NCBI GenBank assembly: GCA_025363385.1
Contig: JANYEA010000096.1
Coordinates: 1 to 64,000, forward strand
Reading direction: 5' to 3'
DNA: 64,000 nt
From: Bacteroidota bacterium
Lineage (GTDB): Bacteria; Bacteroidota; Bacteroidia; Chitinophagales; Chitinophagaceae
Part shown: one piece after another, positions 1 through 64,000 of the stretch
Layout of the letters: each line of letters starts with the position of its first letter
How positions within the stretch are numbered: position 1 is the stretch's first letter
The notes under the pieces: generated by a model
Seen by the model: only the letters and a program-made list of their open reading frames with translations
Database searches by the model: none
What the model was told of the DNA's origin: nothing
Program-made: the position numbers and the translations under genes

Positions 1-101
1 ATCTCCTTGATGATGTCAAACATCTCTAACTCGCTTCTCCGCTTATAGGGTTGGCTACTTTTGGGACTTTGTTTAGGTTTTTTTTGCACTTTTACTGCCA
101 T
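1..101 (-). CDS. N-terminus of an unidentified basic protein (cut by window start)
   Basis: An open frame reads leftward from an ATG at 101 and runs off the window. Only 33 residues are visible, beginning MAVKVQKKPKQSP and rich in Lys, Gln and Ser, then reaching a more ordinary stretch (SELEMFDIIKE). There is no stop and no recognisable domain. It lies in the mobile-element region that ends at the serine recombinase, so it could belong to that element. The family cannot be named from this fragment, and the frame could be fortuitous. Confidence 0.35.
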   Translation of the reverse strand, partial: MAVKVQKKPKQSPKSSQPYKRRSELEMFDIIKE

Positions 102-341
102 TCTGAATAGTTTTTTGACAAGCTATTTCAGGACTAGACATGGATTTTCCAAATAGTCTTAAAATATTAAATGTAAAAAACAAGACTATTAGTATCATTT
201 AGACACAGATAATACTTAAATATACATAATTGTGAATATTAAGACTTTAGGTTATTCTTTAAAATATCATGTAAATGCAGATTATATAAAATAAAATGCT
301 TTTTGGGAATATTTATTTTAAATACCCTCTACCCATTACCT

Positions 342-614
342 ATGACATTACAACAAGCAGACCATATAGCCTCTCATTATTCTTATCTAATAGGTAGAAA
401 TTTCATGCACCAACGTTATGGTACTTGTGAAATTCATACTGTTGACCCATTTCGTTTGGATGATTTATCATATACCGTGGTATTGAAGTACGATGTATTT
501 AGACCGCCATGTATATCCGAGTTTTTTGGGCACCAATCAGTAAGAAAAAGATTACTTGAATACCTTCTTGAAAATAAAATAGAATTCAACCCTAAGCGTT
601 TTGGCTTGGAATAA
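342..614 (+). CDS. Hypothetical protein, 90 aa
   Basis: A short open frame starting at the ATG at 342 (MTLQQADH) and ending in TAA. A longer version from a TTG at 303 is possible, but the extra 13 residues look like untranslated leader. The product is a small mixed-composition protein with no signal peptide or membrane helix, and it is not recognised. It sits alone in the mobile-element region, with a hairpin terminator about 100 bp after its stop. Function unknown; likely but not certainly a real gene. Confidence 0.5.
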   Translation: MTLQQADHIASHYSYLIGRNFMHQRYGTCEIHTVDPFRLDDLSYTVVLKYDVFRPPCISEFFGHQSVRKRLLEYLLENKIEFNPKRFGLE

Positions 615-711
615 TTCATAATACACAATTGTGTCCTAAAATTGGATTTTTCAATTTTCGAGGATATTTATAACATATATAGTTTCAAACCATATTTTCA
701 TAAAAAAGACC

Positions 712-741
712 CCTCGGTATTTCTATACTGAGGTTTTTTTT
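712..741 (+). terminator. Rho-independent terminator after the 90-aa gene
   Basis: A 9-bp stem, cctcggtat against atactgagg with one G-T wobble, has a 4-nt ttct loop and is followed by eight T residues. It lies about 100 bp beyond the stop of the hypothetical gene ending at 614. Confidence 0.7.
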
Positions 742-1172
742 ATTACAAAAGTTATTTCCAAATCACTTCAATATAACCATACTTTATAAAATCTAATTTT
801 AAGCCATATTTAGGCCTAGAATTATGTTTTGGACAAAATTATGCATCTAAGGAAATTGAAACGAATCCTTGCCTATTTCCTGGCCCCTGACCAGGCATGC
901 TGAGTAAATACCCGCCTCCCTACAGCCCTAACTCCCCTATGTTTTATGTCAGTATGATTTGGCGATTAAAAAATTCTTGGCAAAAACTGAAAATTAGTTT
1001 GATGCCGACCCCTTTTTGAAAAAAATATTTTTTTAGAATTTCTGGACTATTTTTTGACGATGGCGTACCTTCATTAGCACGTTTTAACTTTTTCATTCAT
1101 GCCTCAAATTAACCAATACAAACGTGCGAACACCATACCCTGCATCAAATACATCGCCTCTTGCTCACAAAA
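742..1172. other. Intergenic stretch, nothing firm
   Basis: This is the AT-rich space between the terminator at 712-741 and the end of the helicase-like gene read on the minus strand. The only open frames are trivial, for example a 25-codon one from an ATG near 1098. No repeat, tRNA or convincing promoter was seen. Confidence 0.4.
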
Positions 1173-3857
1173 TTAATATCTATTTACCCGATAATGTACA
1201 TCATCATACAATGTTGGCAAATCGTCATGGTGACTTGTTGCAATCATAATTAACGCATCGTGACATCTTAAGCAATTTTGCAAACGGCTATTGAGTTTAT
1301 AGCCTCGAAGAATATATTCCTCTTCGGCAAACATGTCCTCATAGATTTTTCCATGGGTTGTAAACTCCGCAATTCTTTCAGCTTGTTCTGAATCATATCC
1401 AGCTTGCATATAAATTTCAATGGCACGTTCCTTGGAAAGCCTAGGATTGTTCAATGTTGAATTGTATAATACCTTTGCTTCAACTCGACTTATGCCTTTG
1501 GCCTTTGATAGATTATCATAAACATTCAAACCAATATTGGTCTTGAAAAGCTTGTCGATTATCTGGGCATTGCTACTGATAATATCCACTTCAACCATGT
1601 AGTATGGCGTATAATGATTCCTTAGTTGTTTGGAAACTTTGGTGGCGATGTTATACTCACGGTGGTTTTTATATGACTTTTTAAATCCACTCATGTGCCC
1701 TGCGATATGCAAACTGGCCATGCCTAACAAATACCATTTGTGGTGTTGTTTTTGGCTTTCCAACGAATACTCAATCAAGCGTAATTTGGAAGTAATGCTG
1801 TCATCCTTGCATAAGGTATTCAAAAGCTTTTGCAATTTAACTTCCAATTGGCTCTCTTGTTCTGACGTTGGCTGAAATGATAGATTTCTATAGACATATT
1901 CCAATGTATGGCGGAAATACTTTTTGATTGCTCTACTTTTCATCATGATATCCAAATCATTATTCTGAAGAATCCTTCGAGACACTTGCGCAACTGTTAT
2001 TTCAGCAATTGTAGCAATTGCTTGTATATAATCATCTTTTACCTTGACAGCTAATGCGCTGTACATTTCTATGGATTGAAGTATATTTTCATCCATCATA
2101 TCTGATTTAACGAGGTCGACAACGTACATAGTTTCAATGAAAAAAACTGCATTTTGGAAGGTGGAATCCCAACGCAAATTTGATAGGAAAGTTTTGCTCA
2201 GGCTTCCTTTTCTTATGGCTATGGCTTGCATATTATCCGAAGTATGATATTGCACCAAATCAACCATCTCATAGTATTGGTCGCTATCATGATATTTCTT
2301 TTTTTGAACGATTTGACCAACCAAGTCTAACTTTTGACCAAATTCATTGAAATTCAATCTGCCTTGAGTATTTGCATCAATGAATGTTTTAATTATTGTT
2401 ACCAAATCATCATAGCGCCTGACTTTTCTAATTCTTTCATTCAAATATTCATTGTCACACATTTGTGAAACATAAGCAGCTGCATAGGCTATTAATAAAT
2501 TCGTACCAAAGCCATTATAATCTTCGTTATCGCCTTGGATGTTGTTTAAAACATATTGAGTATTTTCTTTGAGTTTGGTTGGCTCCATACTTTGCAAATT
2601 CATTACCATATCGCTAATGGTGAGTCCCGATGGGATGATAATACCATCGTCTCTATAATCAATTGTTGCAAGAAAACCGTAATCCCGAAGATGCTTGGCC
2701 AATTCCTCTGTACCATTATATGTTTGCTGCCTAAGTATTTTTGGTAAGTGTTCAATAACTACAATGGTGTGATTAATTTCACCATCATAAGGTAATCCAG
2801 TTAACTGATTTAAAGTATGCTTGTCAAATTCAGTCAAGAATTCGTCATCTGAAATATTTGTTTGTTTGTCAAACCTATCATAAAATATGGCCGCATGATG
2901 CACCTTACCTCGAACCCTGCCATATGCTTGAACGATATCGGGAATGTACCGACCATCAGTCATGCTTTTTTCATTGCTTATGATTCCCACACTTGCATCT
3001 ACTGGGAAATCGTATCCTGTTATGAATTTGGTACTCATTATAAATAAGTCGTTATCCAAATTCAAAACATTACTCATATCCATATTTTCAGCATCCTTGA
3101 ACATTTGTACTTTAACGGCCAAATGTTTGCCAACCAATGGTTGTGTAGCTATGTCTTCGAATTGCAGAAAGTATTTGTAGACTTTGGCGTCATTAGAAAA
3201 CAACACCACTTTACGGCCCATGCTTAACTCATTGGATACCCACTCTTGATATTGGCGGTAATGTTGAATGGTAATATCTTTTAGAGGTTCATTCTTTCTT
3301 CTTATTTCGATTTGTTGAATGCTATTTCTTAAGCAAATAGGCAAGTCTATAAGATGGTATACGGGTGTTGCTGTTGATAGCGTGAAGAAAATCTCCCAAT
3401 CATTAAAAACTATGTGATTAAAATCAGACAAAGCTTTGCGATAATCAGCTTCGGCTGCAATATGGCACTCATCGATGAATAACGGAATCTTCTTTATCTG
3501 ATTAAAAAGGTTTTCATTGGTCTTGGCCATCATTAAAATCTGGTCTGGGGTTGTGTTGAGAATGAAATGTTGATTGCTATCCAACATTTCCGAAACGTTA
3601 TTCCATCTGTTTCGACTCTTCTCGTAGATAAAAAAGTTATTTGGATTTTCGTTCTGTTGTTCTTTTGATGCTATCATCCCTGTGTAGGGGCTGATGATAA
3701 TAACGGTTTTGCCTTTAAGATTTAATATGGCACTTGTTCCTCCAATACCGCAAGAGCCTTTGATGATGAGCTTGTGGCGGGAGAAATCTGATATAGCGGA
3801 TAACGCTTGTGTGTGATTACCGATGAAATCATCGATTTCGATTAATGTAGGTTCCAT
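1173..3857 (-). CDS. SF2-type DEAD/DEAH helicase-like protein with aberrant P-loop
   Basis: An 894-aa soluble protein with a superfamily-2 layout. The motif I region is KGSCGIGGTS (residues 33-42), motif II is DECH (129-132), motif III is STATP (161-165), and the motif VI-like sequence is QAYGRVRG (310-317). About 550 residues of unassigned sequence follow. In motif I the P-loop lysine expected before Thr-Ser is glycine, while a lysine precedes the first glycine, so ATP binding may be altered or inactive. It ends about 1 kb before the recombinase module and is probably element cargo for replication, transfer or defence. The ATG at 3857 is the only good start. The leader contains three tandem hairpins. 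Helicase-fold membership is well supported by motif order; the exact role is unknown. Confidence 0.8.
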   Translation of the reverse strand: MEPTLIEIDDFIGNHTQALSAISDFSRHKLIIKGSCGIGGTSAILNLKGKTVIIISPYTGMIASKEQQNENPNNFFIYEKSRNRWNNVSEMLDSNQHFILNTTPDQILMMAKTNENLFNQIKKIPLFIDECHIAAEADYRKALSDFNHIVFNDWEIFFTLSTATPVYHLIDLPICLRNSIQQIEIRRKNEPLKDITIQHYRQYQEWVSNELSMGRKVVLFSNDAKVYKYFLQFEDIATQPLVGKHLAVKVQMFKDAENMDMSNVLNLDNDLFIMSTKFITGYDFPVDASVGIISNEKSMTDGRYIPDIVQAYGRVRGKVHHAAIFYDRFDKQTNISDDEFLTEFDKHTLNQLTGLPYDGEINHTIVVIEHLPKILRQQTYNGTEELAKHLRDYGFLATIDYRDDGIIIPSGLTISDMVMNLQSMEPTKLKENTQYVLNNIQGDNEDYNGFGTNLLIAYAAAYVSQMCDNEYLNERIRKVRRYDDLVTIIKTFIDANTQGRLNFNEFGQKLDLVGQIVQKKKYHDSDQYYEMVDLVQYHTSDNMQAIAIRKGSLSKTFLSNLRWDSTFQNAVFFIETMYVVDLVKSDMMDENILQSIEMYSALAVKVKDDYIQAIATIAEITVAQVSRRILQNNDLDIMMKSRAIKKYFRHTLEYVYRNLSFQPTSEQESQLEVKLQKLLNTLCKDDSITSKLRLIEYSLESQKQHHKWYLLGMASLHIAGHMSGFKKSYKNHREYNIATKVSKQLRNHYTPYYMVEVDIISSNAQIIDKLFKTNIGLNVYDNLSKAKGISRVEAKVLYNSTLNNPRLSKERAIEIYMQAGYDSEQAERIAEFTTHGKIYEDMFAEEEYILRGYKLNSRLQNCLRCHDALIMIATSHHDDLPTLYDDVHYRVNRY

Positions 3858-3896
3858 GTTTGCTGCTTTTTAACATGTGGTCTTATTTGGGCTGGA

Positions 3897-3956
3897 CTGC
3901 TGGGAAGCAGCCGCAGGGTCTTTTAAGCCCTGCGCCCAGATGCCTTTCTGTGGCAT
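3897..3956. repeat. Three tandem hairpins upstream of the helicase-like gene
   Basis: Three short perfect stems follow one another: ctgct/agcag with a GGGA tetraloop (3897-3910), cgcaggg/ccctgcg (3912-3934), and atgcc/ggcat with a 7-nt loop (3940-3956). They are markedly GC-richer than their surroundings and begin 40 bp upstream of the ATG at 3857. They could form a structured 5' leader, a primase or single-strand initiation site, or a transfer origin. The sequence alone cannot decide. Confidence 0.5.
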
Positions 3957-4702
3957 ATAAATAAGTATACAGGATAAACACAAAGAATCAAGTCTATCTT
4001 GAAAAAACAGGAAAATATTTTTTTTGAACGTTAATTTTCAATAAGAATTATGAATTAATCATCCGAAGTGAACTTTCCCAGATTATTTTGTGGCAATTAA
4101 GCAAAAACAACGATTTTGATAAAATTGATGCTGTTTTGAAGAAATTATTTTGCTCAGCATTTGGCAGGTATTATATAAATAAGATAGGCAGAATGCGGAG
4201 CAAATTGTGCAACCAATGAGAGATATATTATAAGATGTTCTGTAGGCTGGAAGCCCTATAAAATAAGCATCATGCCACCTTTGGCTAGAGTAATAAATAT
4301 GAGAATTGAAAAAATATTTTAAATAAACATTCCATCCAACTTGCATTTACAAAAAACCGTTTGTAATTTTGTCTTAGCTTCAGCCACAAAATAAGGCTGC
4401 TGGTTCAAACCCAGATTTATTTTAGAAATAACGAATATTCTTCGGAGCCTGACGGTTCTAAAATAAAATTATTTACCGTTCGGTTTATTTTCAACTTCAA
4501 TATGGTTAAATAAAGAACATCACTAGGGCTGTAATATTATGCCCCATAATCAACAGTTTACTATTATAACCTTCGTCTAGGTCATCGGCATGTACATTTT
4601 CTTTAAATGACTTTGTATAAATTGTATTAGACGGGTCTCGTTATGACCTAAAAAGAATAATTCTCAGCCCCGAAAAAAAAATGAGAAAAGGGGTACGAGG
4701 TT
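3957..4702. other. Long non-coding stretch left of the recombinase operon
   Basis: About 750 bp separates the hairpin cluster from the first recombinase-operon gene. An 87-codon open frame on the minus strand (4083-4346) is Cys/Tyr-rich, has no neighbour support and is not accepted as a gene. The stretch contains the 12-bp inverted repeat at 4416-4467. It may hold the promoter of the recombinase operon and possibly element-internal binding sites. Confidence 0.4.
4416..4467. repeat. 12-bp perfect inverted repeat with 28-nt spacer
   Basis: tttattttagaa at 4416-4427 is the exact reverse complement of ttctaaaataaa at 4456-4467. A second small inverted pair (acggt/accgt) overlaps the right arm, so alternative folds are possible. 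It lies about 240 bp upstream of the first recombinase-operon ORF, in position to bind a regulator or the recombinase, or to act as a structured leader. Confidence 0.45.
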
Positions 4703-4864
4703 ATGGTTTCAACCGAAACAGCTAAAAAAATATTAAATAAAAACGGTAAATCTTACACCGAAGAACAAGTGAAGAAAATAAAAGAGCTCTTTGAGCTCTG
4801 GGCGAAACAGGAATATAATAATTATAAAAAAAACAAACAACATGAAAAACGTAATAATATATAA
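4703..4864 (+). CDS. Small helical protein preceding the serine recombinase, 53 aa
   Basis: An open frame from the ATG at 4703 to the TAA at 4862-4864 encodes a short, highly charged, probably all-helical protein (MVSTETAKKILN, then EEQVKKIKELFELWAKQEY). It overlaps the recombinase start by 23 nt in another frame, which suggests translational coupling. Small ORFs of this composition directly ahead of serine recombinases are, to my memory, common in Bacteroidetes mobile elements. By position it could be an accessory or directionality factor, but that is inference; no catalytic motif is present. Confidence 0.6.
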   Translation: MVSTETAKKILNKNGKSYTEEQVKKIKELFELWAKQEYNNYKKNKQHEKRNNI

Positions 4865-6377
4865 AAGAGTAAGTACAGAAGAACAAGCAGAAAATGGGTA
4901 CAGTCTAGGTGCTCAAGAAGATAAATTAGTTAAATATTGTTCTTTAAGAGGAATCAATATTCTTGAGAAGTTTACAGATGACTTTTCAGCATGGAATGGA
5001 TTTGACCGTCCATCTTATAATAAACTAAAGGCATTTATAAAGGCAAACAAAGGAAAAGTAGATGGCATTTTATTTACTCAGTGGTCAAGATTTTCAAGAG
5101 ACAGTAGAGAGTCATATAATGAAATCAAAAGACTCAAAGATTTGGATATTGTACCAAACGCAATTGAACAATGGATAGATTTCACAATACCTGAAAATCA
5201 ATATTTGTTAGCTTTTTATTTAGCGGCACCACAAGTTGAGAATGATAGACTATCTGATAGAACTAGGGTTGGAATGAATCATGCTTTAAAACAAGGCAGG
5301 TGGTTATGGAAGGCACCATATGGATATAAAAACAATAAAGAAACAAAGTTGATTGAAGTTGATGAAAATGCTGCTGAAATTGTTCGAGAATCATTTCAAT
5401 TATTAGAAACAGGTCTATTTAATGCTGAAGATGTTAGAAGAAAAATGAAGTTTAAAGGACTAACTCTTACAAAACAGGCTTTTTTGACTATGCTTCAAAA
5501 TGTGTTATATATTGGTAAGATTCACATTCCTGCATTTAAAGATGAAGTTGAAGTGGTTGTAAATGGCCTTCATGAAGGAATCATTGACGAGATAACTTTT
5601 GAAAAAGTGCAGTTTGTCTTGAATGGAAAAAAAAAATCCTATAAAGGAATAACAAAGTGTACCGAAACTCCATTAGTGGGCCTGTTATACTGTCCTATTT
5701 GTGACAGGCCCATGACTGGCAGTGGTTCTAAAGGTAATGGTGGAATCTATCACTATTATCACTGCCAAAGAAAGTATGGTTGTAAAAATGCAATTTCAGC
5801 CAAGGATGCAAATTTAAAATTCACAGAATACATAAGTGGTTTTCAACCTGAGCCAGAAGAAGTTGAGTGTTATAAAATTATTCTTGAAGATGAGTTTAAG
5901 ACAAGCGGTTCAGATAGAGAAATTGAAAAAGGAAAACTGAAATTAGAAATTAATAGATTAGAGGAAAGCTTAAACAAAGCTGCTGTTAAAAATATTGATG
6001 GGGTTATTGATGATAATAGATACCAGAAAGTAAAATCTGAGCTAGAAGATAAAAAAAATGAGATGGCTGTTAAGCTTATCGGTCTTAACACATTAGCACC
6101 AGAGTTCAGTACTTATATTATAAATTCAACAATGCTGATATCTAATTTGAGTGGATTTTATCAAAATTCAACATCCGATATTCAAAAAAAGATAGCTGGT
6201 TCGATATTCACTGATAAAATATACTTTGAAAATAATAATTATCGAACCACGAAATTGAATGAGGCTATCGAGCTGATAGAGGCTATGGGTAAGGGTTTAA
6301 ATAAAAACTGCCTCACAAAAAATGTGAAGCAGTCTAGTGTGGCTCCCCAATCAGGACTTGAACCTGAGACCCTCTGA
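4842..6377 (+). CDS. Large serine recombinase (site-specific integrase)
   Basis: A 511-aa large serine recombinase. The resolvase domain (about 1-150) carries the nucleophile in YKRVSTEEQ (Ser11) and the SRFSRDSRE arginine region. A Recombinase domain (about 155-265) and a zinc ribbon near 285-320 (CPICDRPM plus later Cys residues) follow, then a Lys/Glu-rich coiled coil and C-terminal tail. I chose the ATG at 4842 over a TTG 51 nt upstream because the family begins right before the first beta strand. The last twelve codons lie inside the oppositely oriented tRNA-Asn, so its C-terminus (VAPQSGLEPETL) is tRNA sequence in translation. This marks tRNA-Asn as the probable integration site; the recombinase lies at the element's right edge. 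Confidence 0.93.
   Translation: MKNVIIYKRVSTEEQAENGYSLGAQEDKLVKYCSLRGINILEKFTDDFSAWNGFDRPSYNKLKAFIKANKGKVDGILFTQWSRFSRDSRESYNEIKRLKDLDIVPNAIEQWIDFTIPENQYLLAFYLAAPQVENDRLSDRTRVGMNHALKQGRWLWKAPYGYKNNKETKLIEVDENAAEIVRESFQLLETGLFNAEDVRRKMKFKGLTLTKQAFLTMLQNVLYIGKIHIPAFKDEVEVVVNGLHEGIIDEITFEKVQFVLNGKKKSYKGITKCTETPLVGLLYCPICDRPMTGSGSKGNGGIYHYYHCQRKYGCKNAISAKDANLKFTEYISGFQPEPEEVECYKIILEDEFKTSGSDREIEKGKLKLEINRLEESLNKAAVKNIDGVIDDNRYQKVKSELEDKKNEMAVKLIGLNTLAPEFSTYIINSTMLISNLSGFYQNSTSDIQKKIAGSIFTDKIYFENNNYRTTKLNEAIELIEAMGKGLNKNCLTKNVKQSSVAPQSGLEPETL
6300..6333 (-). terminator. Terminator of tRNA-Asn, inside the recombinase reading frame
   Basis: On the minus strand, an 11-bp stem with one wobble (actgcttcaca / tgtgaggcagt) and a 5-nt T loop is followed by a T run, starting 7 nt after the tRNA-Asn CCA end. 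The same bases are codons of the recombinase C-terminus on the plus strand. Confidence 0.7.
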
Positions 6378-6416
6378 TTAACAGTCAGATGCTCTAACCA
6401 ACTGAGCTATTGAGGA
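6340..6416 (-). tRNA. tRNA-Asn (anticodon GTT)
   Basis: A complete cloverleaf on the minus strand. The acceptor stem is TCCTCAA/TTGGGGA with one wobble, followed by the D arm and an anticodon stem TCTGA/TCAGA with loop CTGTTAA (anticodon GTT). The T arm is TCAGG-TTCAAGT-CCTGA, the discriminator is G and the CCA is encoded. The tRNA is intact although the recombinase gene overlaps its 3' half by 38 nt. It is the likely attachment site of the element to the left. Confidence 0.97.
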
Positions 6417-6498
6417 ATTTCCCGTTTCAGATTTCTCGTTAACGGGCAGCAAAAATAGGGAAAAATGTATTTAAACAAAATTTAGAGTAAAAAATATC

Positions 6499-6852
6499 CT
6501 ACCAATTTAAAAATCCACCCGCCTGAATACCCAAATAAATGCCATCTGGGCGGGTTTCTATGGGGTAAGTTTTTAGGTAATAGCCTTCTCCACTTGAGTT
6601 TCGGCCGTTTTCGAGCTTAAATCGGTAACGATGCAGCGGACAAACAATATTTCCTGTAGCATCTACAAATCCATTGGCCATAACCCCACCTGCATGCGGA
6701 CATTTATGGGCACATGCATAAACAGTTCCCTCAAATTCTGATAATGTGATGGTTTTGCCGGCAACTTCCATGATGGCCAAACGATTTGTTTGCCAGGGAA
6801 TGGTTTCTGCGTTTTCGGCTATTTTATGCCAGTGATACTTCTTTTCCGACAT
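6499..6852 (-). CDS. Rieske [2Fe-2S] domain protein
   Basis: A 117-aa protein that is essentially one Rieske domain. The two cluster-binding boxes are CPHAGG (Cys51, His53) and CPLHRYRF (Cys71, His74), the CxH-x17-CxxH pattern of Rieske ferredoxins. There is no signal peptide or membrane helix, so it is a soluble electron-transfer protein like the ferredoxin component of ring-hydroxylating or nitrite-reductase systems. No oxygenase partner is adjacent. It lies 8 bp downstream of hflX on the same strand and may be co-transcribed with it. The fold is certain; the partner is unknown. Confidence 0.9.
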   Translation of the reverse strand: MSEKKYHWHKIAENAETIPWQTNRLAIMEVAGKTITLSEFEGTVYACAHKCPHAGGVMANGFVDATGNIVCPLHRYRFKLENGRNSSGEGYYLKTYPIETRPDGIYLGIQAGGFLNW

Positions 6853-6860
6853 AACAGTAC

Positions 6861-8048
6861 TTAATAAAGCATGGTTTTATAGGGGTAGCGTACCTTATAC
6901 TGGGCCCGAATCCTATCTAACATCATTTCCCTTAACTCGTCTATATTTTGCTTCTCTATGGCTGAAACAAACACACAATTATTTTCAGTTGCGTGATTCC
7001 ATTTATCTTTTAAATCCTGTAGTAATTCCTGCTTCACATGGTCTTCCAACCAATCATCAAAGGTTCTTTCTTCGTACATGTCCATTTTATTAAACACCGT
7101 AAGGATTGGCTTTTCAAAGGCTTTCAGCTCTTGCAGGGTTTTGTTTACCACACCAATTTGTTCTTCGTATTGAGGATGAGAGATATCCACTACGTGCAAA
7201 AGAATATCCGCTTCACGCACTTCATCCAATGTGCTTTTAAAACTCTCTACCAGGTGATGGGGCAACTTTCTGATAAAACCAACAGTATCGCTCAATAAAA
7301 AAGGCGTATTCTCAAAAACTACTTTTCGGGTAGTAGTATCCAGGGTTGCAAACAATTTGTTTTCTGCAAACACATCACTTTTGCTCAAAAGAGTCATTAT
7401 GGTACTCTTGCCCACGTTGGTATATCCTACCAATGCCACTCGTATAAATTCACCCCTTTCTTTGCGCTGTGTAAATGCCTGTTTATCGATCTCGCCTAAA
7501 CGCTTACGCAATAATGAGATCTTATCTTTAATGATACGTCGGTCTGTCTCAATTTCTGTTTCCCCGGGGCCCCTGGAACCAATTCCGCCACCCTGGCGTT
7601 CTAAGTGCGTCCACATCCCTTTTAAACGGGGCAGTAAGTATTGATATTGAGCCAGTTCTACTTGAACTTTTGCCTGGGATGTACGGGCTCTGGAAGCAAA
7701 AATATCCAGGATTAGATCGCTTCGATCGATAATTTTTACACCTACTTCCTTTTCGATATTTAATAATTGTGATCCGGTTAATTCATCATCAAAAATAACC
7801 AGCGTAACATTTTTACCTCTGCAATAATCTTTTATTTCTTCTAGTTTACCCTTTCCCACAAAGGTTTTGCTATCTGGGCGTGGTAAACGTTGTGTAAATC
7901 TTTTGATGGTAGTAGCACCTGCAGTTTCTGCCAAAAATGCCAATTCATCAAGGTACTCTGTTACCTGTTCCTGTGTTTGTTCTTGCTGAACCAGTCCTAC
8001 TAAAACGGCTGTCTCTACTCCGGTATACGCTTGTTTTTTCTCAATCAA
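6861..8048 (-). CDS. hflX: GTPase HflX, ribosome-associated
   Basis: A translational GTPase of the Obg/HflX group, which in other bacteria rescues or splits stalled ribosomes. The visible order is the N-terminal HflX domain (ETAVLVGLV), the glycine-rich linker (RQGGGIGSRGPGETEIE), G1 GYTNVGKST, the G3 region DTVGFIRKLP, and G4 NKMD. I chose the TTG at 8048 (MIEKKQAYTG, 395 aa). A longer frame from an ATG at 8102 would begin inside the terminator hairpin of the upstream gene, and a TAccTTTG -7 box (8066-8073) lies between the two candidates. The leader is then very short. It is followed closely by the Rieske gene. Confidence 0.93.
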   Translation of the reverse strand: MIEKKQAYTGVETAVLVGLVQQEQTQEQVTEYLDELAFLAETAGATTIKRFTQRLPRPDSKTFVGKGKLEEIKDYCRGKNVTLVIFDDELTGSQLLNIEKEVGVKIIDRSDLILDIFASRARTSQAKVQVELAQYQYLLPRLKGMWTHLERQGGGIGSRGPGETEIETDRRIIKDKISLLRKRLGEIDKQAFTQRKERGEFIRVALVGYTNVGKSTIMTLLSKSDVFAENKLFATLDTTTRKVVFENTPFLLSDTVGFIRKLPHHLVESFKSTLDEVREADILLHVVDISHPQYEEQIGVVNKTLQELKAFEKPILTVFNKMDMYEERTFDDWLEDHVKQELLQDLKDKWNHATENNCVFVSAIEKQNIDELREMMLDRIRAQYKVRYPYKTMLY

Positions 8049-8065
8049 CTTGTAAACTATTTTGG

Positions 8066-8073
8066 CAAAGGTA
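8066..8073 (-). promoter_or_regulatory. Bacteroidetes -7 box upstream of hflX
   Basis: TAccTTTG on the minus strand matches the Bacteroidetes TAnnTTTG consensus. No clear -33 partner is seen at the usual distance. Its position, after the preceding gene's terminator and 17 nt before the TTG at 8048, supports the shorter hflX start. Confidence 0.35.
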
Positions 8074-8093
8074 ACTTTTAAATGGGCTGCTAT

Positions 8094-8124
8094 AAAAAAC
8101 AAAAGAGGCCCAAAAGCCTCTTTT
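8094..8124 (-). terminator. Terminator after the outer-membrane protein gene
   Basis: A 9-bp perfect stem (aaaagaggc / gcctctttt) with a 6-nt loop is followed on the minus strand by a run of six T. It lies 20 bp after the stop of the 246-aa outer-membrane protein and separates it from hflX. Confidence 0.75.
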
Positions 8125-8144
8125 CTAAATATAGGTATGAGCGT

Positions 8145-8885
8145 TTATAAACCGCTGATAGTTAATCCAAATGAAACCCTATTCATTACTGGGCCAGTTC
8201 CATCTTTTAAAACGCCAAGAATATAATAACCCGCATCAAGTGAAATGATACCATATCCAATCCTACCAGTTAAGGCAAGTGAAGTAGAATTCACAAAACG
8301 CTTATCCACTTCTTTTTGAATATAAGTAGCACCATAAACAGAGGTATTGCTCTTGGTTTCAAGGTTTTTAGCTTTGGTATACGATTTTAAAAGTGTACCC
8401 ACTTTTACACCTGCTGCAAACTTCCAAGACTTCATTGGGTTCTCTGGATCAGAAAAATACCTCAATTCAACTGGAATTTCGGCTGTGGTAGATACCAATT
8501 TAAATTTCTTAAAATGGTCGGTACTATCTGTATTGGTAAATGGCAATTTAGTTGTGTTCGACTTCAGGTTCACGTAAGTATTATTGAAGAACATATTGCT
8601 AGATCCAAAACCAATTCCAAGACCCAAACTATAATGTGGATTGGTTTTAAAAGGTTTGTCGAGCATGAAATAGAAATTAAAGTGCCTACTAAACCCACTT
8701 GTACGCACGCTATCTGGTTTGCCAGTCCATGAATCTGACCCATATTGAATCATAAAATGATCAGCTGGGCGGCTAGACAGGTCAATCTTAGTCCAGTCTT
8801 TCTTTGGTTTAGTAGGATTTAAGCTTTGTGCTTGTATAAAAAGAGCACCAGTTATTCCTAAAAGCAGTAATAGAGATTTTTTCAT
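8145..8885 (-). CDS. Outer-membrane beta-barrel protein (PorT-like)
   Basis: A 246-aa exported protein. Residues 1-19 form a signal peptide ending in IQAQ. The rest alternates Gly/aromatic-rich strands (LGLGIGFGSSNMFF, LTGRIGYGIISLDAGYYIL) and ends in a strand with a hydrophobic C-terminal residue, as in outer-membrane barrels. It resembles the PorT-family or generic outer-membrane barrel domain, and the substrate is unknown. A -7 box TAttTTTG lies at 8924-8931, about 40 bp before the ATG, and a terminator follows, so it is probably a single-gene unit. Confidence 0.8.
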   Translation of the reverse strand: MKKSLLLLLGITGALFIQAQSLNPTKPKKDWTKIDLSSRPADHFMIQYGSDSWTGKPDSVRTSGFSRHFNFYFMLDKPFKTNPHYSLGLGIGFGSSNMFFNNTYVNLKSNTTKLPFTNTDSTDHFKKFKLVSTTAEIPVELRYFSDPENPMKSWKFAAGVKVGTLLKSYTKAKNLETKSNTSVYGATYIQKEVDKRFVNSTSLALTGRIGYGIISLDAGYYILGVLKDGTGPVMNRVSFGLTISGL

Positions 8886-9061
8886 TTGTTTCAGTTAATG
8901 ACGCGTTTCCGCACTACAAGCCGCAAAAATAGTAGAAATGAGGGCATGGGTAGGTTAAAAATTAGTCAAAAGATATTCATTTTGTAATTTAATACGTTAT
9001 GTACGGGGAAATGTAGGGTATTTTTATAATTTGCAAGCAAACACATAGTAAAAAGGGATAG

Positions 9062-9862
9062 ATGAAGAATGATTTTTTAATTGGGAAACGGATACTTATT
9101 GCAGAAGACGATTTTGTGAATCAGAGGTTAATTGCTCATTCTATTCAAAGTACAGGTGCCAGTTTTGATATTGTAGGAAACGGCAAAGAAGTGATTGAAC
9201 ACTTAAATCTGGGCAATTACGACCTTATTTTGATGGATATTAATATGCCTGAGATGGATGGTGTGGAAGCTGCCAAATACATCAGAAATACTATGAAAAT
9301 CAAAACACCCATCATATCCATGACAGGGTGGAGCAATAAAGAAGATATCCTAAAATTTGAGAGAGCTGGAATGAATGGAACTTTGTCAAAACCTTTTGGA
9401 CTCGATATACTTTACAAAACCTTACACGATAACCTGATTTTAATAAATCATGGAGAAATCAAAGTGGAAGAAACAGAATTAGAAAAAATGGAAGAAGCGG
9501 AAGAAGAAATCATTGATAATACAGTACCCACCATTGATCTTTCATTGTTGAATGAATTATCAGAAAGCGATTCTGAATACAAGAAGACGATCATTCATAT
9601 GTTTCTAGATTCTATGCCTGAAACTATCAGGCAAATTGAAGAAGCATATGATGCTAAAAATTACGAAGCGCTGGCAAAAGCGGCACACTATGCAAAGTCT
9701 TCACTTTCTGTAATCAATGTGGAAGACCTTCGGGTTTTAGTGGCCAGGTTAGAATTGAATTGCAAAAAGATGGAAAACTTACACGAGCTAAAAAGACTGG
9801 TGAGAACCGTTAAAGTGAAATACGATTTAGTAGTTCAAATATTAAATGAAGAACTTAGGTAA
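9062..9862 (+). CDS. Receiver-Hpt signalling protein
   Basis: A 266-aa cytoplasmic phosphorelay protein. The receiver domain (about 8-125) has the acidic pair at 15-17, the phosphoacceptor Asp59 in LILMDINMPEMDG, Thr88 and Lys110. An acidic Glu-rich linker (136-152) leads to a histidine phosphotransfer domain (about 158-262) with the phosphoacceptor His209 in AAHYAKSSL. There is no DNA-binding output, so it shuttles phosphate. No kinase is adjacent, so the partner is an orphan hybrid kinase elsewhere. It ends 2 bp from the oppositely oriented YaiO-like gene. Confidence 0.9.
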   Translation: MKNDFLIGKRILIAEDDFVNQRLIAHSIQSTGASFDIVGNGKEVIEHLNLGNYDLILMDINMPEMDGVEAAKYIRNTMKIKTPIISMTGWSNKEDILKFERAGMNGTLSKPFGLDILYKTLHDNLILINHGEIKVEETELEKMEEAEEEIIDNTVPTIDLSLLNELSESDSEYKKTIIHMFLDSMPETIRQIEEAYDAKNYEALAKAAHYAKSSLSVINVEDLRVLVARLELNCKKMENLHELKRLVRTVKVKYDLVVQILNEELR

Positions 9863-9864
9863 GT

Positions 9865-11136
9865 TTAAAATCTATACTGCCATCCAATGCTAAACAGATA
9901 TTGATTTCCTTTTACCCCTGGTAGATATTCCTGATTAAACCAAGCGGTACTTGCATTGAAAATATTGTGGTAATTAATTTTCTTCTTGTAATCAACACCC
10001 ACTTTAAAGCTATTTAGTAAAGCAGTATTGATTAATCCCACATTGTATTTGTCATCGGGAGAAATACCATAACCTATATTTCCACCTATATAATCATCGG
10101 CACCTCCAAAGAAATGTCTGCCAGAAATATTATAGGAGACTGAAACCTGTTTCACAAAATCGCTTGGAGTTATATAAGTTCTGGCACCTAATAACCAGCT
10201 GCTTACATATTTTCCAATATAACCGGTATAAATCCAGGTAGGTGTTCCACTAAATTTTAAATACCTAAATCCTAATTCGGCTTCAAAGCTTTTTGGAAGA
10301 TTAGCGTACAGAGAAAAACCAGCGCGATAATGTGGGAAAATGCCGGAATTATCTGAGATTCCAAAATTCATATAACCGTAAAATGTTTTACTGAAATGCG
10401 GGTAGGCATCTATTTCGAATTGTGTAGCAGAGGTCTGAAAACGATTGGCATAATTAAATCTTCCTATAACGGTTCCAATTCCTGTAGCCCTGCTATAATC
10501 GATAGCCAGTAAATGCCAGGGGTCTGCAAATTGTTTATCAAATACATTATAATCGTAAGAGACACCTATTTTATTTTTTATAGATTCATCCTTAATTCTG
10601 CTTTCAAGCGATCGAGCGGCAGCATTGTTATTATCTTTTTTAAGAATAGCAGCAGTAATGGCCGCAGCTCCAGCATAATCTTTTAAAGAGGCCAGTGCTT
10701 TAGCTTTTCTAAGTAAAAGATCATTTGACCCAGTATCATATTTTAAACCGGCATCACAAACGGCAATTGTTTCCTTATAATGATCGTTCCAATAAAGTAG
10801 ATCCGCATAGGCAACAGATGCATCAGTATAAGAAGGGTTAGTAGTAATCGCAGATTCGAAAAGTGTTTTTGCACTATCGTATTGGTTCGTCCAGGTATAC
10901 AATCTTCCTAAAAAGATCTTGATATCAGCATAGTTAGGACTCATTTCAAGTGCTTTTTTGCAATAGAGCTTTGCTTGCGAATAATTCTTATTATCAAAAG
11001 CGGCAGCCCTTGCTGCTTGAAATAATCCGTCTGATGTACTTGTGTCGGGCACTGCTTTTAAATCCTGAGCGGAACTTACAGAAGTAAGTAAGGCGAAATA
11101 AATTGCTAAAAAAAGAAAACGGCCATTCTTAAACAT
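9865..11136 (-). CDS. YaiO-family outer-membrane protein with TPR repeats
   Basis: A 423-aa protein with a cleaved signal peptide (ends SSAQ), TPR repeats at roughly 35-185 (YSQAKLYCKKALEMSPNYAD, YDSAKTLFESAITTNPSYTD and others), then a beta-barrel region to the C-terminus ending in WQYRF. This layout fits the YaiO outer-membrane family, whose members occur with surface glycan systems; the actual role here is unknown. It is monocistronic and convergent with the receiver-Hpt gene with only 2 bp between stops, so transcripts of the two probably overlap. Confidence 0.85.
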   Translation of the reverse strand: MFKNGRFLFLAIYFALLTSVSSAQDLKAVPDTSTSDGLFQAARAAAFDNKNYSQAKLYCKKALEMSPNYADIKIFLGRLYTWTNQYDSAKTLFESAITTNPSYTDASVAYADLLYWNDHYKETIAVCDAGLKYDTGSNDLLLRKAKALASLKDYAGAAAITAAILKKDNNNAAARSLESRIKDESIKNKIGVSYDYNVFDKQFADPWHLLAIDYSRATGIGTVIGRFNYANRFQTSATQFEIDAYPHFSKTFYGYMNFGISDNSGIFPHYRAGFSLYANLPKSFEAELGFRYLKFSGTPTWIYTGYIGKYVSSWLLGARTYITPSDFVKQVSVSYNISGRHFFGGADDYIGGNIGYGISPDDKYNVGLINTALLNSFKVGVDYKKKINYHNIFNASTAWFNQEYLPGVKGNQYLFSIGWQYRF

Positions 11137-11266
11137 TTGATCAGTTTTACTGAGATAAAGATACTATTCATAACTATATCATGTATCATTAACAAAGCAT
11201 ATATATGCGGATGCTTAGTTCGGCCTATCTTTACAGCAATAGATTAGTAATTAAATAATAAGCATT

Positions 11267-12502
11267 TTGAATTTTAATGAATTTGGGCTCGACGAAAGAT
11301 TGATGGAAGGCATTGATGCCATGGGTTATACTACCGCTACACCGGTTCAGGAAATGGTGATGCAACCCATTTTAGATGGGAAGGACCTGATTGTAAGTGC
11401 GCAAACAGGTACTGGTAAAACGGCTGCTTTTCTTTTGCCGTTAATGAATAAGCTAATTACCATTCCACATGATGCACACCATATTAATGCAATGGTGATT
11501 GTTCCCACACGTGAACTGGCCGTGCAAATTGCACAAGCCATGGAAGGTATTTCATACTTTACATCAATCAGTTCTATTGCAGTGTATGGTGGTGGCGATG
11601 GCAATTCTTTTGCCATTGAAAAAAAGGCATTGAGTGTAGGATGCGATGTGGTGATTTGTACACCAGGAAGAATGATTGCACATTTAAATATGGGATATGT
11701 AAAACTGCAAGGTTTAAAATATTTGATATTGGATGAAGCAGATAGAATGTTAGATATGGGTTTTCATGATGATCTGATGAAGATCATTTCTTTTCTTCCA
11801 AAGCACCGACAGAATTTATTGTTTTCTGCTACCATGCCCATGAAGATGAGAGAAATGGCAAGAAAGATACTGGTAAACCCAGTGGAGATCAATATTGCTA
11901 TTTCAAAACCACCAGAGAAGATTGTGCAGGAAGCATTTATCGTGTATGAACCACAGAAGATTCCTTTGGTTAAATATATTTTGCGTTTAAAAGATTTTCA
12001 AAGTGTGATCGTGTTTTGTTCGAAGAAGCAAAATGTAAAGCAATTAACACAGGAGCTGAAGCGTGCAAAATTATCGGTTGAAGAAATTCATTCCGATTTA
12101 GATCAAACCAAACGCGAACAGGTATTACTCGATTTTAGAAATAAGAAATTAAAAGTATTGGTGGCTACTGATATCTTGAGCAGGGGTATCGACATTGAAG
12201 ATATAGATTTGGTAATCAATTTCGACGTACCCAATGATGGCGAAGATTATGTGCATAGAATAGGTAGAACAGCTCGTGCATCTAATGAAGGCACTGCTTA
12301 TACATTTGTGAGCGAGAAAGAGCAGCAGAAATTTGCAGCCATTGAAACACTTTTAGAAAAATCAGTCACCAAGGCACAAGTGCCCGTACAATTTGGAGAA
12401 ACACCTGCGTATAACCCAAGGCCAGCAAGAACTGGAGGTAGTGGTGGCGGTGGAGGGCAGAGAAGGTTTAAAGGTCCACCAAGAGGTGGAAACCGTCATT
12501 AA
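11267..12502 (+). CDS. DEAD-box RNA helicase
   Basis: A 411-aa ATP-dependent RNA helicase of the RhlE/CsdA type. Visible motifs are the Q motif region (GYTTATPVQEMVMQ), Walker A AQTGTGKTA, PTREL, TPGR, DEADRMLDMGF, SATMP, and the C-terminal ARGID-like SRGID and HRIGRTARA. The tail is Gly/Arg-rich (GGSGGGGGQRRFKGPPRGG), a typical RNA-binding extension of Bacteroidetes paralogues. Translation probably begins at the TTG at 11267 (MNFNEFGLDERL), since no ATG lies before the Q motif. A weak -7 box (TAtcTTTa, near 11226) precedes it. The role is likely cold-shock or ribosome-assembly remodelling. Confidence 0.93.
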   Translation: MNFNEFGLDERLMEGIDAMGYTTATPVQEMVMQPILDGKDLIVSAQTGTGKTAAFLLPLMNKLITIPHDAHHINAMVIVPTRELAVQIAQAMEGISYFTSISSIAVYGGGDGNSFAIEKKALSVGCDVVICTPGRMIAHLNMGYVKLQGLKYLILDEADRMLDMGFHDDLMKIISFLPKHRQNLLFSATMPMKMREMARKILVNPVEINIAISKPPEKIVQEAFIVYEPQKIPLVKYILRLKDFQSVIVFCSKKQNVKQLTQELKRAKLSVEEIHSDLDQTKREQVLLDFRNKKLKVLVATDILSRGIDIEDIDLVINFDVPNDGEDYVHRIGRTARASNEGTAYTFVSEKEQQKFAAIETLLEKSVTKAQVPVQFGETPAYNPRPARTGGSGGGGGQRRFKGPPRGGNRH

Positions 12503-12530
12503 TAAACGAAGGGAAAATTGGCGAATTTAT

Positions 12531-12565
12531 AACAAGCATTTTTAAGATGCTTGTTAATTTATTTT
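12531..12565. terminator. Bidirectional terminator between convergent genes
   Basis: A perfect 9-bp stem, aacaagcat (12531-12539) with atgcttgtt (12547-12555), is followed by a T-rich tract. It sits between the DEAD-box helicase and the WG-repeat pseudogene and overlaps the stop of the latter. Confidence 0.6.
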
Positions 12566-12916
12566 CTTTCCTGTTTTATCGATATAAATCCATTCACTGG
12601 CATTTCTATCTCCAATACTTCCTTTTTCGCCTTTTATTTGAACATAGGCTTTGCCATGATCAAAATTTTCTCCATCAATAAATTTTAGAGGGATGACTAT
12701 TTTCCCTGTTTTATCTATATAGCCATATTTATCATTGAAGCTAACTGGTCCTAATCCTTCTGTAAACTCATAGGTATTGTCGTATTTTAAAGAAATCACT
12801 ATTTTATCAGTCTTATCAATAAAACCCCATTTCCCTTTTTTGCTTTGAAAATTCTCTTGAGCTTAGGTACAGATTGTTAGCAGGCATAGTGTAAAAGAAA
12901 TGATTGTTGATTTCAT
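12554..12916 (-). pseudogene. WG-repeat secreted protein, interrupted by an in-frame TAA
   Basis: Read from the ATG at 12916, the frame encodes a signal peptide (MKSTIISFTLCLLTICT), then a TAA at 12863-12865 (codon 18). It then continues in the same frame as AQENFQSKKGKWGFIDKT and on through WG/KWG-type repeats (GYIDKTGKIVIPLKF, WIYIDKTGKKIN) to the stop at 12554. The bases around the TAA would give a normal AQ signal-peptidase site if the codon were TAT or TAC. The 81-codon remnant from an internal ATG at 12799 lacks the signal peptide. I therefore call a nonsense pseudogene; a sequencing error is the alternative. Confidence 0.75.
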
Positions 12917-13042
12917 TTATAAAATTTAGTGATTCAAACCTAAAAGAACTTTCGGCTTAAAACAATACCCAATCTAGGGTATAAAAAGTTTAAAATACTT
13001 GGTTATGTTTATGATTGCTTATAAAAATGTAATTAAAATAAC

Positions 13043-13717
13043 ATGAAATACCTTTTCATTTTTTTCACCATCAGTATGTTTGCCTGCAATAGTGATCACA
13101 AACAAAAACCGGAAATTTTAAATCAACCCTTTCCATTGAGAAAAGGAAATCAATGGGTATATGAAGCCAATATAAAATACCATCAACGAGAAACCGATTC
13201 CCTGATTGAACAGAAATTAGAATGGACGATGGAAGTGGTCGACACTATTCATCATGGAACATTAATTGCTGATATTATAAAAGGATTTCCTACTGATTTA
13301 GTTTGGTATGAAGGAAAAGCAGAAAGGGGGAATTATGTTTTAATGCAAGACAGCAATAAAATATACTTCAACAGTTTTGATCAAATAGATAGTTTAAAAG
13401 CAAGGTTGCGAAATCCGAAAGACTCATTAATGGATCTTAGAAATAGCCAGGAAATATTATTCGATTTTCCATTGACGAAAGGGAAGACATGGGGTGCGGA
13501 TCCAGAAATGCCACAACGGGAAGATAGTATGTATGCTTGGGTGGTAAAAAAAGCAGGAACAGACACAAGTGCTGCAGCAATAAATTATATGACCAATCCC
13601 GACCATAGTATTTTTCAGTTTCAGCAGAATATAGGCATCACTGGATATTACTTTGAGCATCATGGAACAGTTATGGAATTAAGTATGCGACTAATCAAAA
13701 AGGTTTTGCATGAGTAA
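13043..13717 (+). CDS. Lipoprotein of unknown function
   Basis: A 224-aa protein with a short lipoprotein signal (MKYLFIFFTISMFAC, Cys15 as lipidation site) and a soluble body rich in beta-type sequence (FPLRKGNQWVYEANIKY near the N-terminus). The pattern of an exported protein with a WVYE motif after the lipobox is common in Bacteroidetes lipoproteins of unknown role. It has no catalytic motif. It is the last chromosomal gene before the tRNA and the island, and appears to be transcribed alone. Confidence 0.75.
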   Translation: MKYLFIFFTISMFACNSDHKQKPEILNQPFPLRKGNQWVYEANIKYHQRETDSLIEQKLEWTMEVVDTIHHGTLIADIIKGFPTDLVWYEGKAERGNYVLMQDSNKIYFNSFDQIDSLKARLRNPKDSLMDLRNSQEILFDFPLTKGKTWGADPEMPQREDSMYAWVVKKAGTDTSAAAINYMTNPDHSIFQFQQNIGITGYYFEHHGTVMELSMRLIKKVLHE

Positions 13718-13904
13718 AGTATCGGCGATTAGTTCTAGCTAAATACAGAATTTGGGGTAAAAGTTGCTAGTGATCTGAATTCTTGTTTGGAAAATCTGAT
13801 GAAATGGCTATTTTTGCCACCCTTCACCCAAGAAATAGTTCTGTTCAGGTAGTTGAATAGTTTTTGACATAGACGAAGAATTTGAAAACAACTCGTTTGT
13901 TTTC

Positions 13905-13978
13905 GGGCCTATAGCTCAGTTGGTTAGAGCACCTGACTCATAATCAGGGGGTCACAGGATCATGCCCTGTTGGGCCCA
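13905..13978 (+). tRNA. tRNA with anticodon CAT (tRNA-Met or tRNA-Ile2)
   Basis: A full 74-nt cloverleaf. The acceptor is GGGCCTA/TGGGCCC, then the D arm, an anticodon stem CCTGA/TCAGG with loop CTCATAA, a variable loop of 5, and T arm ACAGG/CCTGT. CCA is not encoded. Whether it is elongator Met or lysidine-modified Ile cannot be told from sequence; the D arm and variable loop look Met-like. The T loop reads ATCATGC, so positions 54 and 58 are A and T instead of the near-universal T and A. Its 3' end is part of the island's 29-bp direct repeat. Confidence 0.9.
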
Positions 13979-13993
13979 CTTGACAATCAAGCA
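13965..13993 (+). repeat. attL-type direct repeat (left boundary of island)
   Basis: A 29-bp sequence beginning at the last T-loop base of the tRNA, covering its 3' end (ccctgttgggcccac) and ending in caagca. It is repeated exactly at 32077-32105. This is the expected core left by a tyrosine recombinase integrating into a tRNA 3' end. Confidence 0.92.
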
Positions 13994-14026
13994 CTTACGA
14001 AGATTTACTTTGTAGGTGCTTTTTTA
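13990..14026 (+). terminator. Terminator behind the tRNA, supplied by the island
   Basis: Stem agcacttac / gtaggtgct (one wobble) followed by TTTTTTT. The left stem base lies inside the att core, so integration exchanged this hairpin for the original chromosomal one now at 32102-32137. Confidence 0.75.
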
Positions 14027-14391
14027 TTTCGAAGCAATTTCGAAGCAAATAATGTTAAATGATGATAAATTTTACATTTTAATGAAAAGGGACATCAAGA
14101 TTTTTTTCTACTACTAACGTAGGGATGAATATAAATTCCTTTTACCGATAACTTCCACCTACCCCCTCCCTTTGATTTTTGGCATTCTTGATTTTTAACG
14201 AATAGTACCTAGTATTAAATAGCTATAAAATTTACAATATCCATCATCGTATGTGGAACAGTCAATGGTTGAGTCTCTCCCCTTGAACTTCTCCTCAAGA
14301 TTGGTCATCGGGCACCGCCCCCATCACTTTATTGATGGAGCTCAAATTGGTGCCTTTTCAAACATTTTTTAAACCAAAAAAATTAAACAAA
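14027..14391. other. Left end of the island, non-coding
   Basis: About 365 bp between the tRNA terminator and the first island gene. AT-rich at first, then a C/T-rich patch (near 14150-14170 and 14275-14330). No ORF, repeat or recognisable RNA. It probably contains the promoter of the first module. Confidence 0.4.
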
Positions 14392-14739
14392 ATGGTCACA
14401 GTAATCGGTTATGCCGTACGCCAAAGAAAAGACGGCACTACATTCATTGCATTGGAACTCTCAGGAGGATTAGAAATGCAACAAAGCCAGACAACTGGCA
14501 ATTTTTATGCAACTACTAAACGTTGTTCTATTCCATCAACTTTCGACGAGAATTTCGCTAAGATGATGGTAGGAGAGAAGATTGAAGGAGATGTGGTACG
14601 TGTGGAAGCGGATCCCTATGAGTATGTTAATCAACGTACTGGGGAGATTTTGATTTTGCAACACAGTTTTGCATATCGTCCTAAAGGATCTGTTGAACTG
14701 ATTGGGAATACGCAAGTAAGCGATTTAAAATTAGCGTAA
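14392..14739 (+). CDS. Module 1: small OB-like protein
   Basis: A 115-aa protein from the ATG at 14392 (MVTVIGYAVRQRKDG); an upstream in-frame ATG at 14332 adds an implausible leader. It is clearly paralogous to the protein at 26919, sharing a beta-rich N-terminus, a Q-S-Q-T-G segment, a T-x-R-C/K-C-x-I-S-like segment and a YEY/YDYTI-type segment followed by RTGEIL/ETGEVI. Its size, beta pattern and position before a RecA-fold annealing-type ATPase suggest a single-strand DNA-binding or OB-fold partner, but no named family is recognised. A strong hairpin follows, so expression of the two downstream genes may be attenuated or separately promoted. Confidence 0.75.
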   Translation: MVTVIGYAVRQRKDGTTFIALELSGGLEMQQSQTTGNFYATTKRCSIPSTFDENFAKMMVGEKIEGDVVRVEADPYEYVNQRTGEILILQHSFAYRPKGSVELIGNTQVSDLKLA

Positions 14740-14762
14740 TCTTCTTCGGTTTAGTAAATGCC

Positions 14763-14805
14763 AGGGTTGGTAACAGAAATGTTATCAGCCCTTTTTTATT
14801 TTTTT
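14763..14805 (+). terminator. Terminator/attenuator inside module 1
   Basis: Stem agggttggtaac / gttatcagccct (two G-T wobbles) with a 6-nt loop and a long T run. It lies between the small OB-like gene and the ATPase gene. A hairpin occupies the same place in module 2. Confidence 0.7.
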
Positions 14806-14828
14806 TAAACTTTTAAAATTTTAACATT

Positions 14829-15704
14829 ATGCGTTTAGAATCCGCTACAAGAAAAAAGGTGAAGCTTAGACTTAATATTGCTTCTCCTTCAGGCTTCGGA
14901 AAAACTTATGGAGCTCTTCTAATTGCTTACGGAATGACAGGAAAATGGGAGACAATATCTGTTATTGATAGTGAAAACGATTCAGCATCCTTATACGCCC
15001 ACCTAGGAAGTTTTAAGACACTTCGTTTAGATCCACCATTTACACCCCAGAGATACATGGAAGCCATCAAAATCTGCGAGAAAGCAGGAACTGAAGTCAT
15101 TATAATAGACTCAATTACTCACCTCTGGAAAGGGGAAGGTGGAATTTTAGAATATCAGAGTTCTTTAGGTGGTAAGTATCAAGACTGGGCTAAAGCAACT
15201 CCTATTTATCAAAAATGGTTAAATGCTATTCTGCAATCTTCCTGCCATGTTATTACTACCAATCGAAAGAAACAAGGCTATAATATGATAACTGAGGGTA
15301 ATAAAACCAAAGTTGAAAAAGCTGGACTGGAAGATGAAATAAGAAGTGGGTACGAATATGAAATGGCTATTGCATTAGAAATCATTAACGAAAACCATTT
15401 AACAAAAGCAAGTAAGGATCGTACTGGTCTATTTGCAAACAAGCCTGAATTTGTAATTACTGAGAACACTGGAAAGCAAATATTGGACTGGTGTAATGAA
15501 GGGGAAGTTGTTATAAAGGATCAAATCTTTGAACGTATCAATGATTGCAAAAGCCTTGACGAGTTACTTAAGCTCTTTTATCAAAATAAGATTGAAGATG
15601 AAGCAACTCTTACTGCATTCACTCAAAAGAAAACAGAATTAGGACAACCTCCAATTCCAGCAACATTAATCAAACAAAAATTCTCGTCAAATGGAATACA
15701 TTAA
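14829..15704 (+). CDS. Module 1: Sak4-like RecA-fold ATPase
   Basis: A 291-aa P-loop ATPase. Walker A is SPSGFGKT (19-26) and Walker B is VIIIDSITH near residue 98. The SENDSASLYAHLGSF segment and the closing SKDRTGLFANKPEF block are shared with the module 2 copy. The overall pattern matches phage Sak4/AAA_24-type single-strand annealing or RecA-like proteins. The ATG at 14829 begins right before the conserved RLESATRKK. Its last 14 nt overlap the DUF3871 gene, exactly as in module 2, implying coupled translation. The likely role is recombination or replication of the mobile element. Confidence 0.82.
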   Translation: MRLESATRKKVKLRLNIASPSGFGKTYGALLIAYGMTGKWETISVIDSENDSASLYAHLGSFKTLRLDPPFTPQRYMEAIKICEKAGTEVIIIDSITHLWKGEGGILEYQSSLGGKYQDWAKATPIYQKWLNAILQSSCHVITTNRKKQGYNMITEGNKTKVEKAGLEDEIRSGYEYEMAIALEIINENHLTKASKDRTGLFANKPEFVITENTGKQILDWCNEGEVVIKDQIFERINDCKSLDELLKLFYQNKIEDEATLTAFTQKKTELGQPPIPATLIKQKFSSNGIH

Positions 15705-16677
15705 TGCAATAGAAACCATTCCCTACGTTCCAGAAATTATTATTCCTGAGGAGTCGATTGCAGAAAAACATTTCATTACGGCCAACACCATTGCTGGGAA
15801 TCTGATTGAAATGAAAGAACATCACTTAATTCCAGTTTTCAGTAAAGACAATGAACCAACAATTAGCCATACAGATTTTATTGAAACTGTTCTAGAATTA
15901 ACTGCTGATATTTACAGTGGAGAACACATTTTAAAGCCTATTGTAAGGCTATCACATCCAATCAAAGGAAGAGTGCCAGAAGCCAAAAATAAGGCTGCAA
16001 ATGAGCTATTTGAGTGGGAGAAAACCATTTACTATGAACGTATGGCTTTTGCAATTGAAATACCTAGTATTCAGGCTGAAGTAGATGGGAATATTCTTTC
16101 TTTAACTGTTGGAGGTGTGAAGTCTTATAGCTTGGATAATCTATATAGTAAAACACAATCAGACCAGCATTTTAAAATATACATAGGATTTAAAAACAAA
16201 GTGTGCTGCAATATGTGTGTATGGACAGATGGCTTTATGGGAGATGTTAAGGTTAAAAACCTAGAACAATTGAGTGCTATCATAAGCACACTGCTTCGAA
16301 GTTATAACAGTAGCTATCATCTATACCATTTGGAACAATTGACTAAATATTCCATCACAGAACAACAATTTGCACAACTCATTGGTAGATGCAGAATGTA
16401 TCCACATTTACCAAATTCAATTAAGGCAGATTTGCCTCCATTATTATTTGGCGATCAAATGATGGCAAGTGTAGTGAAAGACTTTTATAGGGATGAAAGT
16501 TTCTGTAGAGACGCAAATGGTAACATCAATTTATGGAAGTTGTACAATCTGTTTACAGGAGCAAATAAGAGCAGCTACATTGATTCCTTTTTGGACAGAA
16601 GTGTAAATGCGTATTATTTGGTTGAACAAATAAGATACGGATTGGAGAGCAGAAATAACAGTTGGTATTTGAATTAA
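15691..16677 (+). CDS. Module 1: DUF3871 family protein
   Basis: A 328-aa protein of the Bacteroidetes-specific DUF3871 family, whose function is not known. It is colinear over its full length with the copy at 28224 (by eye more than half of residues identical). Shared blocks include IRLSHP-type, YYERMAF, LSLTVGGVK, WTDG, the QFAQ.IGRCR block and a closing NLFTGANKSSY.DSFLDRSVNAY. No catalytic motif is evident. The conserved 14-nt overlap with the ATPase gene suggests the two proteins act together on DNA. A strong bidirectional hairpin ends the unit. Confidence 0.88.
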   Translation: MEYINAIETIPYVPEIIIPEESIAEKHFITANTIAGNLIEMKEHHLIPVFSKDNEPTISHTDFIETVLELTADIYSGEHILKPIVRLSHPIKGRVPEAKNKAANELFEWEKTIYYERMAFAIEIPSIQAEVDGNILSLTVGGVKSYSLDNLYSKTQSDQHFKIYIGFKNKVCCNMCVWTDGFMGDVKVKNLEQLSAIISTLLRSYNSSYHLYHLEQLTKYSITEQQFAQLIGRCRMYPHLPNSIKADLPPLLFGDQMMASVVKDFYRDESFCRDANGNINLWKLYNLFTGANKSSYIDSFLDRSVNAYYLVEQIRYGLESRNNSWYLN

Positions 16678-16680
16678 TAA

Positions 16681-16715
16681 AAAACCACCTCCAACAAAAG
16701 AGGTGGTTTCTATTT
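16681..16715. terminator. Bidirectional terminator between module 1 and the LamG genes
   Basis: Stem aaaccacctc / gaggtggttt with an 8-nt loop, A-rich on one side and T-rich on the other. It separates the convergent DUF3871 and LamG genes. Confidence 0.75.
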
Positions 16716-16742
16716 TCATATTCCCCCCGGAATAGATTTAGT

Positions 16743-17594
16743 TTAATGCTTCGCTAAATACGTTATTTCAGACTGAGTTAATACACGATTGTAAATTCTT
16801 ATATCATCAAATTGACCTATAAATTGACCTGTAGGTGTTCCGTTTGGAGCAAAAGAAGTTCCAAATCCAGAATTGCTATAGAAAGCACAATATCCATTAC
16901 TAGGTCTTACATTTTGAATATTAGTTACTAAACCTACATGAACAAGTTTACCATCTAAATACAATGAAGGAATATGTGCATTATAAACTATGATAATATT
17001 ATGCCATCCAGTAATTTTAGTAGCATATACTAATGGAGATGCTATAAACATTTGCGTATGTTCAATTACTTGAATTTGGTTAGTCCCAACATTTAAACCA
17101 ACTCCCGCATTTAAAGTAGGGTCTCCCCAACTTACACCATGTGTAGGATGGATTATTGATTGTGTACCATATCCCTCTAATCCTGAAATTCCTTCAGGTT
17201 TAATTAAATCCAATGATTTCGGATTTACCCAAACACTTATAGAAAATGTATTTGTAACATTTTGTATTGCACTATTTGTTCTAACAAATTGATTAACAGA
17301 AGTTAGATTGATAGCACTAGTTTTATTTCCAAACCTATCTTTTGTAAAAGAGGTACCATTTATTGATCCATTATACCCAATTCCACTTACATCATTTGCG
17401 TTTCCAGTAAATGGATAATAGGCAACAAGCCCCGAATTTAATGAAACAGTAGAAAGAGATGTTTCTGAGAAACTTTGATATAGTAATGATGTACTTTGTT
17501 TCAGGTTATTAGAACTTGAAGTATCAATTTTCTTTTGACAAGATGATACAATCAAACCAAAAACAGTAAGAAAGATTAAGTTATGTTTTTTCAT
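16743..17594 (-). CDS. LamG-like domain lipoprotein
   Basis: A 283-aa exported lipoprotein (signal ending IVSSC, Cys19), with a Ser-rich linker and a concanavalin-like LamG_3 domain from about residue 57 (LVAYYPFTGNANDVSG) to the C-terminal FDDIRIYNRVLTQSEI signature. Such jelly-roll domains bind glycans or surface ligands, and none of the hydrolytic residues of a lectin-type enzyme is evident. It follows the larger LamG lipoprotein by 9 bp on the same strand, so the two form an operon, with a terminator shared with module 1 behind it. Target unknown. Confidence 0.88.
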   Translation of the reverse strand: MKKHNLIFLTVFGLIVSSCQKKIDTSSSNNLKQSTSLLYQSFSETSLSTVSLNSGLVAYYPFTGNANDVSGIGYNGSINGTSFTKDRFGNKTSAINLTSVNQFVRTNSAIQNVTNTFSISVWVNPKSLDLIKPEGISGLEGYGTQSIIHPTHGVSWGDPTLNAGVGLNVGTNQIQVIEHTQMFIASPLVYATKITGWHNIIIVYNAHIPSLYLDGKLVHVGLVTNIQNVRPSNGYCAFYSNSGFGTSFAPNGTPTGQFIGQFDDIRIYNRVLTQSEITYLAKH

Positions 17595-17603
17595 ATTTAA
17601 ATT

Positions 17604-18635
17604 TTAATGTGTAGCTAAAAAGGTGATTTCTGAATCAGTTAATATTCTATTATAAATTCTAATGTCATCTAAATACCCACCCCATGCGTCATAAGAAGGA
17701 TGATTATTTCTTCCAATATTCAATGTTAACCCATTGTAAGGAATAGTATTTATTGATGCACCTTGAGTACTATTAATAATCTTTCCGTTTAAATATAATT
17801 TCGACAAACCTGTTGAATCACATTCATAAACTAAATGTGACCAAACTAAACTTGGTAGTATAGTTGGCACATCAGAAATTCCACCCGTGCCGATATCATT
17901 AATAAAACCACAGCTAACTGTTCTGGGGTTGTTTGATGAACCAGTTGAGGATAAATAATATCCACCATTTCCAGTGCCTTGAAAATCAAGCATTCTTGGG
18001 TTAATGTATCCCCCATTCATATAGAACCAAACAGAAACTGAAATATTCTTTTGAACTTTAATTGTAGGCCCAGATCCACAGTCGATATAGGAGTTATTGT
18101 TTCCAGCAAAACTATAAGCACTATTTGGGTTACCAAATCGGTCAGCAGTTAATGTAACTCCAATAGTTGTTCCATGATTACTATTTCCACTACTATCATT
18201 TGCATTACCTGTGAATGGGTAATAAGCAACTAAACCAGTTGAAATTGTTGTAGGTACGACAGATAATTGTGCCAGGATTTCATTTAACAATTTTAAAAGA
18301 TCTAAATACTGTTGGTTTAAAACAACGAGTTGATTATTGATGACAGTAATATTTGTATTATTTACTGTGATTTGTGTTGTTAGAATTGATATTTGATTCT
18401 GAATCACAACAATTTGTGTCTTTATAGAATCTACCCTTAATGAAAGGCTTGTGATATTCGCATTAGAAGCGGCTAAGGCTTTAGATAAAGAATCAGTGGT
18501 TTTTTGAAGAGCAGAAACAGACGTTTTAAGGGCTTGGATATCCCCAGAGCTATTATCCGATTGTTTTTGACAAGAGATAGAAAAGATTATTAGGCAAGAA
18601 AAAAAGATACAGACTAAATTGAAATTCCTTTTCAT
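17604..18635 (-). CDS. LamG-like lipoprotein with coiled-coil stalk
   Basis: A 343-aa lipoprotein (signal ending SISC). Residues about 33-125 are a long heptad-patterned coiled coil rich in Ser, Thr, Asn, Ile and Val (QALKTSVSALQKTTDSLSKA onward). A LamG_3 domain follows, starting at LVAYYPFTGNANDSSG and ending with the DDIRIYNRILTDSEI signature. The stalk would hold the domain away from the membrane. It is the first gene of the two-gene unit and is transcribed divergently from the transmembrane regulator gene. The pair looks like a duplicated surface-exposed adhesin-like system. Confidence 0.88.
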   Translation of the reverse strand: MKRNFNLVCIFFSCLIIFSISCQKQSDNSSGDIQALKTSVSALQKTTDSLSKALAASNANITSLSLRVDSIKTQIVVIQNQISILTTQITVNNTNITVINNQLVVLNQQYLDLLKLLNEILAQLSVVPTTISTGLVAYYPFTGNANDSSGNSNHGTTIGVTLTADRFGNPNSAYSFAGNNNSYIDCGSGPTIKVQKNISVSVWFYMNGGYINPRMLDFQGTGNGGYYLSSTGSSNNPRTVSCGFINDIGTGGISDVPTILPSLVWSHLVYECDSTGLSKLYLNGKIINSTQGASINTIPYNGLTLNIGRNNHPSYDAWGGYLDDIRIYNRILTDSEITFLATH

Positions 18636-18859
18636 AATACATCATTTTAAACAAATGTTATAAAAAGGAGCAGTCGAGTTGTATTTATAGGATAACTATT
18701 AATAGAAGAAATAGGATATTTGATTTAATTGTTCGATTCAATTTATTATCTGTGTAAATCAATGATTTTTAAATTAGTATATTTTGTTATAACTTAATAT
18801 ATTTCTTAATAGATTGACTTTATTTTAATTCTCTTTAAAATAAACATGAAATTGTTTAA
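18636..18859. promoter_or_regulatory. Divergent control region between LamG pair and regulator
   Basis: Very AT-rich 224 bp between the divergent starts at 18635 and 18860. It must hold both promoters and is the natural target of the regulator encoded next to it. No strong -7/-33 pair or palindrome could be fixed by eye. Confidence 0.35.
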
Positions 18860-20254
18860 ATGAAATCTTTTTCAAAACTGTTTGTTCTGTTTTTACTCTT
18901 TTCTTATAAGCTTGATGCACAAACTTATAAGGTGCCGAAATCTGAATTTCTCAATTTTTTAGTTCATACTGATTCCTCGGTTTCAGACATCACTAATATG
19001 GATCCACATACACCTCTTTTGCCAATCAAAGAAACTAAGCTTGAAAATCATAGGCATAAATTAATTAAGAATAATACTGGTCTTTATGCTCTGATTGATC
19101 AAACAGGGAGGGTTTATAAAGTTAATAATGAAACTAAGGATGCACTTGAATTTATAAGGTTTGACTCAACATATTATTGGGGTTATAATGGTTCATCAAT
19201 AGACTTTTCATATAATGATACATTATTTTCATTTGGCGGTGGTGGCTTTTGGAGAATAAATGGGCAGCTTCGCTATTATAGCAAAGTTTTTAATGAATGG
19301 AACATATCACCCATTTCAGAGGAAATACCAACATATGATTATATCAATTATTTAAATCCTACATCATCAAGTTTATTTTATATACAAAAGCCATTTGACG
19401 ATGCTGTAACTGGCAAAAATTTATATGATTGGAGGGCTATCCGTTTAAATCTAAAATCAAAAAACAATATTATCCTTGGTCAATTTTCACCTCCCTTATT
19501 GGATATACTCAAAAATTATAGAGTAATAAATAAAATCAATTTACCCTCATTAGATGGGATACTCGTTTTTTTTACATTCGAAAATATTCTCTTATTAAAC
19601 TTTACTGATAATACTGTTTATAAACTAAATAACCATACCATTAAAGATTTGATTTTAGGCAATTCCAATAAAACTCAAATTCGGAATACTTTTGAAGTTG
19701 GAGATTCTGTTTATTACACTTTATCAAATGACAGTAGTAATAGATTAAATTCATTCAAAATTTCAATAGACGATTTTACTAAAGAACCATTTCCAGTATA
19801 TGATCAAATACCTGTTTCAAAATACAGCACCTCGGTATTTGCAGCTATAGTATTAATTATAGTTCCTTTTGTCGTTTGGTTTAGTTTCAAAAAGAGAATG
19901 AAAACAGATATTTATTCCTTATCAGAAAGCACAATTGTTGTCAACGAGAATCAAAACGAATTTAGCATAATTGAAAAAAATCTAATAGAACAAATAATTT
20001 ACCATAATGAAAAGGGGAGCTATTTAAGTGGTGATCAATTGAATAATATTTTAGGGGTAAGTAAGAAAAGTTTGGAAACGCAAAAAAAAGTTCGTGGAGA
20101 CACCATCAACAGAATCAATTATAAATTCAAAATTCTATTTGAAAAAGAATTTGATTTAATTGAAAGAAATCGCTCAGAAAATGATCGAAGATTTTACAAT
20201 TATATTATCAGTAGCGAGAATTCTAATCTTTTTAAATTGCGTTATAAGAAATAA
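18860..20254 (+). CDS. Transmembrane one-component regulator
   Basis: A 464-aa protein. Signal peptide 1-20 (ends LDAQ), a beta-rich periplasmic region (about 21-320) with kelch-like repeats (GSSIDFSYNDTLFSFGGGGFW region), one membrane helix 326-343, and a short cytoplasmic part. The cytoplasmic part has a Glu/Asn-rich linker and a helix-turn-helix-like segment (YLSGDQLNNILGVSKKSLET, 388-407). This is a periplasmic sensor wired directly to a DNA-binding domain. Its divergent position beside the LamG lipoproteins suggests it controls them. The DNA-binding fold is an inference from the helical pattern; no characterised homologue is recalled with certainty. Confidence 0.7.
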   Translation: MKSFSKLFVLFLLFSYKLDAQTYKVPKSEFLNFLVHTDSSVSDITNMDPHTPLLPIKETKLENHRHKLIKNNTGLYALIDQTGRVYKVNNETKDALEFIRFDSTYYWGYNGSSIDFSYNDTLFSFGGGGFWRINGQLRYYSKVFNEWNISPISEEIPTYDYINYLNPTSSSLFYIQKPFDDAVTGKNLYDWRAIRLNLKSKNNIILGQFSPPLLDILKNYRVINKINLPSLDGILVFFTFENILLLNFTDNTVYKLNNHTIKDLILGNSNKTQIRNTFEVGDSVYYTLSNDSSNRLNSFKISIDDFTKEPFPVYDQIPVSKYSTSVFAAIVLIIVPFVVWFSFKKRMKTDIYSLSESTIVVNENQNEFSIIEKNLIEQIIYHNEKGSYLSGDQLNNILGVSKKSLETQKKVRGDTINRINYKFKILFEKEFDLIERNRSENDRRFYNYIISSENSNLFKLRYKK

Positions 20255-20346
20255 GTTTCTATTGTGCAATTAAAGTCCATTTTGTATATTTAGTTAAAAC
20301 GAATATCAAACTAAATATTAAAATATTTTGGAATTTTAAATCATTT

Positions 20347-20898
20347 ATGAAATTCTCTGAAAATATAATATTCCTAAAATCTTTCTACGAACAATATCAA
20401 CTTTCTAGTAAGTTTGAAAAAGATTGCATTTATTTAGAAAACGCTTTTAACGAAATAAATAAAATATGGTATGAAAACCTCTACCAAATAAAAGAAGTAA
20501 AATATTTAATGATTGCAGAAGCGCCTCTATGGGGGAAGGGAAAAAAATATATTTACAATCCTGATATTAGAAATTCTCAATTTTTCTATAGAAGTGATTT
20601 GAGTGATATCTTGAAAATACACATTTCCAATAAACGTGATTTTATAAATATTTGCAATGAAATTGGATTGCTAGTTGTGGATATTTCGCCGTTTGCACTA
20701 AATCCATTAGATACAATAATTAATTATCGCACACTATCCACAACTCAATATAATCTATTAGTTACAAAGACAATACCCACTTATTTTGAGAGAAAAATAA
20801 ATGCAATAGCTGAAAAGAAATCTGATAAAATAAAAATATTTTTTCGATATGCAAGAGTAAATAATAACTTTGTAGAACTCGTTTCTCAAGTCAATTAA
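20347..20898 (+). CDS. Hypothetical protein, possible uracil-DNA-glycosylase-like fold
   Basis: A 183-aa soluble, AT-rich-coded protein. The only suggestive pattern is a strand followed by MIAEAPLWGKG (near residues 57-67) and a later strand VVDISPFAL, which recall the first motif and interior of the uracil-DNA-glycosylase superfamily. The catalytic motifs are not complete enough to claim activity. It stands alone between the LamG/regulator block and the SIR2 block, about 90 bp after the regulator gene. It could be cargo of the defence zone. Function open. Confidence 0.6.
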   Translation: MKFSENIIFLKSFYEQYQLSSKFEKDCIYLENAFNEINKIWYENLYQIKEVKYLMIAEAPLWGKGKKYIYNPDIRNSQFFYRSDLSDILKIHISNKRDFINICNEIGLLVVDISPFALNPLDTIINYRTLSTTQYNLLVTKTIPTYFERKINAIAEKKSDKIKIFFRYARVNNNFVELVSQVN

Positions 20899-21310
20899 AA
20901 ATTATTTTCTAAGTAGATTATAAAACATTTCTAAATATATCTAGCATGAAAATAGAGATAGTTTCAATTACCAATTAATATGAAAAATATTTAATTTGAA
21001 TTATAAATTTTATTAATTTCAATAGTGGTACAAAATGATGATAAACTACTATGGCAAGAGCTGAGAAACTAACCTGATGCTAACAAAAAAAAATTTATAA
21101 AAGCATAGCTAGATATTGTAATATAATGTGTGTATGCTACTTTCTGCATCGGTTCGATTAGGATGTTCAGTTTTTTGTTTTGGTTCATTACTTCAACAAC
21201 ATATTTTCAAATAGAAATTTAAATCGGGCTGAACAAACCATGAGTTGCAGACCATCATAAATTCTGACTTATATGAACAAGAGGATTGACCACCTCTTAA
21301 AAATAATATT
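20899..21310. other. Intergenic 412 bp before the SIR2 gene
   Basis: AT-rich sequence without an open frame longer than a few codons and without a clear hairpin or repeat. It presumably carries the promoter of the SIR2 operon. Confidence 0.35.
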
Positions 21311-22417
21311 ATGACTAAAACTGTTTACATCTTAGGTGCCGGGTTTTCAATTGATGCGGGAGCACCGTCTCAGGAAAAGTTAGTAGAAAAAATTTTTGAA
21401 ATTCATACCTCAAATCCAAACACTTTTAAATCAGGCACAGTTGATCGATTTAAAGATTTTTTGACAAATACTCTCGATATTCCAGAGGCTTTACAAAGCA
21501 AGATTCCGTTTGAAGATATATTTACACCATTAGATAAATGCTTGCTTGAGAATCTATCATTTAGAAACTTAAGTATTTATCAAGTAAAAAAAACAAGAGA
21601 TTTAATTTACTATCTAATTGGAAGGACATTACAACACATTCTCTTAAATTCCGATAAAGGGTATATAGATAGATTTGCAACTTTTTTAGTAGATGAATGT
21701 CAAAAGCGGAAAGGCAATAACTATCCTAATCTTGATAATGTTAGTGTTATTACAACAAACTGGGATATTCTCCTAGACACATCAATTCAAACTCAAATCG
21801 ATGCAAGACATTACCTAAATGCTGTGGTAGATTATTGCTGCTATATTAGTTCTTATCAAAAAGATGATAATAGAGTTAAGCCAGGGTTAGAAGTCTTAGG
21901 TAGAGGTGGCTTTAATGTCAAATTAATTAAGTTACATGGTTCTCTTAATTGGCTTCAATGCCCAAGATGCCAAAGGGTATATGTCGATATTGATGATAAA
22001 ATTGCAATAAATCAATTCACAAACCCTATAAATTGTCGCCATTGTGATGAAAATTTCAAAAAGCAGACATCCCATAAGCTAACTTCCAATATCATTATGC
22101 CAACCTTTCTGAAAAATTTATCAAATCCACAGTATAAATTAATCTGGCAAAATGCTGGGGTTGAACTTTCTGAAGCCAATAAAATTATTTTCATTGGATA
22201 TTCTCTACCTCAAGCAGACTTTGAAATGCGTCAGCTGCTTTCAAGAATGGTAAGAAAAGACGCAGAAATAGCAGTCGTAGGTTATTCCAATGACCCTAAA
22301 ACTGATAAGAACTTTCAAGAACTTGAGAATAGATATAAAGTTTTCTTTGGTGATAGATTTAAATTACCAGTATTGAATTTAGGAGCGAAAAAATTTATTG
22401 AAGAAAAATTTAAATAA
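21311..22417 (+). CDS. SIR2-like NADase (defence-type)
   Basis: A 368-aa SIR2-family protein. The NAD-binding start is ILGAGFSIDAGAPS (7-20), followed by TTNWD (148-152), the catalytic-type His209 in KLHGSLNW, a zinc knuckle with Cys217/220 (CPRC) and Cys242/245 (CRHC), and GYSLPQAD (296-303). Stand-alone SIR2 proteins with this layout act as NAD+-depleting effectors in several anti-phage systems. Here the stop overlaps the next ATG by 1 nt (TAATG), so the 64-aa protein is co-translated, and a membrane protein follows. An NADase defence effector is the best reading; deacetylase activity cannot be excluded. Confidence 0.85.
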   Translation: MTKTVYILGAGFSIDAGAPSQEKLVEKIFEIHTSNPNTFKSGTVDRFKDFLTNTLDIPEALQSKIPFEDIFTPLDKCLLENLSFRNLSIYQVKKTRDLIYYLIGRTLQHILLNSDKGYIDRFATFLVDECQKRKGNNYPNLDNVSVITTNWDILLDTSIQTQIDARHYLNAVVDYCCYISSYQKDDNRVKPGLEVLGRGGFNVKLIKLHGSLNWLQCPRCQRVYVDIDDKIAINQFTNPINCRHCDENFKKQTSHKLTSNIIMPTFLKNLSNPQYKLIWQNAGVELSEANKIIFIGYSLPQADFEMRQLLSRMVRKDAEIAVVGYSNDPKTDKNFQELENRYKVFFGDRFKLPVLNLGAKKFIEEKFK

Positions 22418-22611
22418 TGAAACTTACAAAAGAAGATAGAATCAGAACAATATATGGAAGAGGAAGACATGTTGTAATTAATGGGGCTGGAGCAAGTATC
22501 GCGTCAAAAATTAGAAAATCTGTAATGAGTGTGATAAAGCCTCCTTCAAAGAATAATTTTATTGATGTTCTTAAGATAAATGATATCGTTGATTCTGCCC
22601 AAAGGAGCTAA
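22417..22611 (+). CDS. Small protein coupled to SIR2, 64 aa
   Basis: The ATG overlaps the SIR2 stop (TAATG), which strongly supports translation. The basic 64-aa protein has GRGRHVVINGAGASIAS near residues 14-30, a glycine-rich GAGAS turn reminiscent of the NAD-binding start of SIR2, then a Lys-rich C-terminal half. It has no signal peptide or membrane helix. It may be an immunity, sensor or assembly partner of the SIR2 protein. No family is recognised. Confidence 0.65.
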   Translation: MKLTKEDRIRTIYGRGRHVVINGAGASIASKIRKSVMSVIKPPSKNNFIDVLKINDIVDSAQRS

Positions 22612-22651
22612 AGGCATTTAATTTTGAAGTATTGTATCCAAATCTTTAATT

Positions 22652-23080
22652 ATGGAAAATAGTTTTGAAGAATATCTCAATAAATATCGTGATGAATTGG
22701 TAATTCTATTGCATAAAAGTCAAGATCAATTTGAAAAACAACTATCATATATAAGTGCTGGAAGTTTGACTTTGTCAGTAGGTTTTATTAAAGATGTTGT
22801 AAAAAACATTGGATCAGCAAAATATAAGTGGCTACTTCAATTTGGTTGGATATTATTGGCTTTGACACTTCTAGTTAATTGTATTTCGCATATAATATCT
22901 GCAAGTAAACATAATAAAACAATTGATGAGATTAATAATGAATTGAATGGTAATGACACATACGATCATAATCAAATCAAAATAAGGTACAAACAAATTG
23001 AATTTTTAAACTGGGCTACAATTGGATTAATGATTGTAGGGATCTTACTTATTATTTTATTTGTTTCATCAAACTTATAA
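22652..23080 (+). CDS. Three-helix membrane protein of the SIR2 block
   Basis: A 142-aa protein with an amphipathic acidic N-terminus (residues 1-28) and hydrophobic helices near 32-52, 66-90 and 118-140. Between the last two is a charged loop (KHNKTIDEINNELNGNDTYD). It begins 40 bp after the 64-aa gene in the same direction, so it is probably in the SIR2 operon. A small membrane partner next to a SIR2 effector is a pattern seen in defence loci, but no named family is recognised. It could equally be a separate membrane effector. Confidence 0.65.
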   Translation: MENSFEEYLNKYRDELVILLHKSQDQFEKQLSYISAGSLTLSVGFIKDVVKNIGSAKYKWLLQFGWILLALTLLVNCISHIISASKHNKTIDEINNELNGNDTYDHNQIKIRYKQIEFLNWATIGLMIVGILLIILFVSSNL

Positions 23081-23081
23081 C

Positions 23082-23201
23082 ATGCGAAAAAATCAGACAT
23101 CAAGGAAATTTCTGTTTATGATTAATTTTTCAACCGGAAAAAAAGGAACTCAGCCATCTACACCAAGGCCAAAACCTAAACCAAAAAATAAGTTTAAATA
23201 A
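23082..23201 (+). CDS. Pro/Lys-rich microprotein 1, 39 aa
   Basis: The ATG is 1 bp beyond the stop of the three-helix membrane protein. The frame begins MRKNQTSRKF and ends in a very basic tail with PRPKPKPKNKFK. Tight spacing and the shared PKPKP motif with the next ORF argue that it is translated. No known family. Confidence 0.45.
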   Translation: MRKNQTSRKFLFMINFSTGKKGTQPSTPRPKPKPKNKFK

Positions 23202-23208
23202 ATTTTGT

Positions 23209-23358
23209 ATGAAGAATAAAAAACAGGATGAACCAAGACCTAAGCAAATAGAAAACATAAGTAAAGCTAAGAATACTGTCAAATTTGAAGGTAAATTTGG
23301 TTCAGTTGCTTCATCACCAAAGCCAAAACCGATAAGTAGCAACTTATCAAAAAAATAG
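23209..23358 (+). CDS. Pro/Lys-rich microprotein 2, 49 aa
   Basis: Starts 7 bp after microprotein 1 and ends in TAG. It begins MKNKKQDEPRPKQIEN and carries a second PKPKP near the C-terminus (SSPKPKPISSNLSKK). Same composition and motif as the ORF before it, which suggests a related pair. Function unknown; possibly a short basic linker peptide, antitoxin-like protein or nucleic-acid binder. Confidence 0.45.
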   Translation: MKNKKQDEPRPKQIENISKAKNTVKFEGKFGSVASSPKPKPISSNLSKK

Positions 23359-23428
23359 ATATCTATTATGTAATATATATACATAGAGGTAAAAAATCAA
23401 ACATTTTCCCATATTAACACTCATCTTG

Positions 23429-23980
23429 ATGACAGCATTTTTTGCGCCTATACTATCTTTAATTGGTGTTTTTGTTGGTTGGGGATTAACTCAGCTAACA
23501 AACTATTTCAATATTTATCTCAATGACAGACGGACGTTGAGAGAAACACTTTACTTTTTATTAGAAATGCAACATCAAATTGAAACTATTAAATCAATAG
23601 ATGAAGGAGCTAATTCATATTTACAAACTCTAAATTTATCTATCCCAAATTTTACATCAAGCCAAGAAGAATACGACCAAGTACTTCATGTTTTTAGAAA
23701 AATGATTATAGACTTTCACAACCCACGAATCCAAATAGAACTCCAGGAGTTAAATGAAAGTTATGACAATTGTTTACTGAAACTTGCCTCCGTTGACCCA
23801 ATTAGTGCATTCAGACTAAAAGGTAAAAATAAAATCATTTCATACTTAAATCAATGGAATAATTATGCATCAGAAACTATTCTATCTAATTTAAATGTTA
23901 ATGCTGATCCAAAAGCTATTGAACTTTCAAATGAATTGATACCTCAGGTAGAGAATGGATTAATAAACGAAACATTTTAA
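23429..23980 (+). CDS. Membrane-anchored helical protein, stop-split with the next ORF
   Basis: A 183-aa protein starting at the ATG at 23429 (a TTG lies one codon earlier). Residues 2-22 are a membrane helix (FFAPILSLIGVFVGWGL), followed by a long alpha-helical region ending NGLINETF. The frame continues after the TAA without any shift for 62 more codons (to 24169), and those residues are also helical and basic. The real gene may therefore have been about 245 aa, interrupted by one nonsense codon. It lies in the island cargo with unknown function; the membrane-plus-helical layout suits an effector or sensor. Confidence 0.65.
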   Translation: MTAFFAPILSLIGVFVGWGLTQLTNYFNIYLNDRRTLRETLYFLLEMQHQIETIKSIDEGANSYLQTLNLSIPNFTSSQEEYDQVLHVFRKMIIDFHNPRIQIELQELNESYDNCLLKLASVDPISAFRLKGKNKIISYLNQWNNYASETILSNLNVNADPKAIELSNELIPQVENGLINETF

Positions 23981-24169
23981 GATTTGCAAGAAATAATATG
24001 CTTGATAGCAAAACGCGCTGGAAGAAAAACTAAATTGGAATTCGAAAAGCGAATCATTAATTCTCAAGCAGAAAATAAAACCGTATTTGACAAAAGAATT
24101 AAAAAGTATGCTGAAGAAGTAGTAATCCCTGCAATTAAAAAAACACAAAACAATGAAAGTAACTTTTGA
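23981..24169 (+). pseudogene. Same-frame C-terminal continuation of the membrane-anchored protein
   Basis: Directly after the TAA at 23978-23980 the same frame stays open through DLQEIICLIAKRAGRKTK to a stop at 24169. The only internal start is a TTG at 23984, so an independent 61-aa gene is weakly supported. Reading it as the detached C-terminus of the preceding gene is more economical. Confidence 0.5.
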
Positions 24170-24245
24170 TTCGAATGTCTGAATAAAAGTGACATGTTGA
24201 GGTAATTAGAGTCAAATTTAAATCTTAATAATTCTAAGAAATAAA

Positions 24246-25013
24246 ATGGAAATCGAACAAAAGTCAATAAAACTTATTCAAACAGGTGCGGAAGTATTTG
24301 GTGGTGCTATTGGTAGTGCAATTGGATTAATTGGCGGACCAGCAGGTGCTATTGGAGGAAATGTTGCAGGTATAATTATTGCAAAAGGCCTTAATGAGTT
24401 AGCAAACAGATATCTTTCAAATAGAGAGCAAGCTCGAACTGGTGCAGCAGCAAGTTATACAATTTTTGGAGTTCAAAAAAAGTTGGATGAAGGCCTTACT
24501 CCGAGACAAGATGGCTTTTTTGATTCTACTGATACCAAAAGAAGTAAAGCAGAAGAACTTTTTGAAGGTATACTGTTAAAATGCAAAAATGAATTTGAAG
24601 AAAAAAAGATTGCATACATTTCAAATATTTATCAAAATGTTGCTTTTGATAACACAATCAACCCATTCAATGCGAATCAAATTTTATATGCAGCTCAACA
24701 AATGACTTATAGGCAAATTTCCATTTTGGCATTAATTGGGGTTAACATAAATAACCATTTAACATTACGGGATCAAGATTATCGTGACGATTATGATAAC
24801 GTTTCTACAGATTTAGAATTCATTCTTCAGGATTTTGTATACCTGGAAAAACAAGGGCTAATTGTTAGGGGTGACCATACAGCAATTATTGATGCATCAG
24901 ATGTTGTCCCAGGTAAAATGAAATTATCTTTAATTGGTTATGACTTTTATAAGATTTTAAGTCTAAGCGTTATGAAATTTAGTGAAATGGATTTTTTAGC
25001 ATTGCTAAAATAA
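24246..25013 (+). CDS. Gly-rich putative membrane-active protein
   Basis: A 255-aa protein. Residues about 13-48 are a Gly/Ala-rich hydrophobic stretch (GAEVFGGAIGSAIGLIGGPA followed by GAIGGNVAGIIIAKGL) with small residues spaced as in glycine-zipper or pore-forming helices. The remainder is soluble and helical, and residues 180-250 could form a winged-helix-like fold. There is no signal peptide. Glycine-zipper toxins and effectors behave this way, so a membrane-perturbing effector fits the cargo zone, but that is inference. No close family was recognised. Confidence 0.65.
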   Translation: MEIEQKSIKLIQTGAEVFGGAIGSAIGLIGGPAGAIGGNVAGIIIAKGLNELANRYLSNREQARTGAAASYTIFGVQKKLDEGLTPRQDGFFDSTDTKRSKAEELFEGILLKCKNEFEEKKIAYISNIYQNVAFDNTINPFNANQILYAAQQMTYRQISILALIGVNINNHLTLRDQDYRDDYDNVSTDLEFILQDFVYLEKQGLIVRGDHTAIIDASDVVPGKMKLSLIGYDFYKILSLSVMKFSEMDFLALLK

Positions 25014-25125
25014 AACTTATCAAAAAACAAATTTCAATTTAAGTGGCATATAATTGAATGTTGGGAAATGATTATTTCCTTCTGTTTATTGACTCTTATT
25101 AATTGTAGATTTAATTCCGTATTTA

Positions 25126-25980
25126 ATGAAAAACTATATTTTCGAAGAATTTAGTGAAATTGAGGAAAACATTAAAAAAAACGCACCACAAATCATTTAC
25201 AAATATCGTGGTGACTGGGATAACACTTATCATAAAGAATTAGTAACAATGCAAAAACTTTGGTTTTCAGCGCCTAGAGATCTTAATGATCCTTATGATA
25301 TTCGAGTTCCTTTACAATTTGAAATTAATGAAATTGAGGATCCATTATTCCTAATAAAACTTAAAAAACAGTTGAAAGAAAGTAATCCTTCCTTTACATT
25401 CACTGAAAAAGAAATTAATATTATTTGCGAAAACAAGCTTGATGAAATTAGAAAAAACCCTAAAGAATATTTTGAAAAAAACTATAAGTATATACGGGAA
25501 AGTGAAATATTCGATAGAGTAGGATTATTCAGTTGTTCTAATGATGAATTGAATGAAACGATGTGGGCACATTACGGAAATAATCATAAAGGGTTTGTTG
25601 TAGGTTTTAAAACAGTAGATCTTTGCCGTGATTTAATGTGTAGTATTGGGCCAGTAACATATAGTGATGAGGTCCCTAATTATAGTTTCCTTGACGCAAA
25701 TGTGTTAGATGATTTTGATTCCTTTTTCTTAAAGTCCAAAAAATGGGAATATGAAAATGAATTTAGATTCTTTACAATTGGTAATGATGAGAATATTGAA
25801 AGGTGTAAAAAATATAGTATTTCATCAGTAAGTGAATTTTTATTAGGATCAAATTTCGAAGACCAATTAAAAAAAGACTTCATACAGGAAGTAAAAAAAA
25901 TATTTCCTAATGAAATTCCCATTTATGAAGTGAAACCACAAGTTTCTGGTTTTGGACTTGTTAAGAATCTGATTAAATAA
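25126..25980 (+). CDS. DUF2971 family protein
   Basis: A 284-aa protein with the DUF2971 pattern: IYKYRG near the N-terminus, LWFSAPRDLNDPYD, FSCSNDELNETMWAHYGNNH (a Cys-Ser then MWAHYG core), an IGPVTYSD segment, and a late KSKKWEYENEFRFF block. The family is frequent in accessory and defence regions; its biochemical activity is not firmly known to me. It has no signal peptide. It is flanked by other cargo genes with 110-bp gaps, so it is probably transcribed on its own or loosely with them. Confidence 0.82.
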   Translation: MKNYIFEEFSEIEENIKKNAPQIIYKYRGDWDNTYHKELVTMQKLWFSAPRDLNDPYDIRVPLQFEINEIEDPLFLIKLKKQLKESNPSFTFTEKEINIICENKLDEIRKNPKEYFEKNYKYIRESEIFDRVGLFSCSNDELNETMWAHYGNNHKGFVVGFKTVDLCRDLMCSIGPVTYSDEVPNYSFLDANVLDDFDSFFLKSKKWEYENEFRFFTIGNDENIERCKKYSISSVSEFLLGSNFEDQLKKDFIQEVKKIFPNEIPIYEVKPQVSGFGLVKNLIK

Positions 25981-26091
25981 TTAAGCATCACCGAAATCGG
26001 AAACTCTATTTCTTAGATCAAGCTTTTTTATTATCATCCTCGAAATTTTGTTTAAGGAGACCTACAAGTACGTTTAATTAAAATTATTAGT

Positions 26092-26763
26092 ATGGATGCA
26101 AGAGAGGCTAAAGACTTAATCGATAGAATATTCAATTTGATCACTAATTCTACTACAATTAAAGAACTTCAGAACATATTGGAAGAAGAAGAGATAGTGA
26201 AAAATAAAATGGACGATTCAACTTACCCAAAAATTGAATTTGAAATTACTGAAAGCGAGATAAAAACATTAATTGATAAGGGCATTCTAAATAGTGACCT
26301 TACTTTTTCAAACACGATTTCAAGACAAATGAAGGACCCCGTTACTAAGTTACTATACGCGATGATTTGGAAAAACGGGGATCTAAAAAAAGAGAAACAT
26401 ATTTGTCAGGGTATACTTGATTCTAATATAGTTGAAGAAAAAAGAAAATCAACTTTAGTGTTCTATCAGTTTGGTAAATATTTAACCAAAACTATAGGTC
26501 AACCAATAATTGACCAACATGTTTTAAGAGCTTTTGCGATATTTACTAAAATCGATGTGAAAAATATTGATGAGGAAAAGGTTGATATAATACGAAGAAC
26601 AAAAAACCTGAAAGTGGGAAGTGTGGATCTAATACCAGAATATAAAACTTGGCTTTTAAAAGTTAGCCAAAATGATGAGCAAAAGAACTTCCAAGACTAT
26701 TCTTATTATATTGATAAAATATTATTTGCTGCTGGTAAGACTATTAAAGCAGCTCCATTGTAA
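26092..26763 (+). CDS. Hypothetical protein, 223 aa
   Basis: A soluble, highly charged alpha-helical protein with no recognisable domain. A GQPIIDQHVLRAFAIF segment (near 145-160) loosely resembles the closing part of helix-hairpin-helix DNA glycosylase folds, but this is far too weak for a call. It is the last cargo gene before module 2. A 95-bp gap separates it from the module's leader. Expression and role unknown. Confidence 0.6.
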   Translation: MDAREAKDLIDRIFNLITNSTTIKELQNILEEEEIVKNKMDDSTYPKIEFEITESEIKTLIDKGILNSDLTFSNTISRQMKDPVTKLLYAMIWKNGDLKKEKHICQGILDSNIVEEKRKSTLVFYQFGKYLTKTIGQPIIDQHVLRAFAIFTKIDVKNIDEEKVDIIRRTKNLKVGSVDLIPEYKTWLLKVSQNDEQKNFQDYSYYIDKILFAAGKTIKAAPL

Positions 26764-26918
26764 CACATAAATTACTTCAATATAAATATTGTCCTACAAA
26801 TTTTGAATAGCCCCATTTGCAATTTTCTGTATATCACCCCCACCCATGACCACCTCGCTTGTTACCCCCCGTCTCATTTTTGCGGGGAATATCCCCCGTA
26901 TACAAAAAACTTACTATC

Positions 26919-27269
26919 ATGGTCAAAATTATTGGTGTCAAAGTTTCAGAAAACAATGACGGAAAAGAATTCATCAGCTTAAAGCTTCAAGGCGCTCCAG
27001 AAGTAATGCAGTCACAGCAAACTGGAAAGTCGTATTTAACAGCAAGAACTTGTTACATCAGCACAACATTCAGCTTAGAAACTGGTCAAGCACTTATTGG
27101 GACAGATATCCCAGGCAATGTTGAACGAGTTAGCTCAGAAGCTTATGATTACACGATCAAAGAAACTGGCGAAGTCATCAGCCTTTCGCATCGTTATGAA
27201 TTCGTTCCAGAAACCAAAGCTCAGCGCAGAGTTCGAGAGAACGCATCTGATCAAACTGCTGTAGGTTAA
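26919..27269 (+). CDS. Module 2: small OB-like protein
   Basis: A 116-aa paralogue of the protein at 14392, taken from the ATG at 26919 (MVKIIGVKVSENNDG); the longer TTG frame from 26859 reads through C-rich leader. Same beta-rich pattern, with a QSQQTGKSYL block, a C-terminal YDYTIKETGEVISLSHRYEF segment and a short basic tail. It heads the second copy of the three-gene module and ends at a hairpin. It is possibly a single-stranded-DNA-binding partner of the ATPase that follows; no named family. Confidence 0.78.
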   Translation: MVKIIGVKVSENNDGKEFISLKLQGAPEVMQSQQTGKSYLTARTCYISTTFSLETGQALIGTDIPGNVERVSSEAYDYTIKETGEVISLSHRYEFVPETKAQRRVRENASDQTAVG

Positions 27270-27293
27270 TCAACAGCAATCACCACCTTCTTC

Positions 27294-27325
27294 AAAGGCA
27301 TCCAAACAGGGTGCCTTTTTTTATT
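27294..27325 (+). terminator. Terminator/attenuator inside module 2
   Basis: Stem aaaggcatcc / gggtgccttt with a short loop and a T run. It lies between the small protein and ATPase genes, at the place where module 1 also has a hairpin. Confidence 0.75.
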
Positions 27326-27343
27326 CACCTAAACCAAACTACC

Positions 27344-28237
27344 ATGCAACTACAACGTGCAACCCGGAAGCAATCAAAAATTAAACTAAGCATCTCCGGG
27401 CCAAGTGGATCAGGCAAAACCTACTCCGCTTTACAATTAGCTTATGGCATCTGTAATGATTGGAATAAAATCGCTGTATTAGATAGCGAAAATTATTCTG
27501 CATCACTCTACGCTCATCTTGGAGCATTCAATGTCCTTAATCTGCATGAACCTTTTACGCCGGAGCAATACATTGAAGCCATTCAGCTTTGTGAATGCGA
27601 AGGAATCGAAGTAATTATTATTGACTCCATCACTCATGAGTGGTCCGGCAAAGGAGGCTGCCTAGACATTCACGAAAAGGAAACATCGAAGATGCGTGTT
27701 CCTAATTCGTTCACGGCTTGGGCTACGGTTACACCAAGACACCAGGCATTTGTGGAAGCTATTGTTCGTTCACAATCTCATGTTATCTGTTGCACTCGTA
27801 GCAAAACAGAATATGTGATGTCTGAGCGTAACGGAAGACAAGTACCACAGAAAATGGGGATGGCTCCAATTACCAGAGAAGGTTTTGATTTTGAAGTATC
27901 CATTCACTTTGAATTAGACCAGCAACACAAAGCATTCTGTAGTAAAGACAGAACTGGCCTATTTATGAACAGCGAAGCGTTTATACTTTCTCCAGAAACA
28001 GGTAAGGCAATTACTGATTGGTGTGAAAGTGGAGAAGCGATCAATGCAAACGATGTGATGGCTCGCATCAATGGATGCAGCAGCTTAGGCGAATTGTTAC
28101 AAGTCTATAAAGACTACCCGCAATACAAACAATCGTTACTAACTGAATTTGAGAATCGCAAACGCCAGCTAATCATCAATCAGGAAATACAAACCCAATT
28201 AACTAACCAACCAATCAACAGCAATGGAGTACATTGA
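27344..28237 (+). CDS. Module 2: Sak4-like RecA-fold ATPase
   Basis: A 297-aa paralogue of the module 1 ATPase. Walker A is GPSGSGKT (19-26), the Walker B region is VIIIDSITHEWSG, and the YSASLYAHLGAF and SKDRTGLFMNSEAF blocks are conserved. The start at 27344 (MQLQRATRKQ) aligns with module 1; 11 upstream codons of the open frame are leader. It overlaps the DUF3871 gene by 14 nt. Codon use is less AT-rich than in module 1, suggesting separate acquisition rather than recent duplication. It probably acts in DNA annealing or recombination for the element. Confidence 0.85.
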   Translation: MQLQRATRKQSKIKLSISGPSGSGKTYSALQLAYGICNDWNKIAVLDSENYSASLYAHLGAFNVLNLHEPFTPEQYIEAIQLCECEGIEVIIIDSITHEWSGKGGCLDIHEKETSKMRVPNSFTAWATVTPRHQAFVEAIVRSQSHVICCTRSKTEYVMSERNGRQVPQKMGMAPITREGFDFEVSIHFELDQQHKAFCSKDRTGLFMNSEAFILSPETGKAITDWCESGEAINANDVMARINGCSSLGELLQVYKDYPQYKQSLLTEFENRKRQLIINQEIQTQLTNQPINSNGVH

Positions 28238-29210
28238 GTCAATACCTTGGGAAGAAACCGTAATAGTTCCTAAAATTGTTCAGAACGAGTCTACGGATCG
28301 TCCATTTATTCAAGCGAATACCATCCCTACAACTCTGCAAGAACTACAAAACAAGCATATTATTCCTGTGTTCATTAAGGATAACGAGCCGGTGATTAGC
28401 CACAATGATTTTATTGAAGCTACACAAGAAGTGGTATCCAATGTTTTTAGCGGCCAGCAGATCTTGCAGCCAAGTATCCGGTTATCTCATCCCGTAATGG
28501 GTAGAATACCAGATGCAAAACATAAGCCGGCAAATCAATTGCAAGAGCATGAGAAAACGCTTTATTACGAAAGGATGGCTTTCATCATTGAGCTGCCTGC
28601 ATATACTGCGGTGGTGGGAGGTAACATGCTCTCTTTAACTGTTGGCGGTGTGAAAGCATACAACCTGGATAACCTATACAGCCGGAAAGGAGCTGATGAG
28701 CACTTCAAAGTTTTCATCGGATTCAAGAATCAGGTCTGCACCAATCTTTGCATTTGGACGGATGGATATCAGGCTGATTTGAAGGTGAATTCTATCGGGC
28801 AGCTGCAAGCATGCATCCAGAATCTGATTGAACGCTATAGTGCCAGTTATCATCTGCAACAGATGGAGCAACTCACGCAGTATAGCCTTACAGAGAAGCA
28901 GTTTGCACAGGTGATCGGCAGATGCAGATTATACCAACATTTACCCAACCACATGCGTAGTAATATACCACAAATGCAGTTGAGCGACACGCAAGTCGGT
29001 ACTGTCTGCAAGGATTATTTCCGCGATGAGAGCTTCTGCAAAAACGAAGACGGCAGCATTAACCTTTGGTCTATGTACAACCTCTTTACTGGGGCTAACA
29101 AGAGCAGCTATTTAGATAGCTTTTTGGACCGATCAGTCAATGCTTATGCATTTGTAGAACAGTTAAGATGGGCCTTAGAAGGAAAACAGCACTCATGGTA
29201 TCTAAACTAG
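28224..29210 (+). CDS. Module 2: DUF3871 family protein
   Basis: A 328-aa DUF3871 protein, identical in length to the module 1 copy and colinear throughout. Conserved blocks include SLTVGGVKAYNLDNLYSRK, the QFAQVIGRCR block and the closing NLFTGANKSSYLDSFLDRS. The start overlaps the ATPase gene by 14 nt as in module 1. A broken RadC-like gene overlaps its 3' end by 16 nt. Function unknown; the association with a Sak4-like ATPase points to element DNA metabolism. Confidence 0.9.
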   Translation: MEYIESIPWEETVIVPKIVQNESTDRPFIQANTIPTTLQELQNKHIIPVFIKDNEPVISHNDFIEATQEVVSNVFSGQQILQPSIRLSHPVMGRIPDAKHKPANQLQEHEKTLYYERMAFIIELPAYTAVVGGNMLSLTVGGVKAYNLDNLYSRKGADEHFKVFIGFKNQVCTNLCIWTDGYQADLKVNSIGQLQACIQNLIERYSASYHLQQMEQLTQYSLTEKQFAQVIGRCRLYQHLPNHMRSNIPQMQLSDTQVGTVCKDYFRDESFCKNEDGSINLWSMYNLFTGANKSSYLDSFLDRSVNAYAFVEQLRWALEGKQHSWYLN

Positions 29211-29734
29211 AAAAGGAACTTAGCATTAACAGGTATCAAAATCTACCTAACATGCAAATACCACATTATGATGCAGAGCGTAAACTATTCTCATACGTAT
29301 CTACGAATAAGAAGAATAAAAGTGTACTCACATCATTGGACGCTTTTGAAATTATCTTTCCATTCTTCAGCTTTACTATGTTCTCTAATCAACGTGAGAA
29401 GTTCATTGCAATATTTCTCGATCAGGATAACTTACCTCTAGGGCATTGCAAACTTTCTTCATTAAATCAACCGTTTGTAGAAGTAGACATAAAGAAGCTA
29501 ATCGATCAAGCTGTGGCATAATCCGCAGTTAAAATATGGATTGCACACAATAGCAGAACCAATAACACTTCACCTTCTCAGCAAGATGATGAAATCACAC
29601 TCCACTTCATTGAAGAGTGTAAAGTATTCAATCTTGAGGTTGTGGACCATTTGATTATTTCCGAGTATGGCAGTTACTATAGTTACGCTGACAATGCTAA
29701 CCTACCTAAGAACCCATCGCTGCTGAACAATTAA
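29195..29734 (+). pseudogene. RadC-like JAB-domain gene interrupted by TAA
   Basis: The frame opened by the ATG at 29195 gives MVSKLEKELSIN and a RadC/JAB-type N-terminal half (FIAIFLDQDNLPLGHCKLS). It then meets a TAA at 29519-29521 (codon 109) and continues in the same frame as SAVKIWIAHNSRTN to the TAA at 29734. The second half contains the degenerate metal-site sequence IAHNSRTNNTSPSQQDD and VVDHLIISE, which match the C-terminal JAB fold. One base change (TAA from TCA or similar) would restore a 179-aa protein. The HNHPSG-type site is also eroded (HNSRTN), so this is likely a decayed copy. Confidence 0.8.
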
Positions 29735-29752
29735 TGAAATAACCGCCCACTC

Positions 29753-29992
29753 ATGAACAAAAACATCGAGCTCAGTCCCGAAGACATATTGCTTCTGGTC
29801 AATGCCTCTGGTGCACTTCGTGCATTGCGGACTCCTTTCAGAGCCAAATGTATCAAGGAATCCATTGGTATACCAGTAAGCACGTGGGTGTATGTGGATG
29901 CAGTTTACTCTAGCCATCTTTTCAAGATAGGCTATCGGATCAATGGGGACCTGCACCCATACAACCATTTCCAGATTTCAATTAATTATTAA
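29753..29992 (+). CDS. Hypothetical protein, 79 aa
   Basis: A small protein between the two RadC-like genes on the same strand, 18 bp after the pseudogene and 11 bp before the intact radC-like gene. It starts MNKNIELSPEDI and ends in an aromatic stretch (HPYNHFQISINY). No signal peptide or domain recognised. The tight operon spacing is the main support. An 88-codon antisense frame is treated as a shadow. Confidence 0.6.
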   Translation: MNKNIELSPEDILLLVNASGALRALRTPFRAKCIKESIGIPVSTWVYVDAVYSSHLFKIGYRINGDLHPYNHFQISINY

Positions 29993-30003
29993 ACTATTAA
30001 AAA

Positions 30004-30462
30004 ATGCAAAAACTAGACAAAGCAGAAGTGGCTGAAATAGAAGTCACTTACCAACCAGCAATATCTGTAAAGCCGGTGATCAAATCCTGTTTGGATGCGT
30101 ATAACGTGATCAAAAGCTTTATTCCACCCAACCAAATCGCACTCAAGGAATTCATGGTGGTTTTATATCTCAACAATGCTCAAAGAGTAATTGGTGCTTA
30201 CAAAGTTTCTGATGGCGGTATCACTGGCACGGTAGCTGATCTGCGATTGATATTATCAGTTGCATTGAAATCAATAGCCACAAATTTTGTTATCGGACAC
30301 AATCATCCATCCGGCAATTTGAAACCATCTGAGGCTGATATTGCTTTAACGAAGAAACTCAAAGATGCGGGAAAGTTGATGGACATCAAATTACTGGATC
30401 ATATAATTCTAAGTCCAGAAGAAGGAACTTATTTCAGCATGGCCGATGAAGGTTTGATTTAA
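30004..30462 (+). CDS. radC: RadC-family JAB-domain protein
   Basis: A 152-aa single-domain RadC/DUF2466 protein. The JAB metal site is intact: HNHPSG (about 100-105) with the downstream Asp in PSEADIALTKKL, and the closing LLDHIILSPEEGTYFS. It lacks the helix-hairpin-helix N-terminus of full-length RadC, as is usual for copies on mobile elements. Despite the name, a repair function is not established for the family. It ends the rightward run of island genes at a perfect terminator. Confidence 0.9.
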   Translation: MQKLDKAEVAEIEVTYQPAISVKPVIKSCLDAYNVIKSFIPPNQIALKEFMVVLYLNNAQRVIGAYKVSDGGITGTVADLRLILSVALKSIATNFVIGHNHPSGNLKPSEADIALTKKLKDAGKLMDIKLLDHIILSPEEGTYFSMADEGLI

Positions 30463-30473
30463 TAATTTTGCAA

Positions 30474-30510
30474 ATAGAGAAGGGTAAATTGAATTTCCCT
30501 TCTCTATTGT
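30474..30510. terminator. Bidirectional terminator between radC-like and minus-strand genes
   Basis: A perfect 11-bp stem, atagagaaggg (30474-30484) with cccttctctat (30497-30507), with AT-rich flanks. It separates the plus-strand radC-like gene from the 150-aa gene on the minus strand. Confidence 0.75.
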
Positions 30511-30520
30511 TTACTTTCAC

Positions 30521-30973
30521 CTATAAAAGATCTATTACTTCACTTTCTAACAAAGTGTTTTTCTCAAGTAATTTATGAGCGAGTGCCTTAATTTTGTCCC
30601 AATTCTCATTAACTAGGTATTTAGATTTTGATAAGCAAATATCTAATAATTCACTTGCAGAATCACCATCTCCACAATGACTAAGAGCTAAATCAAAGCA
30701 AGAATCTACATCCATATGGGCACCATCAGGATTGTCAACTCCAAATTTTAATTCAGATGTATAGCCACTTAGATAAATTATTATTTCTTCTTCAACAAGC
30801 TTATCAATTTCATGGTTCTCTAATAATTCTTCCGACTCACCTTGAATAAGTTCAATTAATCTTGAACCATCAAAACAACACTGCAAATGACCAAGAGTAT
30901 CCTTTTCTTCTATAATTGTTACGTATTCAAATGGCTTACTGTCTAGTATAGGATCTAGGAATTTCGTTATCAT
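30521..30973 (-). CDS. Hypothetical protein overlapping the truncated integrase
   Basis: A 150-aa acidic protein starting MITKFLDPIL. Its C-terminal part (about 85-150, with WDKIKALAHKLLEKNTLLES) resembles the closing helices of FtsH-type M41 peptidases, but the HExxH zinc site is absent, so protease activity is not claimed. It overlaps the 3' end of the integrase gene by 38 nt in another frame and occupies the space where the integrase catalytic C-terminus should be. It may be a gene that recombined into the integrase. Confidence 0.6.
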   Translation of the reverse strand: MITKFLDPILDSKPFEYVTIIEEKDTLGHLQCCFDGSRLIELIQGESEELLENHEIDKLVEEEIIIYLSGYTSELKFGVDNPDGAHMDVDSCFDLALSHCGDGDSASELLDICLSKSKYLVNENWDKIKALAHKLLEKNTLLESEVIDLL

Positions 30974-31904
30974 ATTTTGCCAATATCTCTCTTACGATAG
31001 GATGGATTGGTATAACAACTTTAGCTCTAGTCTTCATAGTTTTCTTCGTGATAAAGTTCTCTGAAATATGTTCTTTGGTAAGGGTAGAAAAATCACTGAA
31101 GCGAAAACCTGTATAACATGCAATTACAAACAAATCTCTTATTGCTTGGTAACTCTTTGCTTCATTTGTTAAGTCAACTTTATAGATATCTTGGATCTCC
31201 TTCTCTGTGAGATAAATCTTGTCTACGTCTTCCAGAGGCTTTTTGAAAATCTTCGATTTGAAAAATAGGTTAGTGTTGATACCTCTATCAGCACTAGCAT
31301 TTAAAATGGTTTTGAGCACTTTGATTTGTTTGCCAACTGTATTTTTTGCAAAATTTTGAGCATTTAGATATTGGATATAACCATTGTAAAAATCCTCATT
31401 GATTTCATCAAAGTCAAAATCCTTTTTACCTAGGTACTTTGAAAAGCCAATTAAATGCCTTCTGCAAGTCTTATAGGTAAAAATTGTAGCTGCTGCCTTG
31501 TTATTTACTTCTGTTTCTATGAATCTATTCAAAAAGCCAAGAAGTGTAACGCGGACAGGTTCTGGAACAATAACTATAGGTTTTGGGTTTAAATTGAATT
31601 TCTGCTCTAAATGTGCCTTTAATTCTGCAGCATTTGGTATGTATCCTTGAAACTTACAAGTTCTGAAGTAGTCTTTAGCTGCCATCTCCATTTTATCGAG
31701 CCAATCATTAATAGCTGGATATTCCAGCCTATTAAACTTAGAAATCGCTCTTTTCTTAGTAAAATCCCAGTGAGCTGGTAAAATCTTTTCACCTGTGGTT
31801 AGCATTAGGCGTTCATAGCAGTTGTATTTTGATTGCATGTAAACGCTAGTAGGAACAGTTGAGTGTATATCTTTTAGATAGAAATTAAATAGTGGCATTA
31901 TCAT
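30936..31904 (-). CDS. Tyrosine recombinase (island integrase), C-terminally truncated
   Basis: A 322-aa phage-type integrase. An Arm/SAM-like N-terminal region occupies about 1-130, a core-binding domain about 130-215, and the start of the catalytic domain follows. The first catalytic Arg region is present (ACYTGFRFSDFSTL), as is the beta-hairpin KVVIPIHPIV. The protein then stops at EIPRSYTRQ, before the H-x-x-R box, the LGH segment and the nucleophilic Tyr. Relatives are about 400 aa. The missing 80-100 residues make it very probably inactive. It lies about 200 bp from the right direct repeat, as expected for the enzyme that inserted the island. Confidence 0.85.
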   Translation of the reverse strand: MIMPLFNFYLKDIHSTVPTSVYMQSKYNCYERLMLTTGEKILPAHWDFTKKRAISKFNRLEYPAINDWLDKMEMAAKDYFRTCKFQGYIPNAAELKAHLEQKFNLNPKPIVIVPEPVRVTLLGFLNRFIETEVNNKAAATIFTYKTCRRHLIGFSKYLGKKDFDFDEINEDFYNGYIQYLNAQNFAKNTVGKQIKVLKTILNASADRGINTNLFFKSKIFKKPLEDVDKIYLTEKEIQDIYKVDLTNEAKSYQAIRDLFVIACYTGFRFSDFSTLTKEHISENFITKKTMKTRAKVVIPIHPIVREILAKYDNEIPRSYTRQ

Positions 31905-31927
31905 GTTGCTGAGTTTTAGATTGCTAG

Positions 31928-31949
31928 AGGGTTGTCTCTAGGGTTGTCT
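31928..31949. repeat. Tandem 10-bp repeats near the right att
   Basis: agggttgtct occurs at 31928-31937 and again at 31940-31949, a 12-bp period. Position, between the integrase start and the right att core, fits integrase arm-type or excisionase binding sites. Confidence 0.4.
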
Positions 31950-32076
31950 GCGAAGCTTTCTTAAAATTTAAGAATTTTACAAGTAAAACGTCATTTAATT
32001 CATGGCGCTCTAATTAAACAACCTCAAAACAATAAATTATCTAAAAAATCAGCAAAAAATTGAAAGAAAGAACCTC

Positions 32077-32105
32077 CCCTGTTGGGCCCACTTGACAATC
32101 AAGCA
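32077..32105 (+). repeat. attR-type direct repeat (right boundary of island)
   Basis: An exact copy of the 29-bp sequence at 13965-13993, carrying the 3' end of the CAT tRNA without the rest of the gene. The distance between copies is 18,112 bp. Confidence 0.92.
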
Positions 32106-32137
32106 GTTATGATGTAAAATTCATAGCTGCTTTTTTT
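32102..32137 (+). terminator. Original tRNA terminator, now right of the island
   Basis: Stem agcagttatga / tcatagctgct (one wobble) with an 8-nt loop and a run of seven or more T. Its first bases belong to the att core, so it was probably the chromosomal terminator of the CAT tRNA before integration. Confidence 0.7.
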
Positions 32138-32161
32138 ATTTGCACAAAGTTTCCAATTTTC

Positions 32162-33178
32162 CTACTGAACGTGCTCAGTTCTATAATGTTCCAACAGTTC
32201 GTCGCCTCCAAAATCGTGTTTTAGGTCCCTAATTACAGAATGTACATGGTTAGCATTGTTCTGAGTGTTATCATATTCTATTAAAATTGTGGGACCTTGA
32301 ACGCGATAATAAGTTCCCTTTCGCATCATTGAAGTCCTATCGCCCGCCCATGCAAACCAGAGATTCTCTAATCCATTTGTTTGTATTTCTTTTAACATAT
32401 CCTCTGCAAATAATTGGGTATAGCGATGTACATACAAACTAATTAAATGTAACATCAATTGCTGCTGTTCTTTTGTAAGCTCAGTATAACGAATTCCCTC
32501 TGGATTTTTTAACATCAAAACCCGTTTGTCAAAACTGAGTATATCTTTAAAGGCAATAGAATCAATGATGGTTTTTGTTAATTGAGATTCAGTTAAAGAA
32601 CGCAATAATCTAAAGCCATTTTCGGTTTCCTCTTTCAATACTTGCTTCCCCTTCTTAGAACCACTTAGCACTATTCCGGGATTAGAGCCCATAAATCCCG
32701 GCGTTCCAGATATAAGTGTTTGTTTGGAAAAAGAAAAATTAAAAGAAATATGATGCCCTTCAAAGCGCCATCCCCAAATTGTTTTTGAAGAAGGAATTCC
32801 GAAAATAGTGATATGATAATTGGCTGAATCTCTAAAATGATCTTCAGCCTTTCGCAATTCAAGTTCTTTTAAAACTTGATCTAATTGCATGATCTCTTTT
32901 GTTTTAATAAATGCTTCATCTCCCAGGCAAGTTTTTAATAAATCAAAAGCTGCATTTCTTTGAAGTTCATTCATTTCATTAAAAGTGATTCCCTTTCTCT
33001 CGATGGGCACAAAATGATAATTGTATCTTTCATCGCTATCAAAAGGGAATACTGTTTCCATCTTTTGTTGGTTGCTCAAAAGGGTAATGAAATGATTGGC
33101 AGCAGCAACTGACTTCTGAGCATAAATATTTTTTGCGAACAGCATAAAACAAACAATTAAAAAAACAAAATGCTTCAT
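32162..33178 (-). CDS. DUF3500 family exported protein
   Basis: A 338-aa protein with signal peptide 1-20 (ends IYAQ) and the DUF3500 pattern: LQRNAAFDLL, a WGWRFEGHHISFNF core, and the near-C-terminal YYRVQGPTILIEYDN, NANHVHSVIRD and DFGGD segments, rich in His and Asp that could bind metal. The family is exported and widespread in Bacteroidetes and Planctomycetes; its activity is not known. It is transcribed divergently from the BNR-repeat gene across 73 bp. Confidence 0.9.
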   Translation of the reverse strand: MKHFVFLIVCFMLFAKNIYAQKSVAAANHFITLLSNQQKMETVFPFDSDERYNYHFVPIERKGITFNEMNELQRNAAFDLLKTCLGDEAFIKTKEIMQLDQVLKELELRKAEDHFRDSANYHITIFGIPSSKTIWGWRFEGHHISFNFSFSKQTLISGTPGFMGSNPGIVLSGSKKGKQVLKEETENGFRLLRSLTESQLTKTIIDSIAFKDILSFDKRVLMLKNPEGIRYTELTKEQQQLMLHLISLYVHRYTQLFAEDMLKEIQTNGLENLWFAWAGDRTSMMRKGTYYRVQGPTILIEYDNTQNNANHVHSVIRDLKHDFGGDELLEHYRTEHVQ

Positions 33179-33251
33179 AGATTAATTTGATCATATAAGA
33201 TAGGAGAAAACTCTTTACATTTAAAATAAAGAAACACACTCAAATTTATCC

Positions 33252-35864
33252 ATGCCAAAATTTATATTATCGCTAATTATTTGCTTCTCTATCTTAATGA
33301 ATGCGATGGCACAGCAAATGGCTTCCCCTTTAATCAATTCATATCAAACTTATAAAAGGTTGAAGGAAGAGACCAAATTTAATTTGAATTGGATCCCACT
33401 TGGACCAACCGTAAATAGTGCGAGAGCTGATGTTGTACAAGTTGATACAGCTAACCCCGGAACCATGTATGTGGGATACGGGTCTGGCGGACTTTGGAAG
33501 ACAATTGATAATGGACTCACTTGGAATTCTATTTTTGAGGATCAAGCAAGTTATAGTATTGGCGATTTTGCAATTGCACCTTCTAATTCAAATATTCTAT
33601 ATATCGGTACTGGAGAACATCTGAAAAAACCTAGAAATTTTACACTTCCGGGTACTGGCATGTATCGTTCTAGTGATGCTGGTAAAACTTGGCAGCATAT
33701 TGGATTAGATGATTCATGGTCAATTGCTGAGATAGCAGTTCATCCTAAAGATCCAAATATTGTTTTAGTCTCGGTAATCGGGCACTTATGGACTAAGAAT
33801 AAAAATAGAGGCTTGTATCGAACTACAGATGCTGGAAAAACTTGGACACAGGTTTTATATAAAAATGATATGACCGGTGGAAATGATATCATTATTTCTC
33901 CTTCCAATCCACAAATAATGTATACAACACTATGGGAAGTTTATCCAGGTATTAGCGGTGAAAATAGTGGTGTTTATAAAAGTACGGATACAGGTAAAAC
34001 TTGGATGCAATGTAAAACAGGATTACCAAGTGGACCAAATCTCGGAAGAATCAGTGTTTCAGTTTCTTTTGCTAATCCAGATAAAGCCTATGTATTAATT
34101 GATAATCTTAATAATCCAAAAGATCAGGCTGCAGAGCTTTATAAAACAGTTGATGGTGGTCTTACTTGGACTAAAACACATTCTGGACCTTTTAAAATAT
34201 TTTCTTTGTATGGTTGGTATTTTACCAATGTATATGTAAATCCAAAAGACGATGAAGAAGTATATTGTTTAGGCATCAGACTAGCTCATAGTATGGATGG
34301 AGGAAAAACATTTTCATACATTGGAGGCAAGGTGAATCATATAACACCAAGCGTTGCTCAAGGAATGCATTTAGACCAATCTGAATTATGGATCAACCCT
34401 AATAATCCTAAGCATCTGGCTTTAGGCAATGATGGAGGATTATATGTAAGCCTGGATAAAGGTTTATCCTGGATGCACTATAATAATATTCCAACTGGAG
34501 AATTTTATGATATTACTATTGATTCATCCAGCTATACTATTTATGGAGGTACTCAAGATGATGCAACAGTATATGGTCCGGCAAAAGAGTTAAATACAAA
34601 TTTCAATGACCCTTGGAAATATCTTTGGATTGATCCATGGGATGGGGGTGATGGTTGTGTAACACAGGTTGATCCTACTGATAAAAATATTGTTTATTAT
34701 AGTCAACAGCATGGAGAAGCAGTAAGATTAGATAGATCGAAAGATAAAAAATTCTCTATCAAACCAGAATTGCCCAAATCGATTAAAGACACACTAAACT
34801 TTAATTATATCACACCATATTTTATATCGTCTTACCAAAACAAGACACTCTATCATGGAGGTAATTATATTTTTAAAACAATCGATCGGGGTGATACCTG
34901 GAAAGTGATCAGTCCAAATATTTCTATCTCTTCCATGAAAGACAAAAAATCTAACGCTGCCGGAGCGTTAGTTGAATCTCCCATTATAAAAGGGTTGCTT
35001 TATGTAGGTACTGACAAAGGAGCTTTTTGGGTTTCGAAAAATGATGGCAATCTTTGGGAAGAATTTTCATCTGGCTTAGCCAATAATTATATCCGAAGTA
35101 TTTGCGCTTCTCAATTTAAAATTGCAAGGGTTTATGTATGTATGACAGGTATTAACTATGATGATTTGCATAGCTACTTATATGTTTCAGAAAACTATGG
35201 TGCAAATTGGAAATGTATTTCCAATGGACTTCCAGATGAACCTTTTAATGTAATTAAAGAAGATCCGACAAACGAAAATATTTTATATGCGGGTGGTTTA
35301 CGGGGAGTATTTATTTCCATTAATAGAGGTAATAATTGGTCTCTGTTTGGGGGCAATTTGCCACAAACTGCAGTTGCAGATTTAGAAATTAATTTACCAA
35401 CTATGGATTTAGTAGTTGCTACACATGGCAGAGGAATATTAAAAATAAATCTAAAGCCGATTCAGACAGTTATGAAAACGCAAACCCTTAATTCTAAGAA
35501 TCGATTTTTTGAAATGGATACTTTAAAAAGGCCTTTGTTTAATTCAAATGGTGGAGAACCTTTAGGTCAAAGTCTCGAAAAAATTTCTTTCCCATTTTGG
35601 ATTAATCAAGCACAAAGAATTACACTGTCAATACGGGATCAATCAAGTAAGGAAATTTGGAAGGACACAATCAATGGATTGACAGGATTTAATGATTATC
35701 GTTGGAATTTGGTGCTTAATAAAAAAGAAAGTGATGAGCCTTACTTTATACATTATAATGAGTACATAAAAGCAGGGAAGTATATTTTAATCGCAACTGC
35801 AGGAACTGAACATTTTGAACAACAGATTATTGTTGTAAATGGGAAGTCCCCACATTTAAATTAG
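33252..35864 (+). CDS. BNR/VPS10-like repeat exoprotein
   Basis: An 870-aa exported protein (signal ends AMAQ) made almost entirely of beta-propeller repeats. At least ten Asp-box-type motifs occur, such as SSDAGKTWQHI, TTDAGKTWTQV, STDTGKTWMQC, TVDGGLTWTK, SLDKGLSWMHY, TIDRGDTWKV and SINRGNNWSLFGG. This resembles sortilin/VPS10 and WD40/BNR-like glycoside-hydrolase-type proteins common in this phylum. A C-terminal beta domain (about 760-870) follows. No sialidase catalytic triad is recognised. It is probably a surface or periplasmic binding or hydrolytic protein of unknown ligand. Confidence 0.88.
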   Translation: MPKFILSLIICFSILMNAMAQQMASPLINSYQTYKRLKEETKFNLNWIPLGPTVNSARADVVQVDTANPGTMYVGYGSGGLWKTIDNGLTWNSIFEDQASYSIGDFAIAPSNSNILYIGTGEHLKKPRNFTLPGTGMYRSSDAGKTWQHIGLDDSWSIAEIAVHPKDPNIVLVSVIGHLWTKNKNRGLYRTTDAGKTWTQVLYKNDMTGGNDIIISPSNPQIMYTTLWEVYPGISGENSGVYKSTDTGKTWMQCKTGLPSGPNLGRISVSVSFANPDKAYVLIDNLNNPKDQAAELYKTVDGGLTWTKTHSGPFKIFSLYGWYFTNVYVNPKDDEEVYCLGIRLAHSMDGGKTFSYIGGKVNHITPSVAQGMHLDQSELWINPNNPKHLALGNDGGLYVSLDKGLSWMHYNNIPTGEFYDITIDSSSYTIYGGTQDDATVYGPAKELNTNFNDPWKYLWIDPWDGGDGCVTQVDPTDKNIVYYSQQHGEAVRLDRSKDKKFSIKPELPKSIKDTLNFNYITPYFISSYQNKTLYHGGNYIFKTIDRGDTWKVISPNISISSMKDKKSNAAGALVESPIIKGLLYVGTDKGAFWVSKNDGNLWEEFSSGLANNYIRSICASQFKIARVYVCMTGINYDDLHSYLYVSENYGANWKCISNGLPDEPFNVIKEDPTNENILYAGGLRGVFISINRGNNWSLFGGNLPQTAVADLEINLPTMDLVVATHGRGILKINLKPIQTVMKTQTLNSKNRFFEMDTLKRPLFNSNGGEPLGQSLEKISFPFWINQAQRITLSIRDQSSKEIWKDTINGLTGFNDYRWNLVLNKKESDEPYFIHYNEYIKAGKYILIATAGTEHFEQQIIVVNGKSPHLN

Positions 35865-35913
35865 ATAAAGTGAAAAGCATTTTCTTTGTATATAATCATC
35901 TAATAATAACAAA

Positions 35914-36246
35914 ATGTATATATCAATTACAGGATTAAAACCAAAGGGTATGTGGGGATTCATCAGATTTTGGACTTTAGCAATTCCCTCATTTAGTCAG
36001 GCAAAATCGGCTAATGGGAATATACATAATGCAGTCAAAAAAATCAACGGCTATAATTGTACATTGTCGGCTTGGGAAAACCGTGATATGATGTTAGTCT
36101 TTATGAGAAACGGTGTGCATTTTAATGCAATGAAAGCTTTTAAATCAATCGCTACCGGTAGAACATATGGCTATGAATCTGATGCAATACCAACCTGGGA
36201 AGAGGCATATTCTATTTTAGAAACAAAAGGGAAAAATTATACCTAA
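35914..36246 (+). CDS. CrtA/DUF3291-like ABM-fold protein
   Basis: A 110-aa single-domain protein related to the spheroidene-monooxygenase-like (CrtA) and antibiotic-biosynthesis-monooxygenase fold group. Signature pieces are SAWENRDMMLVFM, HFNAMKAFKSIATGRTYGY and AIPTWEEA. No cofactor motif is visible, so an enzymatic role is not claimed. It lies 49 bp after the BNR gene, in the same direction, but with its own ATG context. Likely cytoplasmic. Confidence 0.72.
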   Translation: MYISITGLKPKGMWGFIRFWTLAIPSFSQAKSANGNIHNAVKKINGYNCTLSAWENRDMMLVFMRNGVHFNAMKAFKSIATGRTYGYESDAIPTWEEAYSILETKGKNYT

Positions 36247-36375
36247 AAGAAATACATTCTAAAACAGGAAGCGCTCGGGTTACTTCCATTTTTATTCTAA
36301 ACTATTAATTGAAATGGCTTGTAATAGTATTTATTAAAAACAATATATTTATAACCAATATAAATACCCTTCGTT

Positions 36376-37272
36376 ATGCAAAAAAAATGCTTTGCCCTTG
36401 TTACTGTTGTTTTGTTTACCATAAATTTTCTTTCAGCACAACAAAAAGTAATACCGATTTACCCGGGAAACGCACCAGGTTCTGAAAACTGGAATTGGGA
36501 CGAAGGTTTTAGCGATCACAATGCTTGGAAAACCAATATTGTGTATAATGTTTCTAAACCATCGCTTACAGTTTTTACACCGGATGCCAGCGTGTCAAAT
36601 GGAACTAGCGTAGTGATTTGCCCTGGCGGCGGCTTTTTTGCACTTAGTATTAATAACGAGGGTTATGATGTGGCTAATTGGCTAGTTAAAAAAGGAGTTA
36701 CTTGTTTTGTATTGAAATACAGACTCGCACATTCGATAGACAATGATCCAATCAAAGATTTCAATGAATCATTAACAGGGCAAAATAAAGATTTACAACA
36801 AAGACAGATTGCTTCAGTTCCACTCGCTCTAGCAGATGGGAAAGCAGCCATTGCCTACATAAGGGCACATGCTATTGAACTTAATATCAATCCTGATAAA
36901 ATTGGCATAATTGGTTTCTCTGCTGGCGGCTCTGTAACTGCATCTGCTATCTTCAATTATACCAAGGAAAATAAACCCAATTTTGCGGCACCTATTTATG
37001 CATATTTCCCAAAAGAAATGCAGGGACCTGTTGCCGAAGATGCTCCACCGTTATTTATTGCTGTTGCTTCTGATGATCAATTAAATTTACAATCACACAG
37101 TATTGACCTTTATATGAAATGGAATGCTGCAAAAAAGGATGCGGAGCTTCATGTGTATAATCAAGGCGGTCATGGTTTTGGGATGCGTACCCAACACACA
37201 CCAAGTGATACATGGATTGAACGATTTGCAGATTGGTTACAAGTTCAAGGATTTTTAACTAAATCTAAATAA
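36376..37272 (+). CDS. Exported alpha/beta-hydrolase (carbohydrate esterase-like)
   Basis: A 298-aa protein with signal peptide 1-21 (ends LSAQ). The alpha/beta-hydrolase core shows the oxyanion segment CPGGGFF, the nucleophile in IGFSAGGS, an Asp in VASDDQLN and the catalytic His in GGHGFG. This is the layout of BD-FAE/acetyl-xylan-esterase-like enzymes often found with polysaccharide utilisation genes. It fits the glycoside hydrolases further right. It is probably monocistronic, with a weak hairpin upstream at about 36265-36285. Confidence 0.85.
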   Translation: MQKKCFALVTVVLFTINFLSAQQKVIPIYPGNAPGSENWNWDEGFSDHNAWKTNIVYNVSKPSLTVFTPDASVSNGTSVVICPGGGFFALSINNEGYDVANWLVKKGVTCFVLKYRLAHSIDNDPIKDFNESLTGQNKDLQQRQIASVPLALADGKAAIAYIRAHAIELNINPDKIGIIGFSAGGSVTASAIFNYTKENKPNFAAPIYAYFPKEMQGPVAEDAPPLFIAVASDDQLNLQSHSIDLYMKWNAAKKDAELHVYNQGGHGFGMRTQHTPSDTWIERFADWLQVQGFLTKSK

Positions 37273-37285
37273 GAAACTTTTTCAA

Positions 37286-37723
37286 TTACAGTTGTTTAAA
37301 CATAAACACATACTGATTTACTTTTACGAAATCATTTTTACTATGAAATGTATAGGCAGGCATCACTTCATTCGTCATTAAGGAGATGATTTCAATATCA
37401 TTTTGCCTGCAATAATTTTCACAGTGCTGAATGATTTTCTTTCCTACTCCTTTTCCTTTTGAATCATCACTTACAAATACTTCATCTATGTAGAGCTGGT
37501 CTTTTGTCCACCAAGTTTTTAAATGCCCTAGTAATGCAGCAACTATTTTACCATTATCAATAGCAACAAATCCTACAAACCTTTTTACTTCCAGATACTC
37601 AGTTAAATATGCCTGCGCTTTTTCTGCATTCCATTTATAATTCCAGGGTTTGGTATTATAAGAACTCATAAATATATCCACACAACTGTCTATATCATTT
37701 TTGGTTAATTCTCGTATTTCCAT
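37286..37723 (-). CDS. GNAT N-acetyltransferase
   Basis: A 145-aa GNAT-fold acetyltransferase. The acetyl-CoA-binding motif A is DDSKGKGVGKKIIQHCE (Q/R-x-x-G-x-G/A class), followed by a C-terminal YTFHSKNDFVKV motif B. The substrate is unknown. Its start lies 4 bp after the stop of the NRPS-like gene on the same strand, so the two are likely co-transcribed and it may act on the same product. It is convergent with the esterase gene. Confidence 0.85.
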   Translation of the reverse strand: MEIRELTKNDIDSCVDIFMSSYNTKPWNYKWNAEKAQAYLTEYLEVKRFVGFVAIDNGKIVAALLGHLKTWWTKDQLYIDEVFVSDDSKGKGVGKKIIQHCENYCRQNDIEIISLMTNEVMPAYTFHSKNDFVKVNQYVFMFKQL

Positions 37724-37726
37724 ATA

Positions 37727-40360
37727 TTAGTTATTTGATAAATCTAAAATTGCTTGCATTTGCGTGGCTAAAATCTTCACATTGGGTTCATGAAAAATTG
37801 TTTTGTGATCTCCGGGTATGTCGTATACAGAAACACCATCAATGGCTAAATTTGACCACCCCAAATATTTTTGATCATCAATAAAGTACAATCTTTCTTT
37901 TGCTTTAAATAAGTGTAAATGCCCTCTAAAATTATTCATCTGATATTTTTCCAGAGCGTGCTCATTGTTTTTACCTATTTGAGAAAGTGTAGTTTCCATA
38001 TTTTCTTGTACTTTCTCTTTTATTACCCCGATTTTTTTCAATGTTTTTTTACCAGCCTGTAAAAAAAGATACTGCTGATATTTTAAGGTTCTTTTTGGAT
38101 GTTTATAAAAAGATCTCAGAATGAATAGATATTTAGGTATCTGCCTTTTTATTTTTTTGCCAATTTTTTTCTTTAGATCTTTTTTATATAAAATGTTATT
38201 TGCATCAGTATCAAAAATACCAAACATGGTTACCTGCCTGCCTATTTTTTCTAGTTGCTGCTTGATTTCTACGGCTACATATCCACCAAAAGAATGACCA
38301 GAAATAGCAAAGTTACCCGATGGGTGATGCTGAATTAATTCATTTACATAGTGCGCTGCAATTTCTTCAATTGTTTCGTCTTTGATTTCCTCTTTATTAT
38401 CAAGACCCTTTGGTTGCAAAGAATATACGGGTTGTTCTTTGTGTAAATTATCTGCGAGGTTTTTAAAATTGATAATATTAATACCATCACCAGCTACAAT
38501 ATATAATGGAATTTTAGATCCAGATGCTTTGATTGGAATTAGTGATGTATATTTTGTTTCATTAATCGAAATATTTTTAACCAATGCTTCAATAGTTGGA
38601 TATTTAAAAAGTATGCTGATTGGCATCTTTATTTTAAATTTCTTTTCCACTTCTGAAATCAATTCCACTGCTATTAAAGACTGCCCGCCAAGATCGAAAA
38701 AGTTATCATCCATACTAATTTCAGAAACTTCTAACACTTGTTTCCAAATATATGCCATGTCAGTTTCTGGTTGATTCCTTGGGGCAATCAACTCTTTTTC
38801 TGTATTTGATTTTATGATATCTGGTAAGGCATTCCGATCTATTTTGTTATTTGCATTAACAGGTAATTCCGTTAACTGCATCCACAAAGCAGGAACCATA
38901 TAGTCGGGAAGAATCTTTCTAATAAACAATAGCATATCCTCATGCTTGTATCCCAATTTTGGTACTATATATCCTAATAAGCGTTTAACGCCATCAAGGT
39001 CTTTCGCCAATATAATCACATGATCAACCAATGGATATTTTCTGATAACACTTTCTATCTCACCCAGCTCCACCCTGAAGCCCCTGATTTTTACTTGCTG
39101 ATCCTTTCTGCCAAGAAATTCCATATTCCCATCTTCCATCATCCTGCCTAAATCGCCAGTTTTATACATCATTCCACCACAATTGGTATTGAAAGAATCT
39201 TTTACAAAGGACTGATTTGTTTTTTCTGAATCGTTTGCATAACCTACAGCAACACCAACCCCACCAATATATAATTCGCCCTGTTCACCATTTGGCACAG
39301 GTTTTAAATGCTCATCTAAAATGTAGAAAAAATTATTATCGATGGGCTTACCATAAGGTATACTTTTCCAATTTGGATGAATATTTTGTATGGTATAGTA
39401 ATTAGACCAAACAGTTGCCTCAGTAGCACCTCCTAAACTAATCACCTCTGCATTCGGAAAAAACTTTTTAATTCGATGGTATAAATTTAAAGGGATCCAG
39501 TCGCCACTTAAAAACACTAAACGTAATTCTGTTTGCTGATAAGAAGCATTTTTTGATTCTATACTTCTGATTAAAAAATCTAAAGTAGTAGGTACAGAAT
39601 CCCAGAATGTAACCTGATGTGTTTTTAATAAAACTGAAAGTTGTGCAAGATCAAATATTTGATCCTGTTCAGCAATTACAATGGAACCTCCAGAAGCAAG
39701 CATGCCAAAAATATCATACACAGAAAGATCAAAGCAAATTGAGGTTATAAAAAGTAAAATGTCTTTACTTGCCACCTGAAACCTAGTGTTTACCCATTTA
39801 ATTAAATTCACTGCAGAGTGATGCTGAATCATCACACCTTTGGGTCTTCCAGTAGATCCAGATGTGTAAATAGTGTAGGCCAATTGTTGACTTGATATTG
39901 TTAATTGCTGATTTGATGATGAAAAAGCTAATAAGTCGATATGCTGTAAATCGATAAAATCTAAACCCATTTTCAAAACTTCATAAAACTCAGGAAGATT
40001 ATGAAGTACAACTGATATTTTAGAATTCTCGATGATATATTTCTGCCTTTCAATCGGGTATTCAGGATCAATAGGTACGTATGCACCTCCACTTTTTAAA
40101 ATGGCCAACATGCCAATCATTACAAAAGGACTTCGTGTTACGAGTATGCCAATATTATTCCCTTTCAAAACATTCTTTTGTGTTAAAAGGAAATCAGCTA
40201 ACCGATTGGATTGAACATTTAATTCCGAATAAGTCATGCTGGCATTACCCCATCTAAGGGCAATATTACCTGGCGTTTTGATAACCTGTTCTTCAAATAA
40301 GTCTACAATTGTTTTATCAAACGGATAAGGCGTAATGGTATTATTAAAATCTTGTAACAT
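37727..40360 (-). CDS. NRPS-like A-PCP-TE protein, Cys-type signature
   Basis: An 877-aa single-module synthetase without a condensation domain. The adenylation domain (about 15-510) has A3 TSGSTGRPKG (166-175), A5 GGATEATVW, A7 YKTGDLG, A8 KIRGFRVELGE and A10 NNKIDR. A peptidyl-carrier domain has Ser561 in FFDLGGQSL, and a thioesterase has Ser690 in GHSFGG. The pocket residues read by alignment to PheA (D, L, Y, D, F, S, L, V, W, K) come closest to the cysteine codes I remember, and SGDWIP is typical of Cys-activating domains. It would release or transfer one amino acid. It has its own promoter (40391-40419) and precedes a GNAT gene. Confidence 0.9.
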   Translation of the reverse strand: MLQDFNNTITPYPFDKTIVDLFEEQVIKTPGNIALRWGNASMTYSELNVQSNRLADFLLTQKNVLKGNNIGILVTRSPFVMIGMLAILKSGGAYVPIDPEYPIERQKYIIENSKISVVLHNLPEFYEVLKMGLDFIDLQHIDLLAFSSSNQQLTISSQQLAYTIYTSGSTGRPKGVMIQHHSAVNLIKWVNTRFQVASKDILLFITSICFDLSVYDIFGMLASGGSIVIAEQDQIFDLAQLSVLLKTHQVTFWDSVPTTLDFLIRSIESKNASYQQTELRLVFLSGDWIPLNLYHRIKKFFPNAEVISLGGATEATVWSNYYTIQNIHPNWKSIPYGKPIDNNFFYILDEHLKPVPNGEQGELYIGGVGVAVGYANDSEKTNQSFVKDSFNTNCGGMMYKTGDLGRMMEDGNMEFLGRKDQQVKIRGFRVELGEIESVIRKYPLVDHVIILAKDLDGVKRLLGYIVPKLGYKHEDMLLFIRKILPDYMVPALWMQLTELPVNANNKIDRNALPDIIKSNTEKELIAPRNQPETDMAYIWKQVLEVSEISMDDNFFDLGGQSLIAVELISEVEKKFKIKMPISILFKYPTIEALVKNISINETKYTSLIPIKASGSKIPLYIVAGDGINIINFKNLADNLHKEQPVYSLQPKGLDNKEEIKDETIEEIAAHYVNELIQHHPSGNFAISGHSFGGYVAVEIKQQLEKIGRQVTMFGIFDTDANNILYKKDLKKKIGKKIKRQIPKYLFILRSFYKHPKRTLKYQQYLFLQAGKKTLKKIGVIKEKVQENMETTLSQIGKNNEHALEKYQMNNFRGHLHLFKAKERLYFIDDQKYLGWSNLAIDGVSVYDIPGDHKTIFHEPNVKILATQMQAILDLSNN

Positions 40361-40390
40361 GATGTTATTTGGGGCTTAATACTTGGCAAT

Positions 40391-40419
40391 CAAATGTAAT
40401 ATAATGTTTTGCCAACAAA
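40391..40419 (-). promoter_or_regulatory. Promoter of the NRPS-like gene
   Basis: On the minus strand a TTTG (-33 type, 40416-40419) is followed after 17 bp by TAcaTTTG (-7 type, 40391-40398), 30 bp before the ATG at 40360. Both fit the Bacteroidetes sigma-ABfr consensus; the spacer is 2 bp shorter than usual. Confidence 0.45.
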
Positions 40420-40464
40420 TATTAACATTTCAAAAACATTACCTTTATTTTTAAAACTAAAATA

Positions 40465-42102
40465 TTATTTTAAGGAATCTGAATTATATATTTTAAACTC
40501 ACCTCCTAAAATATTCCTAGTTGTTTCTTTGAATTTTGGGTTACATAAACTTAAGAGAGAATCTTCTCCGGGTATTTTGATGCCGCATAAATCAGTATAA
40601 GTAAAAAAAACATTCTGTGCTGAGGACTTTTTATTTTTATTGCCTTCTAAAAAAGCAATTTTGTTGGGAGATATTTTATGTAAATCATCTGAGTACCATA
40701 TAAAAAAAGGTATATGTGCAATGTATTTTGAAGGAATAGGGTATGCATGTTGCGACAGATGCCGGTCATCGTCAAAGAGATTCTCCCCATGATCTGAAAT
40801 ATATAGAACCGAAGAAACCACAGGTTTTGATTTTATAATTGAAATAACACTGTCTAAAATATAATCTGTATATAAAATACTGTTATCATAACTATTCACA
40901 ATCATTTCTTTATTCTTATAATCATTCGATAATGTTTTGAATTTTTTATTCGAAGGTTTATATATGTCAAATTCGTTTGGGTATCTCACAGAATAATCAT
41001 AATGGCTTCCCTGGAAATGAAGAACAATTAATTTCTTATCGCCTGGCTCGTTTAAAACAGATTCCAATTTTGGCAATAATTCTACATCTTGATGAATGTT
41101 GATGGTAGATTTAGAACTCTGTGGCATTAAAATTTTCATATCAACATCATCTCTATGCAAACTTATATTACCATGATCAATTTGATTGGAGATCCAATAG
41201 GTATAGAACCCTGCTTCTTTAAATGCATCAATGATACTTTTCCTTTTATAGTTTTCTTCAAAGACAGAGGGATTTACTCCTGTTATAATCAGGGGTACAG
41301 AATATTCGGTGATATATGCATTTGTATGGGTGTTGGAAAAAGTAATCAGATTTTGCTGATTCGATAATTTTGGATTCGTGTTACGAAAATAACCGTTGAT
41401 AGACCAATGGTCATAACGCGAACTTTCGCCTAATACTAATATATATACCTGCTTTTTTGAAATGCCAGGGCTTTGAATCGAATTGAATTTGAATTGCTGC
41501 CTTTGCTTGGTACTTGCATGAATAACTTTATATTGATTGAGCACTAAGCCAACAGAATAAAAAAAGGAAGTAGGGTAATACGAATAAAAAATCCCTTTTA
41601 ATTGTTTCGGGTAAGAGGATTCTCTTCCTATTAAAAATGGAACTGATACAATTAGTAAGAACGATGTAAGACTGATCCAGATACTTGATTGTAAACTAAT
41701 AGTATGTGGCAATTTTGACAGCAACAAAAAGTAAACTAAAAATACTATCGATAATAGAATCAAAAAGGGTAAAATATACCCGCCAATTAATTCAAAAGCT
41801 TCTTGTGAATTAGTATTAATAGTAATTACCACCATGGAATCGTTAATCGGAACATGATAGAATACCATGCATGCAATGGTAAATGGAACAAAAAAAATAA
41901 TAGGGGATAATAACCAGGCGTATAATCGAAGATGATTTCTAAAAAGAATGATCGGAATTAATAATAAACAGCTAATGCAAACCATACCTATCAGCGCAAT
42001 TTTTATTTTTTGATCATGTACTAAAAACACAAAATCAGCACCTGTTACAAGAAGAATGATCAGAAAAAAGTACCGAAATGAAGGTTTATAATTTTTTAAC
42101 AT
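40465..42102 (-). CDS. Phosphoethanolamine transferase-like sulfatase-fold enzyme
   Basis: A 545-aa inner-membrane protein. About four or five membrane helices lie in residues 10-170, then a periplasmic sulfatase-fold catalytic domain. The nucleophile motif is LVLGESSRYDHWSINGY, where Ser stands at the place of the usual catalytic Thr of EptA. Metal-site pieces are TNAYITEYSVPL, ISDHGENLFDD and the His in HLSQHAYPIP. It would add phosphoethanolamine or a similar group to lipid A or another surface lipid. It lies upstream of and codirectional with the NRPS-like gene, 104 bp away. Confidence 0.88.
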   Translation of the reverse strand: MLKNYKPSFRYFFLIILLVTGADFVFLVHDQKIKIALIGMVCISCLLLIPIILFRNHLRLYAWLLSPIIFFVPFTIACMVFYHVPINDSMVVITINTNSQEAFELIGGYILPFLILLSIVFLVYFLLLSKLPHTISLQSSIWISLTSFLLIVSVPFLIGRESSYPKQLKGIFYSYYPTSFFYSVGLVLNQYKVIHASTKQRQQFKFNSIQSPGISKKQVYILVLGESSRYDHWSINGYFRNTNPKLSNQQNLITFSNTHTNAYITEYSVPLIITGVNPSVFEENYKRKSIIDAFKEAGFYTYWISNQIDHGNISLHRDDVDMKILMPQSSKSTINIHQDVELLPKLESVLNEPGDKKLIVLHFQGSHYDYSVRYPNEFDIYKPSNKKFKTLSNDYKNKEMIVNSYDNSILYTDYILDSVISIIKSKPVVSSVLYISDHGENLFDDDRHLSQHAYPIPSKYIAHIPFFIWYSDDLHKISPNKIAFLEGNKNKKSSAQNVFFTYTDLCGIKIPGEDSLLSLCNPKFKETTRNILGGEFKIYNSDSLK

Positions 42103-42271
42103 TGACTAAATTTCGTTTACTATATTATTTTAATATGGTATAACGTACAGTTCATACAAACAAGTATGTCTAGTATAAATATTTTTAATATGTGCCATTC
42201 CAAAGCAGAAAAAAACTAATTTTCAAGCAGATAGCACAATAAAAAAAAGCTTTTAGAGTTATTTCAGAATC

Positions 42272-42970
42272 ATGCCGCCAATTTTATTCGATAAGGAAGT
42301 TCTACAGTGTTTTAGTTCGTTTGAATTAAACCATCAACGATTCAATGATTTTGTAATTTTATTATCAGATAATAATTTACTGAAAGGTGGTATTATAGTA
42401 GCATTTTGTTGGTATATAGGTTTTGCTAAATCTGAAAATCTAGTAAGAAACCGTAAAGGTGTTTTTACTACTGTTTTATTCAGTTTTGTGGCTCTGTTTA
42501 TTACAAGGATTATCGTTCATGTTGCCACATTCAGACCAAGGCCTTTTTTAAATAAAAGTTTGGCTTTAGCTACCCCTGAAAATTTAAACATCTTAGCGTT
42601 TTCAAGAGAAAGCTCTTTTCCAAGCGATCATGCCACTTTATTTATGGCTTTGAGTTATGGTATCTGGAAAATAAATAAAAAGGTAGGAATTGGCGTGATC
42701 TTTTATACAATTCTTTTTATTCTTTTTCCTCGAATGTACTTAGGCCTGCATTATCCCACGGATATTGTATTTGGTTCGCTCATTGGTATATTAGTAGTTG
42801 AATTTGGATTTAGGTTTCAGTTATCTAAAAAGCTTGATCCATATTTATTTCAGTTCGCTGATAAAAAACCGGGGCTATTTTATCCACTTTTATTTTTGAT
42901 TTCGTATCAAATTGCAGATCTTTTTCAAGATACTAGAATGCTGATGGGTTTTATATTACATAGTAAATAG
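42272..42970 (+). CDS. PAP2-superfamily phosphatase (undecaprenyl-PP phosphatase-like)
   Basis: A 232-aa polytopic membrane phosphatase. The three PAP2 signature regions are FRPRPF, SSFPSDHATLF and MYLGLHYPTDI, with five or six membrane helices. These enzymes dephosphorylate undecaprenyl pyrophosphate or lipid phosphates at the membrane, and this one fits beside lipid-linked glycan genes. It is divergent from the phosphoethanolamine-transferase-like gene across 169 bp, and it has a convergent neighbour (the flippase) 32 bp away. Confidence 0.88.
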   Translation: MPPILFDKEVLQCFSSFELNHQRFNDFVILLSDNNLLKGGIIVAFCWYIGFAKSENLVRNRKGVFTTVLFSFVALFITRIIVHVATFRPRPFLNKSLALATPENLNILAFSRESSFPSDHATLFMALSYGIWKINKKVGIGVIFYTILFILFPRMYLGLHYPTDIVFGSLIGILVVEFGFRFQLSKKLDPYLFQFADKKPGLFYPLLFLISYQIADLFQDTRMLMGFILHSK

Positions 42971-43002
42971 ATATTCATGTAATAGTGTTCAAACTATTTT
43001 TA

Positions 43003-44355
43003 CTAAGCAGCTTTGTGTTTTCTAAACTGATTTATTTTAGCAGCTACTAATGCTAATTTTATCTTTGATTCAGCCCAGCCAGTTTGAAAAATTTCTTTAA
43101 AAGTAAAATCTAATTTTTTCCTTAAGGTGTAATAACCAAATAATACGCCAGAAATAATAGTTAAGGGAGATACAATTGCGATTCCATATAAATTCTTAAA
43201 TATAACAATACCAGCAAATGTTCCACCAACACTAAAAAATAACATAATCAGTACTTTCTGAAAGTTTACATGCGGCAAATGCAACATGTCGAGCGTTACA
43301 CCACTAAATCTATCGAAAGGAAATAGCAAAGAAAAAAGAATCATAATCCTAAAAATATTTGCAGCTTCGGTACCTACATATTTTGAACCTCCCAAAATAG
43401 AAATGGCTACATCTGCAAATATGATACCCCCTAATACTAATGGAATAAATGCAAAAGTTAGTAGGCCAACATATTTTTTAAATACACTCAAAACCTCATC
43501 AATTTTATTTCTGTTCATTGCAGCTGCCATAGCAGACATACCTGTTCCTATAAAACTACTCAAGGGTAATTCAATGATGGTCATGAGTCTGCATGGAATA
43601 TTATAAATAGCCAAGGATGCTGGTCCGAGTAACATGGTGATAAAAAAAGTATCTGCGTTCTTAAATAGAATAGTACTGATATTGCTTCCCAGACTGTATT
43701 TGCCAAAATGTGAAATTTCAATAATTATTTCCTTTGTGAATTTTATTAAAGTCCTTATTCGGGAAAGATTCATGACCACGCAGAATAAAGAGGAAAATAA
43801 ATTTGTAACAAAATTCAAGATCATCAAATTTTCTAAACTCATTTTGTGCCATAAAATAAGGCCCCCAATAATCAGAAACATAGAACCACTATTCACTAAT
43901 CTTAACCATAATATTTTGGTGTAATTTTCATCTGCCATCAAGATCCAGGTGGTTACTGTAAAGGGTAAAGAACTTAAAAATGTTACACCTAACCACTTAA
44001 TCACGATGATCATTTGTGGGTAATCTATATTCTTAAATATTAACCATAGTATACCATTCAATAACATTAAGGTAAGTGTAATGCTAATGGCAATAAACCA
44101 TATAGAGCCTAAAACGCCTTCAGCTCTTTCTTTTACGGTACCTGCATAAAATTTTACTGTGGCGGTACCTAAAAATCCTGCTCGAAAAGATTCAGCTACA
44201 CTTTGCACGCTTAAGAAAAAAAACCAGGATCCAATATCAGGTTTCGTCATCGACCTGTATAAAAGAGACATGATGATGATACTAAAAGCAGAGATAACAA
44301 TATTACCAGTTAGCGCTAAAAAGTGCTTATTTTTTAAACTTGAAATCTTAATCAT
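43003..44355 (-). CDS. Oligosaccharide flippase (MOP/Wzx-like)
   Basis: A 450-aa polytopic protein with about twelve to fourteen membrane helices and the polysaccharide-export pattern of the MOP superfamily. N-terminal features are ALTGNIVISAFSIIIMSLLY and the segment WFFFLSVQS; the C-terminal half repeats the helical pairs. No catalytic site is expected. It would flip a lipid-linked glycan across the inner membrane, consistent with the neighbouring PAP2, ATP-grasp and GT14 genes. It is transcribed leftward, divergently from the ATP-grasp gene. Confidence 0.85.
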   Translation of the reverse strand: MIKISSLKNKHFLALTGNIVISAFSIIIMSLLYRSMTKPDIGSWFFFLSVQSVAESFRAGFLGTATVKFYAGTVKERAEGVLGSIWFIAISITLTLMLLNGILWLIFKNIDYPQMIIVIKWLGVTFLSSLPFTVTTWILMADENYTKILWLRLVNSGSMFLIIGGLILWHKMSLENLMILNFVTNLFSSLFCVVMNLSRIRTLIKFTKEIIIEISHFGKYSLGSNISTILFKNADTFFITMLLGPASLAIYNIPCRLMTIIELPLSSFIGTGMSAMAAAMNRNKIDEVLSVFKKYVGLLTFAFIPLVLGGIIFADVAISILGGSKYVGTEAANIFRIMILFSLLFPFDRFSGVTLDMLHLPHVNFQKVLIMLFFSVGGTFAGIVIFKNLYGIAIVSPLTIISGVLFGYYTLRKKLDFTFKEIFQTGWAESKIKLALVAAKINQFRKHKAA

Positions 44356-44449
44356 TGTAAAGGAATAGTTTTCACACAGTATTTAACGTAAAAGTAATTG
44401 ATGCTTCCTATATATTGCTGATATTTATATATATTTAAATTAAAAATCT

Positions 44450-45601
44450 ATGTTTAATGTATTAGTAGCTTGTTATGGCAAATGGGATGCAACTGCTGAA
44501 GTACCATATATTTTAAAAAAAGCAGGCTGTCATGTGGATGTTTTTTGTACAAACGAATCCTGGCTTATTTCAAATAAATATTATGATAATTGGATTGACG
44601 CTGGTGAAGGAAAGGAATTTAATAAAGAAAAATTCTTTTCTGTAATCGAGAATAATAATTATCAATGGATCATATTAGGGGATGATATCTTGATCAATTT
44701 CATGAATCAAGAGATCCATGATGAAGCATTATTCCTAAAAATATTACCGCTCACTAAAATAGCGAACAGAAAAATTCTTAGTTCCAAACAAGGGTTATCT
44801 GATTTTTGTATTGCCAACAAAATTGATACACCTGGTTATGTGATGTATAATGATCTATCAGATCTTGAAACAATTAAGGCAACTTTGCATTTCCCGGTAA
44901 TTAATAAACTCGATTTTAGCTTTGGGGGTACTGATATGTTCATTAGTAATTCCTTTGAAGAGTTTCAAACAAATATTCATAAACTACCATTGGGTAAAAA
45001 TGTGCTGGTACAGGAATTTGTTACTGGTGAAGAAATTCCTGTAGAAGGTCTGTTTTATAAGGGCGAATTATTGGTATACTTAAGCTCCAATGTGTTGAAA
45101 TATTCCAGTACCAATTTTTCCTATACAACCCGGAAAAATTATTACGATAATGAAGACCTTAAGCCCATTCTAATACGCCTTGGAAAGGAACTTGGGTTAA
45201 GTGGTTTTGCCAATATGCTTTATATCTATAACAAGCAATCTGATAAATATTATCTAATTGAAGTAGATCCAAGGCCCAATTCATGGATGGCATATGGTAG
45301 GTTCATCGCAAATACCAATTTTTCTGATGGAGTAAAACGAATAATTAGTGGCGACTATATCAATGGTTATCAGGGTATGGGAATTAAAAAACCAAAAGTG
45401 GAAGTGGCTTTGTTCTATAAAGACATGAAACGGGTTATTTGGAATAAAGATCTTAATGGAGCCATGAGTTGGTTATTGAATAGAAAGGGCTTTTGGATGT
45501 ACCTGCCTTTTTATGATTTTAAACTAACACGCCGAATTTTTACAACTCTTTGGCGTGAAGTTGTTGGATACAAATGGAAAAAGCTCATGGGCAAAATATA
45601 A
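44450..45601 (+). CDS. ATP-grasp ligase
   Basis: A 383-aa cytoplasmic ATP-grasp protein. An N-terminal pre-ATP-grasp domain (about 1-105) is followed by the ATP-grasp core with FPVINKLDFSFGGTD (the Lys/Gly-rich loop), VLVQEFVTGEEI and the metal-binding LIEVDPRPNSW. Such ligases join a carboxylate to an amine, often an amino acid to a peptide or sugar. With the NRPS-like gene nearby, an amino-acid-modifying role is plausible. It is codirectional with the GT14 gene 36 bp downstream. Confidence 0.85.
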   Translation: MFNVLVACYGKWDATAEVPYILKKAGCHVDVFCTNESWLISNKYYDNWIDAGEGKEFNKEKFFSVIENNNYQWIILGDDILINFMNQEIHDEALFLKILPLTKIANRKILSSKQGLSDFCIANKIDTPGYVMYNDLSDLETIKATLHFPVINKLDFSFGGTDMFISNSFEEFQTNIHKLPLGKNVLVQEFVTGEEIPVEGLFYKGELLVYLSSNVLKYSSTNFSYTTRKNYYDNEDLKPILIRLGKELGLSGFANMLYIYNKQSDKYYLIEVDPRPNSWMAYGRFIANTNFSDGVKRIISGDYINGYQGMGIKKPKVEVALFYKDMKRVIWNKDLNGAMSWLLNRKGFWMYLPFYDFKLTRRIFTTLWREVVGYKWKKLMGKI

Positions 45602-45637
45602 TTTGTGTATTCCCGTTATAAATGAAGAATATATCTA

Positions 45638-46483
45638 ATGCGATTAGCCCATTTAATTTTGGTTCATAATAATCCGGAACAACTGGAAAGACTTTTAAAA
45701 AAAATGGTCTATAGTAATTCCGATGTATATATTCATATAGATAAAAAGGCGGATCAAACACAATTCGAATATTTACTGTCATTACCCAACGTATTTTTTA
45801 TTAAAAACAGAAAATCAGTTGGCTGGGGTAATTATAGTATGGTTGATGCAACTCTTGTAAGCATGCAAGAAATATTGGATTCTCAGAAAATATACTCCCA
45901 TATAAATTTAATGAGCGGACAAGATTATTTACTAAAGCGGATAGAGGAAATTGAAGCATTTTATTTTGCAAACTCAGACAAGTCTTTTATCGCCTATCTT
46001 TCTATAAATACGGAATGGCAAGATGCTAAAAAGCGGTTGGTAAAGTATAACCTTGGCGATTTAACCATACCCTTAAAAGTAGTAGCGCAGATTATTGTAA
46101 ATGTGGTTTTTCCAGATAGAAAGATCCCGGAAAATTTTGAGCCTTATGGCAGGTCTCAATGGATAACCATCACACCCAGTTGTATAAGATATGTATTAGA
46201 AATACTGAAAGAAAAGCCTGAAGTTTTAAATTTCTTTAAGTGGACCTGGGCTGTTGATGAAATCATTTTCCAGACAATTCTTTTAAATTCACCTTTCAAA
46301 GAAACGATTGTAAATGAAAACAAGCGTTATATAAAATTTGAAAATAATGAACTGAATCCAAAAATTCTTAAAACGGCCGATGCTGATAATTTGCTCAAGT
46401 CTGGAAAATTCTTTGCCAGAAAATTTTCAATTCAAGAAGACAGCCAGATTTTAGATATCATTGATGAGGCTATTGGAAATTAA
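45638..46483 (+). CDS. GT14-type (core-2/I-branching) glycosyltransferase
   Basis: A 281-aa glycosyltransferase of the core-2/I-branching family (GT14). The start is typical (MRLAHLILVHNNPEQLERLL) with a DVYIHIDKKAD segment, then the signature INLMSGQDYLL, YGRSQWITITP and a WAVDEIIFQT acidic segment. GT14 enzymes transfer N-acetylglucosamine or xylose; the donor here is unknown. It follows the ATP-grasp gene, and the two form an operon that meets the convergent nucleoside hydrolase gene. Confidence 0.88.
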   Translation: MRLAHLILVHNNPEQLERLLKKMVYSNSDVYIHIDKKADQTQFEYLLSLPNVFFIKNRKSVGWGNYSMVDATLVSMQEILDSQKIYSHINLMSGQDYLLKRIEEIEAFYFANSDKSFIAYLSINTEWQDAKKRLVKYNLGDLTIPLKVVAQIIVNVVFPDRKIPENFEPYGRSQWITITPSCIRYVLEILKEKPEVLNFFKWTWAVDEIIFQTILLNSPFKETIVNENKRYIKFENNELNPKILKTADADNLLKSGKFFARKFSIQEDSQILDIIDEAIGN

Positions 46484-46492
46484 TTGTAGCGA

Positions 46493-47497
46493 TTATTTAA
46501 AGTTGTGTAATGACTGAAAAAAGTCGTTAATTATTTTCTCTTTTTCAAAATATTCCCAAATAATTATTTTTCTGGAATTATTCGGTTGGTCAACCCATTT
46601 TTTATCGATCATCAAGGGACAACTTATTTCAGTGGATCTAGCCCATTTTGGATTTTTAACGATGGCAACTGCTGCCATATCAAATAATGCCCTGGATGGA
46701 GGGGTTCCATAATAATCAACATGTTCGAAAAGACTAATTGAATAATCTCCAAATCGATAGAATTCCCCACCATGCCTTCCAATTATTGGTTTTTCAATTA
46801 TTGGTCCAACTTCCTGTAAGTTTTTTAATGCTTCTTCTTTAGTTACGCTTACTATATTGGTTCCAGAATTTTTTCCATTTTCCACGGTTACCATTTCAAA
46901 ATCTATATCTGTTTTTAAAATGAAATTCATGGCAGGAATATCATTCTCTAAATTATACTCTCCTGGATCTGGATAATTTCCACCCAGCCATACTAAACGA
47001 ATATTTTTACTTATGGCAGGTTCTTTCTTTAAGGCCAATGCTATATTGGTTAGCTTACCAACCGCTATCACTACTAATTTATTTTTGGTATGTTTTTTTG
47101 CTTCTGCTATAATAAAATTGACTGCGCTATATCCATCAAATTTTTCAGTTGACAAATCTTTTGCGATCTCCGAAAATGAAGTATTGGCTCCCTTGAATAG
47201 CGGAATTGTTTTTGAAACACTACAAAGCTTCATGATGCGCTCAGCTTCTATATATTGATCATTAATATTGCCACCATTATATGTGGCATTTACTGTTACC
47301 GCCTTTGTATTAAAAAAAGCACTATTGAAAAATAAATAAGCCAATGCTTGTTGATCGTCTAATTCGTTATTGGCATCTGAATCTAAAATAATGTCTAACT
47401 TTTTTGACTCGTTTATCGAATTTTGAGCCTCACTATTCAATGAAGAAATCAATACTATCAATTGCAATAAGCAAATTATTTTGATCAACTTCTTCAT
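46493..47497 (-). CDS. Exported inosine-uridine nucleoside hydrolase-like protein
   Basis: A 334-aa protein. I chose the ATG at 47497 (MKKLIKIICLLQ) because a signal peptide ending SEAQ follows directly; an upstream ATG at 47539 lies within the GH95 gene. The nucleoside hydrolase site is visible as DIILDSDANNELDDQQAL, a variant of the DTDxGxDD calcium motif, with a later HGGEFY segment. It probably cleaves a ribosyl or related N-glycosidic bond outside the cytoplasm. It starts 7 bp after the GH95 stop, so it belongs to the same operon. Confidence 0.82.
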   Translation of the reverse strand: MKKLIKIICLLQLIVLISSLNSEAQNSINESKKLDIILDSDANNELDDQQALAYLFFNSAFFNTKAVTVNATYNGGNINDQYIEAERIMKLCSVSKTIPLFKGANTSFSEIAKDLSTEKFDGYSAVNFIIAEAKKHTKNKLVVIAVGKLTNIALALKKEPAISKNIRLVWLGGNYPDPGEYNLENDIPAMNFILKTDIDFEMVTVENGKNSGTNIVSVTKEEALKNLQEVGPIIEKPIIGRHGGEFYRFGDYSISLFEHVDYYGTPPSRALFDMAAVAIVKNPKWARSTEISCPLMIDKKWVDQPNNSRKIIIWEYFEKEKIINDFFQSLHNFK

Positions 47498-47504
47498 ATC
47501 GTTT

Positions 47505-49943
47505 TTATTTTGCGGTTTTAATAGTTTCCATTTTTCCATTCATCATCACTTTCGCGGATGCTTGAGTGGATGATTTTATTTTTACATTTTTCACCTTTCC
47601 TTCACTCCAACTAAAATCAACTTCATAATTTCCCCTTGCTTTCAATCCTTTTACTTCTCCTGAAGGCCAAGCTTTTGGAAGTGCAGGTAATAATTCTATA
47701 TATTCTGCATTGGATTGTACTAACATTTCAGCAACGGCTGCTGCTCCACCAAAATTTCCATCAATTTGAAAAGGCGGATGTGCATCAAACAAATTTGGAT
47801 AGGTACCACCACCATTTGAGTAATTTTCTCTGATCTCATCGGGTGCTACATATTTTAATAATTCCCGATACATTTTATATGCATGATCGCCATCTTTTAA
47901 GCGAGCCCAAAGATTGATTCGCCACCCTTTTGACCAACCAGTTGTTTCATCACCTTTGATCTCGAGCGTTCTTTTTGCCGCAGCTGCTATGAGTGGTGTC
48001 TTTTCTGTGGTAACATGTGTACCAGGATATAAGCCATACAAATGACTTTGATGGCGATGCTTCGGATCTGAATCTTCCCAATCGTAATACCACTCTTGCA
48101 AATTACCTTTTTTGCCAACCTGATAAGGATGCAGATTCATAAAAGCTGCATTTACTTTTGCTGCAAAATCATTATCGTTCTTTAATATTTGCTGCGCTGC
48201 AAGTATATCTAAAAATAATTCTCTGATCATTGCCAGATCTGCAGTTCCACCATACATGGTTGCTCCTATAAATCCGCTAGGCGTTTTATAGGTATTTTCA
48301 GGAGAAGTGGAAGGTGAAGTGATGTATTGCCCACTACTATCTTTTACCAACCATGCCAAACAAAACTCGGCAGCTCCACGCATCAGTGGGTATGCTTTCT
48401 GTTCTAAAAAAGATTTGTCTTGTGTAAATAAATAATGCTCCCATAAATGTGTGGAGGCCCAGGTTCCACCCATGGCCCAGTTGGCCCAACTTGGATCTCC
48501 ATTTCCAAAATTTCCTACTGGGTTCGACATGGCCCAGATATCTGAATTATGATGCACCGCCCAACCCGGCATATTATAAAATGTTTTTGCTGTAATACTT
48601 CCCGTTTTTGCAAGATTGCCTATGAACTGTAAAAATGGTTGGTGCATTTCTGAAAGATTTGTGTTCTCTGCCAACCAATAATTTTCTTCTGCATTAATAT
48701 TCATGGTATAGTTACTAGACCATGGTGGTTGAATATATGGATTCCATAAACCCTGCAAATTTGCAGGTACCGCATTTGTTCTGGAGCTACTAATTAGTAA
48801 ATAACGTCCGTACTGAAAATATAAAGTCTCTAAATACGGATCAGTAGCACCAGTTGCATATCGCTTTAAACGTTTATCAGTGGGTAGATTAACTGTATCC
48901 TTATTAGCCAGTTTTAATTGAACCCGATTATAAAATGTTTGATAATCTTTGATGTGATTATTTTTGATTTCAGTCCACCCAGTTTTATAAGCTTTATTCA
49001 TCTCTGAAGCAGCAATAGCCACATTGTCTGCACCTTTAGTGGCCGGGTCTTTATCAAATCCATTGAAGCTTGTAGCCATTGAAACATATACGGTTGCTTC
49101 TGTAGCATCCGATAAACTAATGGTAGAATCTGTTTTTGTAATTTTACCAGTACTACTTTGAATTTTGACATCGGCAGAAAACTTGGTTCCTTTTTTAGGA
49201 TCAAAAGAAACGGCGTCTTTTGTTTTTTGAACATAACTCGGATCTGCTTTCAAAGGTGCTGTTCCTTGAATAGTAATGATATTATTGGCAGTTGATCTTT
49301 GATATTTCAACAATGATTCAAATGCAATGGTAAAACCCAGAGCACCCGGTGTTTTACTAGTAAAATGTATGGCAAAGATCTGGTTGGGATTCGATACTAA
49401 ATATTCTCTTTCTATTACATTACTATTAGAAATGGTTTTTACTTTCGCAATAGCCCGATCCAGATCCAGTTCACGATAATAATCATTGATATAGGGATCA
49501 TCATTCATCTTAATTAACAGGGTACCCAATGGCGCATACGATTCAGAAAATTTCCCTTGTAGTTTTTTTATTAGCTGCTCGGCCTTTTTATAGTTTTTAT
49601 CCTGTAAAGCTTTACGTACATCCGGTAAATGCTTGTAGGCATTTGGATTCATATTTGCATTTACTGGTTCTCCAGACCAAAGTGTAAGATCATTCAAGTA
49701 AATCTTATCTGTTGAGATTCCTCCAAATACGGTTGCACCCTGTGTGCCATTTCCAAGCACTAGTGTTTCTTCAAAATAGTTAGCCGGACTTTCGTACCAT
49801 AATTTTAAGGGTAACTGTATGCTGGCTGTGCTTGCAACTGAAATAACAGCAGGTGTGGATTTGGTTTTTTTTGCAGGCTTTTTTTGTGCTAATAAACATG
49901 CAGGTAATGCAATTGAAACCAGTGCAATTAAAAATTTATTCAT
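47505..49943 (-). CDS. GH95 alpha-L-fucosidase/galactosidase
   Basis: An 812-aa exported glycoside hydrolase of family GH95. Signal peptide 1-19 is followed by a Pro/Lys/Thr linker, then the N-terminal [19 protein letters not shown] signature, [16 protein letters not shown] (conserved Asn residues of the inverting mechanism) and [18 protein letters not shown] (the conserved Asp/Asn block). It acts on terminal alpha-L-fucosyl or alpha-L-galactosyl groups of plant glycans such as xyloglucan or rhamnogalacturonan-II. It lies between the VF530 gene and the nucleoside hydrolase gene, all leftward. Confidence 0.93.
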
Positions 49944-49950
49944 CAGTATT

Positions 49951-50184
49951 CTATATTGTTGTTAGGTTATGATAGCTATCGATATATAATTGTTCTACTT
50001 TGGTTCTAGCCCAAGGTGTTTTTCGAAGAAACTTAAGGCAAGATTGTATGCTGGGATTATCTAAGAAACAATTGATCTTAATTCGATTCCCCAGTTCTTC
50101 CCATCCATAATGATTCACTAAGAATGTAACCACCATTTCTAATGTTTTACCATGCAATGGATCGGGGTTCTTTGTTTTTTCCAT
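49951..50184 (-). CDS. VF530/DUF2132 family protein
   Basis: A 77-aa protein with the full VF530 pattern: [40 protein letters not shown] and ARTKVEQLY. The ATG at 50184 gives the canonical start; one two codons earlier is also possible. VF530 proteins are small, helical and of unknown function, with a proposed DNA-binding role. It is 7 bp before the GH95 gene on the same strand, but probably housekeeping rather than part of glycan use. Confidence 0.9.
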
Positions 50185-50226
50185 ACCCAAATATAATTGT
50201 GATTAGTGATGCAATCGATTTGTTAT

Positions 50227-50904
50227 TTATCCTGCATAAATATAACCACAACCGTTTTCCTGTGCCCTTCCCAAGGCCCATACACCTGATGGTATTAACT
50301 GTACACCTGGAAGTAGATGATTGATCCATTCGGTATAAACCTCCGCAGGGTTAAGATTCATTTTCTCTGCGATTGTTTTACTGAGTTTTTTGGTGGCCAG
50401 GTCACATACACAGAATAGTGCTCCTCGTTCTTGTAGCTTTTTTACACCCTGTACGTTGGGTAACGGAAAATCACCGGGTTTTGGATCGTAATATAAATTT
50501 CTTATACTAGGCTTCTGAGTGAGCGGGTCCGTAATTTTTAAGGCAACTCCTAATTGATATTTCTCCCAGATTGTATCATCATATCCAAATCCACTGGCAC
50601 CATGTCTGAAAACTGTTACGGCTGTAATGTCTTTGTCTTTACTTCCTGTTTGGTTATTGGATTCATAATAAGCCCAGTTCCAAATGACGGGTAGTCCGTT
50701 ATTTGGCATGGCACCATCATATACAATACGGTGTTTACCTTTGATTTTTTTAAACCAGTTATCAGCATCATCTAATTGTGAAGGGAAAAATCTCGAATCG
50801 TTCGCATAAATTGGATTCGTTAATATCGAAAGGCTGCTTGCTGTAACTCCCATTGCCATGGCACTGATGAAATTTCTCCTGGTATTTGAACTTTCCTTTT
50901 TCAT
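50227..50904 (-). CDS. Tat-exported protein, DsrE-like C-terminus
   Basis: A 225-aa protein whose N-terminus has the twin-arginine motif (NTRRNFISAMAMG), so it is probably folded in the cytoplasm, perhaps with a cofactor, and exported by Tat. The C-terminal half (HLLPGVQLIPSGVWALGRAQ, ending ENGCGYIYAG) resembles DsrE/DsrF-like sulfur-relay folds, where a Cys near the end (GCGY) may matter. The enzymatic role is not known. It is leftward and lies between the kinase and VF530 genes. Confidence 0.75.
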   Translation of the reverse strand: MKKESSNTRRNFISAMAMGVTASSLSILTNPIYANDSRFFPSQLDDADNWFKKIKGKHRIVYDGAMPNNGLPVIWNWAYYESNNQTGSKDKDITAVTVFRHGASGFGYDDTIWEKYQLGVALKITDPLTQKPSIRNLYYDPKPGDFPLPNVQGVKKLQERGALFCVCDLATKKLSKTIAEKMNLNPAEVYTEWINHLLPGVQLIPSGVWALGRAQENGCGYIYAG

Positions 50905-51001
50905 GGTAAATATTATACTGTGTAATATAATATTAAATTCTATTTTTTTTACTGCAATGATGTCAAGTTTAGAAAATTCATTTAGCCTTATTCTTTTGAG
51001 T

Positions 51002-52135
51002 TTATAAAGGAAGTCTTACAAAAAAGGTAGTACCCAATTCTTCAGAAGAAGTAAATCCAACTGTTCCATTTAAATATCGTTCAGTTAATAATTTAATAGA
51101 GTAAGTACCAAGTCCCCTTCCTACGCCCTTTGTACTAAATGAACGTTGGAATATTTGCGCTTGAACATTTAACGGAATAATGCCAGGATTTTGAACTGAA
51201 CATAATATGAAATTATTTTCCTCAACACAGTTCAATAAAATATCACCCCCCTTATTAGTAGCTTCCAATGCATTTTTGATCATGTTAATCACCACCCGTT
51301 TTAATAACATGGAATCTGTTTGAATTATCCCTGAAAAACTGTGTTCATCTATTAAAATAGTTTTGTTAGCCGCAACTTTATTATGAGATAAATAAGATAA
51401 AGCTTCATTTAAAATATCAAGTGTATTTGTCTCACATAAAGTGGGTTCTAAATCTCCTTTCTCGGCAAACACCATTACTCGTTGAGAAAGAATTTCTTCT
51501 AATAGTTCTTTACTTAAATCATTTACTATACCAATATACTTGCCACTTGTTATATTGTCATTGTCTGAACGAATTAATAAATCACTTACCCCTTTTAAAC
51601 TACCCACAATATTTAAAATATCGTGAAAAAATAGGCGTTCTAATATCGAGCGTCTATTCTTATCGCTTATATCTTCTATTGAAAGAATAGAATAAGTATT
51701 TCCTTGAAACTTAAAAGGTGCAGTTGTAACTTTTAAATCAAGATACTCATGAATACCATTCTCTTCAGTTGTTATTCGACAGTCTTTTGATATTTTTTGG
51801 GATTTCACCTGACTTTCAAGTATAGAATTTACAGCACCGCAATACCTGCATTTTTCACAAGTACCACATCCAGCTTCCATAACTGTTGAATTCACACATT
51901 TAAGGGCTTCCCCAGGCCTTGCACCTATCAGCTTTTTGATGTCTGTAATTTCCAACAGTTTCATTAGTTCATCGTTCCCAAATATTATCTGTCTTTCTGG
52001 GTTCAGAATTGCAACTACTTCGGGCATCGTGTTTATGAAACTCGATATCCATTCAGAAGAACTTAATAAAGTATAATCGGCTTCTAACTGTTCAATTGAT
52101 GCTCTGTTTGCGGGTGCAAAATTAGTGAGTTTCAT
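51002..52135 (-). CDS. PAS sensor histidine kinase with Cys cluster
   Basis: A 377-aa cytoplasmic kinase with no membrane helix. A PAS-like domain (about 28-155) contains Cys80 and the cluster Cys90, Cys93, Cys96, Cys99 (GCGTCEKCRYC), which could bind zinc or an iron-sulfur cluster. The histidine phosphoacceptor is His171 in FFHDILN. The HATPase has VINMIKNALEAT (N box) and a GVGRGLGTYSIKLL G2-like segment. It may sense redox state or metal. No response regulator is adjacent. It lies about 100 bp from the rhamnosidase start. Confidence 0.87.
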   Translation of the reverse strand: MKLTNFAPANRASIEQLEADYTLLSSSEWISSFINTMPEVVAILNPERQIIFGNDELMKLLEITDIKKLIGARPGEALKCVNSTVMEAGCGTCEKCRYCGAVNSILESQVKSQKISKDCRITTEENGIHEYLDLKVTTAPFKFQGNTYSILSIEDISDKNRRSILERLFFHDILNIVGSLKGVSDLLIRSDNDNITSGKYIGIVNDLSKELLEEILSQRVMVFAEKGDLEPTLCETNTLDILNEALSYLSHNKVAANKTILIDEHSFSGIIQTDSMLLKRVVINMIKNALEATNKGGDILLNCVEENNFILCSVQNPGIIPLNVQAQIFQRSFSTKGVGRGLGTYSIKLLTERYLNGTVGFTSSEELGTTFFVRLPL

Positions 52136-52236
52136 AAACCTAGATTGGGGGGTGAGAATCTGGATTTAAGTTAATTCATGGGTACTTAAATTCAATATTT
52201 TGTTGAACTTTTGGACTAAAAAATAAGAACAGAATT

Positions 52237-55200
52237 TTAAAATCCTATTACCTCAAATGAGTATGTTCCTGATGATAGATCAATGATAATTTGATTGTTT
52301 TCTATTTGTATTCCTTTCCAATGTTCAATAGATTTTCCACCCTCAAGAATATGGTTACTATCTTTTGCTGGAAGATATAATTTTGCACATGTATTTGCGG
52401 GAACAGTTGTTTGGTAGAATAAAGACCTGCCAGATATTTTCCATTCGCTTTTTATTCTGCCATACATACCATCGTAGTATCCTTTTGCATATGTGATAAT
52501 ATGATTCGGATCGGGAGTTGGTTTTAATACAAATTTTTTAAACGCGGCCACATCTTCATCTCTCTGAATTCCCAAAGAATAATTGTACATCCATGCAGCT
52601 ACTGCACCAAAAGAATAGTGGTTAAAAGAGTTCATGCTATTATTACCTCCAAAGCCATTTTCTGTGGTATAAGAATTTAATCTTTCCCAAATTGTAGTAG
52701 CTCCATTTATTACCGAATATAACCAGGAAGGATATTTTTTTTGTTCTAATAAACGATAAGCTATTGCATCATTGCCATTTTTGGAAAGCGCTTCATTTAT
52801 AGCTGCGGTACCAATAAAGCCAGTCATTAAAGAATAGGCAGGGCGCTCAATACCATTATCGTCTGTTGATTTATTTTGAATGGTTTCATTTAGATACTTA
52901 ATGAGATAAGGTTTATTTTTTTCATTTGGAATATCCAAAGCCAGGGGAATAGCGTAGGATGCTTGTGTATTAATCAACTGACCTTTATCTGTTTTACCAA
53001 GCACTTCTTTTTCGTTCGGCGGACCAAAAAAACCAGTTTTAGTTCCAGACTTTACAGTGCGATAATTAGTCTTATCAATATATATATCATTCCATGATTT
53101 CTTAATTTCTTCCATCCGATTTCGATAACTAACAGCCTCATCTGATTTACCTAAAACAGAAGCTGCTTTGCTTACAAGATCAAGATCGTATGCAAAATAG
53201 GCCATCCAAAAAAGCGTATTGTCGTTTTTATTTCCTTCCGGACTCAACCAATCACCCAATGGCCCTTCATTTAAAATACCGGTGGTTTTATTTACTTTGG
53301 TTTCTAAAAATTGCAGATAGTTTTTCATTGCGATATAGTGCTCTGATAATAATTGCTTATCACCATACTGCCGATAAGTTTCCCAGGCAACTACAATTCC
53401 TGCACTTCCCCAAAGTGTTCCCCCAAATCCACCGCCAAGAGGAGCCACGTCAGTAAATCTTCCATCACTCGATTGAACATCCCTCATTCCTAATAAATGT
53501 CTTCGTAAGAATAAATTAGCATCCATTAAATAGGTAGCTGTTCTTGAGAAAACAGAAATATCTCCACTCCAACCCATCCTTTCATTTCTATTGGGGCAAT
53601 CAGTTGGGATGGATAAAAAATTTCCTCTTAAAGACCAGGTAATGTTTTGCCATAATTTATTAACCAGTGTATCAGAACTTTCATATTTTGAGGCAAGCTC
53701 CTTTACAGAACTAATCACTTGCCCTTTTACATCAGAGACTTGTATCTTTTTATCAATTCCAGTAATCTCAATATATCGGTAGCCATGAAAAGTAAAATGT
53801 GGATTAATCAACTCATCTCCCCCTTTTAAAGTATATCGATCTGTTGCAAGGGCAGCCCTGATATTTTCCATCATAATCATTCCCTCATTTCCCCGATACT
53901 CCTTTAAATTCGGATATTTCACTTCTGCAAATCGCATATTAACTACTTGTCCCTTCTTGCCATTTTTCATTAAAATTTTTGGAATCCCTACCATATTTTG
54001 CCCCATATCATATACAAAAACACCTGGCCGAACTTCTTCCACAGACTGTGCTGTTATACTTTTTACAATGCTTGCATTCTCACCCATTTGTCCGATCAGT
54101 TCAAAATTTTGGTAATCAATGCTAGATTTCTTGCCCATGAAATCGATGGTCTCACCAATAAATGCATTTCCTTCCAGTGGCACTTCCACAGCCCTTTTCC
54201 AATCTTGATCCTTGTAGGAAGGAGTAGACCAATTCTTTATACTTGCTTCCTTTCTGGCATCATATACTTCTCCCTGAAAAAAAGAACTATAGCGTACAGG
54301 ACCATCGTTGAAATATTTCCATTCTTTATTGTTTGTTGTAATGATTTGTTCTGTGCCATCTGTATATGTTATCACTAATTTGGCAAGTAATGATTGCTTG
54401 TCGCCAAAATAATTCCAACTATCACCACTAAATGTAATATTACCACTCCACCAACCCTCACTCATCCATGCGCCTAACACATTGGATTCTTTAGGATGAA
54501 TGGATGCTGTTACATCATAGGTTTGGTACATATGGTTTTTATTGTACTGGGTTAGGCCTGGATTAAAATAATCCTTCCCAATTTTTTTGCCATTCATGTA
54601 CACTTCATAAATCCCTCGGGCTGTTACATAAAGCCTTGCTTTTTTTATTGTTTTTTCGGCTGTTTTAAATGCTGCTCTCAACATCGGGCTCGCATTTTTA
54701 CTTGGGTCTGCTGTAAAAAGGGTATTACTCTGCACACGATAGCCATGATCTTGAATTTGAATGGAGGAAGATTTAAATATGCCTTGATACTTGGTTGAAT
54801 CAAATGTTTCAGAGAAAAGACTATTGGAAGGTTTTCTAAGATTTTTAATTTCAATGGAAGAAAAAGTAGCTACCTGATTAGCATCTGTTTTAAATCCAAT
54901 GTTATTTACCATTGGGAAACTAATATAGTTATTGCCACTTCCCACAGGGTTAAGATTCAATCCTGTTGGCGAAAAGCTTTGCACACTTACATTGTGTTCG
55001 CCCATTTTATGTGCTGCATCATTTCCATTGACATAAAAATCGCAAACTCCAAAATTGCATTCCATCATAATTTGATGATGGTTGTATTTATTTTGGTTGT
55101 TGATGATGCTCTGTGGAATAGAAAATGATTTGAACGGGATGTCTTTTTTATCATTCAAATCATAGCCAACCCTATAAATATGTATTTTGGCAGAAGTAGC

Positions 55201-55851
55201 TGGGTTATCGTTTAAAGTAGAAATATCTAGTTCAATAGCAATATAACTTTGGTTGATTTTATTTTCAACACCCATTAGATTTAAGTTCCTGTTGAGCAAT
55301 CGAGGATCATTTGCACCAAATACAAAAGATGCCCTGATACTATTCGATGCTTTTTCTAATTGAATTTGATATTGTATTTTAAATACAGATAAATAATGTG
55401 CATAAAGAACCATGTCTTCGGAAGAACCACCGATCCATTTTGCACCCGACCATCCCTCTAAATTACCTGATAGCATACCTGTTTCAAACCAAGAACTTGT
55501 AGCTGCCAGATTTCCTTTTTTATCCCAAACACTCAGATTCCAATGGTAGCGAGTTGTTGGCTTCAATGGCTCACCCTTGTATTCAATACCTACTGAAATA
55601 TCTGATTCCACTTTGCCACTGTTCCATATAATATTAAATGAATCATCTGTTACTATTACCTGATATGCTTTTTGTTGGTATCCCCTTTGATTATCCAAAG
55701 CCTTCATTTGCCAGGAGAATTGTGGTGTTTTAATATCAGTTCCCAATGGGGTAAACTGATAATTTACCTGAAGATTTTGAAGCGAGAAATTAGCCAATAA
55801 ATTACTGGTACAGATAAGTAGTACTGTGGCAAACAATGCAATTTTTTTCAC
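52237..55851 (-). CDS. GH78 alpha-L-rhamnosidase
   Basis: A 1204-aa exported rhamnosidase (signal ends LLANFS). An N-terminal fibronectin-like domain is followed by Bac_rhamnosid-type beta domains (SVWDKKGNLAATSSWFETG). A (alpha/alpha)6 catalytic barrel contains DCPNRNERMGWSGD (general acid Glu region) and later ENGFGGNNSMNSFNHYSFG, then a C-terminal beta domain. A larger-than-usual middle insertion (about 150-360, with LNLMGVENKIN and later SFSPTGLNLNP) resembles a carbohydrate-binding domain. It removes rhamnose from pectin side chains or glycosides. It lies within a hydrolase cluster, divergent from GH51. Confidence 0.93.
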   Translation of the reverse strand: MKKIALFATVLLICTSNLLANFSLQNLQVNYQFTPLGTDIKTPQFSWQMKALDNQRGYQQKAYQVIVTDDSFNIIWNSGKVESDISVGIEYKGEPLKPTTRYHWNLSVWDKKGNLAATSSWFETGMLSGNLEGWSGAKWIGGSSEDMVLYAHYLSVFKIQYQIQLEKASNSIRASFVFGANDPRLLNRNLNLMGVENKINQSYIAIELDISTLNDNPATSAKIHIYRVGYDLNDKKDIPFKSFSIPQSIINNQNKYNHHQIMMECNFGVCDFYVNGNDAAHKMGEHNVSVQSFSPTGLNLNPVGSGNNYISFPMVNNIGFKTDANQVATFSSIEIKNLRKPSNSLFSETFDSTKYQGIFKSSSIQIQDHGYRVQSNTLFTADPSKNASPMLRAAFKTAEKTIKKARLYVTARGIYEVYMNGKKIGKDYFNPGLTQYNKNHMYQTYDVTASIHPKESNVLGAWMSEGWWSGNITFSGDSWNYFGDKQSLLAKLVITYTDGTEQIITTNNKEWKYFNDGPVRYSSFFQGEVYDARKEASIKNWSTPSYKDQDWKRAVEVPLEGNAFIGETIDFMGKKSSIDYQNFELIGQMGENASIVKSITAQSVEEVRPGVFVYDMGQNMVGIPKILMKNGKKGQVVNMRFAEVKYPNLKEYRGNEGMIMMENIRAALATDRYTLKGGDELINPHFTFHGYRYIEITGIDKKIQVSDVKGQVISSVKELASKYESSDTLVNKLWQNITWSLRGNFLSIPTDCPNRNERMGWSGDISVFSRTATYLMDANLFLRRHLLGMRDVQSSDGRFTDVAPLGGGFGGTLWGSAGIVVAWETYRQYGDKQLLSEHYIAMKNYLQFLETKVNKTTGILNEGPLGDWLSPEGNKNDNTLFWMAYFAYDLDLVSKAASVLGKSDEAVSYRNRMEEIKKSWNDIYIDKTNYRTVKSGTKTGFFGPPNEKEVLGKTDKGQLINTQASYAIPLALDIPNEKNKPYLIKYLNETIQNKSTDDNGIERPAYSLMTGFIGTAAINEALSKNGNDAIAYRLLEQKKYPSWLYSVINGATTIWERLNSYTTENGFGGNNSMNSFNHYSFGAVAAWMYNYSLGIQRDEDVAAFKKFVLKPTPDPNHIITYAKGYYDGMYGRIKSEWKISGRSLFYQTTVPANTCAKLYLPAKDSNHILEGGKSIEHWKGIQIENNQIIIDLSSGTYSFEVIGF

Positions 55852-56012
55852 TTGATATATTTAGTAACCTAAAATTATAATATATGATGCTAAACAAATT
55901 CGTAAATAAAAAGAACTTGTCCATCATGCTCCATCCTGTTTTATAAAATACTAAATCATAGCTGAATCATTTTATTTAAATTGTAGGAATTTTTAACTGT
56001 CATATAATTGCC

Positions 56013-57989
56013 ATGAATTGCAAAAAACTTTTTGTTTGCTACCTCTTATTACAAGTATGCTGTTCATTACTATTTGCACAAAAGAACTTTGTTGTAAAAG
56101 CAAATGAAATAAAAGCCACTATTCAACCTACCATGTGGGGTGTTTTTTTCGAAGACATTAATCTTGGTGCAGATGGAGGGATCTATGCAGAACTAGTAAA
56201 GAATCGTTCGTTTGAATTTAAAAAACCCATGATGGGTTGGAGAGTACTAGGGCTTACCAAAACGGAAGGGGATTTTCAAGTGCTGAACAGACAGATCGCA
56301 AATACAGCAAACCCCAGATACATGCATGTTACTTTAAGTAATGCAAAACGTGATATTGGGTTAACCAATGAGGGATTTAGAGGAATGGGAATTAAAAAAG
56401 ATCTGGGCTATGATTTTTCATTCATCTATCGGAATAAAACGGAAGGCATTAAAGTGCACATTGAAATAGTAAGTAGCAAAGGGACTCTCATTGGAAAAAC
56501 CGTTATTGAAACAACAAATACGGGTAATGAGTGGAAAAAAATAACCACTTCATTGAATGCCACTGAAACCGATTTAAAATCGCACTTGAATATTTGGTTT
56601 GAAGGTAATGGCAATATCGATTTGGACATGGTCTCTTTGTTTCCCCAAGACACTTGGAAACAAAGGCCCGGCGGTATGCGTGCAGATATGGTTCAGTTAT
56701 TAGCTGATATGAAACCTGGTTTTATTCGTTTCCCGGGCGGATGTATCGTAGAGGGATATGATTTATCAGAACGTTATCAATGGAAGAATACCATTGGTCC
56801 AATCGAAGAACGTCAGTTGATCATTAATCGCTGGAATACTGAAATTGCAAACCGACCTACGCTTGACTATTTTCAAACTTTTGGCTTAGGCTTTTTTGAA
56901 TATTTTCAGCTTGCCGAAGATATTGGTGCGGAACCTTTACCAATATTGAATTGTGGAATGGCCTGCCAGTTTAATTCATCTGAGTTAGTGCCGATAGAAG
57001 GTTTAAATCCCTACGTAAAAGATGCGCTCGATCTCATAGAATTTGCCAATGCAGATAGCAGCACTTTTTGGGGTAAGGTTCGTGCCTCACTCGGGCATCC
57101 TGCTCCCTTTCATTTAAAAATGCTGGGAATTGGAAATGAAAACTGGGGTCCTCAATATGTAGAAAGATTACAAATCTTCACCAAAGAAATCAAGTCAAAA
57201 TACCCGGATATGAAACTGGTATACAGTTCTGGAACAGATGCTGATGGAGAAAGATTTAATTATTTGAATACTACTTTGCGGAAAATGAATGCCGATATTA
57301 TTGATGAACACTATTATAGAAGACCCGAATGGTTCTTGGCAAATGCAAAGAGATATGATAATTATCCAAAAGATGGTTCAAAAGTTTTTGGAGGCGAATA
57401 TGCTGCTCAAAGCGATCATACGGTAAGTGTGAATAATAAAAATACCTGGTTAACGGCTTTGTCTGAAGCAGCTTTCATGACAGGATTGGAAAGAAATGCG
57501 GATGTAGTATCTATGGCTTCTTATGCGCCACTTTTTGCGCATGTAGACGGATGGCAGTGGACTCCCGATTTGATCTGGGTTAACAACCTGCAATCATATG
57601 GTACGCCTGATTATTATGTACAAAAACTATTTTCAACAAATAAAGGATCAAAAGTAGTTCCCATCACTTTAAACAATGATGCAGTTACCGGCCAAGATAG
57701 TTTGTATGCTACTGCTGCCATTGATGAAGTTGAAAATGAGTTAATCATTAAAATGGTAAATGCTTCAGTAAAACAGCAGAGCCATATCATTTCATTAGAA
57801 GGCATTAAATCGAATGCTATTAAAGGGAAAATGATTGTTTTAAAAAGTGATCATTTATACAGTATGAACTCATTTGAGCATCCTAATAACATAGCGCCGC
57901 AGGAATCTGAGATCGAAATTAAAGGGAAAAAGATTGCTTTAAATCTTTCTCCCTTTTCATTATCTGTTTTTAGAATTAAAATAAAATAA
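56013..57989 (+). CDS. GH51 alpha-L-arabinofuranosidase
   Basis: A 658-aa exported enzyme (signal ends SLLFAQ). The GH51 pattern is clear: MWGVFFEDINLGADGGIYAE at the N-terminus, RFPGGCIVEGYD, the acid/base Glu in LGIGNENWGP and the nucleophile Glu in VFGGEYAA, followed by the C-terminal beta domain (residues about 510-658). It removes arabinofuranosyl groups from arabinan or arabinoxylan. It is the only rightward hydrolase of the cluster, and its stop directly abuts the stop of the convergent GH5-like gene. Confidence 0.94.
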   Translation: MNCKKLFVCYLLLQVCCSLLFAQKNFVVKANEIKATIQPTMWGVFFEDINLGADGGIYAELVKNRSFEFKKPMMGWRVLGLTKTEGDFQVLNRQIANTANPRYMHVTLSNAKRDIGLTNEGFRGMGIKKDLGYDFSFIYRNKTEGIKVHIEIVSSKGTLIGKTVIETTNTGNEWKKITTSLNATETDLKSHLNIWFEGNGNIDLDMVSLFPQDTWKQRPGGMRADMVQLLADMKPGFIRFPGGCIVEGYDLSERYQWKNTIGPIEERQLIINRWNTEIANRPTLDYFQTFGLGFFEYFQLAEDIGAEPLPILNCGMACQFNSSELVPIEGLNPYVKDALDLIEFANADSSTFWGKVRASLGHPAPFHLKMLGIGNENWGPQYVERLQIFTKEIKSKYPDMKLVYSSGTDADGERFNYLNTTLRKMNADIIDEHYYRRPEWFLANAKRYDNYPKDGSKVFGGEYAAQSDHTVSVNNKNTWLTALSEAAFMTGLERNADVVSMASYAPLFAHVDGWQWTPDLIWVNNLQSYGTPDYYVQKLFSTNKGSKVVPITLNNDAVTGQDSLYATAAIDEVENELIIKMVNASVKQQSHIISLEGIKSNAIKGKMIVLKSDHLYSMNSFEHPNNIAPQESEIEIKGKKIALNLSPFSLSVFRIKIK

Positions 57990-59210
57990 TTAGTCAGTTT
58001 TTAATCCCAATGCTTTTATATATCCCTTATTAGGTATGATATTTTCGTACTTGCAATTTTCTAGGAATTGATACCAGGCTTCTTTTGCAGCATTCAGTTG
58101 TACAGGTTTGTTTTTTCTGATATCGTCGAAATTGTTTCTGGCAGTATCGGCATATTTACTGATCAAATCGTAATTAGCAGGTTGAGGAAAACTAACAATT
58201 CCCCTTGTATTATTCATTTTCTTGTATGGCCAGAAATGCCAGCCAATATTATTTTGCTCTAATAATTTTCTAAAACTAGCTATCCAGTCATCATCATTTT
58301 CGCCTGTTTCACCACAATAAATGGGCACATTATATTTGTTTCTAAAATCAATATAAGATTGAATCACTTCTATAGTAGTAGGTGTCCAGTATTTATGAAA
58401 CTGATATACTAGTTTGTTATCAAATGGTTTTCCAAAAGCAGCAAAATTGGAAGCCCATTGCGCCCCTTCCAAAAAGATCAGATGGTTTTTATCAACCTTT
58501 CTAACAGCAGCTGTTACTTTTTTAAATAAAGGCTCTAAAAAAGGATTTAAATGAGCAGTATCAAAAAAATGGGGGATGGGTTCATTAAACAAATCATAGC
58601 CCATGATGGTCGTATTGTTTTTATAATGATCCGCAATTTTGGTCCAGATACTGCATAGCAATTCCTGGTCGTCTTTGCTTTCATATAAAAATGGGTAGGC
58701 ATAACTATCATCAATATTATCTCCGGTTTGTCCACCAGGTGCCGCATGCATATCGAGTAATACAGTCATGTTTTCTGCCGCACACCATTTAACCACAGAA
58801 TCCATCAATGCAAAACCTCTTTGAATGCCATGACCTCCCATATAATATTCGTCTGTAAACATTCGGTAGTTAAATGGAACTCGAATAGAATTCATTCCTA
58901 GTGAATGCAAATAATGGATATCTCCTTTGCTGATATAGCAGGAAAGATATTTACTCCAGAATTTTTTGGTCTCCGCGGTACCGAATAGCTCAGAAAATAA
59001 TTCATTGATCAATCTGGGAGATGACGCTACTTGAAATTTAAACATATAGCCTTCCGGTACCAACCAATTTCCGAGATTCGTTCCTTTTATTAAAAAAGGT
59101 TTCCCATCTATTCCAATGATTTCTTTTCCTTTTACGGATAGAAATTTTTGGGAATAGGAATTTAGGCTGAATATGGAAGCAAGTAGAAAGAGGAGGAATT
59201 TGTATTTCAT
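57990..59210 (-). CDS. GH5-family glycoside hydrolase
   Basis: A 406-aa exported glycosidase from the ATG at 59210 (MKYKFLLFLL, signal ends NSYSQ); the longer open frame from 59279 only adds leader. The GH5 barrel is indicated by LKGTNLGNWLVPEGYMF-like start (IKGTNLGNW), NSIRVPFNYR, the acid/base Glu in YDLFNEPIPH and the nucleophile Glu in YCGETGEND. It hydrolyses a beta-linked backbone such as glucan, mannan or xylan; the exact substrate is unknown. It abuts GH51 with no intergenic bases. Confidence 0.9.
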   Translation of the reverse strand: MKYKFLLFLLASIFSLNSYSQKFLSVKGKEIIGIDGKPFLIKGTNLGNWLVPEGYMFKFQVASSPRLINELFSELFGTAETKKFWSKYLSCYISKGDIHYLHSLGMNSIRVPFNYRMFTDEYYMGGHGIQRGFALMDSVVKWCAAENMTVLLDMHAAPGGQTGDNIDDSYAYPFLYESKDDQELLCSIWTKIADHYKNNTTIMGYDLFNEPIPHFFDTAHLNPFLEPLFKKVTAAVRKVDKNHLIFLEGAQWASNFAAFGKPFDNKLVYQFHKYWTPTTIEVIQSYIDFRNKYNVPIYCGETGENDDDWIASFRKLLEQNNIGWHFWPYKKMNNTRGIVSFPQPANYDLISKYADTARNNFDDIRKNKPVQLNAAKEAWYQFLENCKYENIIPNKGYIKALGLKTD

Positions 59211-59338
59211 CCTTAAAAATAGGAATTGTAGGTTATAATAATTCTTCTGAAACTGAAATCGGTAACATTCTGGTAACAATTACTTAACGATTTGGTTAAA
59301 GCCTTATCGTTTTTTTGTACTCATAAAAACTCCTGAAC

Positions 59339-59440
59339 ATGAAAGACGTTAAGTACTTTTTTCTAGAGCTATCAATCAGAATCTTATTACCTTTTATGAG
59401 TGCGTTTTATCCTGCACTAAAATTTCATAAAATCCATTAA
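59339..59440 (+). CDS. 33-aa hydrophobic small ORF coupled to LpxH-like gene
   Basis: A complete ATG-TAA frame (begins MKDVKYFFLELSIR, includes ILLPFMSAFYPAL). Its TAA shares its final A with the ATG of the phosphatase (TAATG). It is hydrophobic in the middle and could be a small membrane peptide or a translational leader. The exact overlap is the main support. Confidence 0.5.
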   Translation: MKDVKYFFLELSIRILLPFMSAFYPALKFHKIH

Positions 59441-60294
59441 TGGATAAGGCACCAAAGCGTAAAGTAGATATTCTTGTTCTTTCTGATATTCACTTGGGAA
59501 CTTATGGCTGTCACGCCAAAGAGCTTTTGCACTATCTCAAATCTGTAAAGCCCAAGACAGTAATATTAAACGGCGACATCATCGATATCTGGCAGTTTAG
59601 CAAAAGATACTGGCCTAAAAGCCATATGAAAGTGGTAAAACATTTAATGGGTTGGATGAGTAAAGGCATTAAGATCTATTATATTCCTGGTAATCATGAT
59701 GAGATGCTACGCAAATTTACCGGTTGGAAACTAGGAAGCCTGCGCATTGTAAATAAAGTTGTTTTGGAACTTGATAATGAAGAGAAGGCATGGTTCTTTC
59801 ATGGTGATGTATTTGACGTAACAATGCAGCATAGTAAATGGTTGGCTAAATTGGGTGCAGTAGGATATGATACTTTAATTTTAATCAATCGTTTTGTAAA
59901 TTTTATCTCAGAAAAAATATTTAATAGGGGAAAAATTTCTTTATCTAAAAAGATTAAGAATAGTGTGAAATCGGCTGTTAAGTTCATCAATAGTTTTGAA
60001 AATACGGCTGCTGATATTGGAATCAGCAATCAATATCAATATGTAGTTTGTGGGCATATTCATCACCCGGAAATGCGTGAAATTAAAACCGAAGAAGGTA
60101 AGATCATGTACCTCAACAGTGGCGATTGGATCGAAAACCTAACTTCTCTAGAATATAATAATGGCGAATGGAAGATCTATCGCTTTGACCCTTCAGAAAT
60201 GGCAGAATCGAATTTGAAAGAAGATGATGATTTGAATGATCATCAGATCTTTGATAATCTCTTGGAAGAATTCAATTTAATGAAGCAGTCATGA
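59440..60294 (+). CDS. LpxH-like UDP-2,3-diacylglucosamine diphosphatase family
   Basis: A 284-aa metallophosphoesterase. Motifs appear in order: SDIHLG, NGDIIDIWQ, GNHDE, FFHGDVFD and CGHIHHP, forming a two-metal site. This is the LpxH-family layout, which in lipid A synthesis splits UDP-2,3-diacylglucosamine, though many Bacteroidetes paralogues have other substrates. Its start overlaps the stop of the 33-aa ORF, and its own stop overlaps the next gene by 4 nt (ATGA), so three genes are translationally coupled. Confidence 0.9.
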   Translation: MDKAPKRKVDILVLSDIHLGTYGCHAKELLHYLKSVKPKTVILNGDIIDIWQFSKRYWPKSHMKVVKHLMGWMSKGIKIYYIPGNHDEMLRKFTGWKLGSLRIVNKVVLELDNEEKAWFFHGDVFDVTMQHSKWLAKLGAVGYDTLILINRFVNFISEKIFNRGKISLSKKIKNSVKSAVKFINSFENTAADIGISNQYQYVVCGHIHHPEMREIKTEEGKIMYLNSGDWIENLTSLEYNNGEWKIYRFDPSEMAESNLKEDDDLNDHQIFDNLLEEFNLMKQS

Positions 60295-61379
60295 AAATCT
60301 TATACGCCATACAGGGTACAGGAAATGGTCACTTAAGTAGAGCCAGAGATATTATTCCCATCTTACAAAAAAAAGGGGAACTCGATATTCTCATTAGCGG
60401 TATTCAAGCGGATGTTGAATTGCCTTATCCCATTAAATACAGATTCAAAGGATTGAGCTTTATTTTTGGAAAAAAGGGTGGTATAGATCTGTTAGAGACT
60501 TACCAAAAAGCCAACTTAAAACAACTATTCAAGGAGATCAATAGCTTGCCAGTAGAAGATTATGATCTGGTGATCAGTGATTTTGAACCTGTAAGTTCAT
60601 GGGCATGTAAGAAAAAGCACAAGCCTTGTATTGGATTAAGCCATCAATCGGCAGTGATCAATAAAAAATCGCCGAAACCAAAGAAAACAGATCTTGTTGG
60701 CAATGCAGTATTACGCAATTATGCTCCTGTAACTGATTCTTATGGTTTTCATTTCGAGAAGTACGATGAACAAATATTTACTCCCGTAATTCGGCAACAG
60801 ATCAGAGATGCCAAGCCTCAATCACAACCACATTATACGGTGTATCTTCCTGCATATAGCGATGAAAAGATCATCAAAATATTAAGTGTTTGTAATAATA
60901 TTGAGTGGGAAGTTTTTAGTAAGCATAGCAAAAAAACTTATCGGATTAAAAATATACTCATTAAGCCCATCAATAATGAAGCCTTTATTGAAAGCTTTAT
61001 CAATTGTACCGGAATACTTTCTGGAGCTGGTTTTGAAACACCAGCGGAAGCGCTTTTTTTAAAAAAGAAATTGTTGGTAATTCCTATGAAAGGGCAGTAT
61101 GAACAACAATGTAATGCAGCAGCTTTGAAAAAATTAGGAGTACCTGTAATTAAAAGTCTGAAGCAAAAACATTTGGTTACGATTCAAAAATGGTTAGATA
61201 ACGAACAGGAAATTTCGGTTAACTATCCAGATAACACACAAAAAATAATCAACAATATTATAAAAGTGCATGGATCAACTTCATCTACAAAAAATGTGCA
61301 GTTAGGTGATGGTATACCCACACTGAAAAAATTGAAAGCCAAGAGCTTTGGCAAAATTCTAACTCAACTTGCTGATTAA
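60291..61379 (+). CDS. GT28-like (MJ1255-type) glycosyltransferase
   Basis: A 362-aa GT-B fold glycosyltransferase of the MurG-like (MJ1255) group. The N-terminal glycine-rich loop is AIQGTGNGHLSRA, and the C-terminal donor-binding segment is GAGFETPAEALFLKKKLLVIP followed by GQYEQQCNA. The acceptor is unknown; its position after an LpxH-like enzyme suggests a membrane lipid. It is coupled to the preceding gene by a 4-nt overlap and is followed by the GH1 gene 3 bp later. Confidence 0.87.
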   Translation: MKILYAIQGTGNGHLSRARDIIPILQKKGELDILISGIQADVELPYPIKYRFKGLSFIFGKKGGIDLLETYQKANLKQLFKEINSLPVEDYDLVISDFEPVSSWACKKKHKPCIGLSHQSAVINKKSPKPKKTDLVGNAVLRNYAPVTDSYGFHFEKYDEQIFTPVIRQQIRDAKPQSQPHYTVYLPAYSDEKIIKILSVCNNIEWEVFSKHSKKTYRIKNILIKPINNEAFIESFINCTGILSGAGFETPAEALFLKKKLLVIPMKGQYEQQCNAAALKKLGVPVIKSLKQKHLVTIQKWLDNEQEISVNYPDNTQKIINNIIKVHGSTSSTKNVQLGDGIPTLKKLKAKSFGKILTQLAD

Positions 61380-61382
61380 GCT

Positions 61383-62723
61383 ATGCATTTTTCAAAAGAA
61401 GATTTTGGCACTGATTTTAAATGGGGGGTTTCCACAGCAGCCTATCAAATTGAAGGAGCCCACGATCTTGATGGTAAAGGACAGTCTATCTGGGATAGTT
61501 TCTCTCAGAAAAAAAGAAATATCAGTAACGGGGATAATGGCAATATTGCATGTAATTTTTATCATCAATACGATTCAGATATTGCCCTGATTAAACAGCT
61601 AAATATTCCCAATTACCGATTCTCCATATCCTGGAGTAGAATTATACCCAATGGCGTTGGGGAGGTAAATAGTAAAGGAATTGAATACTATCAGAAAGTA
61701 ATCGATACTTGTTTAGCATTGGGTATTGAGCCTTGGGTTACGCTCTATCATTGGGATTTACCGGAAGCATTACATAAAAAGGGTGGGTGGACCAATAGAG
61801 AAGTGCTCAATTGGTTTAGCGATTATGTGCATTGCTGTATCAAATATTTTGGAGATAGGGTAAAGCACTGGATGGTATTGAATGAACCGATGGTGTTTAC
61901 AGGGGCCGGATATTTTTTAGGTGTTCATGCGCCGGGTAAAGTAGGTCTTAGTAATTTTTTAGCAGCTACACATCATGCCACCATGTGCCAGGCCGAGGGA
62001 GGTAGGATATTACGTTCTTACAATAAGGGTTTTAAAATCGGAACCACTTTTTCCTATTCAGATATTGCGCCACTAAGAGAGTTGCATGAAAAAGATGCAA
62101 GGGCTGCAGTAAAAGTGGATGCATTATTGAACAGACTATTTTTAGAACCTTTATTAGGAATGGGTTATCCATTGAGAGACTTAAAAATTCTTCAAAAGAT
62201 CGAAAGATTTATGCTGGCGGGCGACGAACAGAAGTTGGCATTTGAGATGGATTTTATTGGACTTCAAAATTATACCAGAGAAAAAGTGCGTTATGCACCA
62301 CTCATGCCTTTTATGCAGGCAAAAATTGTAATAGCCAATAAACGAAAAGTACCACATACATTGATGAATTGGGAAGTGTATCCAACCAGCATTTACAATG
62401 CCTTAAAAAGGCTACAGTCGTATCCTTCCATCAAAGAGATTTTAGTTACAGAAAATGGAGCAGCTTTTGAAGACCATGTAATAGACAACGAAGTGAATGA
62501 TACTGAACGGCTCAATTATTTGCAGGAACATATTGCACAAGTTCTGAAAGCACAAAATGAGGGGGTAAATGTAAAAGGCTATTTTGTTTGGACCCTTATG
62601 GATAATTTTGAGTGGGCAGAGGGTTTTCATCCCAGGTTTGGCCTGATACATATAGATTTTGCCACTCAAAAAAGAACCATCAAAAGCTCTGGTAAATGGT
62701 ATAGCCAGTTGCTTACTAAATAG
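61383..62723 (+). CDS. GH1 beta-glucosidase
   Basis: A 446-aa cytoplasmic GH1 enzyme. The N-terminal signature is FKWGVSTAAYQIEGA, the acid/base Glu is in VLNEPMVF and the nucleophile Glu is in LVTENGAAF. No signal peptide is seen. It hydrolyses beta-glucosides or related short oligosaccharides inside the cell. It starts 3 bp after the glycosyltransferase stop, in an apparent operon with it. An overlapping 73-aa frame is a shadow. Confidence 0.94.
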   Translation: MHFSKEDFGTDFKWGVSTAAYQIEGAHDLDGKGQSIWDSFSQKKRNISNGDNGNIACNFYHQYDSDIALIKQLNIPNYRFSISWSRIIPNGVGEVNSKGIEYYQKVIDTCLALGIEPWVTLYHWDLPEALHKKGGWTNREVLNWFSDYVHCCIKYFGDRVKHWMVLNEPMVFTGAGYFLGVHAPGKVGLSNFLAATHHATMCQAEGGRILRSYNKGFKIGTTFSYSDIAPLRELHEKDARAAVKVDALLNRLFLEPLLGMGYPLRDLKILQKIERFMLAGDEQKLAFEMDFIGLQNYTREKVRYAPLMPFMQAKIVIANKRKVPHTLMNWEVYPTSIYNALKRLQSYPSIKEILVTENGAAFEDHVIDNEVNDTERLNYLQEHIAQVLKAQNEGVNVKGYFVWTLMDNFEWAEGFHPRFGLIHIDFATQKRTIKSSGKWYSQLLTK

Positions 62724-62795
62724 CAATCCAACTTTATATAGACACAAATAAGTATCTTGTATTGGCAAATCTAATTTCTACAAATTGCCGTTACA

Positions 62796-63152
62796 ATGGA
62801 AGAGAATTTATTCAATACAGCACTTTTAGATGAGTTAGGTAGCAGAAAAAGCACCATGAGAGTGCTTGAATTTTATTTAACCGACTCGCAAAAATACCTC
62901 TTAGAATTCGACAGGTTTATTTCAGAAGGCAACCTGCATGGCTTCGTAGAGAAGTCTCATAAACTGAAAGGGTCGCTAGGTATGCTAAAAGCAGATTTAT
63001 TAGTATCTTTATTAAATCAAATGGAAATAGCTGTTGCTGTAGATTCGAATTTCGATAAAGTACAAGAATTAATGCCCGTACTTAAAGAAAAACTACAAAT
63101 ATTAGATTCACAGTTATTACTTGAGATAAAAAATATTAAAGACAGTTTGTAA
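62796..63152 (+). CDS. Hpt-domain phosphotransfer protein
   Basis: A 118-aa single Hpt domain. A four-helix pattern and the phosphoacceptor His55 in VEKSHKLKGSLGML are clear, with LLVSLLNQMEIA in the next helix. It is the same module as the C-terminal half of the receiver-Hpt protein at 9062. It lies 29 bp before a single-domain response regulator, so the two may form a relay pair. No kinase is adjacent. Confidence 0.88.
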   Translation: MEENLFNTALLDELGSRKSTMRVLEFYLTDSQKYLLEFDRFISEGNLHGFVEKSHKLKGSLGMLKADLLVSLLNQMEIAVAVDSNFDKVQELMPVLKEKLQILDSQLLLEIKNIKDSL

Positions 63153-63181
63153 AGATTTTCAATTTAAATTAAGCCTTGGCT

Positions 63182-63547
63182 ATGAAAATACTTGTTGCAG
63201 AAGACAACGTGATGTTGTTGAAAACGATTGAGTTGAAACTTATTAAGGAGGGATATGAGGTATTTACAACACCTGATGGAAGAGAAACGATGAAAGAAAT
63301 CATCAGACTCCGTCCTGATATGATTATTGCCGATGTGATGATGCCCTATGCTTCTGGCTTAGAAGTGATTAGTATGGTTCGCCAACAGTTAAAATGGAAA
63401 ACCCCTATTATTATTTTATCTGCCATGGAGCAAGAGGAAGTGATATTAAATGCCTTTGATTTAGGTGCCGATGATTATATAACTAAACCATTCAGTTTGA
63501 ATGAACTAGTAATCAGGGTAAAACGCTTATTGAACAGAAACAGTTAA
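63182..63547 (+). CDS. Response regulator, single receiver domain (CheY-like)
   Basis: A 121-aa receiver. Acidic pair in VAEDN (residues 7-8), phosphoacceptor Asp51 in MIIADVMMP, a Ser in the alpha-beta Thr place (ILSAMEQ) and the Lys in YITKPFSLNELV. A TTG two codons upstream is possible; the ATG at 63182 is preferred. No DNA-binding domain, so signalling output is by protein contact. It is paired with the Hpt gene 29 bp upstream. Confidence 0.88.
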   Translation: MKILVAEDNVMLLKTIELKLIKEGYEVFTTPDGRETMKEIIRLRPDMIIADVMMPYASGLEVISMVRQQLKWKTPIIILSAMEQEEVILNAFDLGADDYITKPFSLNELVIRVKRLLNRNS

Positions 63548-63584
63548 TTTCTTCCAGTTCAGTATATCATCAAATAATTCATAC

Positions 63585-64000
63585 ATGCCTGCAACAGACA
63601 CTTATCATAAAAATATAAACATACTTGGTTCGATTCTTTTATTATTGTTTTTAATGCCGCTTTGGCTTTTTATTATTTGGAATTTCTTCCCCAAGAAGAA
63701 AATGGTACTAGCTGTGGTTGATAAAACCGTTTTAACGAAAGCAGGTCAGGAACACGTTTCTTTAAATTGGGTGCTACTTCAGGAAAAATATAGCAAAACC
63801 AAAAAAGAATTATACAATCACTCGCAAGACTATTTTGGCTTTTTCCCTGAAGAAAATAAAAACTTTGATATTAAGGGTCTAGAAAGATTTTCTACTCCTC
63901 AATTAGATAAGTTAAGCGACGATGCTGATATGGCTTATTTTACAGATGCCTATGGTATTTATAGAAATGAGTGGTATGCAAAAGGTGATGAAAAAGAGCG
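63585..64000 (+). CDS. Membrane-anchored protein of unknown function (cut by window end)
   Basis: The open frame from the ATG at 63585 runs off the window (138 codons seen). Residues 13-33 are a membrane helix (LGSILLLLFLMPLWLFIIW) with a short cytoplasmic N-terminus, followed by a polar, Tyr/Phe-rich exported region (LYNHSQDYFGFFPEE). No domain is recognised from the part present. It is 37 bp after the response regulator, in the same direction, possibly the same operon. Confidence 0.7.
   Translation, partial: MPATDTYHKNINILGSILLLLFLMPLWLFIIWNFFPKKKMVLAVVDKTVLTKAGQEHVSLNWVLLQEKYSKTKKELYNHSQDYFGFFPEENKNFDIKGLERFSTPQLDKLSDDADMAYFTDAYGIYRNEWYAKGDEKE

Follow-up and report, generated by a model that had tools for sequence, protein, structure and literature searches.

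A lone A-PCP-TE synthetase and its GNAT partner as a possible amino acid-donating cassette of exopolysaccharide loci in Bacteroidota

Related systems and the gene set

In the Dlt D-alanylation system, an adenylation (A) domain and a carrier, which are separate proteins, give an aminoacyl group to a cell-surface polymer with the help of DltB, a membrane acyltransferase. No match to an MBOAT acyltransferase such as DltB was found among the nine proteins of the present locus that were scanned. A-T-TE quinone/furanone synthetases have the same tri-domain order as the synthetase described here; these enzymes take aryl keto acids and, unlike them, our synthetase keeps Asp235, the amino-group anchor, in its pocket. 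Among solved structures, BmdB and dihydroaeruginoic acid synthetase, which both activate Cys, come closest to its pocket region; it differs from them by Asp278 in place of Asn278. To our knowledge, NRPS parts are not standard elements of Wzx/Wzy-type exopolysaccharide loci, as exemplified by a relative (G138) with flippase, GT14, ATP-grasp, GT2, GT4, GT8, Wzy, and Wzc-like ATPase genes in one run. Lincosamide synthetase and the streptothricin NRPS join a carrier-bound, A-domain-activated amino acid to an amino sugar (PMC4351081). The likeness to our locus lies in the activation of an amino acid on a carrier, whereas the sugar in those systems is part of a small antibiotic and polymer genes adjoin the synthetase here (PMC4351081). 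Moreover, joining is ascribed to non-NRPS proteins (LmbD/E/F/V, proposed) for lincosamide and to an unusual condensation (C) domain for streptothricin, whereas our synthetase holds A, peptidyl carrier (PCP), and thioesterase (TE) domains in one protein without a C domain (PMC4351081). In the literature searched, with most subscription papers outside it, we found neither a published description of such an NRPS-GNAT-exopolysaccharide cassette nor the pocket code DLYDFSLVWK as a word.

The window, that is, the whole stretch of 64,000 nucleotides analyzed, carries at 37286-46483 the gene set that a preliminary description had picked out, and the set proved real, with seven long open frames and matches above Pfam cut-offs (Table 1). 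The strands alternate across the set, and the GNAT gene lies 3 bp downstream of the synthetase gene on the same strand. A Bacteroidota-type promoter motif had five matches in the window, with 4.7 expected, and none in the two spacers inspected.

Table 1. Genes and domains of the locus, with positions in the window
Feature	Position	Strand	Basis
GNAT acetyltransferase	37286..37723	-	PF00583, 48.4 bits
Lone NRPS module A-PCP-TE, 877 aa	37727..40360	-	PF00501 (AMP-binding), PF00550 (PP-binding), and PF00975 (Thioesterase), above cut-offs
Adenylation domain, residues about 22-513, pocket DLYDFSLVWK	38822..40297	-	
Peptidyl carrier domain, residues 538-595, motif LGGQSL	38576..38749	-	PF00550
Thioesterase domain, residues 626-865, GHSFGG, Asp717, His852	37766..38485	-	PF00975
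EptA/CptA-type phosphoethanolamine transferase-like membrane protein	40465..42102	-	PF08019 (EptA_B_N), PF00884 (Sulfatase)
PAP2 phosphatase, undecaprenyl-diphosphatase-like	42272..42970	+	PF01569
Wzx-type flippase	43003..44355	-	PF13440 (Polysacc_synt_3/MatE)
ATP-grasp ligase	44450..45601	+	PF02655 (ATP-grasp_3)
GT14 (Core-2/I-branching) glycosyltransferase	45638..46483	+	PF02485 (Branch), 88.1 bits, cut-off 23.4

The synthetase and its GNAT partner

The catalytic motifs of all three synthetase domains are intact. In an alignment of 19 synthetases, the carrier Ser561 and the TE residues S690, D717, and H852 were invariant. The 877-aa protein gave no Pfam match to a condensation domain, and the synthetases of genomes G127 and G105 have a condensation remnant of about 250 aa without HHxxxDG. 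A phosphopantetheinyl transferase (PPTase) family match is present in the same genome as the window.

The pocket code is common to the window synthetase and three family orthologues. It was called Cys-type in the preliminary description, and a Cys-like character is borne out by identity to DLYNLSLIWK at 7 of 10 letters. As for the substrate, Cys is no more than a candidate, since position 278 is Asp where known Cys domains have Asn, and therefore the pocket alone does not fix the substrate as Cys. Asn278 is described as typical of the main cluster of Cys domains in PMC12283262, the main text of which does not contain DLYD. Among the fetched loci, the domain before an Asp278 domain is mostly an ordinary C domain and the one before an Asn278 domain mostly a Cy domain, an assignment made by motif in which three of seven "C-like" matches are loose. 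2,3-Diaminopropionate, the second amine of which might be partnered by Asp278, was also considered as a substrate and gained no support from SbnA/SbnB searches: the SbnB family had a single match in the same genome, below its cut-off, and neither protein was among the best 25 of the 194 families matched by 77 neighbor proteins (285-410 aa) from 52 loci.

Of 195 family genomes, 3 had the GNAT profile, in each case adjoining the synthetase (up to 20 candidates scored per genome), and the overlap of the two genes among genomes had a P of 3e-6, or 2e-4 with the window left out. Among class genomes, 2 of 395 had the profile (up to 10 candidates scored per genome); the second of these proteins is a distant one (24%), without synthetase, flippase, ATP-grasp, or GT14 relatives within the surrounding 15 kb. 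Because so few family and class genomes carry it, the possibility of a common gene lying nearby by chance was rejected. A similar GNAT gene (17 members aligned) stands beside 17 of the 22 lone modules, counting G105 across a contig end; three of the five modules that lack it (L106, L133, and L134) are in exopolysaccharide loci. The model has a GNAT fold (mean pLDDT 88), and most of the proteins related to it in sequence or fold acetylate amines of small molecules or peptides.

Linkage to exopolysaccharide genes

In the family, an NRPS place was present within 12 kb of 5 of the 31 strong flippase places, versus 0.13 expected (best 31 of 71 flippase and best 78 of 102 NRPS matches, with at most four NRPS candidates scored per genome and 18 weaker flippase matches tallied apart), this being the one pair for which a chance expectation was computed. 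Therefore, plain scattering of the genes among relatives is not what was seen. Two of the five, the window and G105, belong to the lone-module clade, and three (G166, G089, and G114) involve larger NRPS genes. The flippase, ATP-grasp, and GT14 genes are mutually linked in 7/15, 7/17, and 5/10 genomes with both members of a pair, among the best matches of each family (43 of 64 for GT14 and 23 of 23 for ATP-grasp). Flippases of the same cluster occur in exopolysaccharide loci of relatives, and the divergent arrangement of ATP-grasp and flippase is kept in five relatives (L054-L058). The ATP-grasp model (pLDDT 87) has as its top fold match the L-amino acid ligase 3vot, nearly equaled in E-value by PylC and PurK structures.

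The genome as a whole encodes Wzx, Wzy, chain-length ATPase, and initiating sugar transferase proteins: the Wzx-type flippase in the window, and Wzy_C, AAA ATPase, and Bac_transf matches on contig C8, so the full set does not share one locus with the synthetase. On C8, no flippase was seen in a polymer locus with Wzc-like ATPase, Wzy, WbaP, and glycosyltransferase genes. Our guess is that this locus supplies the rest of the polymer machinery, and it is a guess because the same contig has a second such locus with its own flippase (32% identical). A flippase relative lies elsewhere in the genome (L083). In the same-genus genome G164, the searches for synthetase, flippase, ATP-grasp, GT14, EptA, and GNAT all gave nothing at the thresholds used.

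All 22 lone modules with this pocket fall into one clade (support 100/99; 26 sequences) in a midpoint-rooted tree that leaves out loci L161-L172 and places L048 and L049 on long branches; common ancestry thus goes along with a GNAT partner at most of them. At least one kind of core exopolysaccharide marker was found at 10 of the 22 loci and at least two kinds at 8, compared with 1 among the 61 other loci scanned with them; the markers were partly drawn from the same loci, giving self-matches, the window was scored as linked through its own flippase, and large synthetases occupy much of the flanks of the control loci. In a control of other Bacteroidota hand-picked by names, 1 of 20 loci had a marker (P = 0.004 versus 10/22). 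In two Mucilaginibacter genomes, the synthetase-GNAT pair stands between sugar-transferase/GDP-mannose dehydratase and Wza-Wzc genes, all on one strand. The M. frigoritolerans locus (L110) unites Wzx, chain-length ATPase, and initiating sugar transferase genes with the synthetase, its Wzy being only Wzy-like. In G105, of another genus, a hexapeptide acyltransferase gene precedes the synthetase up to a contig end; the second part runs from the synthetase end through GNAT, flippase, a 249-aa gene on the other strand, and a regulator-like gene to WbaP and GT2. The tree contains six other lone A-PCP-TE proteins, two of which have like surroundings, one (G064) with PPTase, Wza, Wzc-like, and two sulfotransferase genes and one of the window's own genus (G087) beside GT14; reading of the maps showed no exopolysaccharide neighbors at the other four (L044, L045, L046, and L049).

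Possible roles of the pair

We tentatively propose, with a probability of roughly 0.43, that the synthetase and GNAT genes form a dedicated two-gene cassette through which a Wzx/Wzy-type exopolysaccharide receives a small amino acid in activated form. The intact A, PCP, and TE motifs, the absent C domain, the pairing with GNAT, and the exopolysaccharide linkage in part of the relatives can be read from the sequences themselves. The cassette would derive from an NRPS termination module after loss of its condensation domain. The A domain would load a small, Cys-sized amino acid onto the carrier, primed by the PPTase of the genome, and GNAT may acetylate the residue at its amino group, either on the carrier or after release. 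In the transfer by the TE, the acyl group would end up not on water but on a hydroxyl or amine of a putative acceptor, a nucleotide sugar or an undecaprenyl-linked repeat unit, and the flippase would export the decorated unit; ATP-grasp and GT14 are provisionally assigned to the polymer and not to the cassette. Counting against this proposal, type I TE domains usually hydrolyze or cyclize, and no dedicated acceptor or transferase gene was seen to be shared by every one of the loci. The lone-module loci without a core marker, the modules without GNAT, the four other lone A-PCP-TE proteins without exopolysaccharide neighbors, the flippase relative L083, and the lack of matches in G164 also tell against it.

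The pair might instead make a small compound that diffuses away once the TE has released it (N-acetyl amino acid, dimer, or amide), with GNAT finishing the compound or protecting the producer, the flippase possibly exporting it, and the exopolysaccharide loci being variable regions that collect cargo. This is possible, though we consider it less probable than the cassette. It is a real rival because 12 of the 22 lone-module loci, including those of Pedobacter hiemivivus, P. foliorum, P. nyackensis, and Chitinophaga eiseniae, had no core marker in the flanks inspected, in a set that includes several fragmented draft genomes and in which several loci stop inside the 10-kb flank. Streptothricin, aminoglycoside, and polyamine acetyltransferases among the solved GNAT relatives also fit such a product, as does the flippase family adjoining the larger NRPS genes of G166, G089, and G114. 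Against it stand the co-directional exopolysaccharide genes around the lone module at five Mucilaginibacter loci (L106, L110, L113, L128, and L134) and the two further lone-module lineages in similar surroundings; moreover, no other partner gene was seen to recur across the unlinked loci.

The preliminary description had also suggested that the whole set serves one pathway toward a decorated glycolipid or surface glycan. The single pathway is not borne out, as the synthetase is linked to ATP-grasp in 2/7 and to GT14 in 3/12 genomes with both and to the EptA-like gene in 1/3, the window itself (best 78 of 102 NRPS, 43 of 64 GT14, and 12 of 21 EptA matches). That EptA count also fits a mosaic, which we regard as unlikely, in which flippase, ATP-grasp, and GT14 serve exopolysaccharide, lipid A or undecaprenyl phosphate is the substrate of EptA and PAP2, and the pair is present by chance. 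The alternating strands and the many flippase/ATP-grasp loci without a synthetase agree with it, but the flippase-NRPS excess over expectation speaks against it, and so does G105, where GNAT directly precedes a same-family flippase after the end of such a synthetase. The glycolipid, on the lipid side of which the EptA-like enzyme and PAP2 would act, is highly improbable, finding no support beyond the adjacency of the genes in the window; G127 and G194 do have synthetase orthologues and, on contigs apart from these, the next two best EptA matches, and the lone module of G087 adjoins GT14 in a genome with no EptA match at the threshold used. The EptA-like protein has both EptA_B_N and sulfatase-fold domains and is predicted to have phosphoethanolamine transferase activity; NF028537 matches it, and NF008813 matches the PAP2 protein, below their cut-offs. 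The surface glycan is the better half of the earlier guess, given the flippase-NRPS linkage above chance and the pair's position inside exopolysaccharide operons of several Mucilaginibacter.

Since the pair stands inside exopolysaccharide operons of some relatives, an activated amino acid may be a decoration of the slime or capsule of these bacteria. A bolder and unlikely extension of the cassette proposal is that an NRPS thioesterase has turned glycan acyltransferase, attaching amino acids that are N-acetylated and perhaps carry a thiol to every repeat unit ahead of export. The polymer could then cross-link or bind metals, and other lone modules, with Gly-like and further pockets, would act likewise in sister lineages. 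The A-PCP-TE and GNAT genes offer a testable two-gene handle in named Mucilaginibacter and Pedobacter species. If the cassette proposal is true, some "orphan single-module NRPS" matches met by genome miners in Bacteroidota would belong to polysaccharide chemistry, and these bacteria would use detached NRPS modules to alter their polymer coats and not to make free peptides.

The gene cluster and the lone-module clade

The seven genes listed in the preliminary description are all real and lie where it had placed them, and its claim that the synthetase lacks a condensation domain was borne out by the domains found (Table). The adjoining GNAT begins 3 bp beyond the synthetase; given this short gap and the common strand, the two genes probably form one operon. 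The EptA-like and PAP2 genes separate the synthetase from the flippase. The flippase and ATP-grasp genes are divergent, with a 94-bp spacer, and 36 bp separate ATP-grasp and GT14 on the plus strand. Two further genes follow the cluster, and a low-GC stretch elsewhere in the window is possibly foreign or mobile DNA (Table).

Features with coordinates, numbered within the window or the fetched locus (L) or contig
Feature	Location	Coordinates	Strand
Synthetase: AMP-binding, carrier and thioesterase domains, no condensation domain	Window	37727-40360	minus
Nucleoside hydrolase (Pfam) and GH95 fucosidase-like protein (named by reading the sequence)	Window	46493-49943	
Stretch with GC of 28-30% (31-41% elsewhere in the window)	Window	18001-26000	
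Second exopolysaccharide-type locus of the same genome (L083)	Contig C8	72000-91900	
Gly-like lone A-PCP-TE directly abutting GT14 (G087, same genus)	L048	7951-8799 and 8800-11415	
Third type of lone A-PCP-TE, with PPTase, Wza, Wzc-like protein and two sulfotransferases (G064)	L047	1759-11362	
Larger synthetase, same or near-same pocket, near an ACC-deaminase/D-cysteine-desulfhydrase-like enzyme	L154	13889-14923	
As for L154, and also near a luciferase-like oxidoreductase	L156	13932-15886	

A pocket-region scan of named genomes gave 79 loci, from the best 80 of 546 confirmed stretches, and a maximum-likelihood tree was built from 77 A domains (loci up to L160). Among the matches listed, 22 lone A-PCP-TE modules with an identical or nearly identical pocket (the window, three family genomes, and 18 loci of named genomes) fall into one 26-row clade with support of 100/99, which also takes in four larger synthetases; all 22 of its listed named-genome rows are Bacteroidota (Chitinophagaceae, Pedobacter, Mucilaginibacter, and unclassified), which would place the organism carrying the window in that phylum too. 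A further six lone A-PCP-TE proteins from the family lie outside it. In genomes G127 and G105, a broken condensation domain persists as a stretch of about 250 residues, and other members carry N-terminal stretches differing in length, suggesting that the lone module likely derives from a termination module that lost this domain. In L099, L103, and L104, the synthetase is preceded by genes that, from reading their sequences, look like glucose-6-phosphate dehydrogenase, 6-phosphogluconate dehydrogenase, and 6-phosphogluconolactonase.

GNAT pairing and exopolysaccharide surroundings

A GNAT relative accompanies 17 of the 22 lone modules among the matches listed, directly downstream of the synthetase in 15 (G105 being counted by inference across a contig end) and 2 to 4 kb off on the opposite strand in L097 and L128. 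Across 195 genomes of the family, the GNAT profile (E 1e-15) was found in three, always adjoining the synthetase, whose orthologues occur in four (G194 has no GNAT); this overlap has a P of 3e-6, or 2e-4 without the window. The structure model shows a normal GNAT fold, and relatives with solved structures mostly acetylate small-molecule or peptide amines.

In Mucilaginibacter frigoritolerans (L110), one strand carries WecG, WbaP, GDP-mannose dehydratase, A-PCP-TE, GNAT, Wza, Wzc-like, Wzx-like, a membrane protein, and GT4; the membrane protein has no Pfam match and is similar to a sub-threshold Wzy in L103. The arrangement in M. flavidus (L113) is alike, with no Wzx matched, and Wza-like and Wzc-like genes share the strand of the synthetase in L106, L128, and L134. 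Overall, at least one kind of exopolysaccharide core marker, scored by sequence, flanks 10 of the 22 lone modules listed, and at least two kinds flank 8, compared with 1 of 61 other loci in the scan (best 80 of 546 stretches) and 1 of 20 other Bacteroidota loci. The sole control locus with a marker, L104, is a two-module member of the clade. Markers are absent from the other 12 lone-module loci (e.g., Pedobacter hiemivivus, P. foliorum, P. nyackensis, and Chitinophaga eiseniae), among which no alternative common partner gene was seen; L097 holds GT14 and GT2 with no core marker. In G105, one contig ends with the synthetase after a hexapeptide acyltransferase, and another starts with the tail of a like synthetase, followed by GNAT, flippase, a 249-amino-acid gene in the opposite orientation, a regulator-like gene, WbaP, and GT2; we infer that both synthetase fragments come from a single gene.

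Linkage of the flippase, ATP-grasp, and GT14

Relatives of the synthetase, ATP-grasp, GT14, flippase, and EptA were sought in the 195 genomes, with linkage defined as within 12 kb, counts taken from the stronger rows, and the window genome included in every count; a chance expectation was computed for flippase and NRPS alone. These two were linked in 5 of 10 genomes having both, giving 5 flippase places versus 0.13 expected, or 4 without the window (Poisson 1e-5). Two of these, in the window and in G105, belong to the lone-module clade, and those in G166, G089, and G114 involve larger NRPS genes (frames of 1341 to 2186 aa). Window-family flippases directly adjoin larger NRPS genes in L060, L061, and L074, where they are possibly peptide exporters. 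Plain counts for the other pairs, relative to genomes having both, were 7/15 for flippase and ATP-grasp, 7/17 for flippase and GT14, 5/10 for ATP-grasp and GT14, 2/7 for NRPS and ATP-grasp, 3/12 for NRPS and GT14, 3/7 for EptA and GT14, and 1/3 for EptA and NRPS, the one being the window. The outcome that the preliminary description named as refuting, scattering of the genes without any joint occurrence, was not found for flippase, ATP-grasp, and GT14; for EptA relative to the synthetase it came close.

Five relatives (L054 to L058) have the same divergent arrangement of flippase and ATP-grasp, and in G138 flippase, ATP-grasp, and GT14 form a single run with a Wzc-like ATPase, Wzy, GT4, GT8, and GT2. 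The genome holding the window also carries, on contig C8, locus L082, whose genes include Wzy_C, a Wzc-like ATPase, a WbaP-type sugar transferase, GT2, GT4, GT14, and a hexapeptide acyltransferase; neither a flippase nor an ATP-grasp of the window's families was seen in this 20-kb stretch. About 60 kb from it, L083 contains GT4, Wzy-like, flippase, and WbaP-type cluster members, the flippase being 32% identical to that of the window, which speaks against a simple division of labour between the window and L082.

Substrate and putative role of the cassette

The pocket DLYDFSLVWK, shared by the window synthetase and three family orthologues, is nearly invariant across the clade among the matches listed, apart from Ile in place of Val in a few members and Leu in place of Phe in L133. 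Its earlier designation as Cys-type is partly right: solved relatives of the region are mainly Cys-type modules, carrying Asn where the window has Asp (position 278). Among the fetched loci, Asp278-type domains (n = 69) are preceded by C in 34 cases, a C-like motif in 7, and a Cy motif in 1 (the upstream sequence is too short in 24, with 3 unclear), and Asn278-type domains (n = 18) by Cy in 9 and C in 1 (5 unclear, 3 too short). Since C mostly precedes Asp278 and Cy mostly Asn278, Asp278 is, judging from domain order, the mark of a class distinct from thiazoline-forming Cys modules. The substrate could still be Cys, or else a different small polar residue.

Outside the clade, two of the six other lone modules stand in like surroundings (G087 and G064; Table), at most a hint that lone modules entered exopolysaccharide-type loci more than once. 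The G087 pocket, DILQLGVIWK, is Gly-like, a near-identical Gly code being given in PMC12283262, and an ATP-grasp lies about 6 kb away. The remaining four (L044, L045, L046, and L049) have no such neighbours by reading of the maps.

The literature searched, in the main freely accessible papers, yielded no description of a lone NRPS module within exopolysaccharide operons; carrier-protein joining of amino acids to amino sugars is described for lincosamides and streptothricin in PMC4351081. We tentatively propose, with a probability of about 0.43, that the synthetase-GNAT cassette supplies an activated small amino acid to a Wzx/Wzy-type exopolysaccharide. The second flippase-bearing locus in the same genome and the count of two in six lowered our confidence to this value and slightly raised that in two rival explanations. 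Gene content, intact motifs, GNAT pairing, and linkage are read directly from the sequence, and the genome holds a PPTase family match. The synthetase would load the amino acid, and the residue would be N-acetylated. Hydrolysis is the usual alternative to transfer for a thioesterase; for exopolysaccharide decoration, a sugar would have to receive the residue via this domain, the least certain step, and the flippase would then export the product.
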